Below are positions 1-45,028 of a stretch of DNA of 45,028 bases, piece by piece. Both the position numbers and the translations under genes were made by a program. Below the pieces are notes generated by a model that was given only the letters and a program-made list of their open reading frames with translations, was not told the DNA's origin and searched no databases. Numbering within the stretch: the first letter of the stretch is position 1; each line of letters opens with the position of its first letter. The DNA comes from an uncultured Micrococcales bacterium (GTDB taxonomy: Bacteria > Actinomycetota > Actinomycetes > Actinomycetales > Microbacteriaceae), in NCBI GenBank assembly GCA_903834635.1, contig CAILJO010000109.1, forward strand, positions 1 to 45,028, given 5' to 3'.

Positions 1-701
1 ATGTCTTCGGCCAGGATGCGCGCCTTTGCGTCGCGAACGACCGAAGCCACGCCTTGGGCCTGACGAGCAACCTCGGCTTGCTGGCCGAGCGGCTTGAGCT
101 GACGACGCACTTCGCCAGCAAGATCGTTAAGTCGGGTCAGGTTGGCCTGCATTGCCTCGAGCTTGCGCTGAGTCTTTTCTTTGCGGCGACGGTGCTTGAG
201 AATACCGGCGGCTTCTTCGATGAATCCGCGGCGTTCCTCTGGCGTTGCCTTCAGGATTCCGTCGAGCTGACCCTGGCCGACGATTACGTGCATCTCTCGA
301 CCGAGACCCGAGTCGCTGAGAAGTTCTTGAACATCGAGCAAGCGGCAAGGCTCACCATTGATTGCATACTCTGAGCCGCCATTGCGAAACAGTGTTCTCG
401 AGATAGTGACTTCGGTGTAGTCGATAGGCAGCGCGCCATCGGTGTTGTCGATGGTCAACTGAACTTCGGCTCGTCCGAGAGGACCCTTGGTGCTGGTGCC
501 TGCAAAGATGACGTCTTCCATCTTGCCGCCGCGTAGTGTCTTAGCGCCTTGTTCACCCATTACCCAGGCGAGGGCATCGACAACGTTTGACTTGCCCGAA
601 CCGTTTGGTCCCACCACGGCCGTGACGCCGCGTTCGAAAGCAAAAGTGGTTGGCTGAGCGAACGACTTGAAGCCCTTGAGAGTAAGACTCTTCAGATACA
701 A
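1..701 (-). CDS. smc: Chromosome segregation protein SMC (N-terminal part, runs off window)
   Basis: SMC is the ATPase of the condensin complex that compacts and resolves the chromosome, working with ScpA and ScpB. About 233 N-terminal codons are visible. The protein begins [15 protein letters not shown], has the Walker A motif GPNGSGKSN at residues 31-39, then [11 protein letters not shown], and [10 protein letters not shown] followed by the charged start of the first coiled coil ([20 protein letters not shown]). The start is a TTG at 701-699: an in-frame TGA lies three codons upstream and no ATG fits the conserved N-terminus. It follows mutM on the same strand after 64 nt. The C-terminal half, hinge and signature motif are outside the window. 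Confidence 0.95.
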
Positions 702-765
702 GCTGGTTCACACACCTATGCCGAAATTAGTGGCTAGTTATTAGCCGTCAAACAAAATTACCCGA

Positions 766-1695
766 TTAGCGAGGTCGTTTTTGACAGTTTGGGCAGAAAT
801 GCGAACCTCGGTTCATCCAGGCATCTCGCTTGATGGGTCTGCCGCAGCGGTTGCAAGGCTGTGAGGTTTGCCCATAGGCGTTCAACGAGACCTCGAAATA
901 GCCGGATTCACCGTTCACATTCTTGTACTGCTCGTCGAAACTCGTTCCGCCCGCATCGACAGCCTTGGCCAGAATGCTCTGAACGGCCTGCAATAGTTCT
1001 AGCGCCTTCGCTTTGGTGAGGCGGTTGGCCGGGTGATCGTAATGAAGCTTGCTTGCCCAAAGCGCTTCGTCGGCATAGATGTTGCCAATGCCGCTGAGCA
1101 CGCCCTGATCCAAAAGCACCCGCTTGATTCCTGAGTTCTTTTTCTTGAACTTTGATAGCACCAAGTCCTGGTCAAAATATTCATCAAGTGGGTCGCGTGC
1201 AATATGTGCCGCCGAACGTGGAATGAGGTTGAGCCAGGGCTGCCCGACACCTACCCCGGCCGAGAAGCCTCCAGCAGCGCCATCTTTGGTGGGCACCAGT
1301 TCGTCGATTTGCAGCGATCCGAAAATGCGCTGGTCAACGAACCGAAACTCAAGGTCCTCACCTTTGGCGCTCTCGACGTGCATGACGATTCGGGTCAGTT
1401 TGTCGGCCTGGGCTCCCCCATCACGAATAAGCATCTGTCCACTCATTCCCAGATGCCCAACAAGCGCCAGACCGGTTCCCCCGTTTGCCAGTTCGAGTGG
1501 CATCCACAAGAACTTGCCTCGGCGCGATACGCCCAATATTTTGGCGTCGGCGAGTGTCTTTGTGAAATCTTTTGGCCCAGCCAAGTGCCGCTTCAGACTT
1601 CTTTCATCGAGGATTTCGACCGCACGGATGCTCGCGCCGGTTAGATAATCGCTCAACCCGAGTCGAACGGTTTCGACCTCAGGCAACTCGGGCAT
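766..1695 (-). CDS. mutM: Formamidopyrimidine-DNA glycosylase (Fpg/MutM)
   Basis: A bifunctional base-excision repair enzyme that removes 8-oxoguanine and formamidopyrimidines and nicks the abasic site. The protein starts MPELPEVETV, giving the catalytic Pro (residue 1 after Met removal) and Glu. A conserved RRGKF lysine region lies near residue 60, and the H2TH segment includes the motif LLDQGVLSGIGNIYADE. The C-terminus carries a zinc finger CxxC-x16-CxxC (CNRC...CPNC). At 309 aa it is slightly longer than the usual 270-295. The ATG overlaps the TAA of rnc by one base (TAATG), so the two genes are probably translationally coupled. The rnc-mutM-smc order is typical of Actinobacteria. Confidence 0.97.
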   Translation of the reverse strand: MPELPEVETVRLGLSDYLTGASIRAVEILDERSLKRHLAGPKDFTKTLADAKILGVSRRGKFLWMPLELANGGTGLALVGHLGMSGQMLIRDGGAQADKLTRIVMHVESAKGEDLEFRFVDQRIFGSLQIDELVPTKDGAAGGFSAGVGVGQPWLNLIPRSAAHIARDPLDEYFDQDLVLSKFKKKNSGIKRVLLDQGVLSGIGNIYADEALWASKLHYDHPANRLTKAKALELLQAVQSILAKAVDAGGTSFDEQYKNVNGESGYFEVSLNAYGQTSQPCNRCGRPIKRDAWMNRGSHFCPNCQKRPR

Positions 1696-2375
1696 TAGTT
1701 GCCTCCGAGCGCCTCAAGCGCGGCTGCCGCTGCAGCGGCTTCGGCATTTTTGCGACTTCTGGCTTCACCCCTGGCTTCAAAATCTCCAAGGCGCACGACT
1801 GTGAAAAAGTTTCTGTCGTGATCAGGGCCCTCAAACGAAGTTTCATAAAGCGGGCTACCAAGACCTTTGGTTTGGGAAATTTCTTGAAGCTGAGTCTTAG
1901 GGTCACTATTTGACAACAAGCCCTGATAGTCATCAAGCATCGGAAAAATGTGGCGCTCGATAATCGAAGCTGCGGCAGCCATTCCTGCCTCAAGGTAAAC
2001 CACCGCCAGAAGTGCCTCCACGGCATCGGCAATGAGGTTGGCTTTTTTTCGTCCCCCCGACGATTCTTCGCCTTTGCCCAGGATGAGGAAATCGCCGAGA
2101 CCAAGTTCGTTGCCAACTTCGGCTAGGGCTTTGGCTGAAACTACGCCGTTCTTGATTTTGGTGAGTTCACCTTCGGCCAGCTCAGGAAAGCGCTCGAAGA
2201 TGTGGCTGGTTACAACAAAACCCAACACCGAGTCCCCGAGAAATTCGAGTCGTTCGTTGTTGGGTGCGTTGTCGTGCTCGTATGAGAACGAGCGGTGAGT
2301 TAGGGCCTGCTCAAGAAGAGCGGGGTCAATCGATACGCCGAGACGCTGCGATAAAACCTCAAGCCCCATGCTCAA
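1695..2375 (-). CDS. rnc: Ribonuclease III
   Basis: Endonuclease for double-stranded RNA, acting in rRNA processing and mRNA turnover. The catalytic domain has the signature NNERLEFLGDSVLG (residues 39-52), with metal-binding Glu and Asp, and the second acidic pair in IADAVEALLAVVYLEAG. A C-terminal dsRNA-binding domain starts near DPKTQLQEISQ and ends RKNAEAAAAAAALEAL. The length of 226 aa is normal. The start could be TTG (2375) or ATG two codons later (2369); neither has a clear Shine-Dalgarno sequence. It sits 3 nt after rpmF and overlaps mutM by one base. Confidence 0.96.
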   Translation of the reverse strand: MSMGLEVLSQRLGVSIDPALLEQALTHRSFSYEHDNAPNNERLEFLGDSVLGFVVTSHIFERFPELAEGELTKIKNGVVSAKALAEVGNELGLGDFLILGKGEESSGGRKKANLIADAVEALLAVVYLEAGMAAAASIIERHIFPMLDDYQGLLSNSDPKTQLQEISQTKGLGSPLYETSFEGPDHDRNFFTVVRLGDFEARGEARSRKNAEAAAAAAALEALGGN

Positions 2376-2378
2376 GAT

Positions 2379-2582
2379 TTAGGCGTCTGCGACCTTGCGG
2401 CCCTTGTATTCAAGGAACTGCACGTTGCCGGCGGCGTCTTCAACTGCACGTGCACGGTGAGGCATGCTGTAAACAACCTTGCCGTTCACGATGGTCTTGA
2501 CTAGGGTGACCTCGGCGGCCTTCCACTGCGAACGACGAGCGTGCGTGCGTGAACGGGAGAGGCGTCTTTTAGGTACTGGCAT
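2379..2582 (-). CDS. rpmF: 50S ribosomal protein L32 (cysteine-free form)
   Basis: A small component of the large ribosomal subunit. The 67 aa start [20 protein letters not shown], which is diagnostic for L32. The zinc-ribbon cysteines of many bacterial L32 proteins are absent; the equivalent stretch reads [20 protein letters not shown], as is usual in Microbacteriaceae, so this form should not bind zinc. The ATG follows an AAGGAAG Shine-Dalgarno sequence located over the end of the DUF177 gene, with only 2 nt between the genes. The DUF177-rpmF pair is very widely conserved. Confidence 0.96.
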
Positions 2583-2584
2583 TT

Positions 2585-3094
2585 CTAATCTTCCTTAAGC
2601 TTCTGAAGTGCATTCCACCTCGGGTCGATCGGGGCTTCGTGCATGTGTTGCGCTTCGTCCAAAATCTTCTCTCCGCAAGTCGCGCAAAGACCTAAACAAT
2701 CTTCGTTGCAAACAGGTTGGAAAGGGAGACTCAAAACTACCGCGTCTCGGATGACTTGTTCGAGATCGATTTGCTCGTTCTCTACGGTGAAGTCATCTTC
2801 ACTCGTTCCAGAATAGGCGAAAAGTTCCTGAAAATCCACCTCAAGCTCGCCCTTAATCGGGTCGAGGCAACGACCGCACTCCCCTTTAGCCTCACCAAAC
2901 ACTTCGCCGGACACATAAATACCTTCGTGAACCGACTCCAGCTTGAGGTCAATTTCAAGTTTTTCTCCGGACGGAACACCGATTGCATAGTTAGCTAAAG
3001 GCTCTTCGGTGATCACGTTCAGCTCGGCCTTGCGCATTGAACCTGGTTTGTTGATCAAGTCGTGCACAGGCACCAAATATTGTCCGCTTTTCAC
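2585..3094 (-). CDS. YceD/DUF177 family protein
   Basis: A conserved bacterial protein almost always encoded just before rpmF. In other organisms the family is linked to large-subunit rRNA/ribosome biogenesis, but the biochemical role here is not shown by sequence. Visible motifs are [20 protein letters not shown] in the middle and a C-terminal cysteine cluster [14 protein letters not shown] that resembles a metal-binding knot. The length of 169 aa is normal. The start is GTG, immediately after the coaD stop (TAAGTG) with no gap, which suggests coupled translation. Confidence 0.92.
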
Positions 3095-3592
3095 TTAGCG
3101 CCTTTCGAACTTTGTTTTTAGAGCGCTCGCAACAGAGGCGGGCACATATTTGCTCACATCTGCACCCAAAGCGGCGACTTGTCGAACCAGCGACGACGAA
3201 ATCTGTGCCAGCTCGGGTGCCGCTGGCAAAAGCATGGTTTCAACGGCCGAGAGGTCACGGTTCACGGTAGCCATAGCAAACTCGTATTCAGCGTCGGCAC
3301 CGTTGCGAACACCCTTGACAATGATTTTGGCGCCGATCTCTAGGCAGCGCTCCACCAGCAGTCCTTCGGCCAACACGTCGAAGTGCAACGCATCCTGGTT
3401 GATTTCGGCTTGGATAAGGCTCTGGCGAATCAGCTCAATTCGAGTCTGGGCATCGAAGGCGGCTTCTTTGTGAGGGTTATGAACTACCATCACCGTAAGT
3501 TCACCAAACATGGCTAGCGCGCGCTTGGCGACATCAAGATGACCAAGCGTGAAGGGGTCGAATGAACCTGGATACACGACGTGAATTGGCAT
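3095..3592 (-). CDS. coaD: Phosphopantetheine adenylyltransferase
   Basis: Catalyses the fourth step of coenzyme A synthesis, ATP plus 4'-phosphopantetheine to dephospho-CoA and pyrophosphate, in the cytoplasm. The nucleotidyltransferase start VVYPGSFDPFTLGH contains the T/HxGH motif (residues 15-18). The C-terminal ISSSLVR motif is also present, with the adenine-binding region VKGVRNGADAEYE between. The length of 165 aa is typical. It is 17 nt downstream of recG and abuts the DUF177 gene, forming one minus-strand transcription unit. Confidence 0.97.
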   Translation of the reverse strand: MPIHVVYPGSFDPFTLGHLDVAKRALAMFGELTVMVVHNPHKEAAFDAQTRIELIRQSLIQAEINQDALHFDVLAEGLLVERCLEIGAKIIVKGVRNGADAEYEFAMATVNRDLSAVETMLLPAAPELAQISSSLVRQVAALGADVSKYVPASVASALKTKFERR

Positions 3593-3609
3593 TGTTCTAG
3601 GTTACCCGA

Positions 3610-5793
3610 CTAAGACTTTGCGAGGTTAGCTTGTCTTTGTTCGTCAAGCCTTTCGAGCGCCTCGGCAATTTCGGGGTGTTTTTCTAAACTCGGGTCCGAT
3701 TCAATAATTGAGCTGACGAGTTCGCGACAGTGTTGAATCAGCGGAGCATCTTGAATAACCCGAAGCAGTTTGAGAGAAGATCGTCCGCCAGACTGGGTCG
3801 AACCTAAGACATCTCCCTCGCGTCTCAGTTCGAGGTCAATCTCACTTAGCTTGAACCCATCTAAAGTGCCGGCAACGGCAGTTACCCGTTCAAATGCGAT
3901 TGTTCCTTGCTCAGCACTTGTGAGCAACAGGCAGAGCCCTGGCAGCCCGCCACGACCCACGCGGCCGCGCAACTGGTGCAACTGCGAAACACCGAACCTT
4001 TCGGCGTCTAGCACCACCATGACGGTCGCATTGGGCACGTCGACACCAACTTCAATGACGGTGGTCGAAACCAGAACGTCGATCTGCTTGCCAACAAACC
4101 GGCCCATAACGTCGGCTTTCTGCTCGCTAGTCATTCGCCCGTGTAGGACCTCGATATTTAGGCCTTTGAGATTCGGGTTGAGTTTCAGCGCCTCGGCGAC
4201 CGAAATGGCAGCGGCAAGTTTTGGCTTTTCAGGTTTCAGGTCTTCGGTGGTGGCTTCGGAATCAACTTCTTGAAGCGAACCACCGGCTTTCGTGAACTCT
4301 TCGCCGCTGTCGTCCTCATCGATTCGAGGACACACAACAAACGCCTGCCTGCCGGCTGCGACCTCTTCAGCGATTCTTGTCCAAACACGCGCAACAAGAT
4401 TTGGCTGGCTCAACTGCACAACGTGGCTGGTGATTTCTTTTCGTCCGGCAGGCAGCTCGGTGAGTGTTGACACATCAAGGTCACCGAAAACTGTCACCGC
4501 CAAAGTTCTCGGAATCGGCGTCGCGGTCATGGTCAGCACGTGAGGAGGAAGTTTGCCTTTGAGCCTTAGAGCCTCACGCTGCTCGACACCAAACCGATGT
4601 TGTTCGTCAACCACGATCAGTCCCAGGTCTAAGAACTCGACGCGGTCGGCAATTAGTGCGTGAGTGCCGACCACTAGCTGGGCTTTGCCGCTAACAATTT
4701 GCAGCAGTGAACGCTTTCGTTCTGCCACTGTCATTTGCCCCGTTAGCAGGGTAAGACCAACCTGCTTAGTAAGTTCTTCTCCCAAGGTTTTTGCAATCGA
4801 TGCAAAGTGCTGCGATGCCAAAACTTCAGTCGGAGCCAAAAGCGCGGCCTGTCCCCCGCTATCGGCGACGGCAAGCATCGACCGCAGAGCCACAAGAGTC
4901 TTTCCTGAGCCAACCTCGCCCTGAAGCAAACGGTTCATCGGGTGAGCGTTTGCGAGGTCATTCAAGATCTCTTCGCCGACTTCGATTTGCCCGCGAGTCA
5001 GTTCAAATGGAAGCGCGGCATCAAACTTCGATAGCGCACCGTCGGGTTTAGGAACACGCGCGGTCGTGGCAGTGTGCGCGTTTTCGGCACGACGCTTTAG
5101 CAGCGCTGCCTGCAACAAGAATGCCTCGTGAAAACGCAGAGTGTCGCGCGCTGCCTGCCATTCGGCCATCGTGGCAGGTCGGTGAATCTTGGCTAGGGCA
5201 TCACTGATATCCAGCAAACCCTCGCTAGTGCGAACCGACTCACCTATCTCGTCTTTGATTGGCCCAAGTGTGTCAAGGATGACACCCATCGCACGTTGAA
5301 TCATCCATGTCGTAACCGCGGATGCTGCCGGATAGATGGGAATCGGAAGGTCTGCCCAAGCCTTTGCCTTGTCTCCTGAAATCTCTTCAGGAAACAACTC
5401 GTAGTCTGGGTGTGTCAGTTGCAGCTTGCCTTGATAGGCGCCGATCTTGCCGGCGAACAAACCCCGAGCCCCTGGGCGAAGGTCTTTTTGACGCCAAGCC
5501 TGATTGAAGAATGTTAGCGAGAGCATGCCGTTGCCATCGGTGATTCTCACTTCGAGAATGCTGCCCTTGCGACCCGTCATGTGTCGCTCTCGAACATCAA
5601 CGATGTCTGCGACGATACTCACCGATTCGCCGATTGGAATGTCTGCAATCGGCGTCAGTTCTCCTCGCGAAGAGTATCGCCGCGGAAAATGCAGCAGCAG
5701 GTCACTAACCGTTTTTAGCCCAAGATGCCTGGCGAACGACTTGGCGGTTCGGTCACCAAGAACTCGATCGAGCGACTCTAGAGGCAAAAGCAT
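3610..5793 (-). CDS. recG: ATP-dependent DNA helicase RecG
   Basis: A branch-migration helicase that reverses stalled replication forks and processes recombination intermediates. An N-terminal wedge/OB-fold domain spans about residues 50-150. The helicase core has Walker A GEVGSGKT (292-299), Walker B DEQH (396-399), MTATPIPRT (422-430) and the C-terminal helicase motifs including QLRGRVGRGG. The length of 727 aa is typical for actinobacterial RecG. The ATG is only 6-15 nt from the divergent rsmD start. On the minus strand a possible -10 (TAGCAT) lies 6 nt before the ATG, which would fit a leaderless transcript. Confidence 0.97.
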   Translation of the reverse strand: MLLPLESLDRVLGDRTAKSFARHLGLKTVSDLLLHFPRRYSSRGELTPIADIPIGESVSIVADIVDVRERHMTGRKGSILEVRITDGNGMLSLTFFNQAWRQKDLRPGARGLFAGKIGAYQGKLQLTHPDYELFPEEISGDKAKAWADLPIPIYPAASAVTTWMIQRAMGVILDTLGPIKDEIGESVRTSEGLLDISDALAKIHRPATMAEWQAARDTLRFHEAFLLQAALLKRRAENAHTATTARVPKPDGALSKFDAALPFELTRGQIEVGEEILNDLANAHPMNRLLQGEVGSGKTLVALRSMLAVADSGGQAALLAPTEVLASQHFASIAKTLGEELTKQVGLTLLTGQMTVAERKRSLLQIVSGKAQLVVGTHALIADRVEFLDLGLIVVDEQHRFGVEQREALRLKGKLPPHVLTMTATPIPRTLAVTVFGDLDVSTLTELPAGRKEITSHVVQLSQPNLVARVWTRIAEEVAAGRQAFVVCPRIDEDDSGEEFTKAGGSLQEVDSEATTEDLKPEKPKLAAAISVAEALKLNPNLKGLNIEVLHGRMTSEQKADVMGRFVGKQIDVLVSTTVIEVGVDVPNATVMVVLDAERFGVSQLHQLRGRVGRGGLPGLCLLLTSAEQGTIAFERVTAVAGTLDGFKLSEIDLELRREGDVLGSTQSGGRSSLKLLRVIQDAPLIQHCRELVSSIIESDPSLEKHPEIAEALERLDEQRQANLAKS

Positions 5794-5799
5794 GATTCA

Positions 5800-6381
5800 A
5801 TGCTAAACATGACAAGAATTATCGGCGGCATCGCTGGCAGCAGAAAACTCGAGTCGCCGGCGAAAGCCACGCGGCCAACCTCAGACCGAATTCGTGAGAG
5901 CATCTTCTCGATGCTCGACGCGCGAGACCTTCTAGAAGACGCGAAGGTACTTGATCTCTATGCGGGTACTGGAGCATTGGCGCTCGAAGCAATCAGCCGC
6001 GGGGCCTCTCTGGCGCACATGGTCGAGCGCGATGGCAAAGCCGCAGCAGTGTGCGTAGCCAACAGCCGCGTGGTTCAAAAGGTTATGACAGAGGAGCTTG
6101 CCGAAGTCGAAACCAAGGTGATCAACAAGGCGGTTACAAGTTTTCTGGCCGCGCCGACCGCCACTGATTACAACTTGGTTTTTATTGACCCTCCTTATGA
6201 GATCTCAAACGAAGAAGTAACTGAAAACTTGAAAGCCCTTCTGCCGAGCTTGGCTTTGAACTCAGTTGTGGTAGTTGAGCGTTCTAGCAGAAATGAAAAA
6301 TTTGCCGTTCCAACTGGCTACGAGTCAGGCGAAGAAAAGCACTACGGCGATACCGCGATCTATTGGCTAAACCACAACTAG
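5800..6381 (+). CDS. rsmD: 16S rRNA (guanine966-N2)-methyltransferase RsmD
   Basis: An S-adenosylmethionine-dependent methyltransferase that modifies G966 of 16S rRNA. The family start TRIIGGIAGSRKL, the SAM-binding loop VLDLYAGTGALALEAISRGA and the catalytic LVFIDPPYE motif are all present. Two ATG starts are possible: 5800 (MLNMTRIIGG) and 5809 (MTRIIGG), the latter matching the usual family N-terminus. No clear Shine-Dalgarno sequence precedes either, so a leaderless message is possible. It is divergent from recG and convergent with gltA, from which it is separated by a bidirectional terminator. In many Actinobacteria it precedes coaD instead. Confidence 0.95.
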   Translation: MLNMTRIIGGIAGSRKLESPAKATRPTSDRIRESIFSMLDARDLLEDAKVLDLYAGTGALALEAISRGASLAHMVERDGKAAAVCVANSRVVQKVMTEELAEVETKVINKAVTSFLAAPTATDYNLVFIDPPYEISNEEVTENLKALLPSLALNSVVVVERSSRNEKFAVPTGYESGEEKHYGDTAIYWLNHN

Positions 6382-6411
6382 AAAACTTATGGCGCTTGCC
6401 GGCCATGACAA

Positions 6412-6448
6412 GAAAAATGCCCCTGCCTAATGGCGGGGGCTTTTTCTT
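6412..6448. terminator. Bidirectional rho-independent terminator between rsmD and gltA
   Basis: A 9-bp stem GCCCCTGCC/GGCGGGGGC (6419-6427 and 6432-6440, one U-G pair) closes a TAAT loop. It is flanked by an A tract on the left and T tract on the right, so it can act on both converging transcripts. Confidence 0.9.
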
Positions 6449-7732
<1,284 letters not shown>

Positions 7733-7747
7733 CGTAGCTCCTTGTGT

Positions 7748-8866
7748 TTAGCGGTTGTTCAAGCCTATGGCATTGCGAAGGCGTCTTGAAGCCTCTGCGA
7801 TGTTCTCATCGGTAGCGGTTAATGCAAAACGAACATGCTTGGTTGAGCTATCGCCATACAGGCTTCCAGGACCAACCAGGATGCCCAGCGCGGCCATCCG
7901 CTCGACCGTCACCCAGCAGTCTTCGTGGAGTGTTGCCCAAAGGTAAAGCCCTGCTTCGCTGTCGCTTAGTTCAAAGCCGAAGTCACGAACAGCCGGAAGC
8001 AAAACCTCTCGACGTTTGCGATAAACCTCTTTTTCAGCAGCCACGTGGTCATTGTCGCCTAGAGCAACGGCAATCGCGTGCTGAACTGGAGCCGGGGTAT
8101 TTAGCCCTGCGTGCATGCGAATGTTGACCAAAGACTTGACCAGCTTGGCATCGCCTGCTGCAAAGGCAGCGCGGTGGCCGGCCATGTTTGACTGCTTGCT
8201 CAACGAATAGAGGGCAAGAAGGTTCTCGTGGTTTCCGCCGCAGACGCGAGGGTCTAGAACCGACGGGATCAACTTGTCTGACCAGTCATCCCAGCCGAGT
8301 TCTGCATAACACTCATCGCTGGCCAAGACCGCGCCGAGTTCTCGAGCACGATCAACGGCGGCCTTCATCTGATCGACATCAAGCACACGCCCATCGGGGT
8401 TGCCTGGCGAGTTGATCCAGATGAGTTTGGTGTTAGCTGGCCACTTAGCTGGTTCATCTTCGCTAATGATTTCGGCATCAACCAACGCTGCACCAACGAC
8501 ATAGGCCGTATAGGCAACCTTGGGTTGAACGACGACATCACCCTTGCCGAGGCCCAAAAGAAGCGGCAGAAATGAGATGAGTTCTTTCGAGCCGATGCTT
8601 GGCATGACTTGTTCTGGAGTGAGCCCAGAAACCCCACGTCGTCTGGCAAACCACTCGACTACGGCGGCCTTCAACTCAGGCGAGCCACCGGTTGATGGAT
8701 AACCTGGAGAGTTTGCGGCGGCTTGAAGAGCGTTTTTGATGATTTCTGGGGTTGGGTCAACCGGCGAACCGATTGAAAGGTCGACCATTCCACCCTCGTG
8801 TTGCGCTGCCACCTCGGCGAAAGGTTTTAGTTTTTGCCAGGGGTATTCAGGCAGGCGGTCGAACAC
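7748..8866 (-). CDS. dapC: Succinyldiaminopimelate aminotransferase-type PLP enzyme (DapC)
   Basis: A class I/II aminotransferase of the actinobacterial DapC group, expected to convert N-succinyl-2-amino-6-oxopimelate to N-succinyl-LL-2,6-diaminopimelate in lysine and peptidoglycan synthesis. The N-terminus FDRLPEYPWQKLKPFAEVA is characteristic of this group. The PLP-binding lysine is in LYSLSKQSNMAGHRAAF, and the substrate-binding INSPGNPDGRVL motif is present. The length of 372 aa is normal. The GTG start lies one base after the fdxA stop, the usual fdxA-dapC pairing in Actinobacteria. Substrate assignment rests on this context and on family resemblance. Confidence 0.92.
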   Translation of the reverse strand: MFDRLPEYPWQKLKPFAEVAAQHEGGMVDLSIGSPVDPTPEIIKNALQAAANSPGYPSTGGSPELKAAVVEWFARRRGVSGLTPEQVMPSIGSKELISFLPLLLGLGKGDVVVQPKVAYTAYVVGAALVDAEIISEDEPAKWPANTKLIWINSPGNPDGRVLDVDQMKAAVDRARELGAVLASDECYAELGWDDWSDKLIPSVLDPRVCGGNHENLLALYSLSKQSNMAGHRAAFAAGDAKLVKSLVNIRMHAGLNTPAPVQHAIAVALGDNDHVAAEKEVYRKRREVLLPAVRDFGFELSDSEAGLYLWATLHEDCWVTVERMAALGILVGPGSLYGDSSTKHVRFALTATDENIAEASRRLRNAIGLNNR

Positions 8867-8867
8867 G

Positions 8868-9188
8868 CTACTCGCCCTGTGGCGGAAGAACGCTCACAAC
8901 TTCGTGGTCGCCAGCGATCTTGCCAACTTTTGCGGCACCGCCGGGCGAACCAATTTCGTTGAAGAACTCGACGTTGGCCTTGTAATAGTCAGCCCACTGG
9001 CTAGGCAGGTCATCCTCGTAATAAATCGCTTCGACTGGGCAAACAGGTTCACAAGCACCACAGTCGACACACTCGTCGGGGTGAATGTAGAGCATGCGGT
9101 CACCCTCATAGATGCAGTCGACTGGGCATTCTTCGATGCAGGCCTTGTCTTTGACATCAACGCAAGGCAGCGCGATCACATAGGTCAC
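8868..9188 (-). CDS. fdxA: Seven-iron ferredoxin (3Fe-4S/4Fe-4S)
   Basis: A small electron carrier. The N-terminal half has the cysteine pattern of a 7Fe ferredoxin: CVDVKDKACIEECPVDC for the first cluster and CVDCGACEPVCPVEAI for the second. The C-terminal extension ADYYKANVEFFNEIGSPGGA is typical of the actinobacterial FdxA family. The length is 106 aa. It is the first gene of the fdxA-dapC-gltA unit. Its electron partners cannot be told from the window. Confidence 0.96.
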   Translation of the reverse strand: MTYVIALPCVDVKDKACIEECPVDCIYEGDRMLYIHPDECVDCGACEPVCPVEAIYYEDDLPSQWADYYKANVEFFNEIGSPGGAAKVGKIAGDHEVVSVLPPQGE

Positions 9189-9251
9189 TTGTTCATCCCT
9201 TCAAAACTCTGTCTATTAAACCACGAGGCTCAGCCCCAAGCCGTGAGCGCC

Positions 9252-10382
9252 TTAGCGGTGTCCGCTGGCGCTGCGACGCCAAGAACCGGGGCGCAGCCTT
9301 GGGAAAGCCATGATCACGAAACAGCTGATTAACGAGCCATAGACCCACCATTGACCGTTCGTGTTTCCTGCGATGACAACATCACCGTCGTTAGATTTAC
9401 TCCCCAGCCACAGCAAAGTTGCGGCAAATGTGAGCGACATCAAATAGAGCGCTCCCCTGCTTTCGCGAAGCAATCGCAGAGCAAGTGCGAGCGAAACAAC
9501 CAAAGCAAGCGCCACCATCAAACCGATTGGAGTTTTGTTTGCATCGGCTGCATGAATATCGTGAAGCATGGTGCCAGCAACGGCCATCAAAACACCGAGC
9601 GGCAAAGACCAGAGCCCAAGGATGATCGGCTTCAGCACCATCCAAGGTTTGATGCTAGAAAGGCGCAAGCGTTCTGGGCGGTCGTAACGGACTTCTTTGC
9701 CGTTGACGATCGAATAAGTTTCTGCGTGCACCGCAATCTGCGATGCGTGGGCTTCGAGTGCCGCTTTCTTGATCTTTGCCGTCGACTCGTCACCGATGGC
9801 GACGTCAAAACGTTCACGAGATTCGGCGATCACCCAAAACTTGGGGCCACGGCCGCGTCGCTCTTTGGTATAGCGACGAAGAGCCATAGCCGACGCTTCA
9901 TGGGCGCGCTTGTGGTCTGGGTGCCCAAAGCCACCTTTGCGGTTGTATGTAACAACGGTGTCTGGCTTGAATTCGCGAAGCACTCCATAAATGTCTTCAC
10001 TGATGACTGCCGTCGAGACAGCACTCAGAGCCATTTCGTCAACCTGCTTTGGCTTGCCGGCGCGACCCCAACTGTTGATCTTGAAGCCGGTGTCGAGATA
10101 GGCGCGTGTTCCAGCAAATTTGTGTTGAGTGACCCCGAGAGCCGCTAGTGCGTTCTTAAGTTCGGCAGCACGAAATGCCCCAACGGCCGCAAGGTTACCT
10201 TCAAGACCCTTTAGCTCTTCAAGCTTCATTCGGCCGCGTTCACCTCGAGTTAGTGTCAGCACGAAGACTTCGGCACCCGAGGCGACTGCCTTGGCAATAA
10301 CGTGTGCAGTGAAAAGGCTCTCGTCATCCGGGTGAGCGTGAACCAAGAGCAAGCGCTTGGGGGCGAAAATCGGTTTAGCCAT
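9252..10382 (-). CDS. MshB/Mca-like PIG-L deacetylase fused to a four-segment membrane domain
   Basis: Residues 1-245 form a PIG-L (LmbE-like) zinc deacetylase. The HAHPDDES motif (15-22) gives His/Asp ligands and the catalytic Asp, and GFGHPDHKRAH (151-161) gives the third zinc His. In Actinobacteria the family contains MshB (GlcNAc-Ins deacetylase of mycothiol synthesis) and Mca (mycothiol conjugate amidase). Residues 250-360 hold four hydrophobic segments (about 250-272, 284-303, 310-326, 344-360), followed by a basic tail. MshB in many Actinobacteria is a soluble enzyme of about 300 aa with a small membrane protein encoded next to it, so this may be a fusion of that pair. It is divergent from the FTR1 gene. 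The exact substrate is uncertain. Confidence 0.82.
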   Translation of the reverse strand: MAKPIFAPKRLLLVHAHPDDESLFTAHVIAKAVASGAEVFVLTLTRGERGRMKLEELKGLEGNLAAVGAFRAAELKNALAALGVTQHKFAGTRAYLDTGFKINSWGRAGKPKQVDEMALSAVSTAVISEDIYGVLREFKPDTVVTYNRKGGFGHPDHKRAHEASAMALRRYTKERRGRGPKFWVIAESRERFDVAIGDESTAKIKKAALEAHASQIAVHAETYSIVNGKEVRYDRPERLRLSSIKPWMVLKPIILGLWSLPLGVLMAVAGTMLHDIHAADANKTPIGLMVALALVVSLALALRLLRESRGALYLMSLTFAATLLWLGSKSNDGDVVIAGNTNGQWWVYGSLISCFVIMAFPRLRPGSWRRSASGHR

Positions 10383-10412
10383 ACCAATACTTTACGTGAG
10401 AGCTCATTTGTC

Positions 10413-10459
10413 TTGCCCGTTAGCGTGTCTTAACTTAGGCTTAGTTAGGTAACCCTAAC
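10413..10459 (+). promoter_or_regulatory. Candidate iron-responsive promoter/operator of the FTR1 gene
   Basis: A -35-like TTGCCC (10413-10418) and a -10-like TAGGCT (10436-10441) are 17 nt apart. Directly downstream, over the expected transcription start, is the inverted repeat GTTAGG-TAAC-CCTAAC (10444-10459), embedded in further TTAG repeats. The half-sites resemble those of DtxR/IdeR iron boxes, but the spacing differs from the consensus. The ATG follows 19 nt later. The operator role is inferred from this resemblance and from the iron permease downstream. Confidence 0.45.
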
Positions 10460-10478
10460 CAAACCAAGTCAGGTACAA

Positions 10479-11276
10479 ATGCTCGCCAACTTCATGATCG
10501 GCCTTCGCGAAGGCCTTGAAGCGGCATTGGTTATCGGCATCATCGTTGCCTACCTAAAAAAGCAAAATCGCATGAGCGACGCCCGCAAAGTATTGTGGGG
10601 CGTGGCCGCAGCAATCTTGGTTGCAGTTCTTTCGGGTCTAGTTCTTTCGGCCTTGGTTGCCGACGCCGAAGCCGGTACAAATCAAATAATCGGAGCCAGC
10701 GCTTCGGTGCTTGCCGTCATTTTTGTCACCTGGATGATCTTCTGGATGGCTCGTCACTCGAGAAGCCTGCCCTCGCAAATGCACGCCAAGCTGGCCGACG
10801 TTAGTTCGACGCTAGCCCTGATCGCCATCGGATTCTTTGCCGTTGTGCGCGAAGGAATCGAGACATCTATTTTTCTTTGGAGCTCAACCAACGCCGCCGG
10901 ACAAGGTTCGGTCAGCATTATCGGAGCAGTTCTAGGTTTGGCGACCTCAGCTGGCATCGGATACGCGATCTATCGCGGCAGCCTGAGACTCAACCTAAGA
11001 ACCTTCTTCTCAATAACCTCAGGTTTTTTGATTTTAGTTTCGGCAGGAATTTTGGCCTATGCGGTCAAAGAGCTAGAAGAGCTCGGATGGCTTCCATTTC
11101 TGCAGGCAACCACCTATGACGTTTCTTCGGTAGTTACCGAAGGGTCACCGCTCGAGATCTTCCTGAAGTCCACGCTGAGCTTCAACGCAGCCCCTACGCA
11201 GCTTCAAACACTCGTGTGGCTCGCCTATGCTCTGCCGGTTGCGTATCTGTATTACCGGCGCCCAAGCAAAAAATAG
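10479..11276 (+). CDS. FTR1 family iron permease
   Basis: A multi-pass inner-membrane permease for iron uptake of the Ftr1/EfeU family. Both signature REGxE motifs are present: GLREGLEAALVIG near the N-terminus and VVREGIETSIFLW near residue 127. About seven hydrophobic segments are seen. The length of 265 aa is normal for EfeU. Genes for the usual partners EfeO and EfeB, or a multicopper oxidase, are not adjacent. The ATG follows a weak CAGGT. A candidate iron box precedes it and a strong terminator follows. Confidence 0.93.
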   Translation: MLANFMIGLREGLEAALVIGIIVAYLKKQNRMSDARKVLWGVAAAILVAVLSGLVLSALVADAEAGTNQIIGASASVLAVIFVTWMIFWMARHSRSLPSQMHAKLADVSSTLALIAIGFFAVVREGIETSIFLWSSTNAAGQGSVSIIGAVLGLATSAGIGYAIYRGSLRLNLRTFFSITSGFLILVSAGILAYAVKELEELGWLPFLQATTYDVSSVVTEGSPLEIFLKSTLSFNAAPTQLQTLVWLAYALPVAYLYYRRPSKK

Positions 11277-11294
11277 TTTTTGCGCAAAACAAAA

Positions 11295-11322
11295 GGACCG
11301 AGATTTCTCTCGGTCCTTTTTT
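11295..11322. terminator. Bidirectional terminator between FTR1 gene and typA
   Basis: A perfect 9-bp stem GGACCGAGA/TCTCGGTCC (11295-11303 and 11308-11316) with a TTTC loop, flanked by an A run and T run, ends both converging genes. Confidence 0.92.
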
Positions 11323-11332
11323 GTTTGAGTTA

Positions 11333-13234
11333 TTAGCTCTTCTTGCGCTGCGAGTAAAGACGCGCACGTACGTTGGCGTCTAGCTCTACCTTGCGAATAC
11401 GAGTTGCCTCAGGGGTTACCTCGACACACTCGTCTTCGCGGGCAAACTCTAGGCACTCTTCGAGTGAAAGCTTGCGCGGTGGGGTTAGCGACTGGAATTC
11501 ATCAGAAGATGCTGCACGCATGTTGGTGAGCTTCTTCTCTTTGGTGATGTTTACTTCCATGTCATCTGCACGTGAGTTCTCGCCCACGACCATACCTGCA
11601 TAAACCTCGCTGGTTGGTTCAACGAAGAACGAACCGCGCTCTTGCAGACCAATCATCGCAAACGGAGTGACAACACCGGCGCGGTCTGCGACCATTGAGC
11701 CGTTGTTGCGGGTGACGATCTCGCCAGCCCAAGGCTCATAACCAGCCGAGATTGCGTTGGCGATGCCGGTTCCCTTGGTGGTGGTCAAGAACTCGGTACG
11801 GAAACCGATAAGACCGCGGCTAGGAATCAGGAACTCCATGCGAACCCAACCGGTTGAGTGGTTGACCATGTTCTTCATGCGACCCTTGCGGGCAGCCATC
11901 AACTGAGTGATTGCACCCAAGAACTCTTCAGGCACATCGACGGTCAAGTCTTCGACTGGCTCGTGAACCTTGCCATCGACCTTCTTGGTAACTACCTGTG
12001 GCTTTCCAACGGTTAGCTCATAGCCTTCGCGTCGCATCTGCTCAACCAGGATGGCCAGAGCAAGCTCGCCACGGCCCTGTACTTCCCAGGCGTCAGGACG
12101 CTCAGTAGGAAGAACCTTGATCGAGACGTTACCGATGAGCTCTTTGTCGAGGCGGTCTTTTACAAGGCGGGCTGTGACCTTTGCTCCCTTGACGCGACCA
12201 GCCATTGGAGAGGTGTTGATACCAATGGTCATCGAGATCGCTGGGTCGTCGACCGTGATCATAGGCAATGGGCGAATGTCGTTAGGGTCAGCAAGGGTTT
12301 CACCGATGGTGATTTGCTCGATACCCGCAACGGCAACGATGTCGCCAGGATTGGCTTCTTCGGTTGGAAAACGGTCGAGAGCCTTGGTCTTTAGCAGTTC
12401 GGTAATCTTCACGTTCTGGGTCGTGCCGTCGGCGCGCACCCAAGCCACGGTCTGACCCTTGCGGATGGTGCCGTTGAAGATACGAAGCAACGCGAGACGT
12501 CCGAGGAACGGCGAAGCATCCAAGTTGGTGACGTGCGCCTGAAGCGGAGCCTCTGGGTCGTACATCGGCGCAGGAATGTTCTTCAGGATGGCTGCGAACA
12601 ATGGCTCAAGGTCGTCGTTGTCGGGCAAGGTGCCGTCGGCAGGCTTGTTCATGCTGGCGCGACCGGCGCGGCCCGAAGCGTAGATGACAGGAAGGTCGAG
12701 AATGCTGTCGACGTCGAGGTCAGGAACATCCTCGTGAATGTCGCTTGCAAGACCAAGCAGCAAGTCGTGAGTTTCTTCAACAACTTCATCAATTCGAGCG
12801 TCAGCACGGTCGGTCTTGTTGACCAAAAGGATTACTGGAAGCTTGGACTCAAGAGCCTTGCGAAGCACGAAGCGAGTCTGTGGCAGCGGGCCCTCAGAGG
12901 CGTCAACTAGAAGCACAACGCCGTCAACCATTGAAAGACCGCGCTCAACCTCGCCACCGAAGTCGGCGTGGCCGGGGGTGTCGATGACGTTGATGGTGAT
13001 CTCTTTGCCATTAGCCGAAGCGCCCTTGTAGGCGATTGCGGTGTTCTTGGCGAGAATCGTGATTCCCTTTTCGCGCTCGAGGTCACCCGAGTCCATGACT
13101 CGCTCTCCAACGGCAGCGTGGTCGCTGAACGAACCGGTCTGGCGAAGCATGGCATCAACCAAAGTGGTCTTGCCGTGGTCAACGTGCGCAACGATAGCTA
13201 CGTTGCGAATATCATCTCTGGCAACCAGAGTCAT
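11333..13234 (-). CDS. typA: Ribosome-associated GTPase TypA/BipA
   Basis: A translational GTPase of the EF-G-like superfamily involved in ribosome assembly and stress adaptation. The G domain starts NVAIVAHVDHGKTTLVDAML (Walker A/P-loop), then GITILAKNT, DTPGHADFGGEV, and NKTDRAD. Domain II and the TypA-specific C-terminal domain follow, including PSRGLIGFRTEFLT. The start at 13234 (MTLVARDDIRN) is preferred over an upstream GTG at 13267 because AAGGA lies 7 nt before it and it matches the family N-terminus; the protein is then 633 aa. It is preceded by about 100 nt containing its own promoter region, with no clear match picked out. Confidence 0.95.
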   Translation of the reverse strand: MTLVARDDIRNVAIVAHVDHGKTTLVDAMLRQTGSFSDHAAVGERVMDSGDLEREKGITILAKNTAIAYKGASANGKEITINVIDTPGHADFGGEVERGLSMVDGVVLLVDASEGPLPQTRFVLRKALESKLPVILLVNKTDRADARIDEVVEETHDLLLGLASDIHEDVPDLDVDSILDLPVIYASGRAGRASMNKPADGTLPDNDDLEPLFAAILKNIPAPMYDPEAPLQAHVTNLDASPFLGRLALLRIFNGTIRKGQTVAWVRADGTTQNVKITELLKTKALDRFPTEEANPGDIVAVAGIEQITIGETLADPNDIRPLPMITVDDPAISMTIGINTSPMAGRVKGAKVTARLVKDRLDKELIGNVSIKVLPTERPDAWEVQGRGELALAILVEQMRREGYELTVGKPQVVTKKVDGKVHEPVEDLTVDVPEEFLGAITQLMAARKGRMKNMVNHSTGWVRMEFLIPSRGLIGFRTEFLTTTKGTGIANAISAGYEPWAGEIVTRNNGSMVADRAGVVTPFAMIGLQERGSFFVEPTSEVYAGMVVGENSRADDMEVNITKEKKLTNMRAASSDEFQSLTPPRKLSLEECLEFAREDECVEVTPEATRIRKVELDANVRARLYSQRKKS

Positions 13235-13335
13235 AGGAACATCCTTGTAATAGGCACGCGAAAACACAGGCTCTTCGCAGCGTGATTGTGACCGGGCGAC
13301 AGCACTTCGGTCGTTATTAGTCTAACCGCGGTTGG

Positions 13336-15105
13336 CTATTTAGTCGATGAGGCTTTTACAGACCAGTTGTAATAACCCCAGGTGGCACTGCTTCCGTGTG
13401 GGCTTGCGACATACCCTGCAACACGACTTGTGTACAACAACATTGACGGCACTTCGTAAACCGGCAAACCGTATGCAGTTTTGAAAAGTTCGACATCGAT
13501 GTTCTTCAACTGCTCATCTTGAGCCAAGCCAGGCTTTGCCGACGCATACTTTGCAAGGATGCCGTCAACGGCCGAGCTGTGGAAACCATTGAACGAGTCA
13601 TTGGTAATGGCAAATACATCGGCACCGGGCTCGGAGATGAGCGGTCGTGGACCAATGTAAACATCAAAGTCACCGTTCGCGATGGTTAGCGATGGGTCAG
13701 CACTTGCAACTGATTGCACTTCGAAGCCGGCACTTGAGGCTCTGTCTAGCAGCAAAGCGTATTCAGCTTGCGCACGAGGGTTATCAGTGTCAAAAACCAC
13801 TCGCACCACCTGTGGCCGCGAAATACCAAGGCTCTTCATGATTTCGCTGGACTTCTCAACGTCTTGAATCAGATAGTCGCTCGAACCATTGTCGCGAGTG
13901 GCTGACTGATAGAAATCTGAGTACGAACCAAAGACAAAAGAGTCGCTGCTCGAAGTGCTGTAGCGCTGAGAAACGGCTTCAAGAATGCGTGTCTTAGGGA
14001 CCAGGTTCAAAAATGCCTGGCGAAGTTTGAGCGATCTTTGAGCCGAGGATTGAGAGTTGCCTTGCGAAAAAAGGCTTCCGTTAGAGAAGTTGAAAATCAC
14101 TTGCTCAGCAGTGGCTCCGGCGGCAATTGTGGTCTTGATGCGCACTGATTTTACTGAGTCGGCTAGTTGCTTGATGTTGCTAAGCGAGGCCAAGCCAGAG
14201 TCTTCAGCCGTGCTGATGTCGATGTTTCCGCCCGACATACCTGCCACCGCCGCAGTTGCATCGCCGAAGTAAACCAAGTGAACGCGCTCGACCTTGGTTG
14301 ATTGGCCAAGGCTGTAGTTCTTATTAGCCACGAGAGTGATGTCGCTCGTGCTACTGATTTTTTCAACTCGGTAAGCGCCCGAAGAAACCAAAATTGGTCG
14401 GTTCGATGGCACATTAACGTGTCGCTTGACATTGAAATCGGTGACATACGTAGAAGCGAGCAGTCTTAGCGCAGCGGCATCTTTGTTGTTTACCGCATCA
14501 AGAACGTACTGCTTTTCGGCAGGGATGTTTGAAGCATCTTGCCCAGCAAAGTGAGCAACAACGTGAGCCGGAACCGAAAGTCTGATTGCGTTTTGGAAGT
14601 CGGCTACAGGGTGCGAGAACTGGATGGTGATCGAACGGGAACCAGCCTTGAGAGGGTTTGCCAGCGAACCATACGAGATTCCAGCGTGAGCTCTGGTTGA
14701 GCCAAAGTCGACTCCGGCAAGGCTGCTGCCTGCTGCGAATGACAACGCAAGATCGGCGGCATCGATTGCGGTTCCATCAGACCATTTTGCGTTTGCAGAT
14801 AGCGAATACTGAACTTTGAGCGGGCTCTGCGAGAGAACCTTCACCGTGCCCAGATTGGTGTTCGCGACCTGGTTGCCATATGCGTCAATGTCGAAGAACG
14901 ATGCGGTGGTTAGGTTTGCCAACTCCGATGCATTCTGCTGATCGCCGACTGGTGCAACATCGGTGTTAATCGAAAACAGTTCGCCGATTTGGGCGATGTT
15001 TATGGTCGAATTTGGCACAAAAGCGGCAACACTGGCCGAATTGCATCCTGCGAGGGATACTGCACCGATGACAGCAATAATTGCCGCCGAAATAAAACGC
15101 TTCAA
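13336..15105 (-). CDS. Peptide-type ABC transporter substrate-binding lipoprotein (SBP family 5)
   Basis: A predicted lipoprotein of the OppA/DppA class. The signal peptide MKRFISAAIIAVIGAVSLAGC has its lipobox LAGC at residues 18-21, so mature Cys21 would be lipidated. The 589 aa contain typical family-5 stretches such as KVQYSLSANAKWSDGTAIDAADL and LRQAFLNLVPKTRIL. It is the last gene of the ABC operon, 52 nt after the double ATPase. It is clearly different in sequence from the first binding protein of the same operon, so the importer may have two receptors. The ligand (peptide, other) cannot be read from sequence. Confidence 0.9.
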   Translation of the reverse strand: MKRFISAAIIAVIGAVSLAGCNSASVAAFVPNSTINIAQIGELFSINTDVAPVGDQQNASELANLTTASFFDIDAYGNQVANTNLGTVKVLSQSPLKVQYSLSANAKWSDGTAIDAADLALSFAAGSSLAGVDFGSTRAHAGISYGSLANPLKAGSRSITIQFSHPVADFQNAIRLSVPAHVVAHFAGQDASNIPAEKQYVLDAVNNKDAAALRLLASTYVTDFNVKRHVNVPSNRPILVSSGAYRVEKISSTSDITLVANKNYSLGQSTKVERVHLVYFGDATAAVAGMSGGNIDISTAEDSGLASLSNIKQLADSVKSVRIKTTIAAGATAEQVIFNFSNGSLFSQGNSQSSAQRSLKLRQAFLNLVPKTRILEAVSQRYSTSSSDSFVFGSYSDFYQSATRDNGSSDYLIQDVEKSSEIMKSLGISRPQVVRVVFDTDNPRAQAEYALLLDRASSAGFEVQSVASADPSLTIANGDFDVYIGPRPLISEPGADVFAITNDSFNGFHSSAVDGILAKYASAKPGLAQDEQLKNIDVELFKTAYGLPVYEVPSMLLYTSRVAGYVASPHGSSATWGYYNWSVKASSTK

Positions 15106-15157
15106 GAAGACTCCAGATGAACTAACTAGTTCAAGGTTACCTTCTGTTCGATGCGAT

Positions 15158-16810
15158 TTAGCCGGCTAGTGCTTTGCGGGCTTCGCGACGAATCTTTTGC
15201 TCGGCAGGATCTGGCACAGGAACTGCAGCCAGAAGCTTTTGAGTGTAAGGGTCTTTTGGCGAACGAAGAATCTGGTCACGGTCGCCAACTTCGACCAAGC
15301 GACCGTGCTGCATTACAGCGATTCGGTGCGCGAGAATCTCGACGACAGCGATGTCGTGGCTGATGAACAAACAGGCAAACTTCAGCTCTTCTTGCAGTTC
15401 TTGAAGAAGCTCAAGGAAGCGGGCCTGAATCGAGACGTCAAGAGCCGAAGTAGGTTCATCGGCAATCAGGATATCTGGGTTCAAAGCCAGTGCTCGAGCG
15501 ATTCCAACGCGCTGACGCTGACCACCCGAAAGTTCGTGAGGGTAACGGTTGCGGTATGAGCGTGGAAGCTCGACCTTATCTAGAAGGTCTTCGACCATGC
15601 GGTTGAGTTCGTCACCCTTGGCAATCTTGGCCAAGAACAATGGCTCGCCGATGCTTTCACCGATTGGCAATCGTGGATTCAGAGACGATGCCGGGTCTTG
15701 GAACACAATTCCAGTGTGACGGCGCACAGCCTGAAGATCTTTCAAAGAAGCGTGGCTAATGTCGTTGCCGGCAACTTCGATGATTCCCGACTTGATTGGC
15801 AGCAAACCGATGGCCGCTCTACCAATGGTTGTCTTGCCAGAACCAGACTCGCCAACGAGGCCCAAAATTTCACCTGGGAAAATCTCAAGCGAGATGCCCT
15901 GTGCAGCAGTAAATGCAGGAACGCGACCGCGCTTTGGATATTCGATGGTTACGTCACTTAGGCGCAAAACAGGCTTGGCGTCGGCTGGCACAACGAGCTT
16001 GCGTGATTGCACAGACCCAAGCTTTGGAACCGCAGCCAAAAGTTGCTGGGTGTATGGGTGAACCGGGCGGTTGAAGATCTGATCTGCAGAGCCTTGTTCG
16101 ACTGTTAGGCCGTCTTTCATAACGAGAACGCGGTCGGCAAGGTCTGCCACAACGCCCATATCGTGGGTGATCAGCAGAACTGCTGAATCCAGTTTGTCTT
16201 TAAGGTTGCGCATCAGGTCGATGATTTCGGCCTGAACGGTAACGTCAAGTGCCGTGGTTGGCTCATCAGCGATAAGAAGTGAAGGGTCACAAGCAAGAGA
16301 CTGAGCAATCATGGCTCGCTGACGCTGACCACCAGAGAGCTGGTGAGGGTACTTGTTGATCGACTTTTCTGGGTTGGGAATTTCAACCATGGTCAAAAGC
16401 TCAATCGCGCGGGCACGAGCCTTTTCGGTGGTCATGTCGAAGTGGGTCTTCAGCGTTTCGATGATCTGGAAGCCAATGGTGTAGACAGGGTTCAGAGCGG
16501 TCATTGGCTCCTGGAAAATGTATGCAACTTCGCGACCACGGAACGTGCGTAGAGTCTTGTTTGAAGCACCGAGCATTTCGACGCCCTTGACCTTGACGCT
16601 TCCTGTGGTGCGAGCGTTAGACGCCAAGAGGCCCATCAGTCCCATCGATGACGAAGACTTTCCTGAACCAGACTCACCAACAATGGCTAGCACCTCGCCG
16701 GCACCAACTTGGTAGTTCATGTCAATCGCGGCTGGATACCAGACGCCGTCAACCCAGAACTCGACGTTGAAGTTCTCTACTTTGAGAATTGGCTCTTTTG
16801 CCTGAGTCAT
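15158..16810 (-). CDS. Double-domain ABC ATPase for peptide-type importer (DppD-DppF fusion)
   Basis: The energising ATPase of the import system, with both nucleotide-binding domains in one 550-aa chain. Domain 1 has Walker A GESGSGKSS (45-53), LSGGQRQRAMIAQSL (near 157) and DEPTTALD. Domain 2 has Walker A GESGSGKTT (near 320), LSGGQRQRVGIARAL (near 425) and DEPTSALDVSIQ. The oligopeptide-specific C-terminal motif HPYTQQLLAAVP occurs after domain 1 and DPYTQKLLAAVPVPDP after domain 2. It lies downstream of the permease genes, but is separated from them by a plus-strand gene of about 590 nt. Confidence 0.95.
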   Translation of the reverse strand: MTQAKEPILKVENFNVEFWVDGVWYPAAIDMNYQVGAGEVLAIVGESGSGKSSSSMGLMGLLASNARTTGSVKVKGVEMLGASNKTLRTFRGREVAYIFQEPMTALNPVYTIGFQIIETLKTHFDMTTEKARARAIELLTMVEIPNPEKSINKYPHQLSGGQRQRAMIAQSLACDPSLLIADEPTTALDVTVQAEIIDLMRNLKDKLDSAVLLITHDMGVVADLADRVLVMKDGLTVEQGSADQIFNRPVHPYTQQLLAAVPKLGSVQSRKLVVPADAKPVLRLSDVTIEYPKRGRVPAFTAAQGISLEIFPGEILGLVGESGSGKTTIGRAAIGLLPIKSGIIEVAGNDISHASLKDLQAVRRHTGIVFQDPASSLNPRLPIGESIGEPLFLAKIAKGDELNRMVEDLLDKVELPRSYRNRYPHELSGGQRQRVGIARALALNPDILIADEPTSALDVSIQARFLELLQELQEELKFACLFISHDIAVVEILAHRIAVMQHGRLVEVGDRDQILRSPKDPYTQKLLAAVPVPDPAEQKIRREARKALAG

Positions 16811-16866
16811 GATCTCTACTTTCCTACTTTGAGTGGAGTTTTCACTGATACTGCGAGAATGGTCTT

Positions 16867-17454
16867 GTGACTAATCTCTTTAGCTTTCGCCCCACATCCG
16901 CATGGGTGCTTGCTGGCGTTGTTGTCTTGTACGATTTGCTGCTTGCGGTTCAAGTTATTTTCTATGGTGATGGTCACTGGTTCACCCAGTTCACGCTCAT
17001 CGCCGCTAGCTTGATTTTGGCCTGGTTGCTGTTCGTGCACCCAAGAGTCTTGGTCTACGACGAAGGAATCACGATAGTGAACCCCTTCATCACAGCAACC
17101 GTTTGTTGGGCCGAGGTTGACGAGATTGAGACTCGCTACGCTCTCACCATCCACAGTGGAGAAGCCAAGGTTGTCGCCTTCGCTGCACCCGCACCCGGTC
17201 GCTACCACGCCAGATCCATTCACAAGAGCGAATTTCGGGGCGCCGACATGGACAGAGACTTCGGTGTTCGCCCCGGTGACTCCCCCAGAACTCATTCCGG
17301 CGCCGCAGCATACGTTGTTCGAACTCGTCTCGAGAACTTCAGAGCCCATGGCGGCGCAAGCGCACGCAGGCAGGGCAGGTTCAACGTCGCCGGCGCAGCA
17401 CTGCTGCTGCTCGGCGTCGTTCTCGTAACGGTCGGCCAACTTATTCACCTTTAG
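16867..17454 (+). CDS. PH-domain-like membrane protein
   Basis: A 195-aa protein with two N-terminal membrane segments (about residues 12-32 and 40-58), then a bacterial PH-like beta domain (HPRVLVYDEGITIVNPFITATVCWAEVDEIETRY) and a C-terminal membrane segment (VAGAALLLLGVVLVTVGQLI). This architecture resembles the bPH_6-type family of Actinobacteria, whose function is not known. The start is GTG. It runs against the surrounding ABC operon, between the permease and ATPase genes, and its TAG overlaps the permease TAA within the tetranucleotide TTAG. The opposite strand is also open over most of this stretch, but that reading has a cysteine-rich, unconvincing composition. Confidence 0.8.
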   Translation: MTNLFSFRPTSAWVLAGVVVLYDLLLAVQVIFYGDGHWFTQFTLIAASLILAWLLFVHPRVLVYDEGITIVNPFITATVCWAEVDEIETRYALTIHSGEAKVVAFAAPAPGRYHARSIHKSEFRGADMDRDFGVRPGDSPRTHSGAAAYVVRTRLENFRAHGGASARRQGRFNVAGAALLLLGVVLVTVGQLIHL

Positions 17455-18527
17455 GCCTTAGAGGCTACCTTGGCGTTTTCGCGGTCCTTCTTGCTGATTC
17501 GGCGACGCTGACGTGGGTCAAACGCGTCGCGCAAACCGTCACCAATGAAGTTCACACTTAGCGCGATGGCGATGATGAAGAATCCAGGCCACCAGAACAA
17601 CCAAGGACGAGTCGCGAATGACTCCTGATAGTTGCTAATCAGCGAACCAAGCGAAACGTCTGGCGGCACAACGCCGAATCCAAGGTAAGACAGCGCGGTC
17701 TCGAGCAAGATCGCACCAGACATCGACAAGGTCACCGAGACGATGATGATACCTACGGCGTTTGGAAGAATGTGCTTGAAAATGATTCGACGGTTGCTGG
17801 CACCGGCCACGCGGGCAGCGTCGACGAACTCACGCTCACGCAAGCTCAAGAATTCACCACGCACCAGACGGGCCAAGCCTGTCCAAGAGAAGATACCCAG
17901 GTAGAGGCCAAGAACCACCACTCCAAGGTTTCCTACCTTGTAACCAATCACAGCACCGATGATCAGCGAAGGAATGGTGATGATCAGGTCGGTGAGACGC
18001 ATCAGGAAGCCATCGAGGCGACCGCGGAAGTAACCGGCGATTGCGCCGATAACGGTTCCGAGAAGACCACCAATACCGCCAATGATGAACATGATCATGA
18101 TTGACTGCTCGGCTCCGCGCATTGCGAGCGCAAAGTAGTCACGACCGATGTCATCCTGGCCAAACGGGTGGTCACCGAAACCGAATTTGCCCGAGAAAGG
18201 GTTGAGGTTCAAGCTTGGGCAGCCGGTAGAACCGCCAGGGCAATCTTTTCCGAAAACGAGCATCGGGTGGTCGGTGATCTTGTAGTGCCACCAACCTTGA
18301 ATGGTGAACGGTTGCTTGTCTGAGCCTAGGTAAATTCCCGAAGCCGAGTAGACAAACAGAATCAAGAAGATCAATGTGAACAGCGCGATCATCGCACCGC
18401 GGTGGCGGGTGAAACGACGAAGAACAATTTGACCTTGGCTTAAGCCATCGATCTCTTTGTTTTGGATTGCGTTTTCGTTGGCCTCGTTCACGATTTCAAC
18501 GTCTTTGTTCTTTTTCTTGCCGAACAT
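17451..18527 (-). CDS. ABC transporter permease, DppC/OppC type
   Basis: An inner-membrane permease of the peptide-type importer. The N-terminus has a cytoplasmic tail and one membrane segment (MIALFTLIFLILFVYSASGIY), then a periplasmic loop with the conserved HPFGQDDIGRDYFA, typical of DppC. Five further membrane segments follow. The EAA loop REFVDAARVAGASNRRIIFKHILPN contacts the ATPase. The length of 358 aa is somewhat above the usual 300 because of the cytoplasmic tail and the loop. It starts 2 nt after the DppB-like stop. Confidence 0.95.
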   Translation of the reverse strand: MFGKKKNKDVEIVNEANENAIQNKEIDGLSQGQIVLRRFTRHRGAMIALFTLIFLILFVYSASGIYLGSDKQPFTIQGWWHYKITDHPMLVFGKDCPGGSTGCPSLNLNPFSGKFGFGDHPFGQDDIGRDYFALAMRGAEQSIMIMFIIGGIGGLLGTVIGAIAGYFRGRLDGFLMRLTDLIITIPSLIIGAVIGYKVGNLGVVVLGLYLGIFSWTGLARLVRGEFLSLREREFVDAARVAGASNRRIIFKHILPNAVGIIIVSVTLSMSGAILLETALSYLGFGVVPPDVSLGSLISNYQESFATRPWLFWWPGFFIIAIALSVNFIGDGLRDAFDPRQRRRISKKDRENAKVASKA

Positions 18528-18529
18528 GA

Positions 18530-20083
18530 TTAGTTTCCATTTCCTACGCGAATGCGCGGGTCAAGCGCTGAATAAAGAAGGTCAGATGCCAGGTTGGCAA
18601 GAACTGCCAGGGTGCTGGTGATCAAGAAAACACCCATGAGCAAGTTCAAGTCGAATGCAACGATTGCTCGACGGAACAATGTGCCCATTCCAACCCAGGA
18701 GAAGACGCTTTCGGTGATGATCGCGCCACCGAGAATTCCAGCGAAGTCCCATGCCATCAGAGTGGTTAGAGGAATCAGCGAGTTTCTAAACGCGTGACGC
18801 ATGATTACGGTGCGCTCGCTCAAACCCTTGGCGCGTGCCGTGCGAATGTAATCCTGGTTGAGCACCTCAAGCAGGTTTCCGCGCGTGTAACGAACATAAC
18901 CAGCGAAGCTGATCAAGGTAAGCGCGATGGTCGGCAGAATGATGTGCAATAGCGAGTCAAGGGTTCCCATCCAGAAGTTTGGGTGACTGTCAAGCTGAGC
19001 AACCAACTCGTCGTTCGATTGTCCGAGAGTTGGAATTGGGCGGTTCGAGACGAAGTCGGAGTTCACATAAGGTGACCACTCCTGCATTACTCGGTCAAGC
19101 AGGATTAGAAGGCCCACAAGGAACGCAACAATCGCGCCAGTTCGCATAACCGGCTTGCGGTCTTCTTTTGCGAAGAAGAAACCTGTCAAAGCACCGACCC
19201 CGATAGCCCCAAAGGCCAAACCAACGACGATCCAGCCGTTGTAGTTGGTCTTCAAGAACGCGAAGAGTGCCTGCAGTGGGTAGTAAAGCACTCCACCTAG
19301 CACGACCATTGCAATCGCAGTGTTTCGCGATGGCTTGTTGCCTAGGCCAGTCGATGCAACCGTGGTCAAGAGAGCAAGACCAGCGCCCATGCCTAGAACG
19401 AAGAAAATACCTAGGGTTGGTGAGCCGAACCACTTGGTCACCGATAGCGCCCAAAGAATCGCAACGGTTGAAACACCAGCCACCGAGCCAATGGTCAGAA
19501 CACGTTTCAGGTCACCACCGATAACGCCGGCCCAGAAGACGCCGGCCAAAAGACCGAAGAAAATAAGCCAGGGGGTTGTCACCTGAGGGTCTGCCAGCCA
19601 GTCATTGAAACCGATCGAGAAGAACTGCTTCAGGAGCACGGCCACCCAGAAAATCGGTAGCGAGAAGAACAAGAAAGAAATGAAGGTCACGGCGTAGTCA
19701 AAACGGCTGTACTGACGCAGTGCGGTCACCACACCGATGGCGATTCCAACGAGAATAGCGATGATGGTGGCTGCCAAAACCAAACGGACGGTCGTTGGAA
19801 TGGCCTGGCTGATCTCGGCGACTACAGACTGACCATCGCGGGTTACACCCCAATGCCCGGTAAAGATTCCGCCGAGCCACTTGAAGTAGCGAATTGGTGG
19901 CGGGGTGTTTAGGTCAAGCTTGCGCGTGAGATCGATGATCATTTGCGCTTTGCGAGGGTCGCTGCTTGTCTTGAGTTCTTCAAGCGGGTCACCAGCGATT
20001 GCTTCTAGGTTGAAAACCAAGAAACTTGAACCGAGAAGAATCACAATGAGCTGTGAAATTCTCCGTGCGAGATAAGTCAGCAA
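18530..20083 (-). CDS. ABC transporter permease, DppB/OppB type, with enlarged membrane core
   Basis: The partner permease of the importer. The N-terminus LLTYLARRISQLIVILLGSS and the C-terminal EAA region NQDYIRTARAKGLSERTVIMRHAFRNSLIP are typical of DppB. Usual length is 310-340 aa; here it is 517 aa from the TTG start at 20083. The extra portion, about residues 170-325, contains roughly six hydrophobic segments and lies between the third and fourth canonical membrane segments. The TTG is preferred over the ATG at 20122 because GAAAGG lies 6 nt upstream and the N-terminus matches the family. Similar long forms may exist in relatives, but that could not be checked. Confidence 0.92.
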   Translation of the reverse strand: MLTYLARRISQLIVILLGSSFLVFNLEAIAGDPLEELKTSSDPRKAQMIIDLTRKLDLNTPPPIRYFKWLGGIFTGHWGVTRDGQSVVAEISQAIPTTVRLVLAATIIAILVGIAIGVVTALRQYSRFDYAVTFISFLFFSLPIFWVAVLLKQFFSIGFNDWLADPQVTTPWLIFFGLLAGVFWAGVIGGDLKRVLTIGSVAGVSTVAILWALSVTKWFGSPTLGIFFVLGMGAGLALLTTVASTGLGNKPSRNTAIAMVVLGGVLYYPLQALFAFLKTNYNGWIVVGLAFGAIGVGALTGFFFAKEDRKPVMRTGAIVAFLVGLLILLDRVMQEWSPYVNSDFVSNRPIPTLGQSNDELVAQLDSHPNFWMGTLDSLLHIILPTIALTLISFAGYVRYTRGNLLEVLNQDYIRTARAKGLSERTVIMRHAFRNSLIPLTTLMAWDFAGILGGAIITESVFSWVGMGTLFRRAIVAFDLNLLMGVFLITSTLAVLANLASDLLYSALDPRIRVGNGN

Positions 20084-20095
20084 TTTTGCCCTTTC

Positions 20096-20111
20096 GTCAC
20101 AGCGATGTGAC
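20096..20111. repeat. Inverted repeat in the leader of the DppB-like gene
   Basis: A perfect 6-bp inverted repeat GTCACA-GCGA-TGTGAC sits just upstream of the Shine-Dalgarno sequence. It could form a small leader hairpin or an operator; no function is shown. Confidence 0.4.
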
Positions 20112-20171
20112 CTGTTGTTCACCTAAAGAGAAGTCTGAATAAGTCTAGATTATTTTCTGGATATAAAAGTT

Positions 20172-20201
20172 GATGGCACCCGGATTTCTCCGGGTGCCAT
20201 C
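20172..20201 (-). terminator. Terminator/attenuator between binding protein and permease genes
   Basis: A perfect 12-bp stem GATGGCACCCGG/CCGGGTGCCATC with a 6-nt loop lies 36 nt after the stop of the secreted binding protein. On the minus strand it is followed by AACTTTTATAT. It probably stops most transcripts after the binding-protein gene and lets a fraction continue into the permease genes. Confidence 0.8.
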
Positions 20202-20236
20202 GAACTTTTAGGGTTTGTTACTAAAAACCGAGGTTT

Positions 20237-22102
20237 TTAGTATGACCACTCCCAGTAGTTCCAGACCGTGTTTGGAGTCAGCGGAGCTGGCTTCACGTTC
20301 TTCAGTGCCGAGTTGTAAGCGGTCACTGCAGGGTGCTGGAAGATCGACAGGGTAACTGCGTCAGACACGAGCAGCTTGTCGGCTGCGGTGTAGTCGGCTG
20401 CTAGCTGTGCTGGGGTTTGGAAGGCCTCGAGCTTCTTGAGGATCTTGTCCATCGCAGAGCTGTTGTATCCAATGTGGTTGTTGCTTCCATCGTGCTGGAA
20501 GTTGGCGTTAGTACCAGTCTGGCTAACGGTCGATGGGCACCATGCGTAGAACTGAGCGTCGTACTTGCTCTCGTCTAGGTGACCTGACCAACCCGAAGTA
20601 CCACCCGAGTTGGTTAGGTTGATGCCAACCTGGCCAAGCTCGTACTGAGCGATAGCAAACTCGTTTGCGCGACGGGTGTTAGAAGGCGCACCCCAAAGCA
20701 GGTTGACAGTGAAGCTGTTGCTTCCGGCCTTTGCCTTCGGGTAGTACTTCTTGATTAGCTTCAGAGCAGCTGCTGCGCGGGTGGTCTGAGTGCCTGCAGT
20801 GAACTTGCTCACTCCAGAACCCTTAACCGATGCGTCGTAGCCGGCCTGGCCAGGTAGCAAGAATGCAGAGTTAACAACAACTGCGTTCGAGTTGACTGGC
20901 TTGACTAGGGTGTCAACGATTTCCTGACGTGGGTAAGCAAGCAGGAATGCGGTACGCAGGTCCTTGGCACGCTGGGTCATACCAGCGAAAGGACCGGTGT
21001 AGGCGGTGTCGCCATCGTTAGCCGACTTGCCGATACGTACATCGAGGTGCTCGAAACATGCGCTAGTTCCACCGATGATCTTTACACCCTTTAGTGCCTG
21101 CAGAGCAGCAACACCGTCAGCGGTTGGCTGACCAGAGTAGATGTCGATTTCCTTGTTAGCAAGTGCCTGAGCAGCTGCGGTGCTGTCACCGATGAACTTG
21201 AAGATAACCGTGTTGACCTTGCCCGAAAGAGCTGGTCCAGAGTTGTATCTTGCGTTCTTGGTTAGAGTAACCGACTGACCCGAAACTGCAGAGTCAACTA
21301 GGAAGCCACCGTTGCCCACGAAAAGCAGTGGGTTGGTGTTGTTGTTGACAGTGGTGATGTTGTAGTCGTTTGACCAAACGTCACCCATAGCGGTTAGGTG
21401 TGCGGTGTTCTGGCTGTTGAAGTCAGCCAAGAAGGCTGCCTTGTCTGCCAGACGGTCTGCCGATGAGGTTACGAGAGCAGACTTGTGCTGAACTCCCATT
21501 TCTTCAAGGGTGTGAACCGGTGCTGGGCCAGGGCCCATGATCTCCCAGTCAGGCTGGAAAGCGTCGTAGCACAGGGTCACTGACATGTGGTCGCTCGACA
21601 GGGTTGGGTTACCAACGATGTGTGAGTCGTAAGGGCCACCGTAGCCACCTGAGTAGAACTTAGGGTTTACGTTGGCGTTGCCTGGGTCACCTAGACCGGC
21701 GTCCTTGCTGTACTTGCTGCTTGCAAGCACGTGGCTTAGAAGCAAGTCAACACCGTCGATTGGGGTGCCATCTGACCAAACACGGCCCTTGGCAACGGTG
21801 TACTTGACTGCGAATACGCAGCCAGAGACCTTAACGGTGCCGTAGGTTCCGAAAGTGGTGTTGTGGATTAGGTTGCGCTTGTTGTCGTAGTAGTTGAATC
21901 CCATACCGGTCAGATAACCGACGTCGGTGTTAGTCACCAAGTTGGTGTCTGGGGTTCCACCATTGAACGAAGTAAGTGCGTTGCTCTCGTGGACCACAAC
22001 GGTCGAACGAGTTGCGGCGTCAGCTGGAGCAACGAGACCCGAAAGGCTCAGTGCGCCAGTGGCAGCAATCGCAAGCGCACGAATAACTCGTGATGCTTTC
22101 AT
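20237..22102 (-). CDS. Secreted substrate-binding protein of peptide-type ABC importer (SBP family 5)
   Basis: An extracytoplasmic receptor for a peptide-like ligand. The signal peptide has a hydrophobic core LAIAATGALSLSGLVA and ends in APADA-ATRS, a signal peptidase I site with no lipobox, so the protein may be released or held by the transporter. Family-5 features include AVKYTVAKGRVWSDGTPIDGVDLL and RTAFLLAYPRQEIVDTLV. The length is 621 aa. A strong AAGGAG precedes the ATG. It is promoter-proximal and followed by an attenuator, the usual arrangement when the receptor must exceed the permease. The ligand is unknown. Confidence 0.93.
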   Translation of the reverse strand: MKASRVIRALAIAATGALSLSGLVAPADAATRSTVVVHESNALTSFNGGTPDTNLVTNTDVGYLTGMGFNYYDNKRNLIHNTTFGTYGTVKVSGCVFAVKYTVAKGRVWSDGTPIDGVDLLLSHVLASSKYSKDAGLGDPGNANVNPKFYSGGYGGPYDSHIVGNPTLSSDHMSVTLCYDAFQPDWEIMGPGPAPVHTLEEMGVQHKSALVTSSADRLADKAAFLADFNSQNTAHLTAMGDVWSNDYNITTVNNNTNPLLFVGNGGFLVDSAVSGQSVTLTKNARYNSGPALSGKVNTVIFKFIGDSTAAAQALANKEIDIYSGQPTADGVAALQALKGVKIIGGTSACFEHLDVRIGKSANDGDTAYTGPFAGMTQRAKDLRTAFLLAYPRQEIVDTLVKPVNSNAVVVNSAFLLPGQAGYDASVKGSGVSKFTAGTQTTRAAAALKLIKKYYPKAKAGSNSFTVNLLWGAPSNTRRANEFAIAQYELGQVGINLTNSGGTSGWSGHLDESKYDAQFYAWCPSTVSQTGTNANFQHDGSNNHIGYNSSAMDKILKKLEAFQTPAQLAADYTAADKLLVSDAVTLSIFQHPAVTAYNSALKNVKPAPLTPNTVWNYWEWSY

Positions 22103-22220
22103 ATATTTCTCCTTGTTTGACTCTGGATTCGCACTCGTTTATAGGTACCTAACAAACGACCACGTCACCATGGGTATCTCAACACTAAGCGGATTTATTT
22201 GCCCGTTGTTAAGCAAAATG

Positions 22221-22253
22221 GCAATTATTGCAATTTGTAACATTCCCGTTACA
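22221..22253. promoter_or_regulatory. Two dyads in the divergent region between the binding-protein gene and lysE-like gene
   Basis: An 11-bp palindrome GCAATTATTGC (22221-22231) is followed by an 18-bp dyad TGTAAC-ATTCCC-GTTACA (22236-22253). They lie 26-58 nt before the plus-strand ATG and upstream of the minus-strand promoter area, which has a -10-like TATAAA about 35 nt before the binding-protein start. They look like regulator sites, but no regulator is identified. Confidence 0.45.
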
Positions 22254-22278
22254 TAAGGTCATTTGCTACTTTTGAACC

Positions 22279-22911
22279 ATGAATGAACTTTTTGCCATCG
22301 GTTTTGCCGCGGGTTTGGCTCTTGCAATACCGCTCGGGCCGATCGGCATCATGATGGTGAACACGGCGATTGACCGAGGATGGCGCGCCGGCGCCGCCGC
22401 AGCCCTGGGCGCTGCGACCGTTGACACGACCTATGCGCTGGCTACCTTTGCCATTGGTGCGGCTATCTCTGCACTTTTAGCTAGCTACGCCAGCTTGCTT
22501 TCGATTCTTGGCGCAATCGTCTTATTGTTCTTAGGTCTACAAATTTTGGTTAAGAATGTTCGCCTTCTTTCAAGTTCAGAAACGCTAGCTTCCGAAGCAA
22601 AATCGCCAGTGTCTGCCGCCAAGACTTATTTGACCTTCATTGCGGCTACGGCAATCAATCCGCCCACCGCGATCTACTTCTTGGCGATTTCTCCGAGCAT
22701 CGGTGCCCTCGCAGCAAACCAACCCCTTCTTGGAGCCGCAATTTTTGCGCTCGGAGTTTTCGTCGCTTCGGTCGTCTGGGGGCAAACGCTCGCGCTGCTA
22801 GGAACAGGCCTGCGCAAAATAAGCTCAAATCGAGTGCGAGCCATCCTGGGCATCACGGGTGCCGCACTGATCATTGCCCTAGCCTTTGGGCTTGCAGCAC
22901 GTTCGATTTAG
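22279..22911 (+). CDS. LysE/RhtB family amino acid exporter
   Basis: A 210-aa membrane protein with about six hydrophobic segments. The N-terminus [30 protein letters not shown] is the LysE signature, with the conserved GPIG. The family exports amino acids such as lysine, homoserine or threonine; the substrate here is not known. It is divergent from the ABC operon and convergent with gcvP, its TAG overlapping the gcvP TAA within TTAG. Confidence 0.9.
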
Positions 22912-25733
22912 GCGAAAGCCTCGATCGGTGGGCACGAGCAAACCAGGTTGCGATCGCCATAGACAGAATCGATTCGACCGACGATTGGCCAGTACTTGTT
23001 TCTGTGTTGGCCGGCAACCGGATAAGCGCCCAACTCGCGAGAATATGGCCTATCCCATTCGCCGATAACCACAGCAGCCGTGTGCGGAGCATTTCGTAGA
23101 GGGTTGTTTTCAACATCCCACTCCCCCGAGGCAACCTTGTCTGCTTCGGCACGAATAGCAATCATCGCCTCGATGAATCGATCAAGCTCGTCGAGAGGTT
23201 CACTCTCGGTCGGTTCGATCATCAGAGTTCCTGCAACAGGAAAAGACATCGTCGGTGCGTGGAATCCGTAATCAATCAGACGCTTGGCAACATCGTCAAC
23301 TGTCACACCGGTGTCTTTGGTGAGCGGTCGAATGTCCAAGATGCACTCGTGCGCAACCAAACCGTCATTGCCGGCATAGAGCACAGGATACGAGCCCTCG
23401 AGTTTGCGTGCGACATAGTTTGCGGCAAGTACGGCCGATGAAGTTGCCTCTTCGAGTCCGACGTTGCCCATCATGCGGATGTAAGCCCATGAGATCGGCA
23501 GGATGCTTGCTGAGCCAAAAGGTGCAGCCGAGATCGGTCCGTAGTTTGGCAGCCCTTCAACTAAAGAGTGTCCTGGCAAGAACGGGGCCAGGTGAGCGCG
23601 AGCCGCAACTGGTCCAACACCAGGTCCGCCGCCACCGTGAGGAATGCAGAAGGTCTTGTGCAAGTTGAGGTGGCTTACGTCACCGCCAAACTCACCAAAC
23701 TTTGCGTAGCCAACAACCGCGTTGGTGTTAGCTCCATCGATGTAAACCTGTCCGCCGGCTTCGTGAACTTTGGCGCAGATGTCTACGATCGCCTCTTCAT
23801 AAACACCGTGGGTCGACGGATAGGTCACCATCAAGGCGCTAAGACGATCGCCGGCTTCGACGATTTTCTTGTCGAGGTCGTCGAGGTCAACGTTTCCGTT
23901 TTCATCACAAGCGACAACGACTACCTGCATTCCGGCAAGAACAGCCGAGGCCGCGTTGGTGCCGTGTGCGCTGGAAGGAATAAGGCAAAGAGTTCGCTGG
24001 TCATCACCGCGCGAAAGGTGGTAGCCGCGAATCGCCATCAAGCCGGCGAGTTCACCCTGGCTTCCGGCGTTTGGCTGCAACGAGATTGCGTCGTATCCGG
24101 TCACCTCGATGAGCCAGGTCGATAGCTGGTCAATCAAAGTGAGGTAGCCACGAGTGTCTTCGACCGGCGCGAACGGGTGGATGCCACCAAACTCTGGCCA
24201 AGTTACGGCTTCCATTTCGGTTGTCGCGTTTAGCTTCATGGTGCAAGAGCCAAGCGGAATCATTCCGCGGTCTAGCGCATAGTCGTAGTCGGCCAGGCGC
24301 TTCAGGTAGCGAAGCATCGATGTTTCGCTGTGGTGCGAGTTGAATACCGGGTGGGTCAAATAGCTGCTCTCGCGCTTGAAAGAACCCAACACCGATGACG
24401 CCGCGTCGAGCTCAACCATCTCGGCACCGAACGCGTGGGCAACAACGTTGAGCGTTGCCTCGCTCGTGGTCTCATCGACAGAGATGCCGATGGTCGAATC
24501 ATCAACAACGTGCAAGGTCACACCGTGCAGGCGGGCCTTTTCGAAAACCGCGGCGGCATCGACATTTGCCACACGGAAGCTGTCGAAGAAGTCATCCGTG
24601 TTGATCAAGTGACCAGAGGTGCGCAAAGCGTTTGCAAGAGCGACCGCTTTTAGGTGCGTCTGAGTTGCGATGTGGCGCAGTCCATAAGGGCCGTGATATA
24701 CGGCATACATGCCGGCCATGACTGCCAACAAAACCTGCGCGGTGCAGATGTTTGAGGTGGCTCGCTCGCGGCGGATGTGCTGTTCGCGGGTTTGCAGAGT
24801 GAGGCGGTAGGCCGAAGCTCCGTTAGAGTCGATCGAAACTCCGACGAGGCGGCCAGGCATTGAGCGCTCTAGATCTGCACGCACCGCAAGGTAACCAGCG
24901 TGAGGACCACCGAAGCCCATCGGAACACCAAAGCGCTGCGAGGTTCCAACTGCAATGTCGGCTCCAAGATCACCGGGAGCAGCGATAAGAGTCAAAGCGA
25001 GCAGGTCGGCAGCTGCGATTGCTAGCGCGCCAACAGCGTGGGCTGCGTCGATGATTGGCTTGAGGTTGTTTACTCGACCCGATGCACCTGGGTACTGAGC
25101 AAAAACTCCGAAGAATTCGCCATCGAGTGACTCTGCACCTGCCGCGGCATCGAAGTAACGAACCTGAATACCCAAAGGTTCGGCTCGGTGTTCGATGAGG
25201 CTCTTGGTCTGCGGAAGCGCATCGTTGTCTACAAAGAAAACTTGCGACTCGACGGATGATGAACGTCGGGCAATCATCATGGCTTCAACCACGGCGGTTC
25301 CTTCGTCGTGCATCGAAGCATTGGCGGTCTTCATGCCGGTCAGGTCGGTGACCATGGTCTGAAAGTTGATCAAAGCCTCTAGACGACCCTGACTGATCTC
25401 AGGTTGATAAGGCGTATAAGCGGTGTACCAAGAAGGATTTTCTAGAATATTGCGCTTAATCACGCCAGGCGTGTGAGTGCCGTAGTAGCCGAGTCCGATC
25501 AAAGAACTCGTGACCCGGTTGCGGTTGGCAATGGAGCGCAACTCTGCGAGGGCCTCTGCCTCGCTTATCGGTGCCGGCAAAGCGTCTTCGCTCTTGGTGC
25601 GAATTACTTTCGGAACCGCAGCGTTCATCAAATCATCGATGTTGTCATAGCCGACAACCTTCAGCATTTGCTTTTGGTCTTCGGCGGTTGTTCCGATGTG
25701 ACGTTGCTTGAACTCGATTGGCGCGCTCGACAT
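22908..25733 (-). CDS. gcvP: Glycine dehydrogenase (P protein of the glycine cleavage system)
   Basis: PLP-dependent decarboxylase that transfers the aminomethyl group of glycine to the lipoyl arm of GcvH. At 941 aa it is the fused single-chain type. The N-terminal half starts [18 protein letters not shown]; the C-terminal half has the PLP lysine in [20 protein letters not shown]. Further conserved stretches are [13 protein letters not shown] and [15 protein letters not shown]. It is the last gene of gcvT-gcvH-gcvP, 10 nt after gcvH. Confidence 0.98.
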
Positions 25734-25743
25734 TTCTTCTTTC

Positions 25744-26118
25744 TTAGCCTTCGTCGGTCAGGGCTGCATACTCGGCGTGCGAGAGCAACTGAGGAAGTTC
25801 GGTGAATCGAATCTTGATTAGCCAGCCAGCACCGAGTGCATCCTGGTTGATGAGTTCTGGAGAGTTCGTGACTGCGTCGTTGATCTCGACAACCTCACCG
25901 TTGACTGGTGCATAAAGCTCGCCGACGGACTTTGTCGATTCGATTTCTCCACAGATCTTCATGTAAACGGTCTGAGAGCCAACCTTTGGCAGGTCAACAT
26001 AAACCACGTCGCCAAGCTTGTCGGCCGCATACTCGGTGATTCCAACGGTTGCCACGTCTCCGTCGATCGAAAGCCACTCGTGCTCTTTTGTATAAAGAAG
26101 TGCATCTTTGTTTGTCAT
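25744..26118 (-). CDS. gcvH: Glycine cleavage system H protein
   Basis: The lipoylated shuttle protein of the glycine cleavage system. It starts with the family motif [23 protein letters not shown]. The lipoyl-attachment lysine lies in [20 protein letters not shown]. The length of 124 aa is normal. The ATG is preceded by AAGGAAAATC. It lies between gcvT (32 nt) and gcvP. Lipoate attachment enzymes are not in the window. Confidence 0.98.
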
Positions 26119-26150
26119 GATTTTCCTTGTCTTTTGCTTCTGTAACTTCG

Positions 26151-27257
26151 TTATTTTGCGCGTTTATAAAACGGTAGCGAAACAACGCGCATGATTTGGC
26201 GGCTGCCTCGAACATCGACCCAGATCTCGGTCTCGGGTTCGCTGAACTCGGACTGCACATAAGCCATCGCAACCGGATAACCAAGGGTCGGCGACAGGGC
26301 ACCAGAGGTGATGATACCGATTGATTGCTCGGATGTCTCCGACTCGAAAAGTTCATAGTCTGCACGTGCAGCGCGCTTGCCTTCACCGACTAGCCCGACT
26401 AGTCGCTTGGCTGGCTGATGCTCAGCAATGGCCGCGAGCGCCTTTGAGCCGACAAACTCGTGGTCGAGTCGAACCACGCGCGCGAAGCCGGCTTCAAATG
26501 GTGTGGTGTCGATGGTCATCTCGTGACCATACAGAGGCATGCCTGCCTCAAGTCTTAGAGTGTCACGAGCCGCATAACCCGCAGCGACCAAACCTCGGTC
26601 GGCGCCCTGGGCCAAAAGCGCTCTCCACACGCCAACGGCATCTTCGTTATTAACCAACAGTTCAAAACCGTCTTCGCCGGTATAGCCGGTGCGAGCAAAG
26701 AAAGCGTTTTTGCCCGCAACTGTTGAACTGTAAATCGAGTAATACTTCAGCGAGCCCAATGGAGCGTCGGTCAGATCTGCCAAAATTTCGACGGCCTTGG
26801 GTCCCTGGATTGCAATGAGCGAAAGGCGGTCGCTGGCATCTTCGACCCTGACCTCAAAACCTTCGGTGCCTGCGAACAGCGCATTGGCAACTGCGTGACG
26901 ATTGCCGGCATTCGAAATGATCAAGTACGAGTCTGTTGAAAATCGGTAGACAATCAAATCGTCAAGTACCTGACCTAGTTCGTTGCAGATCAACGAATAT
27001 TTGGCGCGGCCATCGGCGATCTCTGACGCCATGCCGACAAGGCTGTGATCTAGATAGGCAGCGGCATCTGGGCCATCGATGAAGAACTCGGCCATGTGAC
27101 TAATGTCGAAGACCCCAGCCGCCTCGCGAATCGCAGCGTGCTCGGCAAGATCTGAAGAATAGCGAACCGGCATCTGCCAGCCACCGAAGTCAGTAAACGC
27201 GGCACCGAGCGCAACATGTTCGTCATAAAGAGGGGTCTTAAGACCTGCATCGTTCAC
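26151..27257 (-). CDS. gcvT: Aminomethyltransferase (T protein of the glycine cleavage system)
   Basis: Transfers the methylene group from GcvH to tetrahydrofolate, releasing ammonia. The N-terminus [25 protein letters not shown] and the motifs [23 protein letters not shown] and [16 protein letters not shown] are diagnostic. The length of 368 aa is normal. The start is GTG with AGGAGA upstream. As first gene of the operon it is directly downstream of a tandem glycine riboswitch. Confidence 0.98.
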
Positions 27258-27295
27258 GGAGTTCTCCTAAAAAGTGCGGCAATGTGCCACACCAG

Positions 27296-27470
27296 AACTC
27301 CCCCTCTGTCTTCTTAGCCTGAGAGCTTCACCGGAAAACCGATTTTCACCTTGGGCGAGGTTTTGAAACCTACTTTTCAGAGTTACCTAGTCATGGCGGT
27401 TTGATCACCTGAGAGATTCTGGGGAGGATTGCTCCTTCGGTGCAGTACCTAAACTGCTCTCCCGCCACGC
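27296..27470 (-). promoter_or_regulatory. Tandem glycine riboswitch (gcvT leader)
   Basis: On the minus strand two glycine aptamers follow each other. The first (about 27468-27393) has GCGGGAGAGC, CCGAAGGAGCAA and CTCTCAGGT and closes with an ACCGCC strand pairing the first GGCGG. The second (about 27392-27298) has ACTCTGAAAAG, CCCAAGGTG, CTCTCAGG and the closing GACAGAGGGGGAG. The gcvT GTG follows about 40 nt later. In this class glycine binding normally switches the cleavage operon on. Confidence 0.93.
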
Positions 27471-27534
27471 TTCGAACGGCATTTTCAATTGTTACGACAA
27501 CAATACAAGGTCGACACAGGCAAACTGCTAATGT

Positions 27535-27656
27535 TGGCAAGCGATCCTCTTTTGGGTCGCACTATCTCCAACCTGTCAGGGGAAGTCGGTGAAAATCCGA
27601 CGCTGACCCGCAGCCGTAACCGAGAAATCGGAAGTCGGAATGCCTGACCGGAAAGT
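27535..27656 (+). promoter_or_regulatory. Cobalamin (B12) riboswitch
   Basis: The conserved core reads GGGGAAGTCGGTGAAAATCC, then GACGCTGACCCGCAGCCGTAA, then GGAAGTCGGAATGCCTGACC (all within 27576-27650). This order of conserved blocks, with the P3-P6 core and CCTGTCAGG/CCTGACCGG closing regions, is that of the adenosylcobalamin-type aptamer. Family members normally turn expression off when B12 is plentiful. It precedes an operon encoding two secreted proteins and an ECF transporter, which points to corrinoid import. Confidence 0.92.
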
Positions 27657-27659
27657 GAT

Positions 27660-27756
27660 GACTCCTTATTTACCGTCGAGGTCTACGGTCGGAGTCGATA
27701 GGGCGTTAGCCCCATCGCCTTCGCATCCAGATTTCGCAGACGCGAAAGGCTCTCGA
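27660..27756 (+). promoter_or_regulatory. Hairpin-rich expression platform of the cobalamin riboswitch
   Basis: Three nested or successive hairpins lie between aptamer and start codon. The first pairs GACTCC (27660-27665) with GGAGTC (27691-27696) around an inner ACCGT/ACGGT stem. The second is CGATAGGGC-GTTA-GCCCCATCG (27696-27717, one mismatch). The third is TTTCGC-AGAC-GCGAAA (27732-27747), whose right arm overlaps the ribosome binding site AAAGG, 7 nt before the ATG. No T run follows, so control of translation is more likely than termination. GGAGTC ends on the same base as the second hairpin starts, so the first two stems are almost mutually exclusive. Confidence 0.6.
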
Positions 27757-28731
27757 ATGAGAACCAACTCTGGTTTGCGCTCATCCGCAAAATCTATTGC
27801 AACCGTCGTTGCAGCAACTTTGGTGCTGGCGCTCAGCGCTTGTTCAAGCACGACCACCAACTATCCGCAGACCGCACATTTCTTGCAATCAAAATTCTCC
27901 GCCAAAGGCGTTGAGGGTTTCTCGGCAGGCGTGATCGACTATGGGTTCACACTCGAGGCTCTAACACAGCTTTTGGCTTCAGGCGCAGAACTGAACAGCC
28001 AGGTGAAACAAGCCGCGACCAACCTGTGGGCGCAATCGGCCCAGCCAACCTCTGGATACCTGCTTGACACTGAAACTCGCTCGGTCAAGCCTGGCTTAGC
28101 TGGCAAGGCGTTGGTTTTTGGAAAGGTTTATGCCAAGCAAGGCGACGCAACCTTCTTTGCTATCAAATCGGAACTCGAGTCTGAGGTATCAGCAAACGGC
28201 GAGCTTGATGGCTCAAACGGCAATGCCTTTGACTACGGGTGGGCAATTCTCGGCTTGACCGCTGCCGGAAGTTCTAAGGCCAGTATTTTGGCGACAAAAC
28301 TCTCGTCGCTTATTCGCGAAGATGGGGGCTTTGGTTCAGATTTGAGCGCTAGCACCACAAGCAGCTCTGCAGATGCGACTGGAATTGCCCTGATGGCATT
28401 TGCAGCGACCAAGGGCAAAGGCGACGCGACCCAAGAAACAACCAAAGATGTCGCCGCGGCAAGAGCGCTGGCTTGGTTGTCAAAAAACGCGTTAAAGGCT
28501 AACCATTTCGAAGCCTGGGGTGATGTCGACGTGAACGGAACCGAGTATGCAGCTATGGGGTTGGAGGCTCAATCTAAGAACATCAGCGCCTACCGGGCGT
28601 GGCTATCTGACCGCATCGCGAACGACGGCGGGCTAATAACGCCATGGTCTGGAAAAGCCGGAGATACGTTCGCAACGATTCAGGGCCTCTTGGTTCTCGA
28701 TGGTCGTAGTTACACAGATCTAGTCAAGTAA
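27757..28731 (+). CDS. Alpha/alpha-toroid lipoprotein, intrinsic factor/transcobalamin-like
   Basis: A 324-aa predicted lipoprotein; the signal peptide ends in LALSAC with Cys29 as lipidation site. The mature part contains helical-toroid repeats of the terpene cyclase/prenyltransferase-like type: DYGFTLEALTQLL (61-73), DYGWAILGLTAAG (159-171), DATGIALMAFAA (206-217), GTEYAAMGLEAQ (261-272) and GDTFATIQGLLVLDG (302-316). Short EDGGFGSD and NDGGLITP turns lie between them. Animal intrinsic factor and transcobalamin use the same fold to hold B12. The ATG at 27757 is chosen over 27640, which lies within the riboswitch; AAAGG precedes it. It overlaps the next gene by one base (TAATG). B12 binding is inferred from riboswitch, fold and neighbours. 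Confidence 0.8.
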   Translation: MRTNSGLRSSAKSIATVVAATLVLALSACSSTTTNYPQTAHFLQSKFSAKGVEGFSAGVIDYGFTLEALTQLLASGAELNSQVKQAATNLWAQSAQPTSGYLLDTETRSVKPGLAGKALVFGKVYAKQGDATFFAIKSELESEVSANGELDGSNGNAFDYGWAILGLTAAGSSKASILATKLSSLIREDGGFGSDLSASTTSSSADATGIALMAFAATKGKGDATQETTKDVAAARALAWLSKNALKANHFEAWGDVDVNGTEYAAMGLEAQSKNISAYRAWLSDRIANDGGLITPWSGKAGDTFATIQGLLVLDGRSYTDLVK

Positions 28732-29279
28732 TGCGCATATCGCTTCGGGCAGTTTTAGTCTCGCTGATTGCTTTGGTTGCAATCGGTGGGGCTTTCGCAA
28801 CGCTGCCCGAAGCGAAGCACCCTTCATCCTCGAATAAACCGTCAGCATCTTTCGTGCTTGGCAAAACCTATTGCCCCTTCGACTCGACTAGCGGTGTAAG
28901 CGAATTCATAGATTTTGGACCTGGCAAAAAGGTTGAAAGTTTTTGCGCCTTCAATTTTTCGGGCACCGGTTGGGACCTGATTTCTCGAGCGGCCAAGGTT
29001 GAAGGAACCCGTGATTATGAAGTTGGGTTTGTTTGCCGAATCGATGGATGGCCAACCAAAGATGCGCAAAACTGCCAAGACACCCCAACCTATGCTGAAG
29101 GGTCTTGGGCTTACTTCTTGAGCAACAAGAATGGTTCGTGGAGTTTTAGTGGCACGGGCTCAAGCATGCACAGGCCGGCTTGCGGAACGAGCGAGGCCTG
29201 GCTTTGGGTCGCTGGCGGACAAGACCCGACGCAGTCGTTGCCTTCGGTAAAACCGCGAGTATTCAAATGCGCCTCCTGA
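28731..29279 (+). CDS. Small secreted or anchored beta-domain protein, DUF4430/transcobalamin C-domain-like
   Basis: A 182-aa protein with an N-terminal hydrophobic segment (AVLVSLIALVAIGGAFA) that may be an anchor or an uncleaved signal. The rest has six cysteines, possibly three disulfides, and a C-terminal stretch WAYFLSNKNGSWSFSGTG followed by ACGTSEAWLWVAG. This resembles the W-Y...G-W-ys..G...G-W pattern of DUF4430, the small beta domain that caps B12 in transcobalamin and intrinsic factor. The resemblance is by eye. Translation is coupled to the upstream toroid gene (TAATG), and the end overlaps the EcfT gene by 13 nt. It could be the second half of a two-chain B12 receptor. Confidence 0.65.
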   Translation: MRISLRAVLVSLIALVAIGGAFATLPEAKHPSSSNKPSASFVLGKTYCPFDSTSGVSEFIDFGPGKKVESFCAFNFSGTGWDLISRAAKVEGTRDYEVGFVCRIDGWPTKDAQNCQDTPTYAEGSWAYFLSNKNGSWSFSGTGSSMHRPACGTSEAWLWVAGGQDPTQSLPSVKPRVFKCAS

Positions 29280-30238
29280 TCGCCAAACGCGCCGACGCCG
29301 TGCACCCTGGCAGCTGGTGGTTGCTCGGGCTTGCACTAGCTGTGGCGGCTGGTCTAACTTCTTCGATTTGGATAGCGCTAAGCATTTGCGTGTTCGCAGT
29401 CGCTGTGGCCCGATTGCTGCGCACCGATGCCCCTTGGGCACGCTCGCTCGGCTTTTATCTCACACTCGCCACCGGCATTGTGGTTTTGCGGCTCGGTTTT
29501 CGGGTGCTGTTCAACTCGGGGTTGGCAACCGAGAACATTGCCTTTCGTTTGAAAGACATCGAACTGAATCTTGGGTTTGGTCCAGGCGTTCACCTTTTGG
29601 GCTCAGTGTCTTGGTTGACGCTGCAATCGGCGATGCTTGACGGGCTTCGACTGGCAGCCATCGTGCTCTCTGTTGCTCTAGCAAACACGTTGGCTAACCC
29701 GCGAAAACTCTTAAGAGCGACGCCCGGAGCTCTTTACGAGGTTGCTACTGCAATTTCGGTCGCCATAAATCTTGCCCCTCAGCTAATAGAAAGTCTCAAC
29801 CGAGTTCGACGAGCAAGAAAGCTTCGAGGGCGAAGCAAAAAGATTGGCGCACTGGCCGGAACCATCATTCCCGTTCTTGAAGACACTCTTGACCGTTCGC
29901 TTTCGCTTGCAGCCAGCATGGATGCCCGCGGGTTCGGACGACGCGGAAGCCTGAGCTCGTATCAGCAAACCGCAACCAGAGTTCTCAGCCTGACCTCGCT
30001 GGCGGTCTTCGCAATCGGCATTTACCTGTTGTTTAGCGACCCGGCGCTCGCCATGTTGGCCGCCTCTGTTTTGGCACTCGGAGTGGCTGAGGTTTTGATT
30101 GTTGTAAAAATCTCTTCTCTGAAACACGTTCGAACCCGCTACTCAAGTCAAACGATTAACGCCCTTGATCTGGCCTTGTGGCTGGCTAGTGCCGCAGTGA
30201 TTGTTTTCTCAGTCTCAGGGTTTGGTGGTGTTCAGTGA
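29267..30238 (+). CDS. ECF transporter transmembrane component EcfT (CbiQ family)
   Basis: The membrane scaffold that couples ATP hydrolysis to toppling of the S component. About 323 aa with N-terminal membrane segments (WWLLGLALAVAAGLTSSIWIALS and following) and two further C-terminal segments. The coupling helices carry the two family motifs: RRARKLRGRSK and SMDARGFGRRG. The ATG at 29267 is preferred over 29180, since the upstream codons encode a polar stretch overlapping the previous gene. Its stop overlaps the GTG of the ATPase gene (GTGA). Confidence 0.92.
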   Translation: MRLLIAKRADAVHPGSWWLLGLALAVAAGLTSSIWIALSICVFAVAVARLLRTDAPWARSLGFYLTLATGIVVLRLGFRVLFNSGLATENIAFRLKDIELNLGFGPGVHLLGSVSWLTLQSAMLDGLRLAAIVLSVALANTLANPRKLLRATPGALYEVATAISVAINLAPQLIESLNRVRRARKLRGRSKKIGALAGTIIPVLEDTLDRSLSLAASMDARGFGRRGSLSSYQQTATRVLSLTSLAVFAIGIYLLFSDPALAMLAASVLALGVAEVLIVVKISSLKHVRTRYSSQTINALDLALWLASAAVIVFSVSGFGGVQ

Positions 30239-31809
30239 TCAAAATCAGCGATGTGTCATTTGGTTATTCAGGCACCGAAAACCAGGTTTTTCGTCGAGCA
30301 AACCTGCAGATTGGCTCGGGAGAATTTGTCTTGGTTTGCGGACCAACCGGCAGCGGCAAATCTACCTTCTTGAAGATTTTCAATGGGTTAGCGCCGCACT
30401 TCACCGCCGGAACCCTCAGCGGAACTATTCAGATCGACGGTCAAGACATTACCGGTCGGCAACCACACGAACTCGCGGGCCTTGTTGGCTATGTCAACCA
30501 GCAACCAGAAGGGTCATTTGTCGCCGACACCGTAGAAGACGAGATTGCATACTCACTCGAGCAGCTTGGCTTTGCTCCTAGCGAGATGCGCAAAAGAGTC
30601 GAGCATTTCGCAAACCTGTTGGGTGTGGACCGCATTTTGAAGCAAAACCTGATGTCGCTTTCTGGAGGACAACAGCAGCGCGTGGCCATCGCCTCGGCGT
30701 TGGCGGCAGGACAAAAAGTTCTCGTTCTCGATGAACCAACCTCTGCACTTGATCCCGCGGCTGCAGACGAAATCGTGGACCTGCTGATGAACCTCGCTCA
30801 CCAACAAGGCATAACTGTGCTGTTAGCCGAACACCGACTTGAGCGAGTTATTTCCAAGGCAGACGCCGTGATCGTCGTTAACGGCGACTCTTCAGTCAAC
30901 AAATTTTTACCCCGCGATGCATTCAAGGAGTACCGACTGGTTCCGCCAATTGTTGAACTGTCGCAAAAACTAGGATGGCAGCCTGCCGCCCTCGACCCTC
31001 AAGAGGCCGGCAACCGCAGCATCTCACCGAGCCAATGGGCAGCCAAAACCGAACCTAGCCTGGGTGAAACTTTGCTGAGCGCCGAAGGCATCGTCGTGAA
31101 TTATGGCGAGACGAAAGCAGTTCAAGGAATCTCACTGCAGGCACAGGCTGGCGAAGTTGTTGTTGTTATGGGTGAAAACGGTTCGGGCAAATCAAGCCTT
31201 ATTTGGGCGCTGCAAGGTATTGGTGACATGAAGTCTGGCCAGATTTCAACAGCTTGGGGTGACCCACGATCGATGAGCGACCAAAGGCGGTTAGAGGTAA
31301 TCGCACTGGTTCCACAGAAAGCAGCTGACCTGCTTTTCTTGAATACGCTTGCCGACGAACTCGCCGAAAGCGATCGAGTGGCAGGGGTCGCAGAGACGAC
31401 AACCGCGACGATTTTCGCTAAATTTGCTGGCCGCGTAGACCCAAAAATCCATCCACGAGACATGTCCGCCGGTCAACAACTTGCCTTGGTGCTTGCATTG
31501 CAGCTGGTCAAAGATGCATCGATTGTCTTGCTTGATGAACCAACCCGTGGGCTCGATTATGCGGCCAAGCACCGGCTGGCCGAGGTAATTGCTGAACTGC
31601 AGTCAGAAGGCAAGACACTAATTCTGGCTTCTCACGACATCGAGTTTGTAGCACTCGTCGCCAATCGAATAGTTGTTTTGCAGGACGGGCAAATTGTCAC
31701 TCAAGGTTCTCCTGCAGACATTCTGAGTCACGAAGGAAAACTTCCGACACAGGTCGCGGCCGCCCTTAGAACACCAGGACTAATTTCGGTGAGTCAGGTG
31801 CTCTCTTGA
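30235..31809 (+). CDS. ECF transporter ATPase, fused EcfA-EcfA'
   Basis: Two ABC ATPase domains in one 524-aa chain. Domain 1: Walker A GPTGSGKST (36-44), Q-loop QQPEGSF, LSGGQQQRVAIASAL (142-156), DEPTSALD. Domain 2: Walker A GENGSGKSS (near 313), signature MSAGQQLALVLAL (near 410; SAGQ instead of SGGQ) and LLDEPTRGLD. Between them lies a linker of about 60 residues. Many ECF systems have two separate ATPases; the fused form is known in actinobacterial ECF loci. GTG start overlaps the EcfT stop; the end overlaps the S-component TTG start by 4 nt (TTGA). Confidence 0.94.
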   Translation: MIKISDVSFGYSGTENQVFRRANLQIGSGEFVLVCGPTGSGKSTFLKIFNGLAPHFTAGTLSGTIQIDGQDITGRQPHELAGLVGYVNQQPEGSFVADTVEDEIAYSLEQLGFAPSEMRKRVEHFANLLGVDRILKQNLMSLSGGQQQRVAIASALAAGQKVLVLDEPTSALDPAAADEIVDLLMNLAHQQGITVLLAEHRLERVISKADAVIVVNGDSSVNKFLPRDAFKEYRLVPPIVELSQKLGWQPAALDPQEAGNRSISPSQWAAKTEPSLGETLLSAEGIVVNYGETKAVQGISLQAQAGEVVVVMGENGSGKSSLIWALQGIGDMKSGQISTAWGDPRSMSDQRRLEVIALVPQKAADLLFLNTLADELAESDRVAGVAETTTATIFAKFAGRVDPKIHPRDMSAGQQLALVLALQLVKDASIVLLDEPTRGLDYAAKHRLAEVIAELQSEGKTLILASHDIEFVALVANRIVVLQDGQIVTQGSPADILSHEGKLPTQVAAALRTPGLISVSQVLS

Positions 31810-32567
31810 AATCAATTGTTTCGAAAATAACGGTCGGTTTTGCCGGGGTCATTAGCCTTCTAATGTTCATTTGGCCACTGCTGATTCCTGCAACCGCAAC
31901 AAATCAAGCGCATTTGGCACAAGGGATCTTTATCGGCCTAATGCCCGTGATTTTAGTTTTGGTGCTCGTTGAGTTTTCGAGCGGCAGCATTGGATCAAAA
32001 CAACTTGCTGTGCTGGGAGTTCTAATCGCGCTTAATGCGGTGGTTCGAGTTCTGGGAGCCGGAACCTCTGGCATCGAAACAGCGTTCTTCTTGATCATTC
32101 TTGGCGCTTATGTTTTCGGAAGCGGCTTTGGTTTTGTTTTGGGTTCAGCCTCTCTGCTGGTCAGTGCCCTTCTGACCGGAGGCATTGGGCCATGGTTGCC
32201 GTTTCAGATGATGGCTGCAGGCTTGGTTGGACTTGGTGCAGGCACGCTGCCAAAGTTTGACAGTCGATGGCTCAAACTGGCTACGCTTTCGATTTATGCC
32301 ATGGTGGCAGCATTCGTATATGGTTCGCTGATGACAATGTGGAACTGGCCATTCTTAGCCGGGTCCGGGGGCGGGCTTGGATATTCGGCAGGCGCTCCCA
32401 TCGCCGAGAACCTCACCCATTTTTTTCAATACGAATTGATCAGTGGCGGTTTTCTTTGGGATGCAGGACGAGCAGTCACCACAACCGTTTTGATCTGGTT
32501 AACGGCACCGGCCCTGCTAGCCACCCTGAAACGAGCGGCCGGCAGAGCCGGATTCGAAAAGAACTAG
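31806..32567 (+). CDS. ECF transporter S component (predicted corrinoid-specific)
   Basis: A 253-aa membrane protein with about seven hydrophobic segments, including ITVGFAGVISLLMFIWPLLI, AVLGVLIALNAVVRVLG, FGFVLGSASLLVSALLTGGIGPWLPFQMMAAGLVGLGAGTLP. The GxGP-WxPFQM stretch is common to ECF S components. Length is above the 170-210 aa of small vitamin S components. Specificity cannot be told from sequence alone; cobalamin or a precursor is inferred from the riboswitch and the transcobalamin-like neighbours. The start is TTG, coupled to the ATPase gene. It ends 3 nt before the stop of the convergent DoxX-like gene. Confidence 0.85.
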   Translation: MKSIVSKITVGFAGVISLLMFIWPLLIPATATNQAHLAQGIFIGLMPVILVLVLVEFSSGSIGSKQLAVLGVLIALNAVVRVLGAGTSGIETAFFLIILGAYVFGSGFGFVLGSASLLVSALLTGGIGPWLPFQMMAAGLVGLGAGTLPKFDSRWLKLATLSIYAMVAAFVYGSLMTMWNWPFLAGSGGGLGYSAGAPIAENLTHFFQYELISGGFLWDAGRAVTTTVLIWLTAPALLATLKRAAGRAGFEKN

Positions 32568-32570
32568 TCG

Positions 32571-32957
32571 TTAGATAAACGAGATGACAATCACGTCGGC
32601 GACAGCCAAGACGATTAGTCCGATGTTCATCTTCCAGGTGTACTTGAACTCTCCACGAACGATGTGCATGATTGCTGCAACGATCATGGTCAGAGCCAAA
32701 CCAGCTGCTGCAGCTAGTCCAAGTGCCGTAGCCCAAGCCCAACCAAACAGCTGACCGGCAACTGGGCCTGCGACAACACCAATTGCGCCAAGGAGTTCGA
32801 GAAGACCGATTAGGCGAACTAGTGAAGAGCTAATCTGCTTGACCCAACCCAGACCTGCAGCGGCAAGGTCATCCATTGACTTGGTTAGCTTGTTTTTAGA
32901 TGCACCGAAGAAAACGAATGCAAGTAGGGCGCCTAGTACGAGGCTTACGTAGAACAT
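32571..32957 (-). CDS. DoxX-like small membrane protein
   Basis: A 128-aa protein with four hydrophobic segments: YVSLVLGALLAFVFFGASK, LVRLIGLLELLGAIGVVAG, ALGLAAAAGLALTMIVAAIMH and IGLIVLAVADVIVISFI. The GxxxRxxGxxELxGAxG pattern and later MIVAAIMHIVRGE are typical of DoxX-like proteins, whose roles range from thiosulfate metabolism to oxidative stress; none is shown here. The ATG has a strong AAGGAG at 5 nt. Its promoter is one half of the symmetric divergent promoter shared with the HicB/HTH-like gene. Confidence 0.85.
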   Translation of the reverse strand: MFYVSLVLGALLAFVFFGASKNKLTKSMDDLAAAGLGWVKQISSSLVRLIGLLELLGAIGVVAGPVAGQLFGWAWATALGLAAAAGLALTMIVAAIMHIVRGEFKYTWKMNIGLIVLAVADVIVISFI

Positions 32958-33009
32958 GTGACTCCTTGAGTTAGTTGTATTTTCAAATCTGACGATTTAG
33001 ACTTGAGTA

Positions 33010-33052
33010 AGTAAAGCACACCTTGACAAATCAAGTCAAGTCCCACTTTACT
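33010..33052. promoter_or_regulatory. Mirror-symmetric overlapping divergent promoters with central operator-like dyad
   Basis: Plus strand: -35 TTGACA (33023-33028), 18-nt spacer, -10 TTTACT (33047-33052). Minus strand: -35 TTGACT (33039-33034), 18-nt spacer, -10 TTTACT (33015-33010). The two promoters are mirror images about base 33031: AGTAAAG pairs with CTTTACT and CTTGAC with GTCAAG, 13 matching pairs per side. A second, offset dyad CTTGA-CAAA-TCAAG lies in the middle. Both -35 boxes lie between the two -10 boxes, so a single bound protein could control both genes. Confidence 0.75.
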
Positions 33053-33095
33053 AGCGTGTCGAAATTGTTTCGATGCGACACCAGAAGGAGCACAG

Positions 33096-33488
33096 TTGGA
33101 CATCGAGGTAGTCTGCGAACGAACAGCTGACGGCTGGAACGTTGAAGTGCCTGCGCTTGATAACCTTCACACCACCAGCAAGAGGCTAGATAAAGTTCGT
33201 GAGCACGTACTGGAACTTGCAAAGGACTTCCCTGCCGCTCAAGGTAACTGCGAGATTGTGATCAACATTGTCGCCCGCATGCCTGGAATCATATGCGACA
33301 TCGAATCGGCCCAAGCGAAAATGAAAGAGGCAGCACGTCTGCAAGACGAAGCCTCGTCAGAGATTCGTAACGTGGTCGGTCGAATGCGCGACGAGGGATT
33401 GACGATGCGCGACATCGCCGTTCTGCTTGGCGTAACCCCACAACGAGTCGCTCAACTGGCACCTTGCGCCGAAGACGCAGTAGCCTAA
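33096..33488 (+). CDS. HicB-like protein with C-terminal helix-turn-helix
   Basis: A 130-aa protein. Residues 1-60 have the look of a HicB-type partial RNase H fold (ERTADGWNVEVPALDN followed by TTSKRLDKVREHVLELAKDF). Residues 66-90 are a charged helix. Residues 93-122 (VVGRMRDEGLTMRDIAVLLGVTPQRVAQL) form a clear helix-turn-helix like sigma region 4 or an antitoxin DNA-binding domain. No HicA toxin lies nearby. The TTG start has GAAGGAG at 6 nt. Its promoter is the right half of the symmetric divergent promoter, so it may be an autoregulator that also controls the DoxX-like gene. That role is inferred. Confidence 0.75.
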   Translation: MDIEVVCERTADGWNVEVPALDNLHTTSKRLDKVREHVLELAKDFPAAQGNCEIVINIVARMPGIICDIESAQAKMKEAARLQDEASSEIRNVVGRMRDEGLTMRDIAVLLGVTPQRVAQLAPCAEDAVA

Positions 33489-33521
33489 CCGCGATCGCAA
33501 GTCAAAACCCGTGCAAGCAAG

Positions 33522-34472
33522 GTGGCGAAGCAAAGACTTGAGCACACAGTGAAGCGCATCATTGCTGCACTGGCGATTGGGTTGGTCTCACTCGCTCCCA
33601 ACATTTTGTCGGCGCACCGCAATTTGGAATCATCCTTAGATATTTATTCACAGGTGAATCAGTTCGGTGACGTGACTATCAAGTGGAACCCAACCGAATT
33701 CGTTAAGAAAAAGAACATCAAGCTAGCGATCGGGTATTACTTCGATCAAGAAGACCGACCAGGCGAACTAAAACCAAAACCTGTTGATGCCAGCGCAGGA
33801 AGCGCCTCGTTCAAAAATTTGTCACTAAACGCAAGGTACCTTTTTTCGGTCTCTATAACCCAGGGAAACAGAGATACGTTCACGAAGCGGCTATTGGTTG
33901 TGACACCAAACCCAAACCGACCGATAACTAAAGACTCTGCAGTGAATGCTCAATTGAGCTATGTAGACGCACACTGGCGAACTCGGGAAAACCCAAACTA
34001 TCTCTATATTCCAGATTTCGATTGCGCCAACTTTGTCAGTCAGACGCTGGTAGCCAGGGGTTTCCGGCAGAACTATCGATGGAATCAAATTAAGAGTGTT
34101 CCAACTCATGCATTTATTAGTTCAACCGCTTTAAAGGCTTACCTGCTGACACTGCCTGGTGTTCACGAAGTCTCGTCGCTGTCGCCAAACAAGGTCAAAC
34201 TCGGGGATATCGCAATGTTTGACTGGGATCGCTCGGGTGACACTGACCACGTAGGAATAGTGAACTACATTCAAAGACGACCCGACGGAAGCCTGAAAAT
34301 CTACATCGCTCAGCACACGATGCACAGATACTTTAGGTCGGTGTCTTGGGCCGTTCAGGTGAATCATCCAAACGCCAACTATTCGTTCATAAGCCTTCCA
34401 ACTGCACCTACCGATTTTTCGTGGCCAGCCACCTTTGACACCAGCGGGCTGGATCGTTGGTCGGTCAGATAA
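33522..34472 (+). CDS. Secreted amidase-domain protein (Amidase_6-like, putative Cys hydrolase)
   Basis: A predicted secreted enzyme. A hydrophobic signal (IIAALAIGLVSLAPNILSA) is followed by a beta-rich, FnIII-like region (about 38-128). A C-terminal domain of about 165 residues has the NlpC/CHAP-like pattern DFDCANFVSQTL (Cys168) and GDIAMFDWDRSGDTDHVGIV (His243), as in the Amidase_6 family, so a cell-wall or peptide amidase is likely. GTG at 33522 gives 316 aa; a second GTG at 33549 would give a tighter signal peptide and may be the real start. The stretch appears more A+T-rich than its neighbours, which may indicate transfer. A terminator follows. Confidence 0.78.
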   Translation: MAKQRLEHTVKRIIAALAIGLVSLAPNILSAHRNLESSLDIYSQVNQFGDVTIKWNPTEFVKKKNIKLAIGYYFDQEDRPGELKPKPVDASAGSASFKNLSLNARYLFSVSITQGNRDTFTKRLLVVTPNPNRPITKDSAVNAQLSYVDAHWRTRENPNYLYIPDFDCANFVSQTLVARGFRQNYRWNQIKSVPTHAFISSTALKAYLLTLPGVHEVSSLSPNKVKLGDIAMFDWDRSGDTDHVGIVNYIQRRPDGSLKIYIAQHTMHRYFRSVSWAVQVNHPNANYSFISLPTAPTDFSWPATFDTSGLDRWSVR

Positions 34473-34475
34473 AAG

Positions 34476-34503
34476 AAAAGCCCACCATTGCTGGCGGGCT
34501 TTC
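34476..34503. terminator. Terminator after the amidase gene, also facing ssrA
   Basis: Stem AAAGCCCACCA/TGGCGGGCTTT (34477-34487 and 34492-34502, one A-C mismatch) with a short loop, with A-rich sequence to the left and TT to the right. It lies 37 nt past the 3' end of ssrA on the minus strand and could end both transcripts. Confidence 0.8.
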
Positions 34504-34539
34504 TAAACGGGATGTCGACGACGCCGAAACGTCGCTTTG

Positions 34540-34904
34540 TGGAGATGGGGGGAATTGAACCCCCGTCCAGAGCATAGTTTCTGACTCTTCTACGGGTGTA
34601 GCTTCAGTATCGTTTTGCTCGATCCTGACCATACCCTGAAGCGAGTTGATCAACAGACCCAGTCCTAGTTCAAGTCCCGCGCAGCCCTAAGGCATAACTG
34701 CACAGCAAGATTCCTAGATGACGCCAGTACCCGCAACGGAATCACATGCGGACTGACGGACTTCAGGCTCGCTTAAGCAGCGAGGGCGAAGTCGGTGCGG
34801 TTAGATTTGGCACCTATAGTTTGCAGCGGACATTTACGTGTTGACGCTACATTCACGACCCGCTTCTTTCAGGCACAGTGGCACTGTCGAAACCGATCAT
34901 CCCC
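34540..34904 (-). ncRNA. ssrA: Transfer-messenger RNA (tmRNA)
   Basis: Rescues stalled ribosomes by trans-translation with SmpB. The 5' end GGGGATGATC pairs with the 3' end CATCTCC as a 7-bp acceptor stem (one G-U), and the T arm GGGGGTTCAATTCCCCC is present. The tag frame (34811-34773) encodes AKSNRTDFALAA followed by TAA, typical of Actinobacteria. CCA is not encoded: the acceptor end reads A-CAA, so it must be added by the CCA enzyme. The length is about 365 nt. smpB lies upstream in the same direction with one GNAT gene between. Confidence 0.96.
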
Positions 34905-34965
34905 GTTATTGATTTATCAAATGTTCGTTGCCGAACAAGACAAGGATACGCCCTGCGCCTGACAT

Positions 34966-35520
34966 TTAGTCTGTGAGTTGTCTGCGGACTAAAACGTGAT
35001 GTTCATCGAGCCCTTCGAGCGGCTCAAAGCCCGCTTTCATGAACATGCTCAACTTGCCGCGGTAACCGCTAGCACCAAAGCCTTCGTCGAGTTGCGGAGC
35101 TGCCTCAACGGCCTTGAAGCCCTGAGTGGCAAGATGCTCGATTGCAAAGTTTAGAAGCGCAGTTGCTACGCCTTTGCCCTGGTGGTTTGGTTCGACTATG
35201 AAACAGAGAATTCTGGCTGTTTCTTCTGAGGTTGGCGGCAGTTGGACAAAATTGTTTGCCTTGTTTGCCGCAACCCAACCGATAACTTCGTCGCCATCGA
35301 AAGCTAGGTAACCTCGCATAGCCCCCGAAGCGATGCGGTCACAGGCCTTCTGACGATTGCGTTCTGCGGTTAATTCAACGCCTTCAATGTCGCTTTCGGT
35401 ATCGAGGTAGAACTGGCAGTAGCAACCCGCCCAATTCGGATTCGTTTCGAAAGCCTTAGCAGCCATGAAAGAAAGGAATCCTTCTTGATTGGCTTCGCTA
35501 AGTGGTCGAATGACTACCAA
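34966..35520 (-). CDS. GNAT family N-acetyltransferase
   Basis: A 184-aa acetyltransferase. The acetyl-CoA-binding motif A reads [23 protein letters not shown] (Q/GxGxA type). The N-terminal part has an unusual aromatic/Cys stretch [12 protein letters not shown], and near the end [19 protein letters not shown], as in an actinobacterial GNAT subgroup. The substrate is unknown. It overlaps the smpB stop by 7 nt, so it is probably cotranslated with smpB; this insertion between smpB and ssrA is not universal. Confidence 0.88.
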
Positions 35521-35987
35521 TCTTTGCCCTTGGTCGACATTGCTCGAGCCGCCTCGCGAGTGTCCTGCTGCTCTCTTAGAGTTTGACGCTTGTCGTATTC
35601 GCGCTTTCCTTTGGCGAGAGCAATCTCAACCTTTGCCTTGCCATCTTTGAAATAGATCGACAGCGGAACTAAAGTGAAGCCGCTTTCTTTGATCTTGCCT
35701 TGCAGTTTGTCGATCTCGGCACGGTTCATCAGCATCTTGCGACGGCGACGCGTGGAATGGTTGGTCCAAGTGCCCTGAACGTACTCGGGTATGTGAACGT
35801 TTTCTAGCCAAGCCTCACCGAAATCGATGGTGCCGTATCCATCCACCAGAGATGCACGACCAGCCCGCAACGACTTCACTTCGGTTCCGGTCAAAACGAG
35901 GCCAGCCTCGTAGACATCTTCGATGTGATAGTCGTGACGGGCTTTGCGATTGCTGGCCACAACTTTTTGGCCCTGCTCTCTTGGCAC
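35514..35987 (-). CDS. smpB: SsrA-binding protein SmpB
   Basis: RNA-binding partner of tmRNA. The core [31 protein letters not shown] and the C-terminal [16 protein letters not shown] are diagnostic. The length of 157 aa is normal, with a basic C-terminal tail that enters the mRNA channel. It lies 79 nt after ftsX and upstream of ssrA. The family context prfB-ftsE-ftsX-smpB-ssrA is conserved in Actinobacteria. Confidence 0.98.
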
Positions 35988-36066
35988 GATTCACTCCTGG
36001 TTTTGTTCTAACCGCTTGGTTAGCCCATCAGTCTAACAAAACGAACTCGAATAGTGCTTGGCGAAT

Positions 36067-36981
36067 TTAAATCTTGAGGTAGCGACGTATTGCAACACCT
36101 GATGCCAGCCCCGCTAGAAGAACGCCGAGCACCACCAAAAGTGGAACGATCACCATGCCATCAGAGATGTCAACAAATGATGTCAATGGAAGTCTTTGTG
36201 CAAGATAACCCTGCACGAAGAATTGGATCAGGCCAAGAACCGCAACGCCTGCTAAGAGACTTCCGACCGTTGCTGCTACAACTCCTTCAAGAATGAAAGG
36301 AAGTTGGATGAAGAAGTTGCTTGCTCCGACCAGTCTCATGATGCCGATTTCGCGACGCCTTGAGAAAGCAGATAAGCGGATGGTCGTTGAAATCAAAAGC
36401 ACCGACGAGGCCAGCATGATCACGGCGATGCCGATTGCTGCAATCGAAGCAGCGTTCAAGATGCTGAATATTTGGTCTAGATAAGACCTTTGGTCGCGAA
36501 CCTCTTCAACGCCCGCGACACCGGTGAAAGTTTCTGCGATTACCGCGCTCTTATTTGGGTCTTTCAGCTTCACCCAGAAGGTTTCGTTGAGTTGCTCTTT
36601 GGTCACGTATTTTGCGACCGTGTTGCCTTTGAACTGCTGTTGAAACTTTTCATAAGCCGCTTGGTGGTCTTCGAAATAAAACTTCGACACAAACGACGCC
36701 AAAGTTGGGTCGTGCAGTTTGGCTTCTACTGCTGTTTTCACATCGGGCGATGCCTCACCTTGCGGGCAAGCATCGGTTGGGCTTGTGTTGGTGCACAGAT
36801 AAATTGCCACCTGAGCCCGGTCATACCAATAGGTCTTCATTTGTCCGATTTGCGCCTGCAGCAACCCGGCCGTGCCAACAAATGTTAGCGACAAGAAAGT
36901 GACCAAGATGATCGAAACCACCATGCTGATATTTCTTCGCAAACCTTGGGTTATCTCGCGAAATACGAAGCCGAGCCTCAT
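36067..36981 (-). CDS. ftsX: Cell division protein FtsX
   Basis: The membrane subunit of the FtsEX complex, which controls peptidoglycan hydrolases during division. The first membrane segment is MVVSIILVTFLSLTFVGTAGL (about 21-41), followed by a large extracytoplasmic domain of about 130 residues and three C-terminal membrane segments (about 172-195, 224-250, 272-295). The conserved REIGIMRLVGASNFFIQLPFILEG follows the second segment. The length of 304 aa is typical. Its ATG overlaps the ftsE stop (ATGA). Confidence 0.96.
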   Translation of the reverse strand: MRLGFVFREITQGLRRNISMVVSIILVTFLSLTFVGTAGLLQAQIGQMKTYWYDRAQVAIYLCTNTSPTDACPQGEASPDVKTAVEAKLHDPTLASFVSKFYFEDHQAAYEKFQQQFKGNTVAKYVTKEQLNETFWVKLKDPNKSAVIAETFTGVAGVEEVRDQRSYLDQIFSILNAASIAAIGIAVIMLASSVLLISTTIRLSAFSRRREIGIMRLVGASNFFIQLPFILEGVVAATVGSLLAGVAVLGLIQFFVQGYLAQRLPLTSFVDISDGMVIVPLLVVLGVLLAGLASGVAIRRYLKI

Positions 36982-37712
36982 TCGAGACCACCTTGTAGTG
37001 GAAGTTCTATCTGGTCGGTGTTCGGAAGCGCATGCTGGTATCCAGATTTGCGGTCATCTCGAAGAATGTGCCCACCGGCAAGCTCGACAACTCGTTTTTT
37101 TAGTCGATCCACGGTGCCGACATCGTGGGTTGCCATTACGACGGTGGTTCCGGTCTGGTTGATTTTCTCAAGCAGAGACATAATTCCGGCACTCGTTGCC
37201 GGATCTAGGTTTCCTGTTGGTTCGTCGGCTAGAAGGATGGCCGGCTTGTTGACAATCGCGCGCGCAACAGCGACACGCTGCTGGTCACCACCTGAAAGTT
37301 CGTTGGGAAATCGGTCTGCCTTTTCGCCAAGTCCAACCAGATTTAGAACCTCGGGCACTGCTTCGGAGATGAACGCAGAGGACTTGCCCAGAACCTCAAG
37401 AGTAAATGCCACATTTTGGAAGACGGTTTTATTTGGAAGCAGGCGGAAGTCTTGAAAAACAACGCCAATCTTGCGACGAAAGTACGGCACGCGGCGACTT
37501 GGAATGGCTACGAGGTTTTCGCCCAAAACGAAGACGGCGCCCTTCGAAGGAACTTCTTCGCGGAGCATTAGACGCAGCAGGCTTGACTTGCCTGAACCCG
37601 AGGCTCCGACTAAAAAGACGAAGTCCCCTTTTTCGATTTCGAGCGAAACACCGTCAAGGGCTGGTTTAGCAGCGCCCTTATAAGTCTTCGTGACGTTTGA
37701 AATCGAAATCAT
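36978..37712 (-). CDS. ftsE: Cell division ATP-binding protein FtsE
   Basis: The ATPase partner of FtsX. It has Walker A GASGSGKSS, the Q-loop region VFQDFRLLPNKTV, signature LSGGDQQRVAVARAI, Walker B LLADEPTGNLD and the switch His in VMATHD. The length of 244 aa is slightly longer than E. coli FtsE. It lies 12 nt after prfB and overlaps ftsX by 4 nt. Confidence 0.97.
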   Translation of the reverse strand: MISISNVTKTYKGAAKPALDGVSLEIEKGDFVFLVGASGSGKSSLLRLMLREEVPSKGAVFVLGENLVAIPSRRVPYFRRKIGVVFQDFRLLPNKTVFQNVAFTLEVLGKSSAFISEAVPEVLNLVGLGEKADRFPNELSGGDQQRVAVARAIVNKPAILLADEPTGNLDPATSAGIMSLLEKINQTGTTVVMATHDVGTVDRLKKRVVELAGGHILRDDRKSGYQHALPNTDQIELPLQGGLE

Positions 37713-37724
37713 CTTGGGGTAAGA

Positions 37725-38831
37725 CTAACCTTCAGACTGCTTTCGCCAGCGGATGCCAGCCGATATGAATCCATCCAAGTCGCCGTCAAAAACGGCACCC
37801 GGGTTGTTCACTTCGTAGTCTGTGCGCAAATCTTTGACCATTTGGTATGGAGCCAGAACGTATGACCGCATTTGCTCGCCCCAAGAAGCCTTGACGTCTC
37901 CTGCGAGTTGCTTCTTTTTGGCTTCTTCTTCGCGACGACGAATTTCGAGCAAGCGGCTGGCAAGCACTCTCAGTGCCGCGGCCTTGTTCTGAATCTGGCT
38001 CTTCTCGTTTTGGCAAGACACGACGATGCCTGACGGCAGGTGCGTGATTCGCACCGCCGAGTCGGTGGTGTTCACAGACTGACCACCAGGGCCAGAAGAC
38101 CTAAATACATCAACCCGAATGTCGCCATCAGGAATGTCAACTACATCCGTTTGCTCAATTAGCGGCACGACCTCTACCGCGGCGAACGAAGTTTGCCTCT
38201 TGCCCGCTGAGTTGAATGGGCTCATTCGAACCAGGCGGTGTGTTCCACCTTCGATTGAGAGAGTGCCGAAGGCAAAGGGTGAATCGATTTCAAAGGTTGC
38301 TGATTTGATTCCAGCACCCTCTGAATAGGAGATGTCCAAAACATGGGCGGGCATCTTGTGTTTCTCTGCGTAGCGCAAATACATGCGCATGAGCATTTCG
38401 GCAAAATCAGTGGCGTCGTCGCCACCGGCCCCTGCTCGGATGGTGATTACGGCAGAGCGTGAATCGTATTCACCGTTCAACAGCGTCTGAACTTCGAGTT
38501 CGCCGATTTGTTTCTCCAAATCGGAAAGTTCGGCCTTGGCTTCGGCCTGCACCGATGCGTCTGCCTCGGCGTTTGCCATTTCGATCAAAACTTCGAGATC
38601 GTCGAGTCGCGACTGCACATTCTCGAGCTGCGTAACCTGCGACTGGGCTCTTGAGAGCTTAGACGTGACGCTCTGTGCCAATGCTGTGTCATCCCAAAGG
38701 TTGGGGTCTGAAGCCGCCACTTTGAGCTCATCAATTTCGACCTTCAATTTGGCTACGTCGATGACTTCGCGGATGCTCGAGAAAGTTTCTCTCAGCGCGC
38801 GAATCTCTTGCGACAGGTCGATTTCAGCCAT
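37725..38831 (-). CDS. prfB: Peptide chain release factor 2
   Basis: Recognises UGA and UAA stop codons. The GGQ motif is in [20 protein letters not shown] and the anticodon-like SPF motif in [16 protein letters not shown]. The coiled-coil N-terminal domain begins [13 protein letters not shown]. The start at 38831 is preferred over the ATG at 38882, whose extra 17 residues ([12 protein letters not shown]...) do not fit the family and would leave only 9 nt to the divergent MFS gene. The reading frame is continuous, so the programmed frameshift of many bacterial prfB genes is absent. The protein is 368 aa from this start. Confidence 0.95.
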
Positions 38832-38891
38832 TTCGTCTATAAGTCTAGGCGGAGTCGGTTTTCGATGGCTTGAGGCATCCATAATGGAAAG

Positions 38892-40082
38892 ATGAATAAG
38901 CCAACCAACAGCACACAGATGCTGCGCAGCCTGTTGGTTCCTGTTTTCATCCCATCCGTTTTGATGTCGATTGCAGAGTATTCACTTCTGCCAATCATCC
39001 CTGCAAGTGCCCAAAAGCTGCACGCCACCATTCCCCAAGCCGGAATCGTGGCGGGGTTGCTAATGGCAGGAGTTCTGGTCGCCGATCTGCCCGCCGGTCG
39101 CCTTGTTGACCGAATCGGTGAGCGAATGGCAATGATTTGGGGGTCTGTGGCTGGAGCTCTCGGCGTGCTCCTGGTTGCCACGAGCTCCAACCTTTGGCTG
39201 ATGGGAGCAGGAGTTTTTGCTCTCGGAATCGGAGTCGCCATTTTTGCGCTGGCACGGCACGCCTTTTTCGCAGAACACATTCCGTTGGACTTTCGGGCTC
39301 GCGCCCTTTCTCTGCTCGGTGGAACTTTTAGAGCGGGAGCATTCATTGGCCCGCTCATTGGTTCGGCACTCATTCACTTTTGGGGCGTGCACAGTGTGTA
39401 TTGGCTGGCAACCGGGGCAAGTCTCGCGGCAGGAGTGATACTGCTGAGCACAAAACCAGATCGAATCAAGTCAACGCCGGTGACTCAAAAGGGCGGTATC
39501 TGGGCAACTGCAAAGCGTGAAGCGAAACCGTTGATGACCTTGGGTGTTGGCGCAGCCATCTTGGGCGCTATTCGAACCACGCGCCAAGTCGGTCTTCCAC
39601 TTTGGGCTCTTGTGATCAGCCTTTCGCCCTCGGAGTCGTCGCTTTATATCGGTTTAGCGGGCATTTTGGATTTCGCCCTGTTTTATACCAGCGGCCAAAT
39701 TATGGATCGCTGGGGTCGGTTTTGGGCTGCCGTACCCCCGCTTGCCGGTTTGGCCATTTTGCACATCTTTATCTTTGCTGTTCACGACGGCACAGGCTTT
39801 TTGCTAATGGCGGGGGCTATGGCTCTAGCAAACGGGTTTGGCAGCGGAATCATCTTGACGATCGGTGCCGACCTAGCGCCAGCCGATGCACGCAATGAAT
39901 TCTTGGCTTCGTATCGACTGATCACAGATGTTGGCGTTGCCAGTGCCCCTCCCCTGCTGTCGATGCTTTCGGGTTTGTTCGGGCTTGCTGGCGCGATGGC
40001 AAGCTTCGGATTCATCGGCCTTTTCGGCGCTGCTTTAATGGCTCGAAACCTACCCAAATACATTCCCAAACCTCGTCGCTAG
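38892..40082 (+). CDS. Major facilitator superfamily transporter
   Basis: A 396-aa membrane protein with about 12 hydrophobic segments. The MFS loop motif appears as [16 protein letters not shown] after the second segment, and [17 protein letters not shown] in the second half. The substrate is not predictable; multidrug-type efflux is the usual annotation. GGAAAG lies directly against the ATG, too close for a normal ribosome binding site. It is divergent from prfB and convergent with the Tad locus, its TAG overlapping the TAG of the TadE-like gene in CTAG. Confidence 0.9.
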
Positions 40083-40825
40083 CCGATCAGCCTGACTTTC
40101 GAAACACCGCAAGACTCGTAGTTTGAACCGAGCCCAAATAGAGTTATTGGCATTTCGAACCTGGCACAGACTATTGCGCTCAGCGTTTTAGGTTCTGGGC
40201 GCAAAATGGTTGCTCTTGAAACTTCTCGAACGTTCATCAAATACCGATTTGCCAATCCTGCAGCCTCAGTTTGAACATATTGGGCGCTGAAATCTGGTTG
40301 GTCTGAAAAATGCTCCAGCGCCAAGTACCTGGCCAATTTTGAAACTCTCTGATCGAACACATTGGCTGCCTCGATGTTGACCCCGGCAAACGTCAAAGCC
40401 AAACAGATTGAAAGTAGCCCTACGGTCAAAGCAAGCATGGAACCGGATTCATTCATGAACTGGCGCGATGACGAATAAGCGCCTTTGTAGCGAACCTCTA
40501 CATCAACCGCTCGCGAGTTGCTGCTGCAACCCACGTCGGGCACACACCCGATAGAAACAGAGAGGCTTTTCGCCTGCAATCCCGCGTCTTCGGCAAGCAC
40601 GCCGACTAAGGCAGCGGTCTCAGCGGCATTTGAGCCAAGTGCGTACTGGCGTGCGACGGTCTCACCAATGGCAGCTATGGAAACTTGCCTAAGATTCATG
40701 ACGGTCAGCGCCTGATTTATCGAAATTATTGGCCCAACTAGAAGCCCAACCACCAGAACGAATTCAAGCGTTGCATTTCCTTGTTCATCATCCAAGTTCA
40801 GAAGCGCCATGCCAAGTGACTTCAC
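40079..40825 (-). CDS. Fused TadE-like/Rv3654c-like pilus assembly protein
   Basis: A 248-aa protein with two prepilin-like N-termini in one chain. Residues 13-45 (DEQGNATLEFVLVVGLLVGPIISI) form the first TadE-like class III signal and membrane segment, followed by an extracytoplasmic part with CVPDVGC. At residue 124 a second such start, MNESGSMLALTVGLLSICLALTFAG, begins, resembling the TadE-like protein of the helicase/secretion neighbourhood in Actinobacteria. There these are usually separate genes, so this is probably a fusion by stop-codon loss. An internal ATG at 40456 could still give the second protein alone. The GTG start overlaps the previous gene by 38 nt. Confidence 0.75.
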   Translation of the reverse strand: MKSLGMALLNLDDEQGNATLEFVLVVGLLVGPIISINQALTVMNLRQVSIAAIGETVARQYALGSNAAETAALVGVLAEDAGLQAKSLSVSIGCVPDVGCSSNSRAVDVEVRYKGAYSSSRQFMNESGSMLALTVGLLSICLALTFAGVNIEAANVFDQRVSKLARYLALEHFSDQPDFSAQYVQTEAAGLANRYLMNVREVSRATILRPEPKTLSAIVCARFEMPITLFGLGSNYESCGVSKVRLIG

Positions 40826-41147
40826 TTTCTAAGTTTTGAAAGGGGTATTTCATGGCCAATTTGAGCGTGATGGTGACCAAAGGAGACTGCCTTGAGCAGG
40901 TTGCCGACTTGAGCTGCACCCATCTTGGCAATCGGCTCTCGGCGACGGTAGAGATGTTTTGAGGCTCGAAATCTGCGAAACCGCATGTCTCAGCGATTTC
41001 GGATGCAAGAGCAACCGAAGTTGCCCTCAGCATTGAACCGAAGACCGCGCTCAAGATGACATTGAACACAACCAGCATGGGGGCCAGCACCAAAACGAAT
41101 TCGACGACGGCTGATCCGGTTTGGTTGTCGAATCTTTTAGATTGCAC
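40788..41147 (-). CDS. TadE-like pseudopilin
   Basis: A 119-aa protein starting QSKRFDNQTGSAVVEFVLVLAPMLVVFNVILS, the class III prepilin-type signal with G/SAVVEF cleavage context and a hydrophobic alpha helix, as in TadE. The C-terminal half has three cysteines. In Tad systems such minor pilins are needed for Flp pilus assembly. GTG start overlaps the end of the upstream small pilin gene by 11 nt; the 3' end overlaps the next TadE-like gene by 38 nt. Confidence 0.85.
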   Translation of the reverse strand: MQSKRFDNQTGSAVVEFVLVLAPMLVVFNVILSAVFGSMLRATSVALASEIAETCGFADFEPQNISTVAESRLPRWVQLKSATCSRQSPLVTITLKLAMKYPFQNLESEVTWHGASELG

Positions 41148-41301
41148 TTACTCGGTTCATAGACTCGTCGATAAGGTTGCGAAGCGCAGGACCTGCCACT
41201 GACCAGATCACAACGACCAGACCCGCAGTCATCAAAGTGATCAAAACCCAGCCGGGCACGTCTCCGCGTTCGTCCAATAACAGTTTGATTTTCTGCTTCA
41301 T
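41137..41301 (-). CDS. Small Flp-pilin-like protein
   Basis: A 54-aa protein, KQKIKLLLDERGDVPGWVLI and onward, with a short basic leader, a Gly near residue 13 and a hydrophobic helix VPGWVLITLMTAGLVVVIW. The size and position before the TadE gene suit a Flp-type major pilin; the classic Flp GxTxxEY motif is not present, so the assignment is by position and architecture. The ATG at 41301 has GAAGGAAA upstream; a longer open frame extends into the TadC gene, but its composition is unlike a protein. Confidence 0.7.
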   Translation of the reverse strand: MKQKIKLLLDERGDVPGWVLITLMTAGLVVVIWSVAGPALRNLIDESMNRVSAI

Positions 41302-41312
41302 TTTTCCTTCTT

Positions 41313-41864
41313 TCAGATCGATTGGAATGACAAAAATTGAATGCTCGGAAAGACCGCAAAAAGTACTGTCACTGGCAAAACTAAAAAGACTAAAGGCAAC
41401 ATAATTCGAGACTCTTTCTTGGCTGCGAGCTCGCGCCTGGCCGAAAGTTGAGCCGAGCGAAGAGCCCGGCAAAAAGAATGAAGTTGGGCCACCACTGGGG
41501 CGCCAAGCTGTTCAGAGAGAGCGAGCTTTATAGCAAGCTCTTTGAGGTGCTGATTCTGTTGCTCTGACTCAAACTCCAGTAACGCTTTTGATGTTGATTC
41601 TCCGTTTTGCATGGCGTGTGTGATTGAGGAAAATTCTGTAGCGATAAATCCTGAGGCTCGCTTTGACACCCAAATCATGGAATCGGAAAGCGATAACCCT
41701 CCGCTAAGGCAGGCTGCAAGCAGTGCAATCGTGTCGGCGAGGGCTTGCGAAACCTGAAATTCATCTCGTTGGCCTGAGCGAAAAGCGAAAAGTGAACTCA
41801 ACCTTGAAAACTTTGAATGACCCAAAAGACCTAAACCGAGACGATTGGCAAGTTCGTTTGTCAC
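41313..41864 (-). CDS. TadC-like type II secretion F-domain protein
   Basis: An inner-membrane platform protein of the Tad pilus. The F domain is recognisable by ALADTIALLAACLSGGLSLSDSM and QLGAPVVAQLHSFCRALRSAQLSARRELAAK, followed by a membrane pair region (LPLVFLVLPVTVLFAVFPSIQFL). At 183 aa it is much shorter than the TadC of Gram-negatives (about 300 aa), lacking the N-terminal membrane segments, as in other actinobacterial versions. It overlaps TadB-like by 4 nt. Confidence 0.85.
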   Translation of the reverse strand: MTNELANRLGLGLLGHSKFSRLSSLFAFRSGQRDEFQVSQALADTIALLAACLSGGLSLSDSMIWVSKRASGFIATEFSSITHAMQNGESTSKALLEFESEQQNQHLKELAIKLALSEQLGAPVVAQLHSFCRALRSAQLSARRELAAKKESRIMLPLVFLVLPVTVLFAVFPSIQFLSFQSI

Positions 41865-42430
41865 GAGGCTAACCCCCTTGCCACGGCAGGCATGCGAGCG
41901 GTGCGCTTAATGATCAGCCAAGCAAAGAGTGTGAGCGCGAAACCGAATGCAAGCACGGCCCAGCCAGTCGAAGAGAAATAGGCTTGACGATTTTCTTCTC
42001 TGGTAGCCAACAAGATGAACATAATCCAAGGTGATGAAACCCCTAGTTTGGCGATGGACACCACAGACCTTATTCGGCTCATGGAATCTTCATTTGAGGT
42101 TGCCCGAAGGCGGGCTTCTTGTGCATCTTGGCTAAGAGTGGTTAAGAGTCCGCCACCACCAAGTTGCTGATTGGCTATCAAAAGCTCAGCAAGCAGATCA
42201 AACCTAAAGTCGGCGACTCGGTTCTTTGATTCGGCCAACGCCACCGAAAGATTCGAGAGTTGAACGTATTTTTGCGCAACGGCACGAAATGCGAGCGACC
42301 AAGTGGGGCTTCCACGTTGTGAAACAAGTTGAATGGCCTCGGCCTGGGCAAGCCCAGCTGCCAATCCGCTCGCAAGCATTTCAAGATCGGCTGCCCAGTC
42401 CATGTCTTTTTGAAATGATTTATCAGTCAC
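41861..42430 (-). CDS. TadB-like type II secretion F-domain protein
   Basis: Partner platform protein of TadC. The F domain has DLEMLASGLAAGLAQAEAI, FDLLAELLIANQQLGGGGLLTTLSQ and LRATSNEDSMSRIRSVV, then two membrane segments (SSPWIMFILLATREE region and WAVLAFGFALTLFAWLIIK). The length of 189 aa is short, again without the N-terminal hydrophobic part. It overlaps tadA by 8 nt and the TadC-like gene by 4 nt, so expression is coupled. Confidence 0.85.
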   Translation of the reverse strand: MTDKSFQKDMDWAADLEMLASGLAAGLAQAEAIQLVSQRGSPTWSLAFRAVAQKYVQLSNLSVALAESKNRVADFRFDLLAELLIANQQLGGGGLLTTLSQDAQEARLRATSNEDSMSRIRSVVSIAKLGVSSPWIMFILLATREENRQAYFSSTGWAVLAFGFALTLFAWLIIKRTARMPAVARGLAS

Positions 42431-43472
42431 GATGGAGCTCCAATATTTCGGCTACTTTGCGGTGCGACTGGCGATCGTTTTGGCAGTGAACCACCACATC
42501 GACGGCCGATTGCACCAAGCTCTTTGCAAATTCTGCGCTCAACGACGAAGACGCTAAAAGCGCGAGTGATGAAAGTTTTTCTAAGGCCGACGCTGCAGAA
42601 TTCGCGTGAATCGTCGAAAGTCCTGGAATGCCAGAGTTCAAAGCGAGCAGCAGATCGAGTGCCTCTGCACCGCGCACCTCACCGACCACGATGCGACTAG
42701 GGCGCATTCGCAATGCCTCGCGCACCAAACGGCGCATGTCGATCGATTGAGCTCCGTCGGGAGTTGCCTCTCTCGTTTGCAAAGCAACCAAGTCGCTTGC
42801 CCCAGAACTGATCTCAAAGGTGTCTTCGATTGTGACAAATCTTTGACCGTCATCGGCGGCATTAATCAAAGCGGTCAGAAGTGTTGTTTTGCCGGCCTGC
42901 GTGGCTCCAGAAACCAGGATGTTTTTTCCTGTTGCGACAGCAGACTTTAGAAGAGTTGATTGCTGCGGGGTTATCATTTTGACGCTCTCAAGCCAGGCCA
43001 GATCTGCAGAACCAGATCTGAACTTTCTGATGTTTATGGACCAATCGGCACGGGTCACAGTTGGAATAACCACGTGAAGTCTTGATCCGTCTGCTAAACC
43101 AGCGTCTACAAATGGTGAACTTCGGTCAATGCGGCGACCAGAACTTCTGAGCAGTCTCTCTACGACTGCCTCAATCTGTTGCGCTTCAAAGTCGACATTG
43201 ATTACGTGATTTTTGTCACCGACAGCGAAACGAATCTCATTTGGTCTGTTTATCCACACCTCTTCAATAGTTGGGTCGTCGAGCAAACTTTGAAGCGGCC
43301 CAAAGCCGGTAAGCCTTTCTTGAATGGGCCGGCGAATTAGTTCGCTTTGCAAAATAGTCAGGTTTTCAGAGGTTTCAGCGATGCCCTGATTGAGAGAATC
43401 CTCGACCGGTAGCCCGAAAAGAAGGGCTCGGCCTCGTGCCTGTTGAGCTATAAATGTGGCCGTCTGGTTCAC
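42423..43472 (-). CDS. tadA: Tad pilus assembly ATPase TadA/CpaF
   Basis: The motor ATPase of Flp pilus assembly. An N-terminal domain with LTGFGPLQSLLDDPTIEEVWINRPNEI is followed by Walker A GATQAGKTT (near residue 189), the Asp/His boxes TIEDTFEIS and RPSRIVVGEVRGAEALDLLLALNSG, and STIHANS. The Walker A has ATQAGK instead of the usual TGSGK, still a valid P-loop. GTG at 43472 is preferred over GTG at 43505 because GGAGG lies 4 nt upstream; the protein is then 349 aa. It is the first gene of the minus-strand Tad operon. Confidence 0.92.
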   Translation of the reverse strand: MNQTATFIAQQARGRALLFGLPVEDSLNQGIAETSENLTILQSELIRRPIQERLTGFGPLQSLLDDPTIEEVWINRPNEIRFAVGDKNHVINVDFEAQQIEAVVERLLRSSGRRIDRSSPFVDAGLADGSRLHVVIPTVTRADWSINIRKFRSGSADLAWLESVKMITPQQSTLLKSAVATGKNILVSGATQAGKTTLLTALINAADDGQRFVTIEDTFEISSGASDLVALQTREATPDGAQSIDMRRLVREALRMRPSRIVVGEVRGAEALDLLLALNSGIPGLSTIHANSAASALEKLSSLALLASSSLSAEFAKSLVQSAVDVVVHCQNDRQSHRKVAEILELHRD

Positions 43473-43562
43473 GAGCCCTCCTTTTCGTAGGGCAAACAAT
43501 GGCACATTTATTCAAAGTGAAGAAAAAGTTCTCCACAGTATCGGCTAAACTATTCAAGTCAC

Positions 43563-43648
43563 GCGGGAGTGGCGAAATTGGCAGACGCACTAGATTTAGG
43601 TTCTAGCGCTTAATAGGCGTGTGGGTTCAAGTCCCACCTTCCGCACCA
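43563..43648 (+). tRNA. tRNA-Leu (anticodon UAG)
   Basis: An 86-nt class II tRNA. The acceptor stem GCGGGAG pairs with CTTCCGC, the anticodon stem CTAGA/TCTAG closes the loop TTTAGGT with anticodon TAG, the long variable arm GCGCTTAATAGGCGT is present, and the T arm is GTGGGTTCAAGTCCCAC. CCA is encoded at 43646-43648. It reads CUN leucine codons. Confidence 0.97.
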
Positions 43649-43654
43649 GACAAT

Positions 43655-43684
43655 AAAAAAGACCGAGTTTTCTCGGTCTTTTTT
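43655..43684. terminator. Bidirectional terminator between tRNA-Leu and the subtilase gene
   Basis: A perfect stem AAAAAAGACCGAG/CTCGGTCTTTTTT with a TTTT loop. T runs on either strand allow it to end both the tRNA and the converging protease transcript. Confidence 0.92.
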
Positions 43685-43690
43685 TATTTA

Positions 43691-45028
43691 CTAAGGCTTG
43701 TAAGTGAGCGCCAATTTGACCGCCGCGGCAGCGTCAACGATTCCAGCGCCGCACATGCTGTAACCACCTTGAACACCGTATTGGTCATGCGAATTGGCGC
43801 AATCTGTGCCAGCTTTGAACGCCCGAACAGACTTGATAATTACTTGATACCCGTCGTCGGATTTGAGATCTGGCCGCACCGAATAAATCAACGCGAGAAC
43901 ACCTGCCACGACCGGCGAAGCCATCGATGTGCCCTCTTCAAGCGAGTAAGAAGCCTGTGAGTCTGAGGTAGGGGCAATCGGGGTGGTTGTTCCGTCGTTC
44001 AGCGTTGAGAGAATCATGCCATCCGAGCCAGCTGGGGCATTTGCGGTGTCACGGTCATCTCCACCCGGAGCCGAAACATCAACTCCAGGGCCATAGTTCG
44101 AAAAGTACGAGGCGTCGCCACTGAAGCCTGTCGATCCCACGTTAATAGTCGGAACACAGTTTCCTGGGTAGGAGTTTGTTGCCTCAAACGAAGAGTTTCC
44201 GGCTGCAGTTACGGCCGTTACTCCCCTGTCCCAGGCCGACCTGAATGCGGTTTGCGTGCCGATGTCACAAGCGTCCGCGACATCGGTGCCAATCGAAAGA
44301 TTCATGACTCGCGCTGGGTTGACGTTGTCGGGCACACCATTCACGTGGACTCCCGAAGCCCAGTTGATAGCGGCGATCAGATCTGAAGTCGCTCCGCCTT
44401 TTGAGCCGAGTACACGAACCGGAAGGATTTTTACACCCGGCGCAACACCCGAAACTCCAAGGCTATTTTGGGCTGCTGCGATGATTCCGGCCACGTGAGT
44501 TCCGTGCCACGACGAGTCTTGCCCATCGGAGTAGTCGCCCGTGTCTGCTGGGTTTGAATCCCAGTCGAGGTAAGCGCCAGATGCTTCGCCATCGCGCGAA
44601 GACGTTGAGTCTGAAATGAAGTCATAGCCTGGCACGGTTTGCCCGCGAAGATCTGGGTGATCGGTTATGCCGCTGTCGAGAACGGCAACAACAACCGAAG
44701 GTTTGCCCTTGGTGATCTCCCAAGCCCTTGGCGCTTGAATTCCAAATGCAGAATAAAGGTGCCACTGCACTCCATACATAGGGTCGGCAACCGCAATGGA
44801 GCTTGAGGTGGAAAGCGCGTTGGTGGCCTGCACCGTAAAGGTATAGGGAACACCGTCTGACATGGCGGTTGGAACGCACGAGTTTGCCATGGTTTGGCAG
44901 CTGTGGCTGTCGCCAGACTCCGATACCGCAGTTACCTGATATGTCACAGGGATGCCGCCGCGCTCAACCAAAGTTTGGGTGTTCCAAGCTGCGGCTTGAC
45001 CCGAAAAAATAACATTGCTGGTGGCCAA
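43691..45028 (-). CDS. Secreted subtilisin-like serine protease (S8), 5' end outside window
   Basis: The C-terminal 445 residues of a subtilase. The catalytic triad is complete: Asp118 in VVAVLDSGITDHPDL, His175 in SSWHGTHVAGIIAA and Ser368 in EEGTSMASPVVAGVLAL; the oxyanion Asn278 is in TAAGNSS (numbers from the window edge). The first 80 visible residues look like an FnIII-type or beta domain (VTYQVTAVSESGDSHSCQT ... PYTFTVQATNALS). The cysteines around 44-51 and 254-291 suggest disulfides. The frame is open to the window edge, so signal peptide and start are unseen. It ends in TAG with no membrane anchor. Confidence 0.93.
   Translation of the reverse strand: MATSNVIFSGQAAAWNTQTLVERGGIPVTYQVTAVSESGDSHSCQTMANSCVPTAMSDGVPYTFTVQATNALSTSSSIAVADPMYGVQWHLYSAFGIQAPRAWEITKGKPSVVVAVLDSGITDHPDLRGQTVPGYDFISDSTSSRDGEASGAYLDWDSNPADTGDYSDGQDSSWHGTHVAGIIAAAQNSLGVSGVAPGVKILPVRVLGSKGGATSDLIAAINWASGVHVNGVPDNVNPARVMNLSIGTDVADACDIGTQTAFRSAWDRGVTAVTAAGNSSFEATNSYPGNCVPTINVGSTGFSGDASYFSNYGPGVDVSAPGGDDRDTANAPAGSDGMILSTLNDGTTTPIAPTSDSQASYSLEEGTSMASPVVAGVLALIYSVRPDLKSDDGYQVIIKSVRAFKAGTDCANSHDQYGVQGGYSMCGAGIVDAAAAVKLALTYKP

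Follow-up and report, generated by a model that had tools for sequence, protein, structure and literature searches.

Why does the operon of an ECF importer begin with genes for two secreted proteins, and which substrate does the importer carry? These questions are raised by a locus in the window, by which we mean the whole 45,028-nucleotide stretch of DNA analyzed here, a contig (CAILJO010000109.1) from an uncultured Micrococcales bacterium. Downstream of a cobalamin riboswitch, five overlapping genes encode a toroid lipoprotein, a small cysteine-rich secreted protein, EcfT, a fused EcfA-A′ and an S component. The features of the locus are as follows:

27537..27665, + strand: cobalamin riboswitch aptamer (RF00174), cmscan match
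27660..27696, + strand: hairpin GACUCC ... GGAGUC just 3′ of the aptamer core, read from the sequence; putative role
27732..27749, + strand: short hairpin TTTCGC-AGAC-GCGAAAGG over part of the Shine-Dalgarno sequence, predicted leader fold
27757..28731, + strand: toroid lipoprotein, putative counterpart of the transcobalamin alpha domain; ATG start at 27757
28731..29279, + strand: small secreted six-cysteine protein, predicted beta-grasp, putative counterpart of the transcobalamin/intrinsic factor beta domain; ATG start at 28731
29267..30238, + strand: EcfT transmembrane component (PF02361); ATG start
30235..31809, + strand: fused EcfA-A′ ATPase, two PF00005 stretches; GTG start
31806..32567, + strand: ECF S component (PF12822), putative CbrT-like role; TTG start

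The riboswitch, the importer and the host's predicted need for B12

Gene starts were refined by reading the sequence, which gave overlaps of 1, 13, 4 and 4 nucleotides and bore out the initial annotation's description of a riboswitch followed by five genes overlapping by 1–13 nucleotides. The cobalamin identity of the riboswitch also held, with a full-length RF00174 match of 47.1 bits (gathering threshold 31.5; E = 7.8e-9) that was the sole one found genome-wide. Sequence similar to the loop of the 27660..27696 hairpin was present 3′ of the aptamer in the six relatives that we compared. The leader fold containing the second hairpin had a z score of −2.52, with four of 200 shuffled sequences folding equally well, and a short hairpin at the Shine-Dalgarno sequence or start codon was also predicted in all six relatives that we folded (folds made without a shuffle control). 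Judging from these predicted structures, the hairpin at 27732..27749 is likely an off-switch acting on translation.

The three importer genes had the makeup of a dedicated (group I) ECF importer, in which EcfT, EcfA/A′ and S are encoded in adjacent, overlapping genes. EcfT (run from position 29270) matched PF02361 with 31.6 bits (cut-off 25), both PF00005 stretches of EcfA-A′ passed the Pfam cut-off, and the S component matched PF12822 with 32.7 bits (cut-off 30.7); against ECF ATPase models the fused protein scored 291.8 and 291.0 bits, under the equivalog cut-offs of 315 and 330. Of the 296 genomes in the class to which the window belongs, 158 contained homologues of the S component (E 1e-10). 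Its sequence gave no B12 assignment, there being no cobalamin S-component match in Pfam or NCBIfam, and it rose above the cut-off in no other named vitamin family (the folT family scored 22.8 bits, cut-off 60), nor did the S-component profile find any PDB chain at E 10. Cobalt uptake was rejected as the function because PF12822 was the sole Pfam family that the S component matched at E 1, and a search of the 93.7%-complete host assembly detected no CobS.

The search of the host genome, a 93.7%-complete assembly, detected the B12-dependent enzymes MetH (the single TAA in the match being the gene's own 3′ stop) and NrdJ but no CobS, MetE or mutase. Because these findings are combined with a single B12 riboswitch in a nearly complete (~94%) assembly, we predict that the host is a B12 auxotroph. 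They also bear on the idea that the operon's substrate is not cobalamin but a precursor of corrinoids or a different cobamide (cobinamide, pseudo-B12 or a lower-ligand base). Transporters of precursors are likewise controlled by B12 riboswitches, and CobS is needed to complete the salvage of cobinamide to a cobamide. ECF-CbrT has been described as carrying cobinamide as well as cobalamin (excerpted text of PMC5997447). Because CobS was not found in the 93.7%-complete assembly, this host would seem to gain little from a precursor by itself, and we regard precursor import as improbable.

Two secreted proteins with predicted transcobalamin-like folds

We modelled the two secreted proteins of the window separately with AF2 and compared the models with known structures using Foldseek, as the initial annotation had proposed; both predicted folds matched the corresponding halves of transcobalamin. 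For the small protein (pLDDT 88.7, pTM 0.77), the PDB matches ranked 1–16 all belonged to the transcobalamin superfamily, with weak E values of 0.02–0.34; no match reached E 0.001, which speaks against the reading that we favor. The model places a helix at residues 80–87, strands at 90–92 and 101–104, and then strands at 125–131, 137–139 and 154–160. We take the 90–92/101–104 beta hairpin that follows the helix to be the insertion by which Burroughs et al. 2007 (PMC1796856) define the transcobalamin-like clade. The superfamily has two conserved glycines, one after strand 2 and one before strand 3. By our own placing of these sites, one is Gly80 in the window protein and glycine in 39 of 53 aligned proteins, and the other, position 88, is alanine in the window and glycine in 48 of 53; the alanine, if the site is placed correctly, counts against the favored reading.

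The mature small protein contains six cysteines, as originally counted; those at 48, 72, 102 and 115 are kept in 50–51 of the 53 aligned proteins, and those at 151 and 180 in 13. Its sequence matched no Pfam family at E 1, DUF4430 included, and only one of the 53 aligned proteins showed DUF4430 (E 0.0027); a PDB search with the family profile returned no matches. Profile–profile comparison (hhalign) with DUF4430, however, gave 83% (53.8% after trimming), as against at most 1.8% for 60 column-shuffled profiles and 0.1–0.8% for the S-component and toroid profiles. The DUF4430-type domain suggested at the outset thus stands at the level of predicted fold, topology and profile similarity, whereas the Pfam model itself misses the window protein. 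A second likeness is to the NCBIfam SCO2322 family (NF040672), a model whose name carries no function: the window protein scored 22.7 bits, under the family cut-off of 85, and in some genomes, G203 for example, a family member lies ~3.5 kb before the S gene. From these comparisons the small protein appears to be distantly related to both the SCO2322 family and DUF4430.

The toroid model was of higher confidence (pLDDT 92.7, pTM 0.88), and its Foldseek matches included transcobalamin (2v3n, 2.4e-6, TM 0.56 by query length), bovine transcobalamin (2bb6_A, 5.4e-6) and a terpene cyclase (8zgv, 2.1e-6). As modelled, then, the fold resembles transcobalamin and terpene cyclases about equally, the alpha/alpha toroid not being specific. 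The toroid protein matched no Pfam family at E 1, PF01122 (Cobalamin_bind) included, and five of 64 aligned toroids matched PF01122 at E 0.1 or better (best 0.0023). A PDB search with the toroid family profile matched squalene cyclases, with transcobalamin absent at E 10; a search with the single toroid sequence returned one globin, which we dismissed as a chance match.

With squalene and drimenyl-diphosphate cyclases among its best sequence and fold matches, the toroid might be a terpene-cyclase or prenyltransferase-type enzyme that merely shares the operon. DxDD is the catalytic motif of class II cyclases, and it occurred in three of the 64 aligned toroids and was absent from the window protein, which carries a signal sequence recognized by eye. 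These observations, together with the linkage described below, make an enzyme very improbable.

The lipobox LSAC, read from the sequence, fits the proposal that the toroid is a surface-anchored lipoprotein receptor, but lipid anchoring is not general: a lipobox was found in six of 11 toroids of near relatives (the window included). The toroid itself is missing from some genomes. The window toroid alone, searched against 119 order-level genomes, gave three matches, itself counted; the match at locus L003 was dropped as a sortase-like frame by eye.

Recurrence of the locus across actinobacteria

We surveyed 81 records (the window and 80 other loci); in 65 of them EcfT is preceded by 2.5 kb or more of sequence. 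Rfam's cut-off detected the riboswitch in six of nine records tried, and we built a covariance model using seven sequences taken from records that Rfam matched. It gave 84 matches over the 81 records, 73 of them at most 1 kb upstream, on the same strand, of a toroid gene (53), a small-protein gene (19) or a T gene (1). Among loci L177–L180, Rfam placed a match before the operon in L178 only, and our model matched before the operon or its toroid in L177, L178 and L179, with none in L180. The neighborhood survey suggested by the initial annotation found a riboswitch before the main operon in 57 of the 65 records (50 of 58 when the seven training records are left out). In L137 it precedes a separate gene of the set instead, and in the remaining seven our model found none before the gene set, a result that counts against the favored reading. 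The arrangement of riboswitch and operon recurs in many actinobacteria, and because the same gene set is found with the same riboswitch, the window locus is not a chance assembly.

In five records the toroid and the small domain are encoded in a single open frame, in either order: small domain first in L137 and L084, toroid first in L103 and L114 (the latter with a membrane-like stretch between the domains), and small-toroid-toroid in L180 (gene start not checked). The L137 fusion has its own riboswitch (9977-10109, − strand). Both these fusions and the position of toroid genes after 53 of the 84 riboswitch matches argue further against an enzyme that shares the operon by accident. In L177 the order is small-T-A-S-toroid-DUF4430, and the product of the final gene passes the Pfam DUF4430 cut-off. 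A mixed alignment (A4) for modelling whole fusions looked misaligned and was discarded.

The two secreted proteins differed in how regularly they accompany the importer. The small gene lies upstream of EcfT in 64 of the 65 records; a toroid is present in 52, upstream of EcfT in 47 of those, and absent from the stretch of DNA in the other 13 records, which weighs against a two-part receptor. When 12 of these 13 were searched genome-wide, seven showed no toroid at E 1e-15. Of the two halves, the small protein may therefore be the essential one, with the toroid enclosing the ligand.

The lack of a toroid match in these seven genomes would also suit a simpler account, in which uptake is of the ordinary ECF-CbrT type through the S component alone and the secreted proteins are accessory scavengers that raise the local B12 concentration without docking. 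The same can be said of the toroids that have no lipobox, and ECF-CbrT of Lactobacillus delbrueckii is described as carrying cobalamin and cobinamide with the S component as the binding protein (excerpted text of PMC5997447). Because the small gene precedes EcfT so consistently, however, we argue for a physical role of the small protein, and consider undocked scavengers somewhat unlikely.

We think it likely, in support of the initial interpretation, that the operon is a B12 auxotroph's cobalamin ECF importer, fed by a surface receptor made of separate transcobalamin-like halves. When cellular B12 is low, the riboswitch would permit translation of the first gene, and translation of the overlapping genes would ensue. 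Both secreted proteins, the small beta-grasp one and the lipoprotein toroid, would be displayed outside the membrane, where we infer that they form a complex and hold cobalamin between them, in the manner of the beta and alpha domains of transcobalamin; the small protein is probably indispensable, and the toroid would enclose the vitamin. From this pair cobalamin would pass to the S component and, by the ECF mechanism that this component performs together with EcfT and the fused ATPase, enter the cell for use by MetH and NrdJ. A stronger version, which we offer tentatively as perhaps slightly short of an even bet, is that the receptor is obligate, the split pair closing round cobalamin at the surface and docking on the S component.

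Relation to known B12 uptake and carrier systems

The initial annotation had known of no described mechanism for such a locus. Burroughs et al. 2007 (PMC1796856), however, predicted B12 scavenging for transcobalamin-like beta-grasp proteins, often with toroids, in CbiO/CbiQ operons, so what stands as new is the actinobacterial, split, riboswitched branch of that kind of system. According to that paper's text, the systems likewise combine a secreted toroid and beta-grasp domain, fused either way (or two beta-grasp proteins per operon), with a CbiO-like ATPase and a CbiQ-like permease, which we read as ECF A/T-like, in hosts that usually lack key B12 synthesis enzymes. Their clade, in contrast, is described mainly from low-GC Gram-positives, with planctomycetes and euryarchaea, and the small protein of actinobacteria has diverged too far to match Pfam DUF4430. 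In the main text of that paper, actinobacteria come up solely in connection with ComEA, the abbreviations listed for one figure include a Mycobacterium without making its clade visible, and the words 'riboswitch', 'S component' and 'Streptomyces' are absent. Judged by titles and abstract openings, the open PMC literature yielded no description of the actinobacterial operon.

Among ECF systems, the closest parallel in function would be ECF-CbrT of L. delbrueckii, likewise an ECF importer with a cobalamin S component (for the window, a putative assignment). There one ECF module serves several S components, and the excerpted text mentions no secreted receptor (PMC5997447), whereas the window operon has dedicated T, A-A′ and S components and two candidate receptors. 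CbrTUV appears as a named set on a Lactobacillus plasmid (PMC6722938), and cbrT and cbrV are treated as B12 transporter genes in excerpts of PMC9306216. Rodionov et al. 2009, as cited in PMC5997447, predicted cobalamin ECF systems that may include S components like that of the window.

Animal transcobalamin, intrinsic factor and haptocorrin share with the predicted bacterial folds an alpha/alpha toroid and a beta-grasp domain with a hairpin insert. In bacteria, unlike in these carriers, the halves are generally two separate proteins, encoded beside an ABC-type importer and, in the window, with a lipobox on the toroid; profile searches of the PDB gave no direct sequence match between the carriers and the window families. 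The BtuG and BtuH proteins of Bacteroidetes have unrelated folds and belong to an outer-membrane TonB system. Their resemblance to the proposed receptor is that they, too, sit at the surface and capture B12 on behalf of an importer, as outlined in excerpts of PMC6143338 and PMC8941943.

In the accepted view, an S component binds its substrate itself. For cobalamin, a conserved external receptor would revise that view and could account for the capture of B12 by actinobacteria when the vitamin is very dilute. The prediction made in 2007, that bacteria have relatives of transcobalamin, gains a large set of riboswitch-marked loci, many in named cultured strains, in which the cooperation of toroid and beta-grasp domains, and how they became fused, can be studied. 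If the obligate clamshell receptor is real, the B12 carriers of animals would be related, in fused form, to these uptake proteins of bacteria.

Organization and probable control of the operon

The initial annotation had described a cobalamin riboswitch followed by five overlapping genes, and both parts of that description matched what we found. The genes encode a toroid lipoprotein and a small secreted beta-grasp protein (proposed counterparts of the transcobalamin alpha and beta domains, here called the receptor halves), EcfT, a fused EcfA-A′ ATPase and an S component, and with the best-placed starts they overlap successively by 1, 13, 4 and 4 nt:

27537-27665, cobalamin riboswitch aptamer
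27732-27747, short leader hairpin over part of the first gene's Shine-Dalgarno sequence (leader folding)
27757, 28731, 29267, 30235 and 31806, best-placed gene starts

The 239-nt leader folded better than 196 of 200 shuffled versions, and a short hairpin lay at the Shine-Dalgarno sequence or start codon in all six relatives folded likewise, these without a shuffle control. Because predicted hairpins recur at these positions in the window and its six relatives, the riboswitch likely controls translation of the operon.

Divergent from the operon lies an ordinary glycine-cleavage operon (25744-27474, −), in which a glycine riboswitch (27387-27474, 61 bits) is followed by gcvT and gcvH. On the other side are a DoxX-like membrane protein (32571-32957, −), convergent with the S gene; a protein with a putative amidase domain (33522-34472, +; PF12671, 64 bits); and a tmRNA gene (34537-34904, −; 138.6 bits), which likewise follows the operon in L067, L068 and L069.

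Predicted folds of the putative receptor halves

The proposed likeness to intrinsic factor and transcobalamin was supported by the top matches of the small protein, whereas the toroid resembled terpene cyclases equally well. The toroid structure model was confident (pLDDT 92.7) and its PDB matches were mixed (terpene cyclases at 2.1e-6, transcobalamins at 2.4e-6), so the modeled fold fits transcobalamin without discriminating it from terpene cyclases. For the small protein (pLDDT 88.7), ranks 1–16 comprised only transcobalamin, the isolated beta domain, intrinsic factor, haptocorrin and 3u7z, with E-values from 0.02 to 0.34, none reaching 0.001. Entry 3u7z, named 'putative metal-binding protein' in the match listing, is presumably a DUF4430-type protein. 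The small model also has a hairpin after the helix, as do members of the transcobalamin-like clade by the definition in the text of Burroughs et al. (2007; PMC1796856).

Assignment of the small protein to DUF4430, the Pfam family of transcobalamin-like beta-grasp proteins, held only in part: the window's protein fell below the Pfam threshold, whereas a DUF4430 profile made from 29 of 30 loci of the window's phylum aligned to the small-protein family at 83% probability (53.8% when trimmed), with 60 shuffled profiles reaching at most 1.8%. A conserved glycine is absent from the window's protein, if position 88 is that site.

Conservation, riboswitch linkage and fusions

Within the window's class, S component homologues occur in 158 of 296 genomes (E 1e-10), and the SCO2322 family (NF040672), to which the small protein is distantly related, occurs in 116 of the same 296 genomes at E 1e-4, with 102 above the family cut-off. 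A scan using 17 aligned S components yielded 583 confirmed loci, the best 80 of which we compared with the window. Many of these 81 records (window included) end early at contig ends. With iterated profiles, the toroid turned up in 55 of them and the small gene in 69; with single-sequence searches, the counts were 75 for EcfT, 80 for the ATPase and 81 for the S gene.

Nine records were tried with Rfam, and three (L067, L082 and L113) gave no riboswitch match; the other six, five matching RF00174 and one (L065) a related AdoCbl family, were combined with the window to train a covariance model on seven sequences. The model made 84 matches in 60 of the 81 records; 73 of them share the strand of a gene of the set and lie no more than 1 kb upstream of it, and the other 11 were not so placed. 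Co-occurrence with B12 riboswitches, which the initial annotation had proposed to survey, was counted in the 65 records whose EcfT gene lies 2.5 kb or more into the record: in 57 the main operon is preceded by a riboswitch, in L137 only the fused gene is, and in seven (L087, L100, L106, L111, L115, L117 and L140) the model found none. Some toroid genes have their own B12 riboswitch away from the main operon (e.g., L085, L086, L088, L095, L097, L109 and L110). The toroid was missing from the DNA around the locus in 13 of the 65 records; genome-wide searches of 12 (L101 lay outside the search) found it elsewhere in five and, at E 1e-15, not in seven, six of which are Amycolatopsis.

The closest loci among the matches listed came from 16 metagenome-assembled genomes (L064–L079; S component identity 58–68%), here called near relatives. 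Three of these bear the name Rhodoluna, and the others are labelled no more precisely than Micrococcales, Microbacteriaceae, Actinomycetales or Actinomycetota; their isolate names suggest a freshwater origin. In ten of the 16 the full set of five genes is present, arranged as in the window, and the remaining six lack some genes at a cut contig end. L101, a near relative, has no toroid at its locus, where (5248-8076) a riboswitch directly precedes the small gene and the T and ATPase matches are fragmentary. L002, from a bacterium of the window's taxonomic order, carries a secreted toroid (895-2190, −) whose C-terminal end looks membrane-like by eye; its 3.7 kb contained no Rfam match.

Judged from gene sequences, the two secreted proteins belong together. 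They share one open frame, small then toroid, in L137 (Actinomadura hibisca) and L084 (Crossiella), and toroid then small in L103 and L114, the latter with a membrane-like stretch in between; L180 has small-toroid-toroid within one frame. The L137 fusion lies apart from the operon on the opposite strand, with its own riboswitch. In L177 the S gene is followed in the same operon by a toroid and then a protein passing the Pfam DUF4430 cut-off (9936-10637, at the operon end); this locus holds two different beta-grasp proteins. Among L177–L180, Rfam placed a riboswitch before the operon in L178 only, and the strongest match (L177, 3075-3268, −, 91.6 bits) faces the other way; another gene at that locus is therefore probably under B12 control. 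The covariance model added riboswitches before the L177 operon and before a toroid in L179, and found none in L180.

Probable cobalamin need and a proposed uptake route

The window's genome (1.49 Mb, 147 contigs), in which we found one B12 riboswitch, encodes a B12-dependent methionine synthase with its end intact and a class II ribonucleotide reductase; CobS, methylmalonyl-CoA mutase and MetE were not found in searches of this 93.7% complete assembly. Thus, the bacterium seems by its gene content to need cobalamin without the means to complete its synthesis.

We infer that the S component's substrate is cobalamin from the riboswitch and neighbourhood rather than from its own sequence. In the account that our sequence comparisons and structure models suggest, low B12 would open the riboswitch and the receptor halves would be exported; cobalamin would be captured either between the two or by the small protein, and pass to the S component. 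Toppling of the S component in the membrane, together with EcfT and ATP hydrolysis, would then bring cobalamin inside, a mechanism known for other ECF importers. By analogy, capture on the beta domain alone, as in 5np4 (by its title, the human beta domain by itself in complex with cyanocobalamin), agrees with lineages that have the small gene and show no toroid.

In their text, Burroughs et al. (2007; PMC1796856) united the transcobalamin beta-grasp domain with bacterial proteins, described its fusions to toroids in either order and operons with CbiO and CbiQ, noted that carriers usually lack B12 synthesis, and predicted B12 scavenging. The clade range given there is low-GC Gram-positives, planctomycetes and euryarchaea; the main text does not contain the words riboswitch, S component or Streptomyces, and a figure legend names a Mycobacterium without giving its clade. 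We found no experimental study of the actinobacterial set in the open-access literature searched. With toroid and beta-grasp protein encoded by separate genes, a riboswitch and a dedicated S component, the actinobacterial set extends the prediction of Burroughs et al. (2007).
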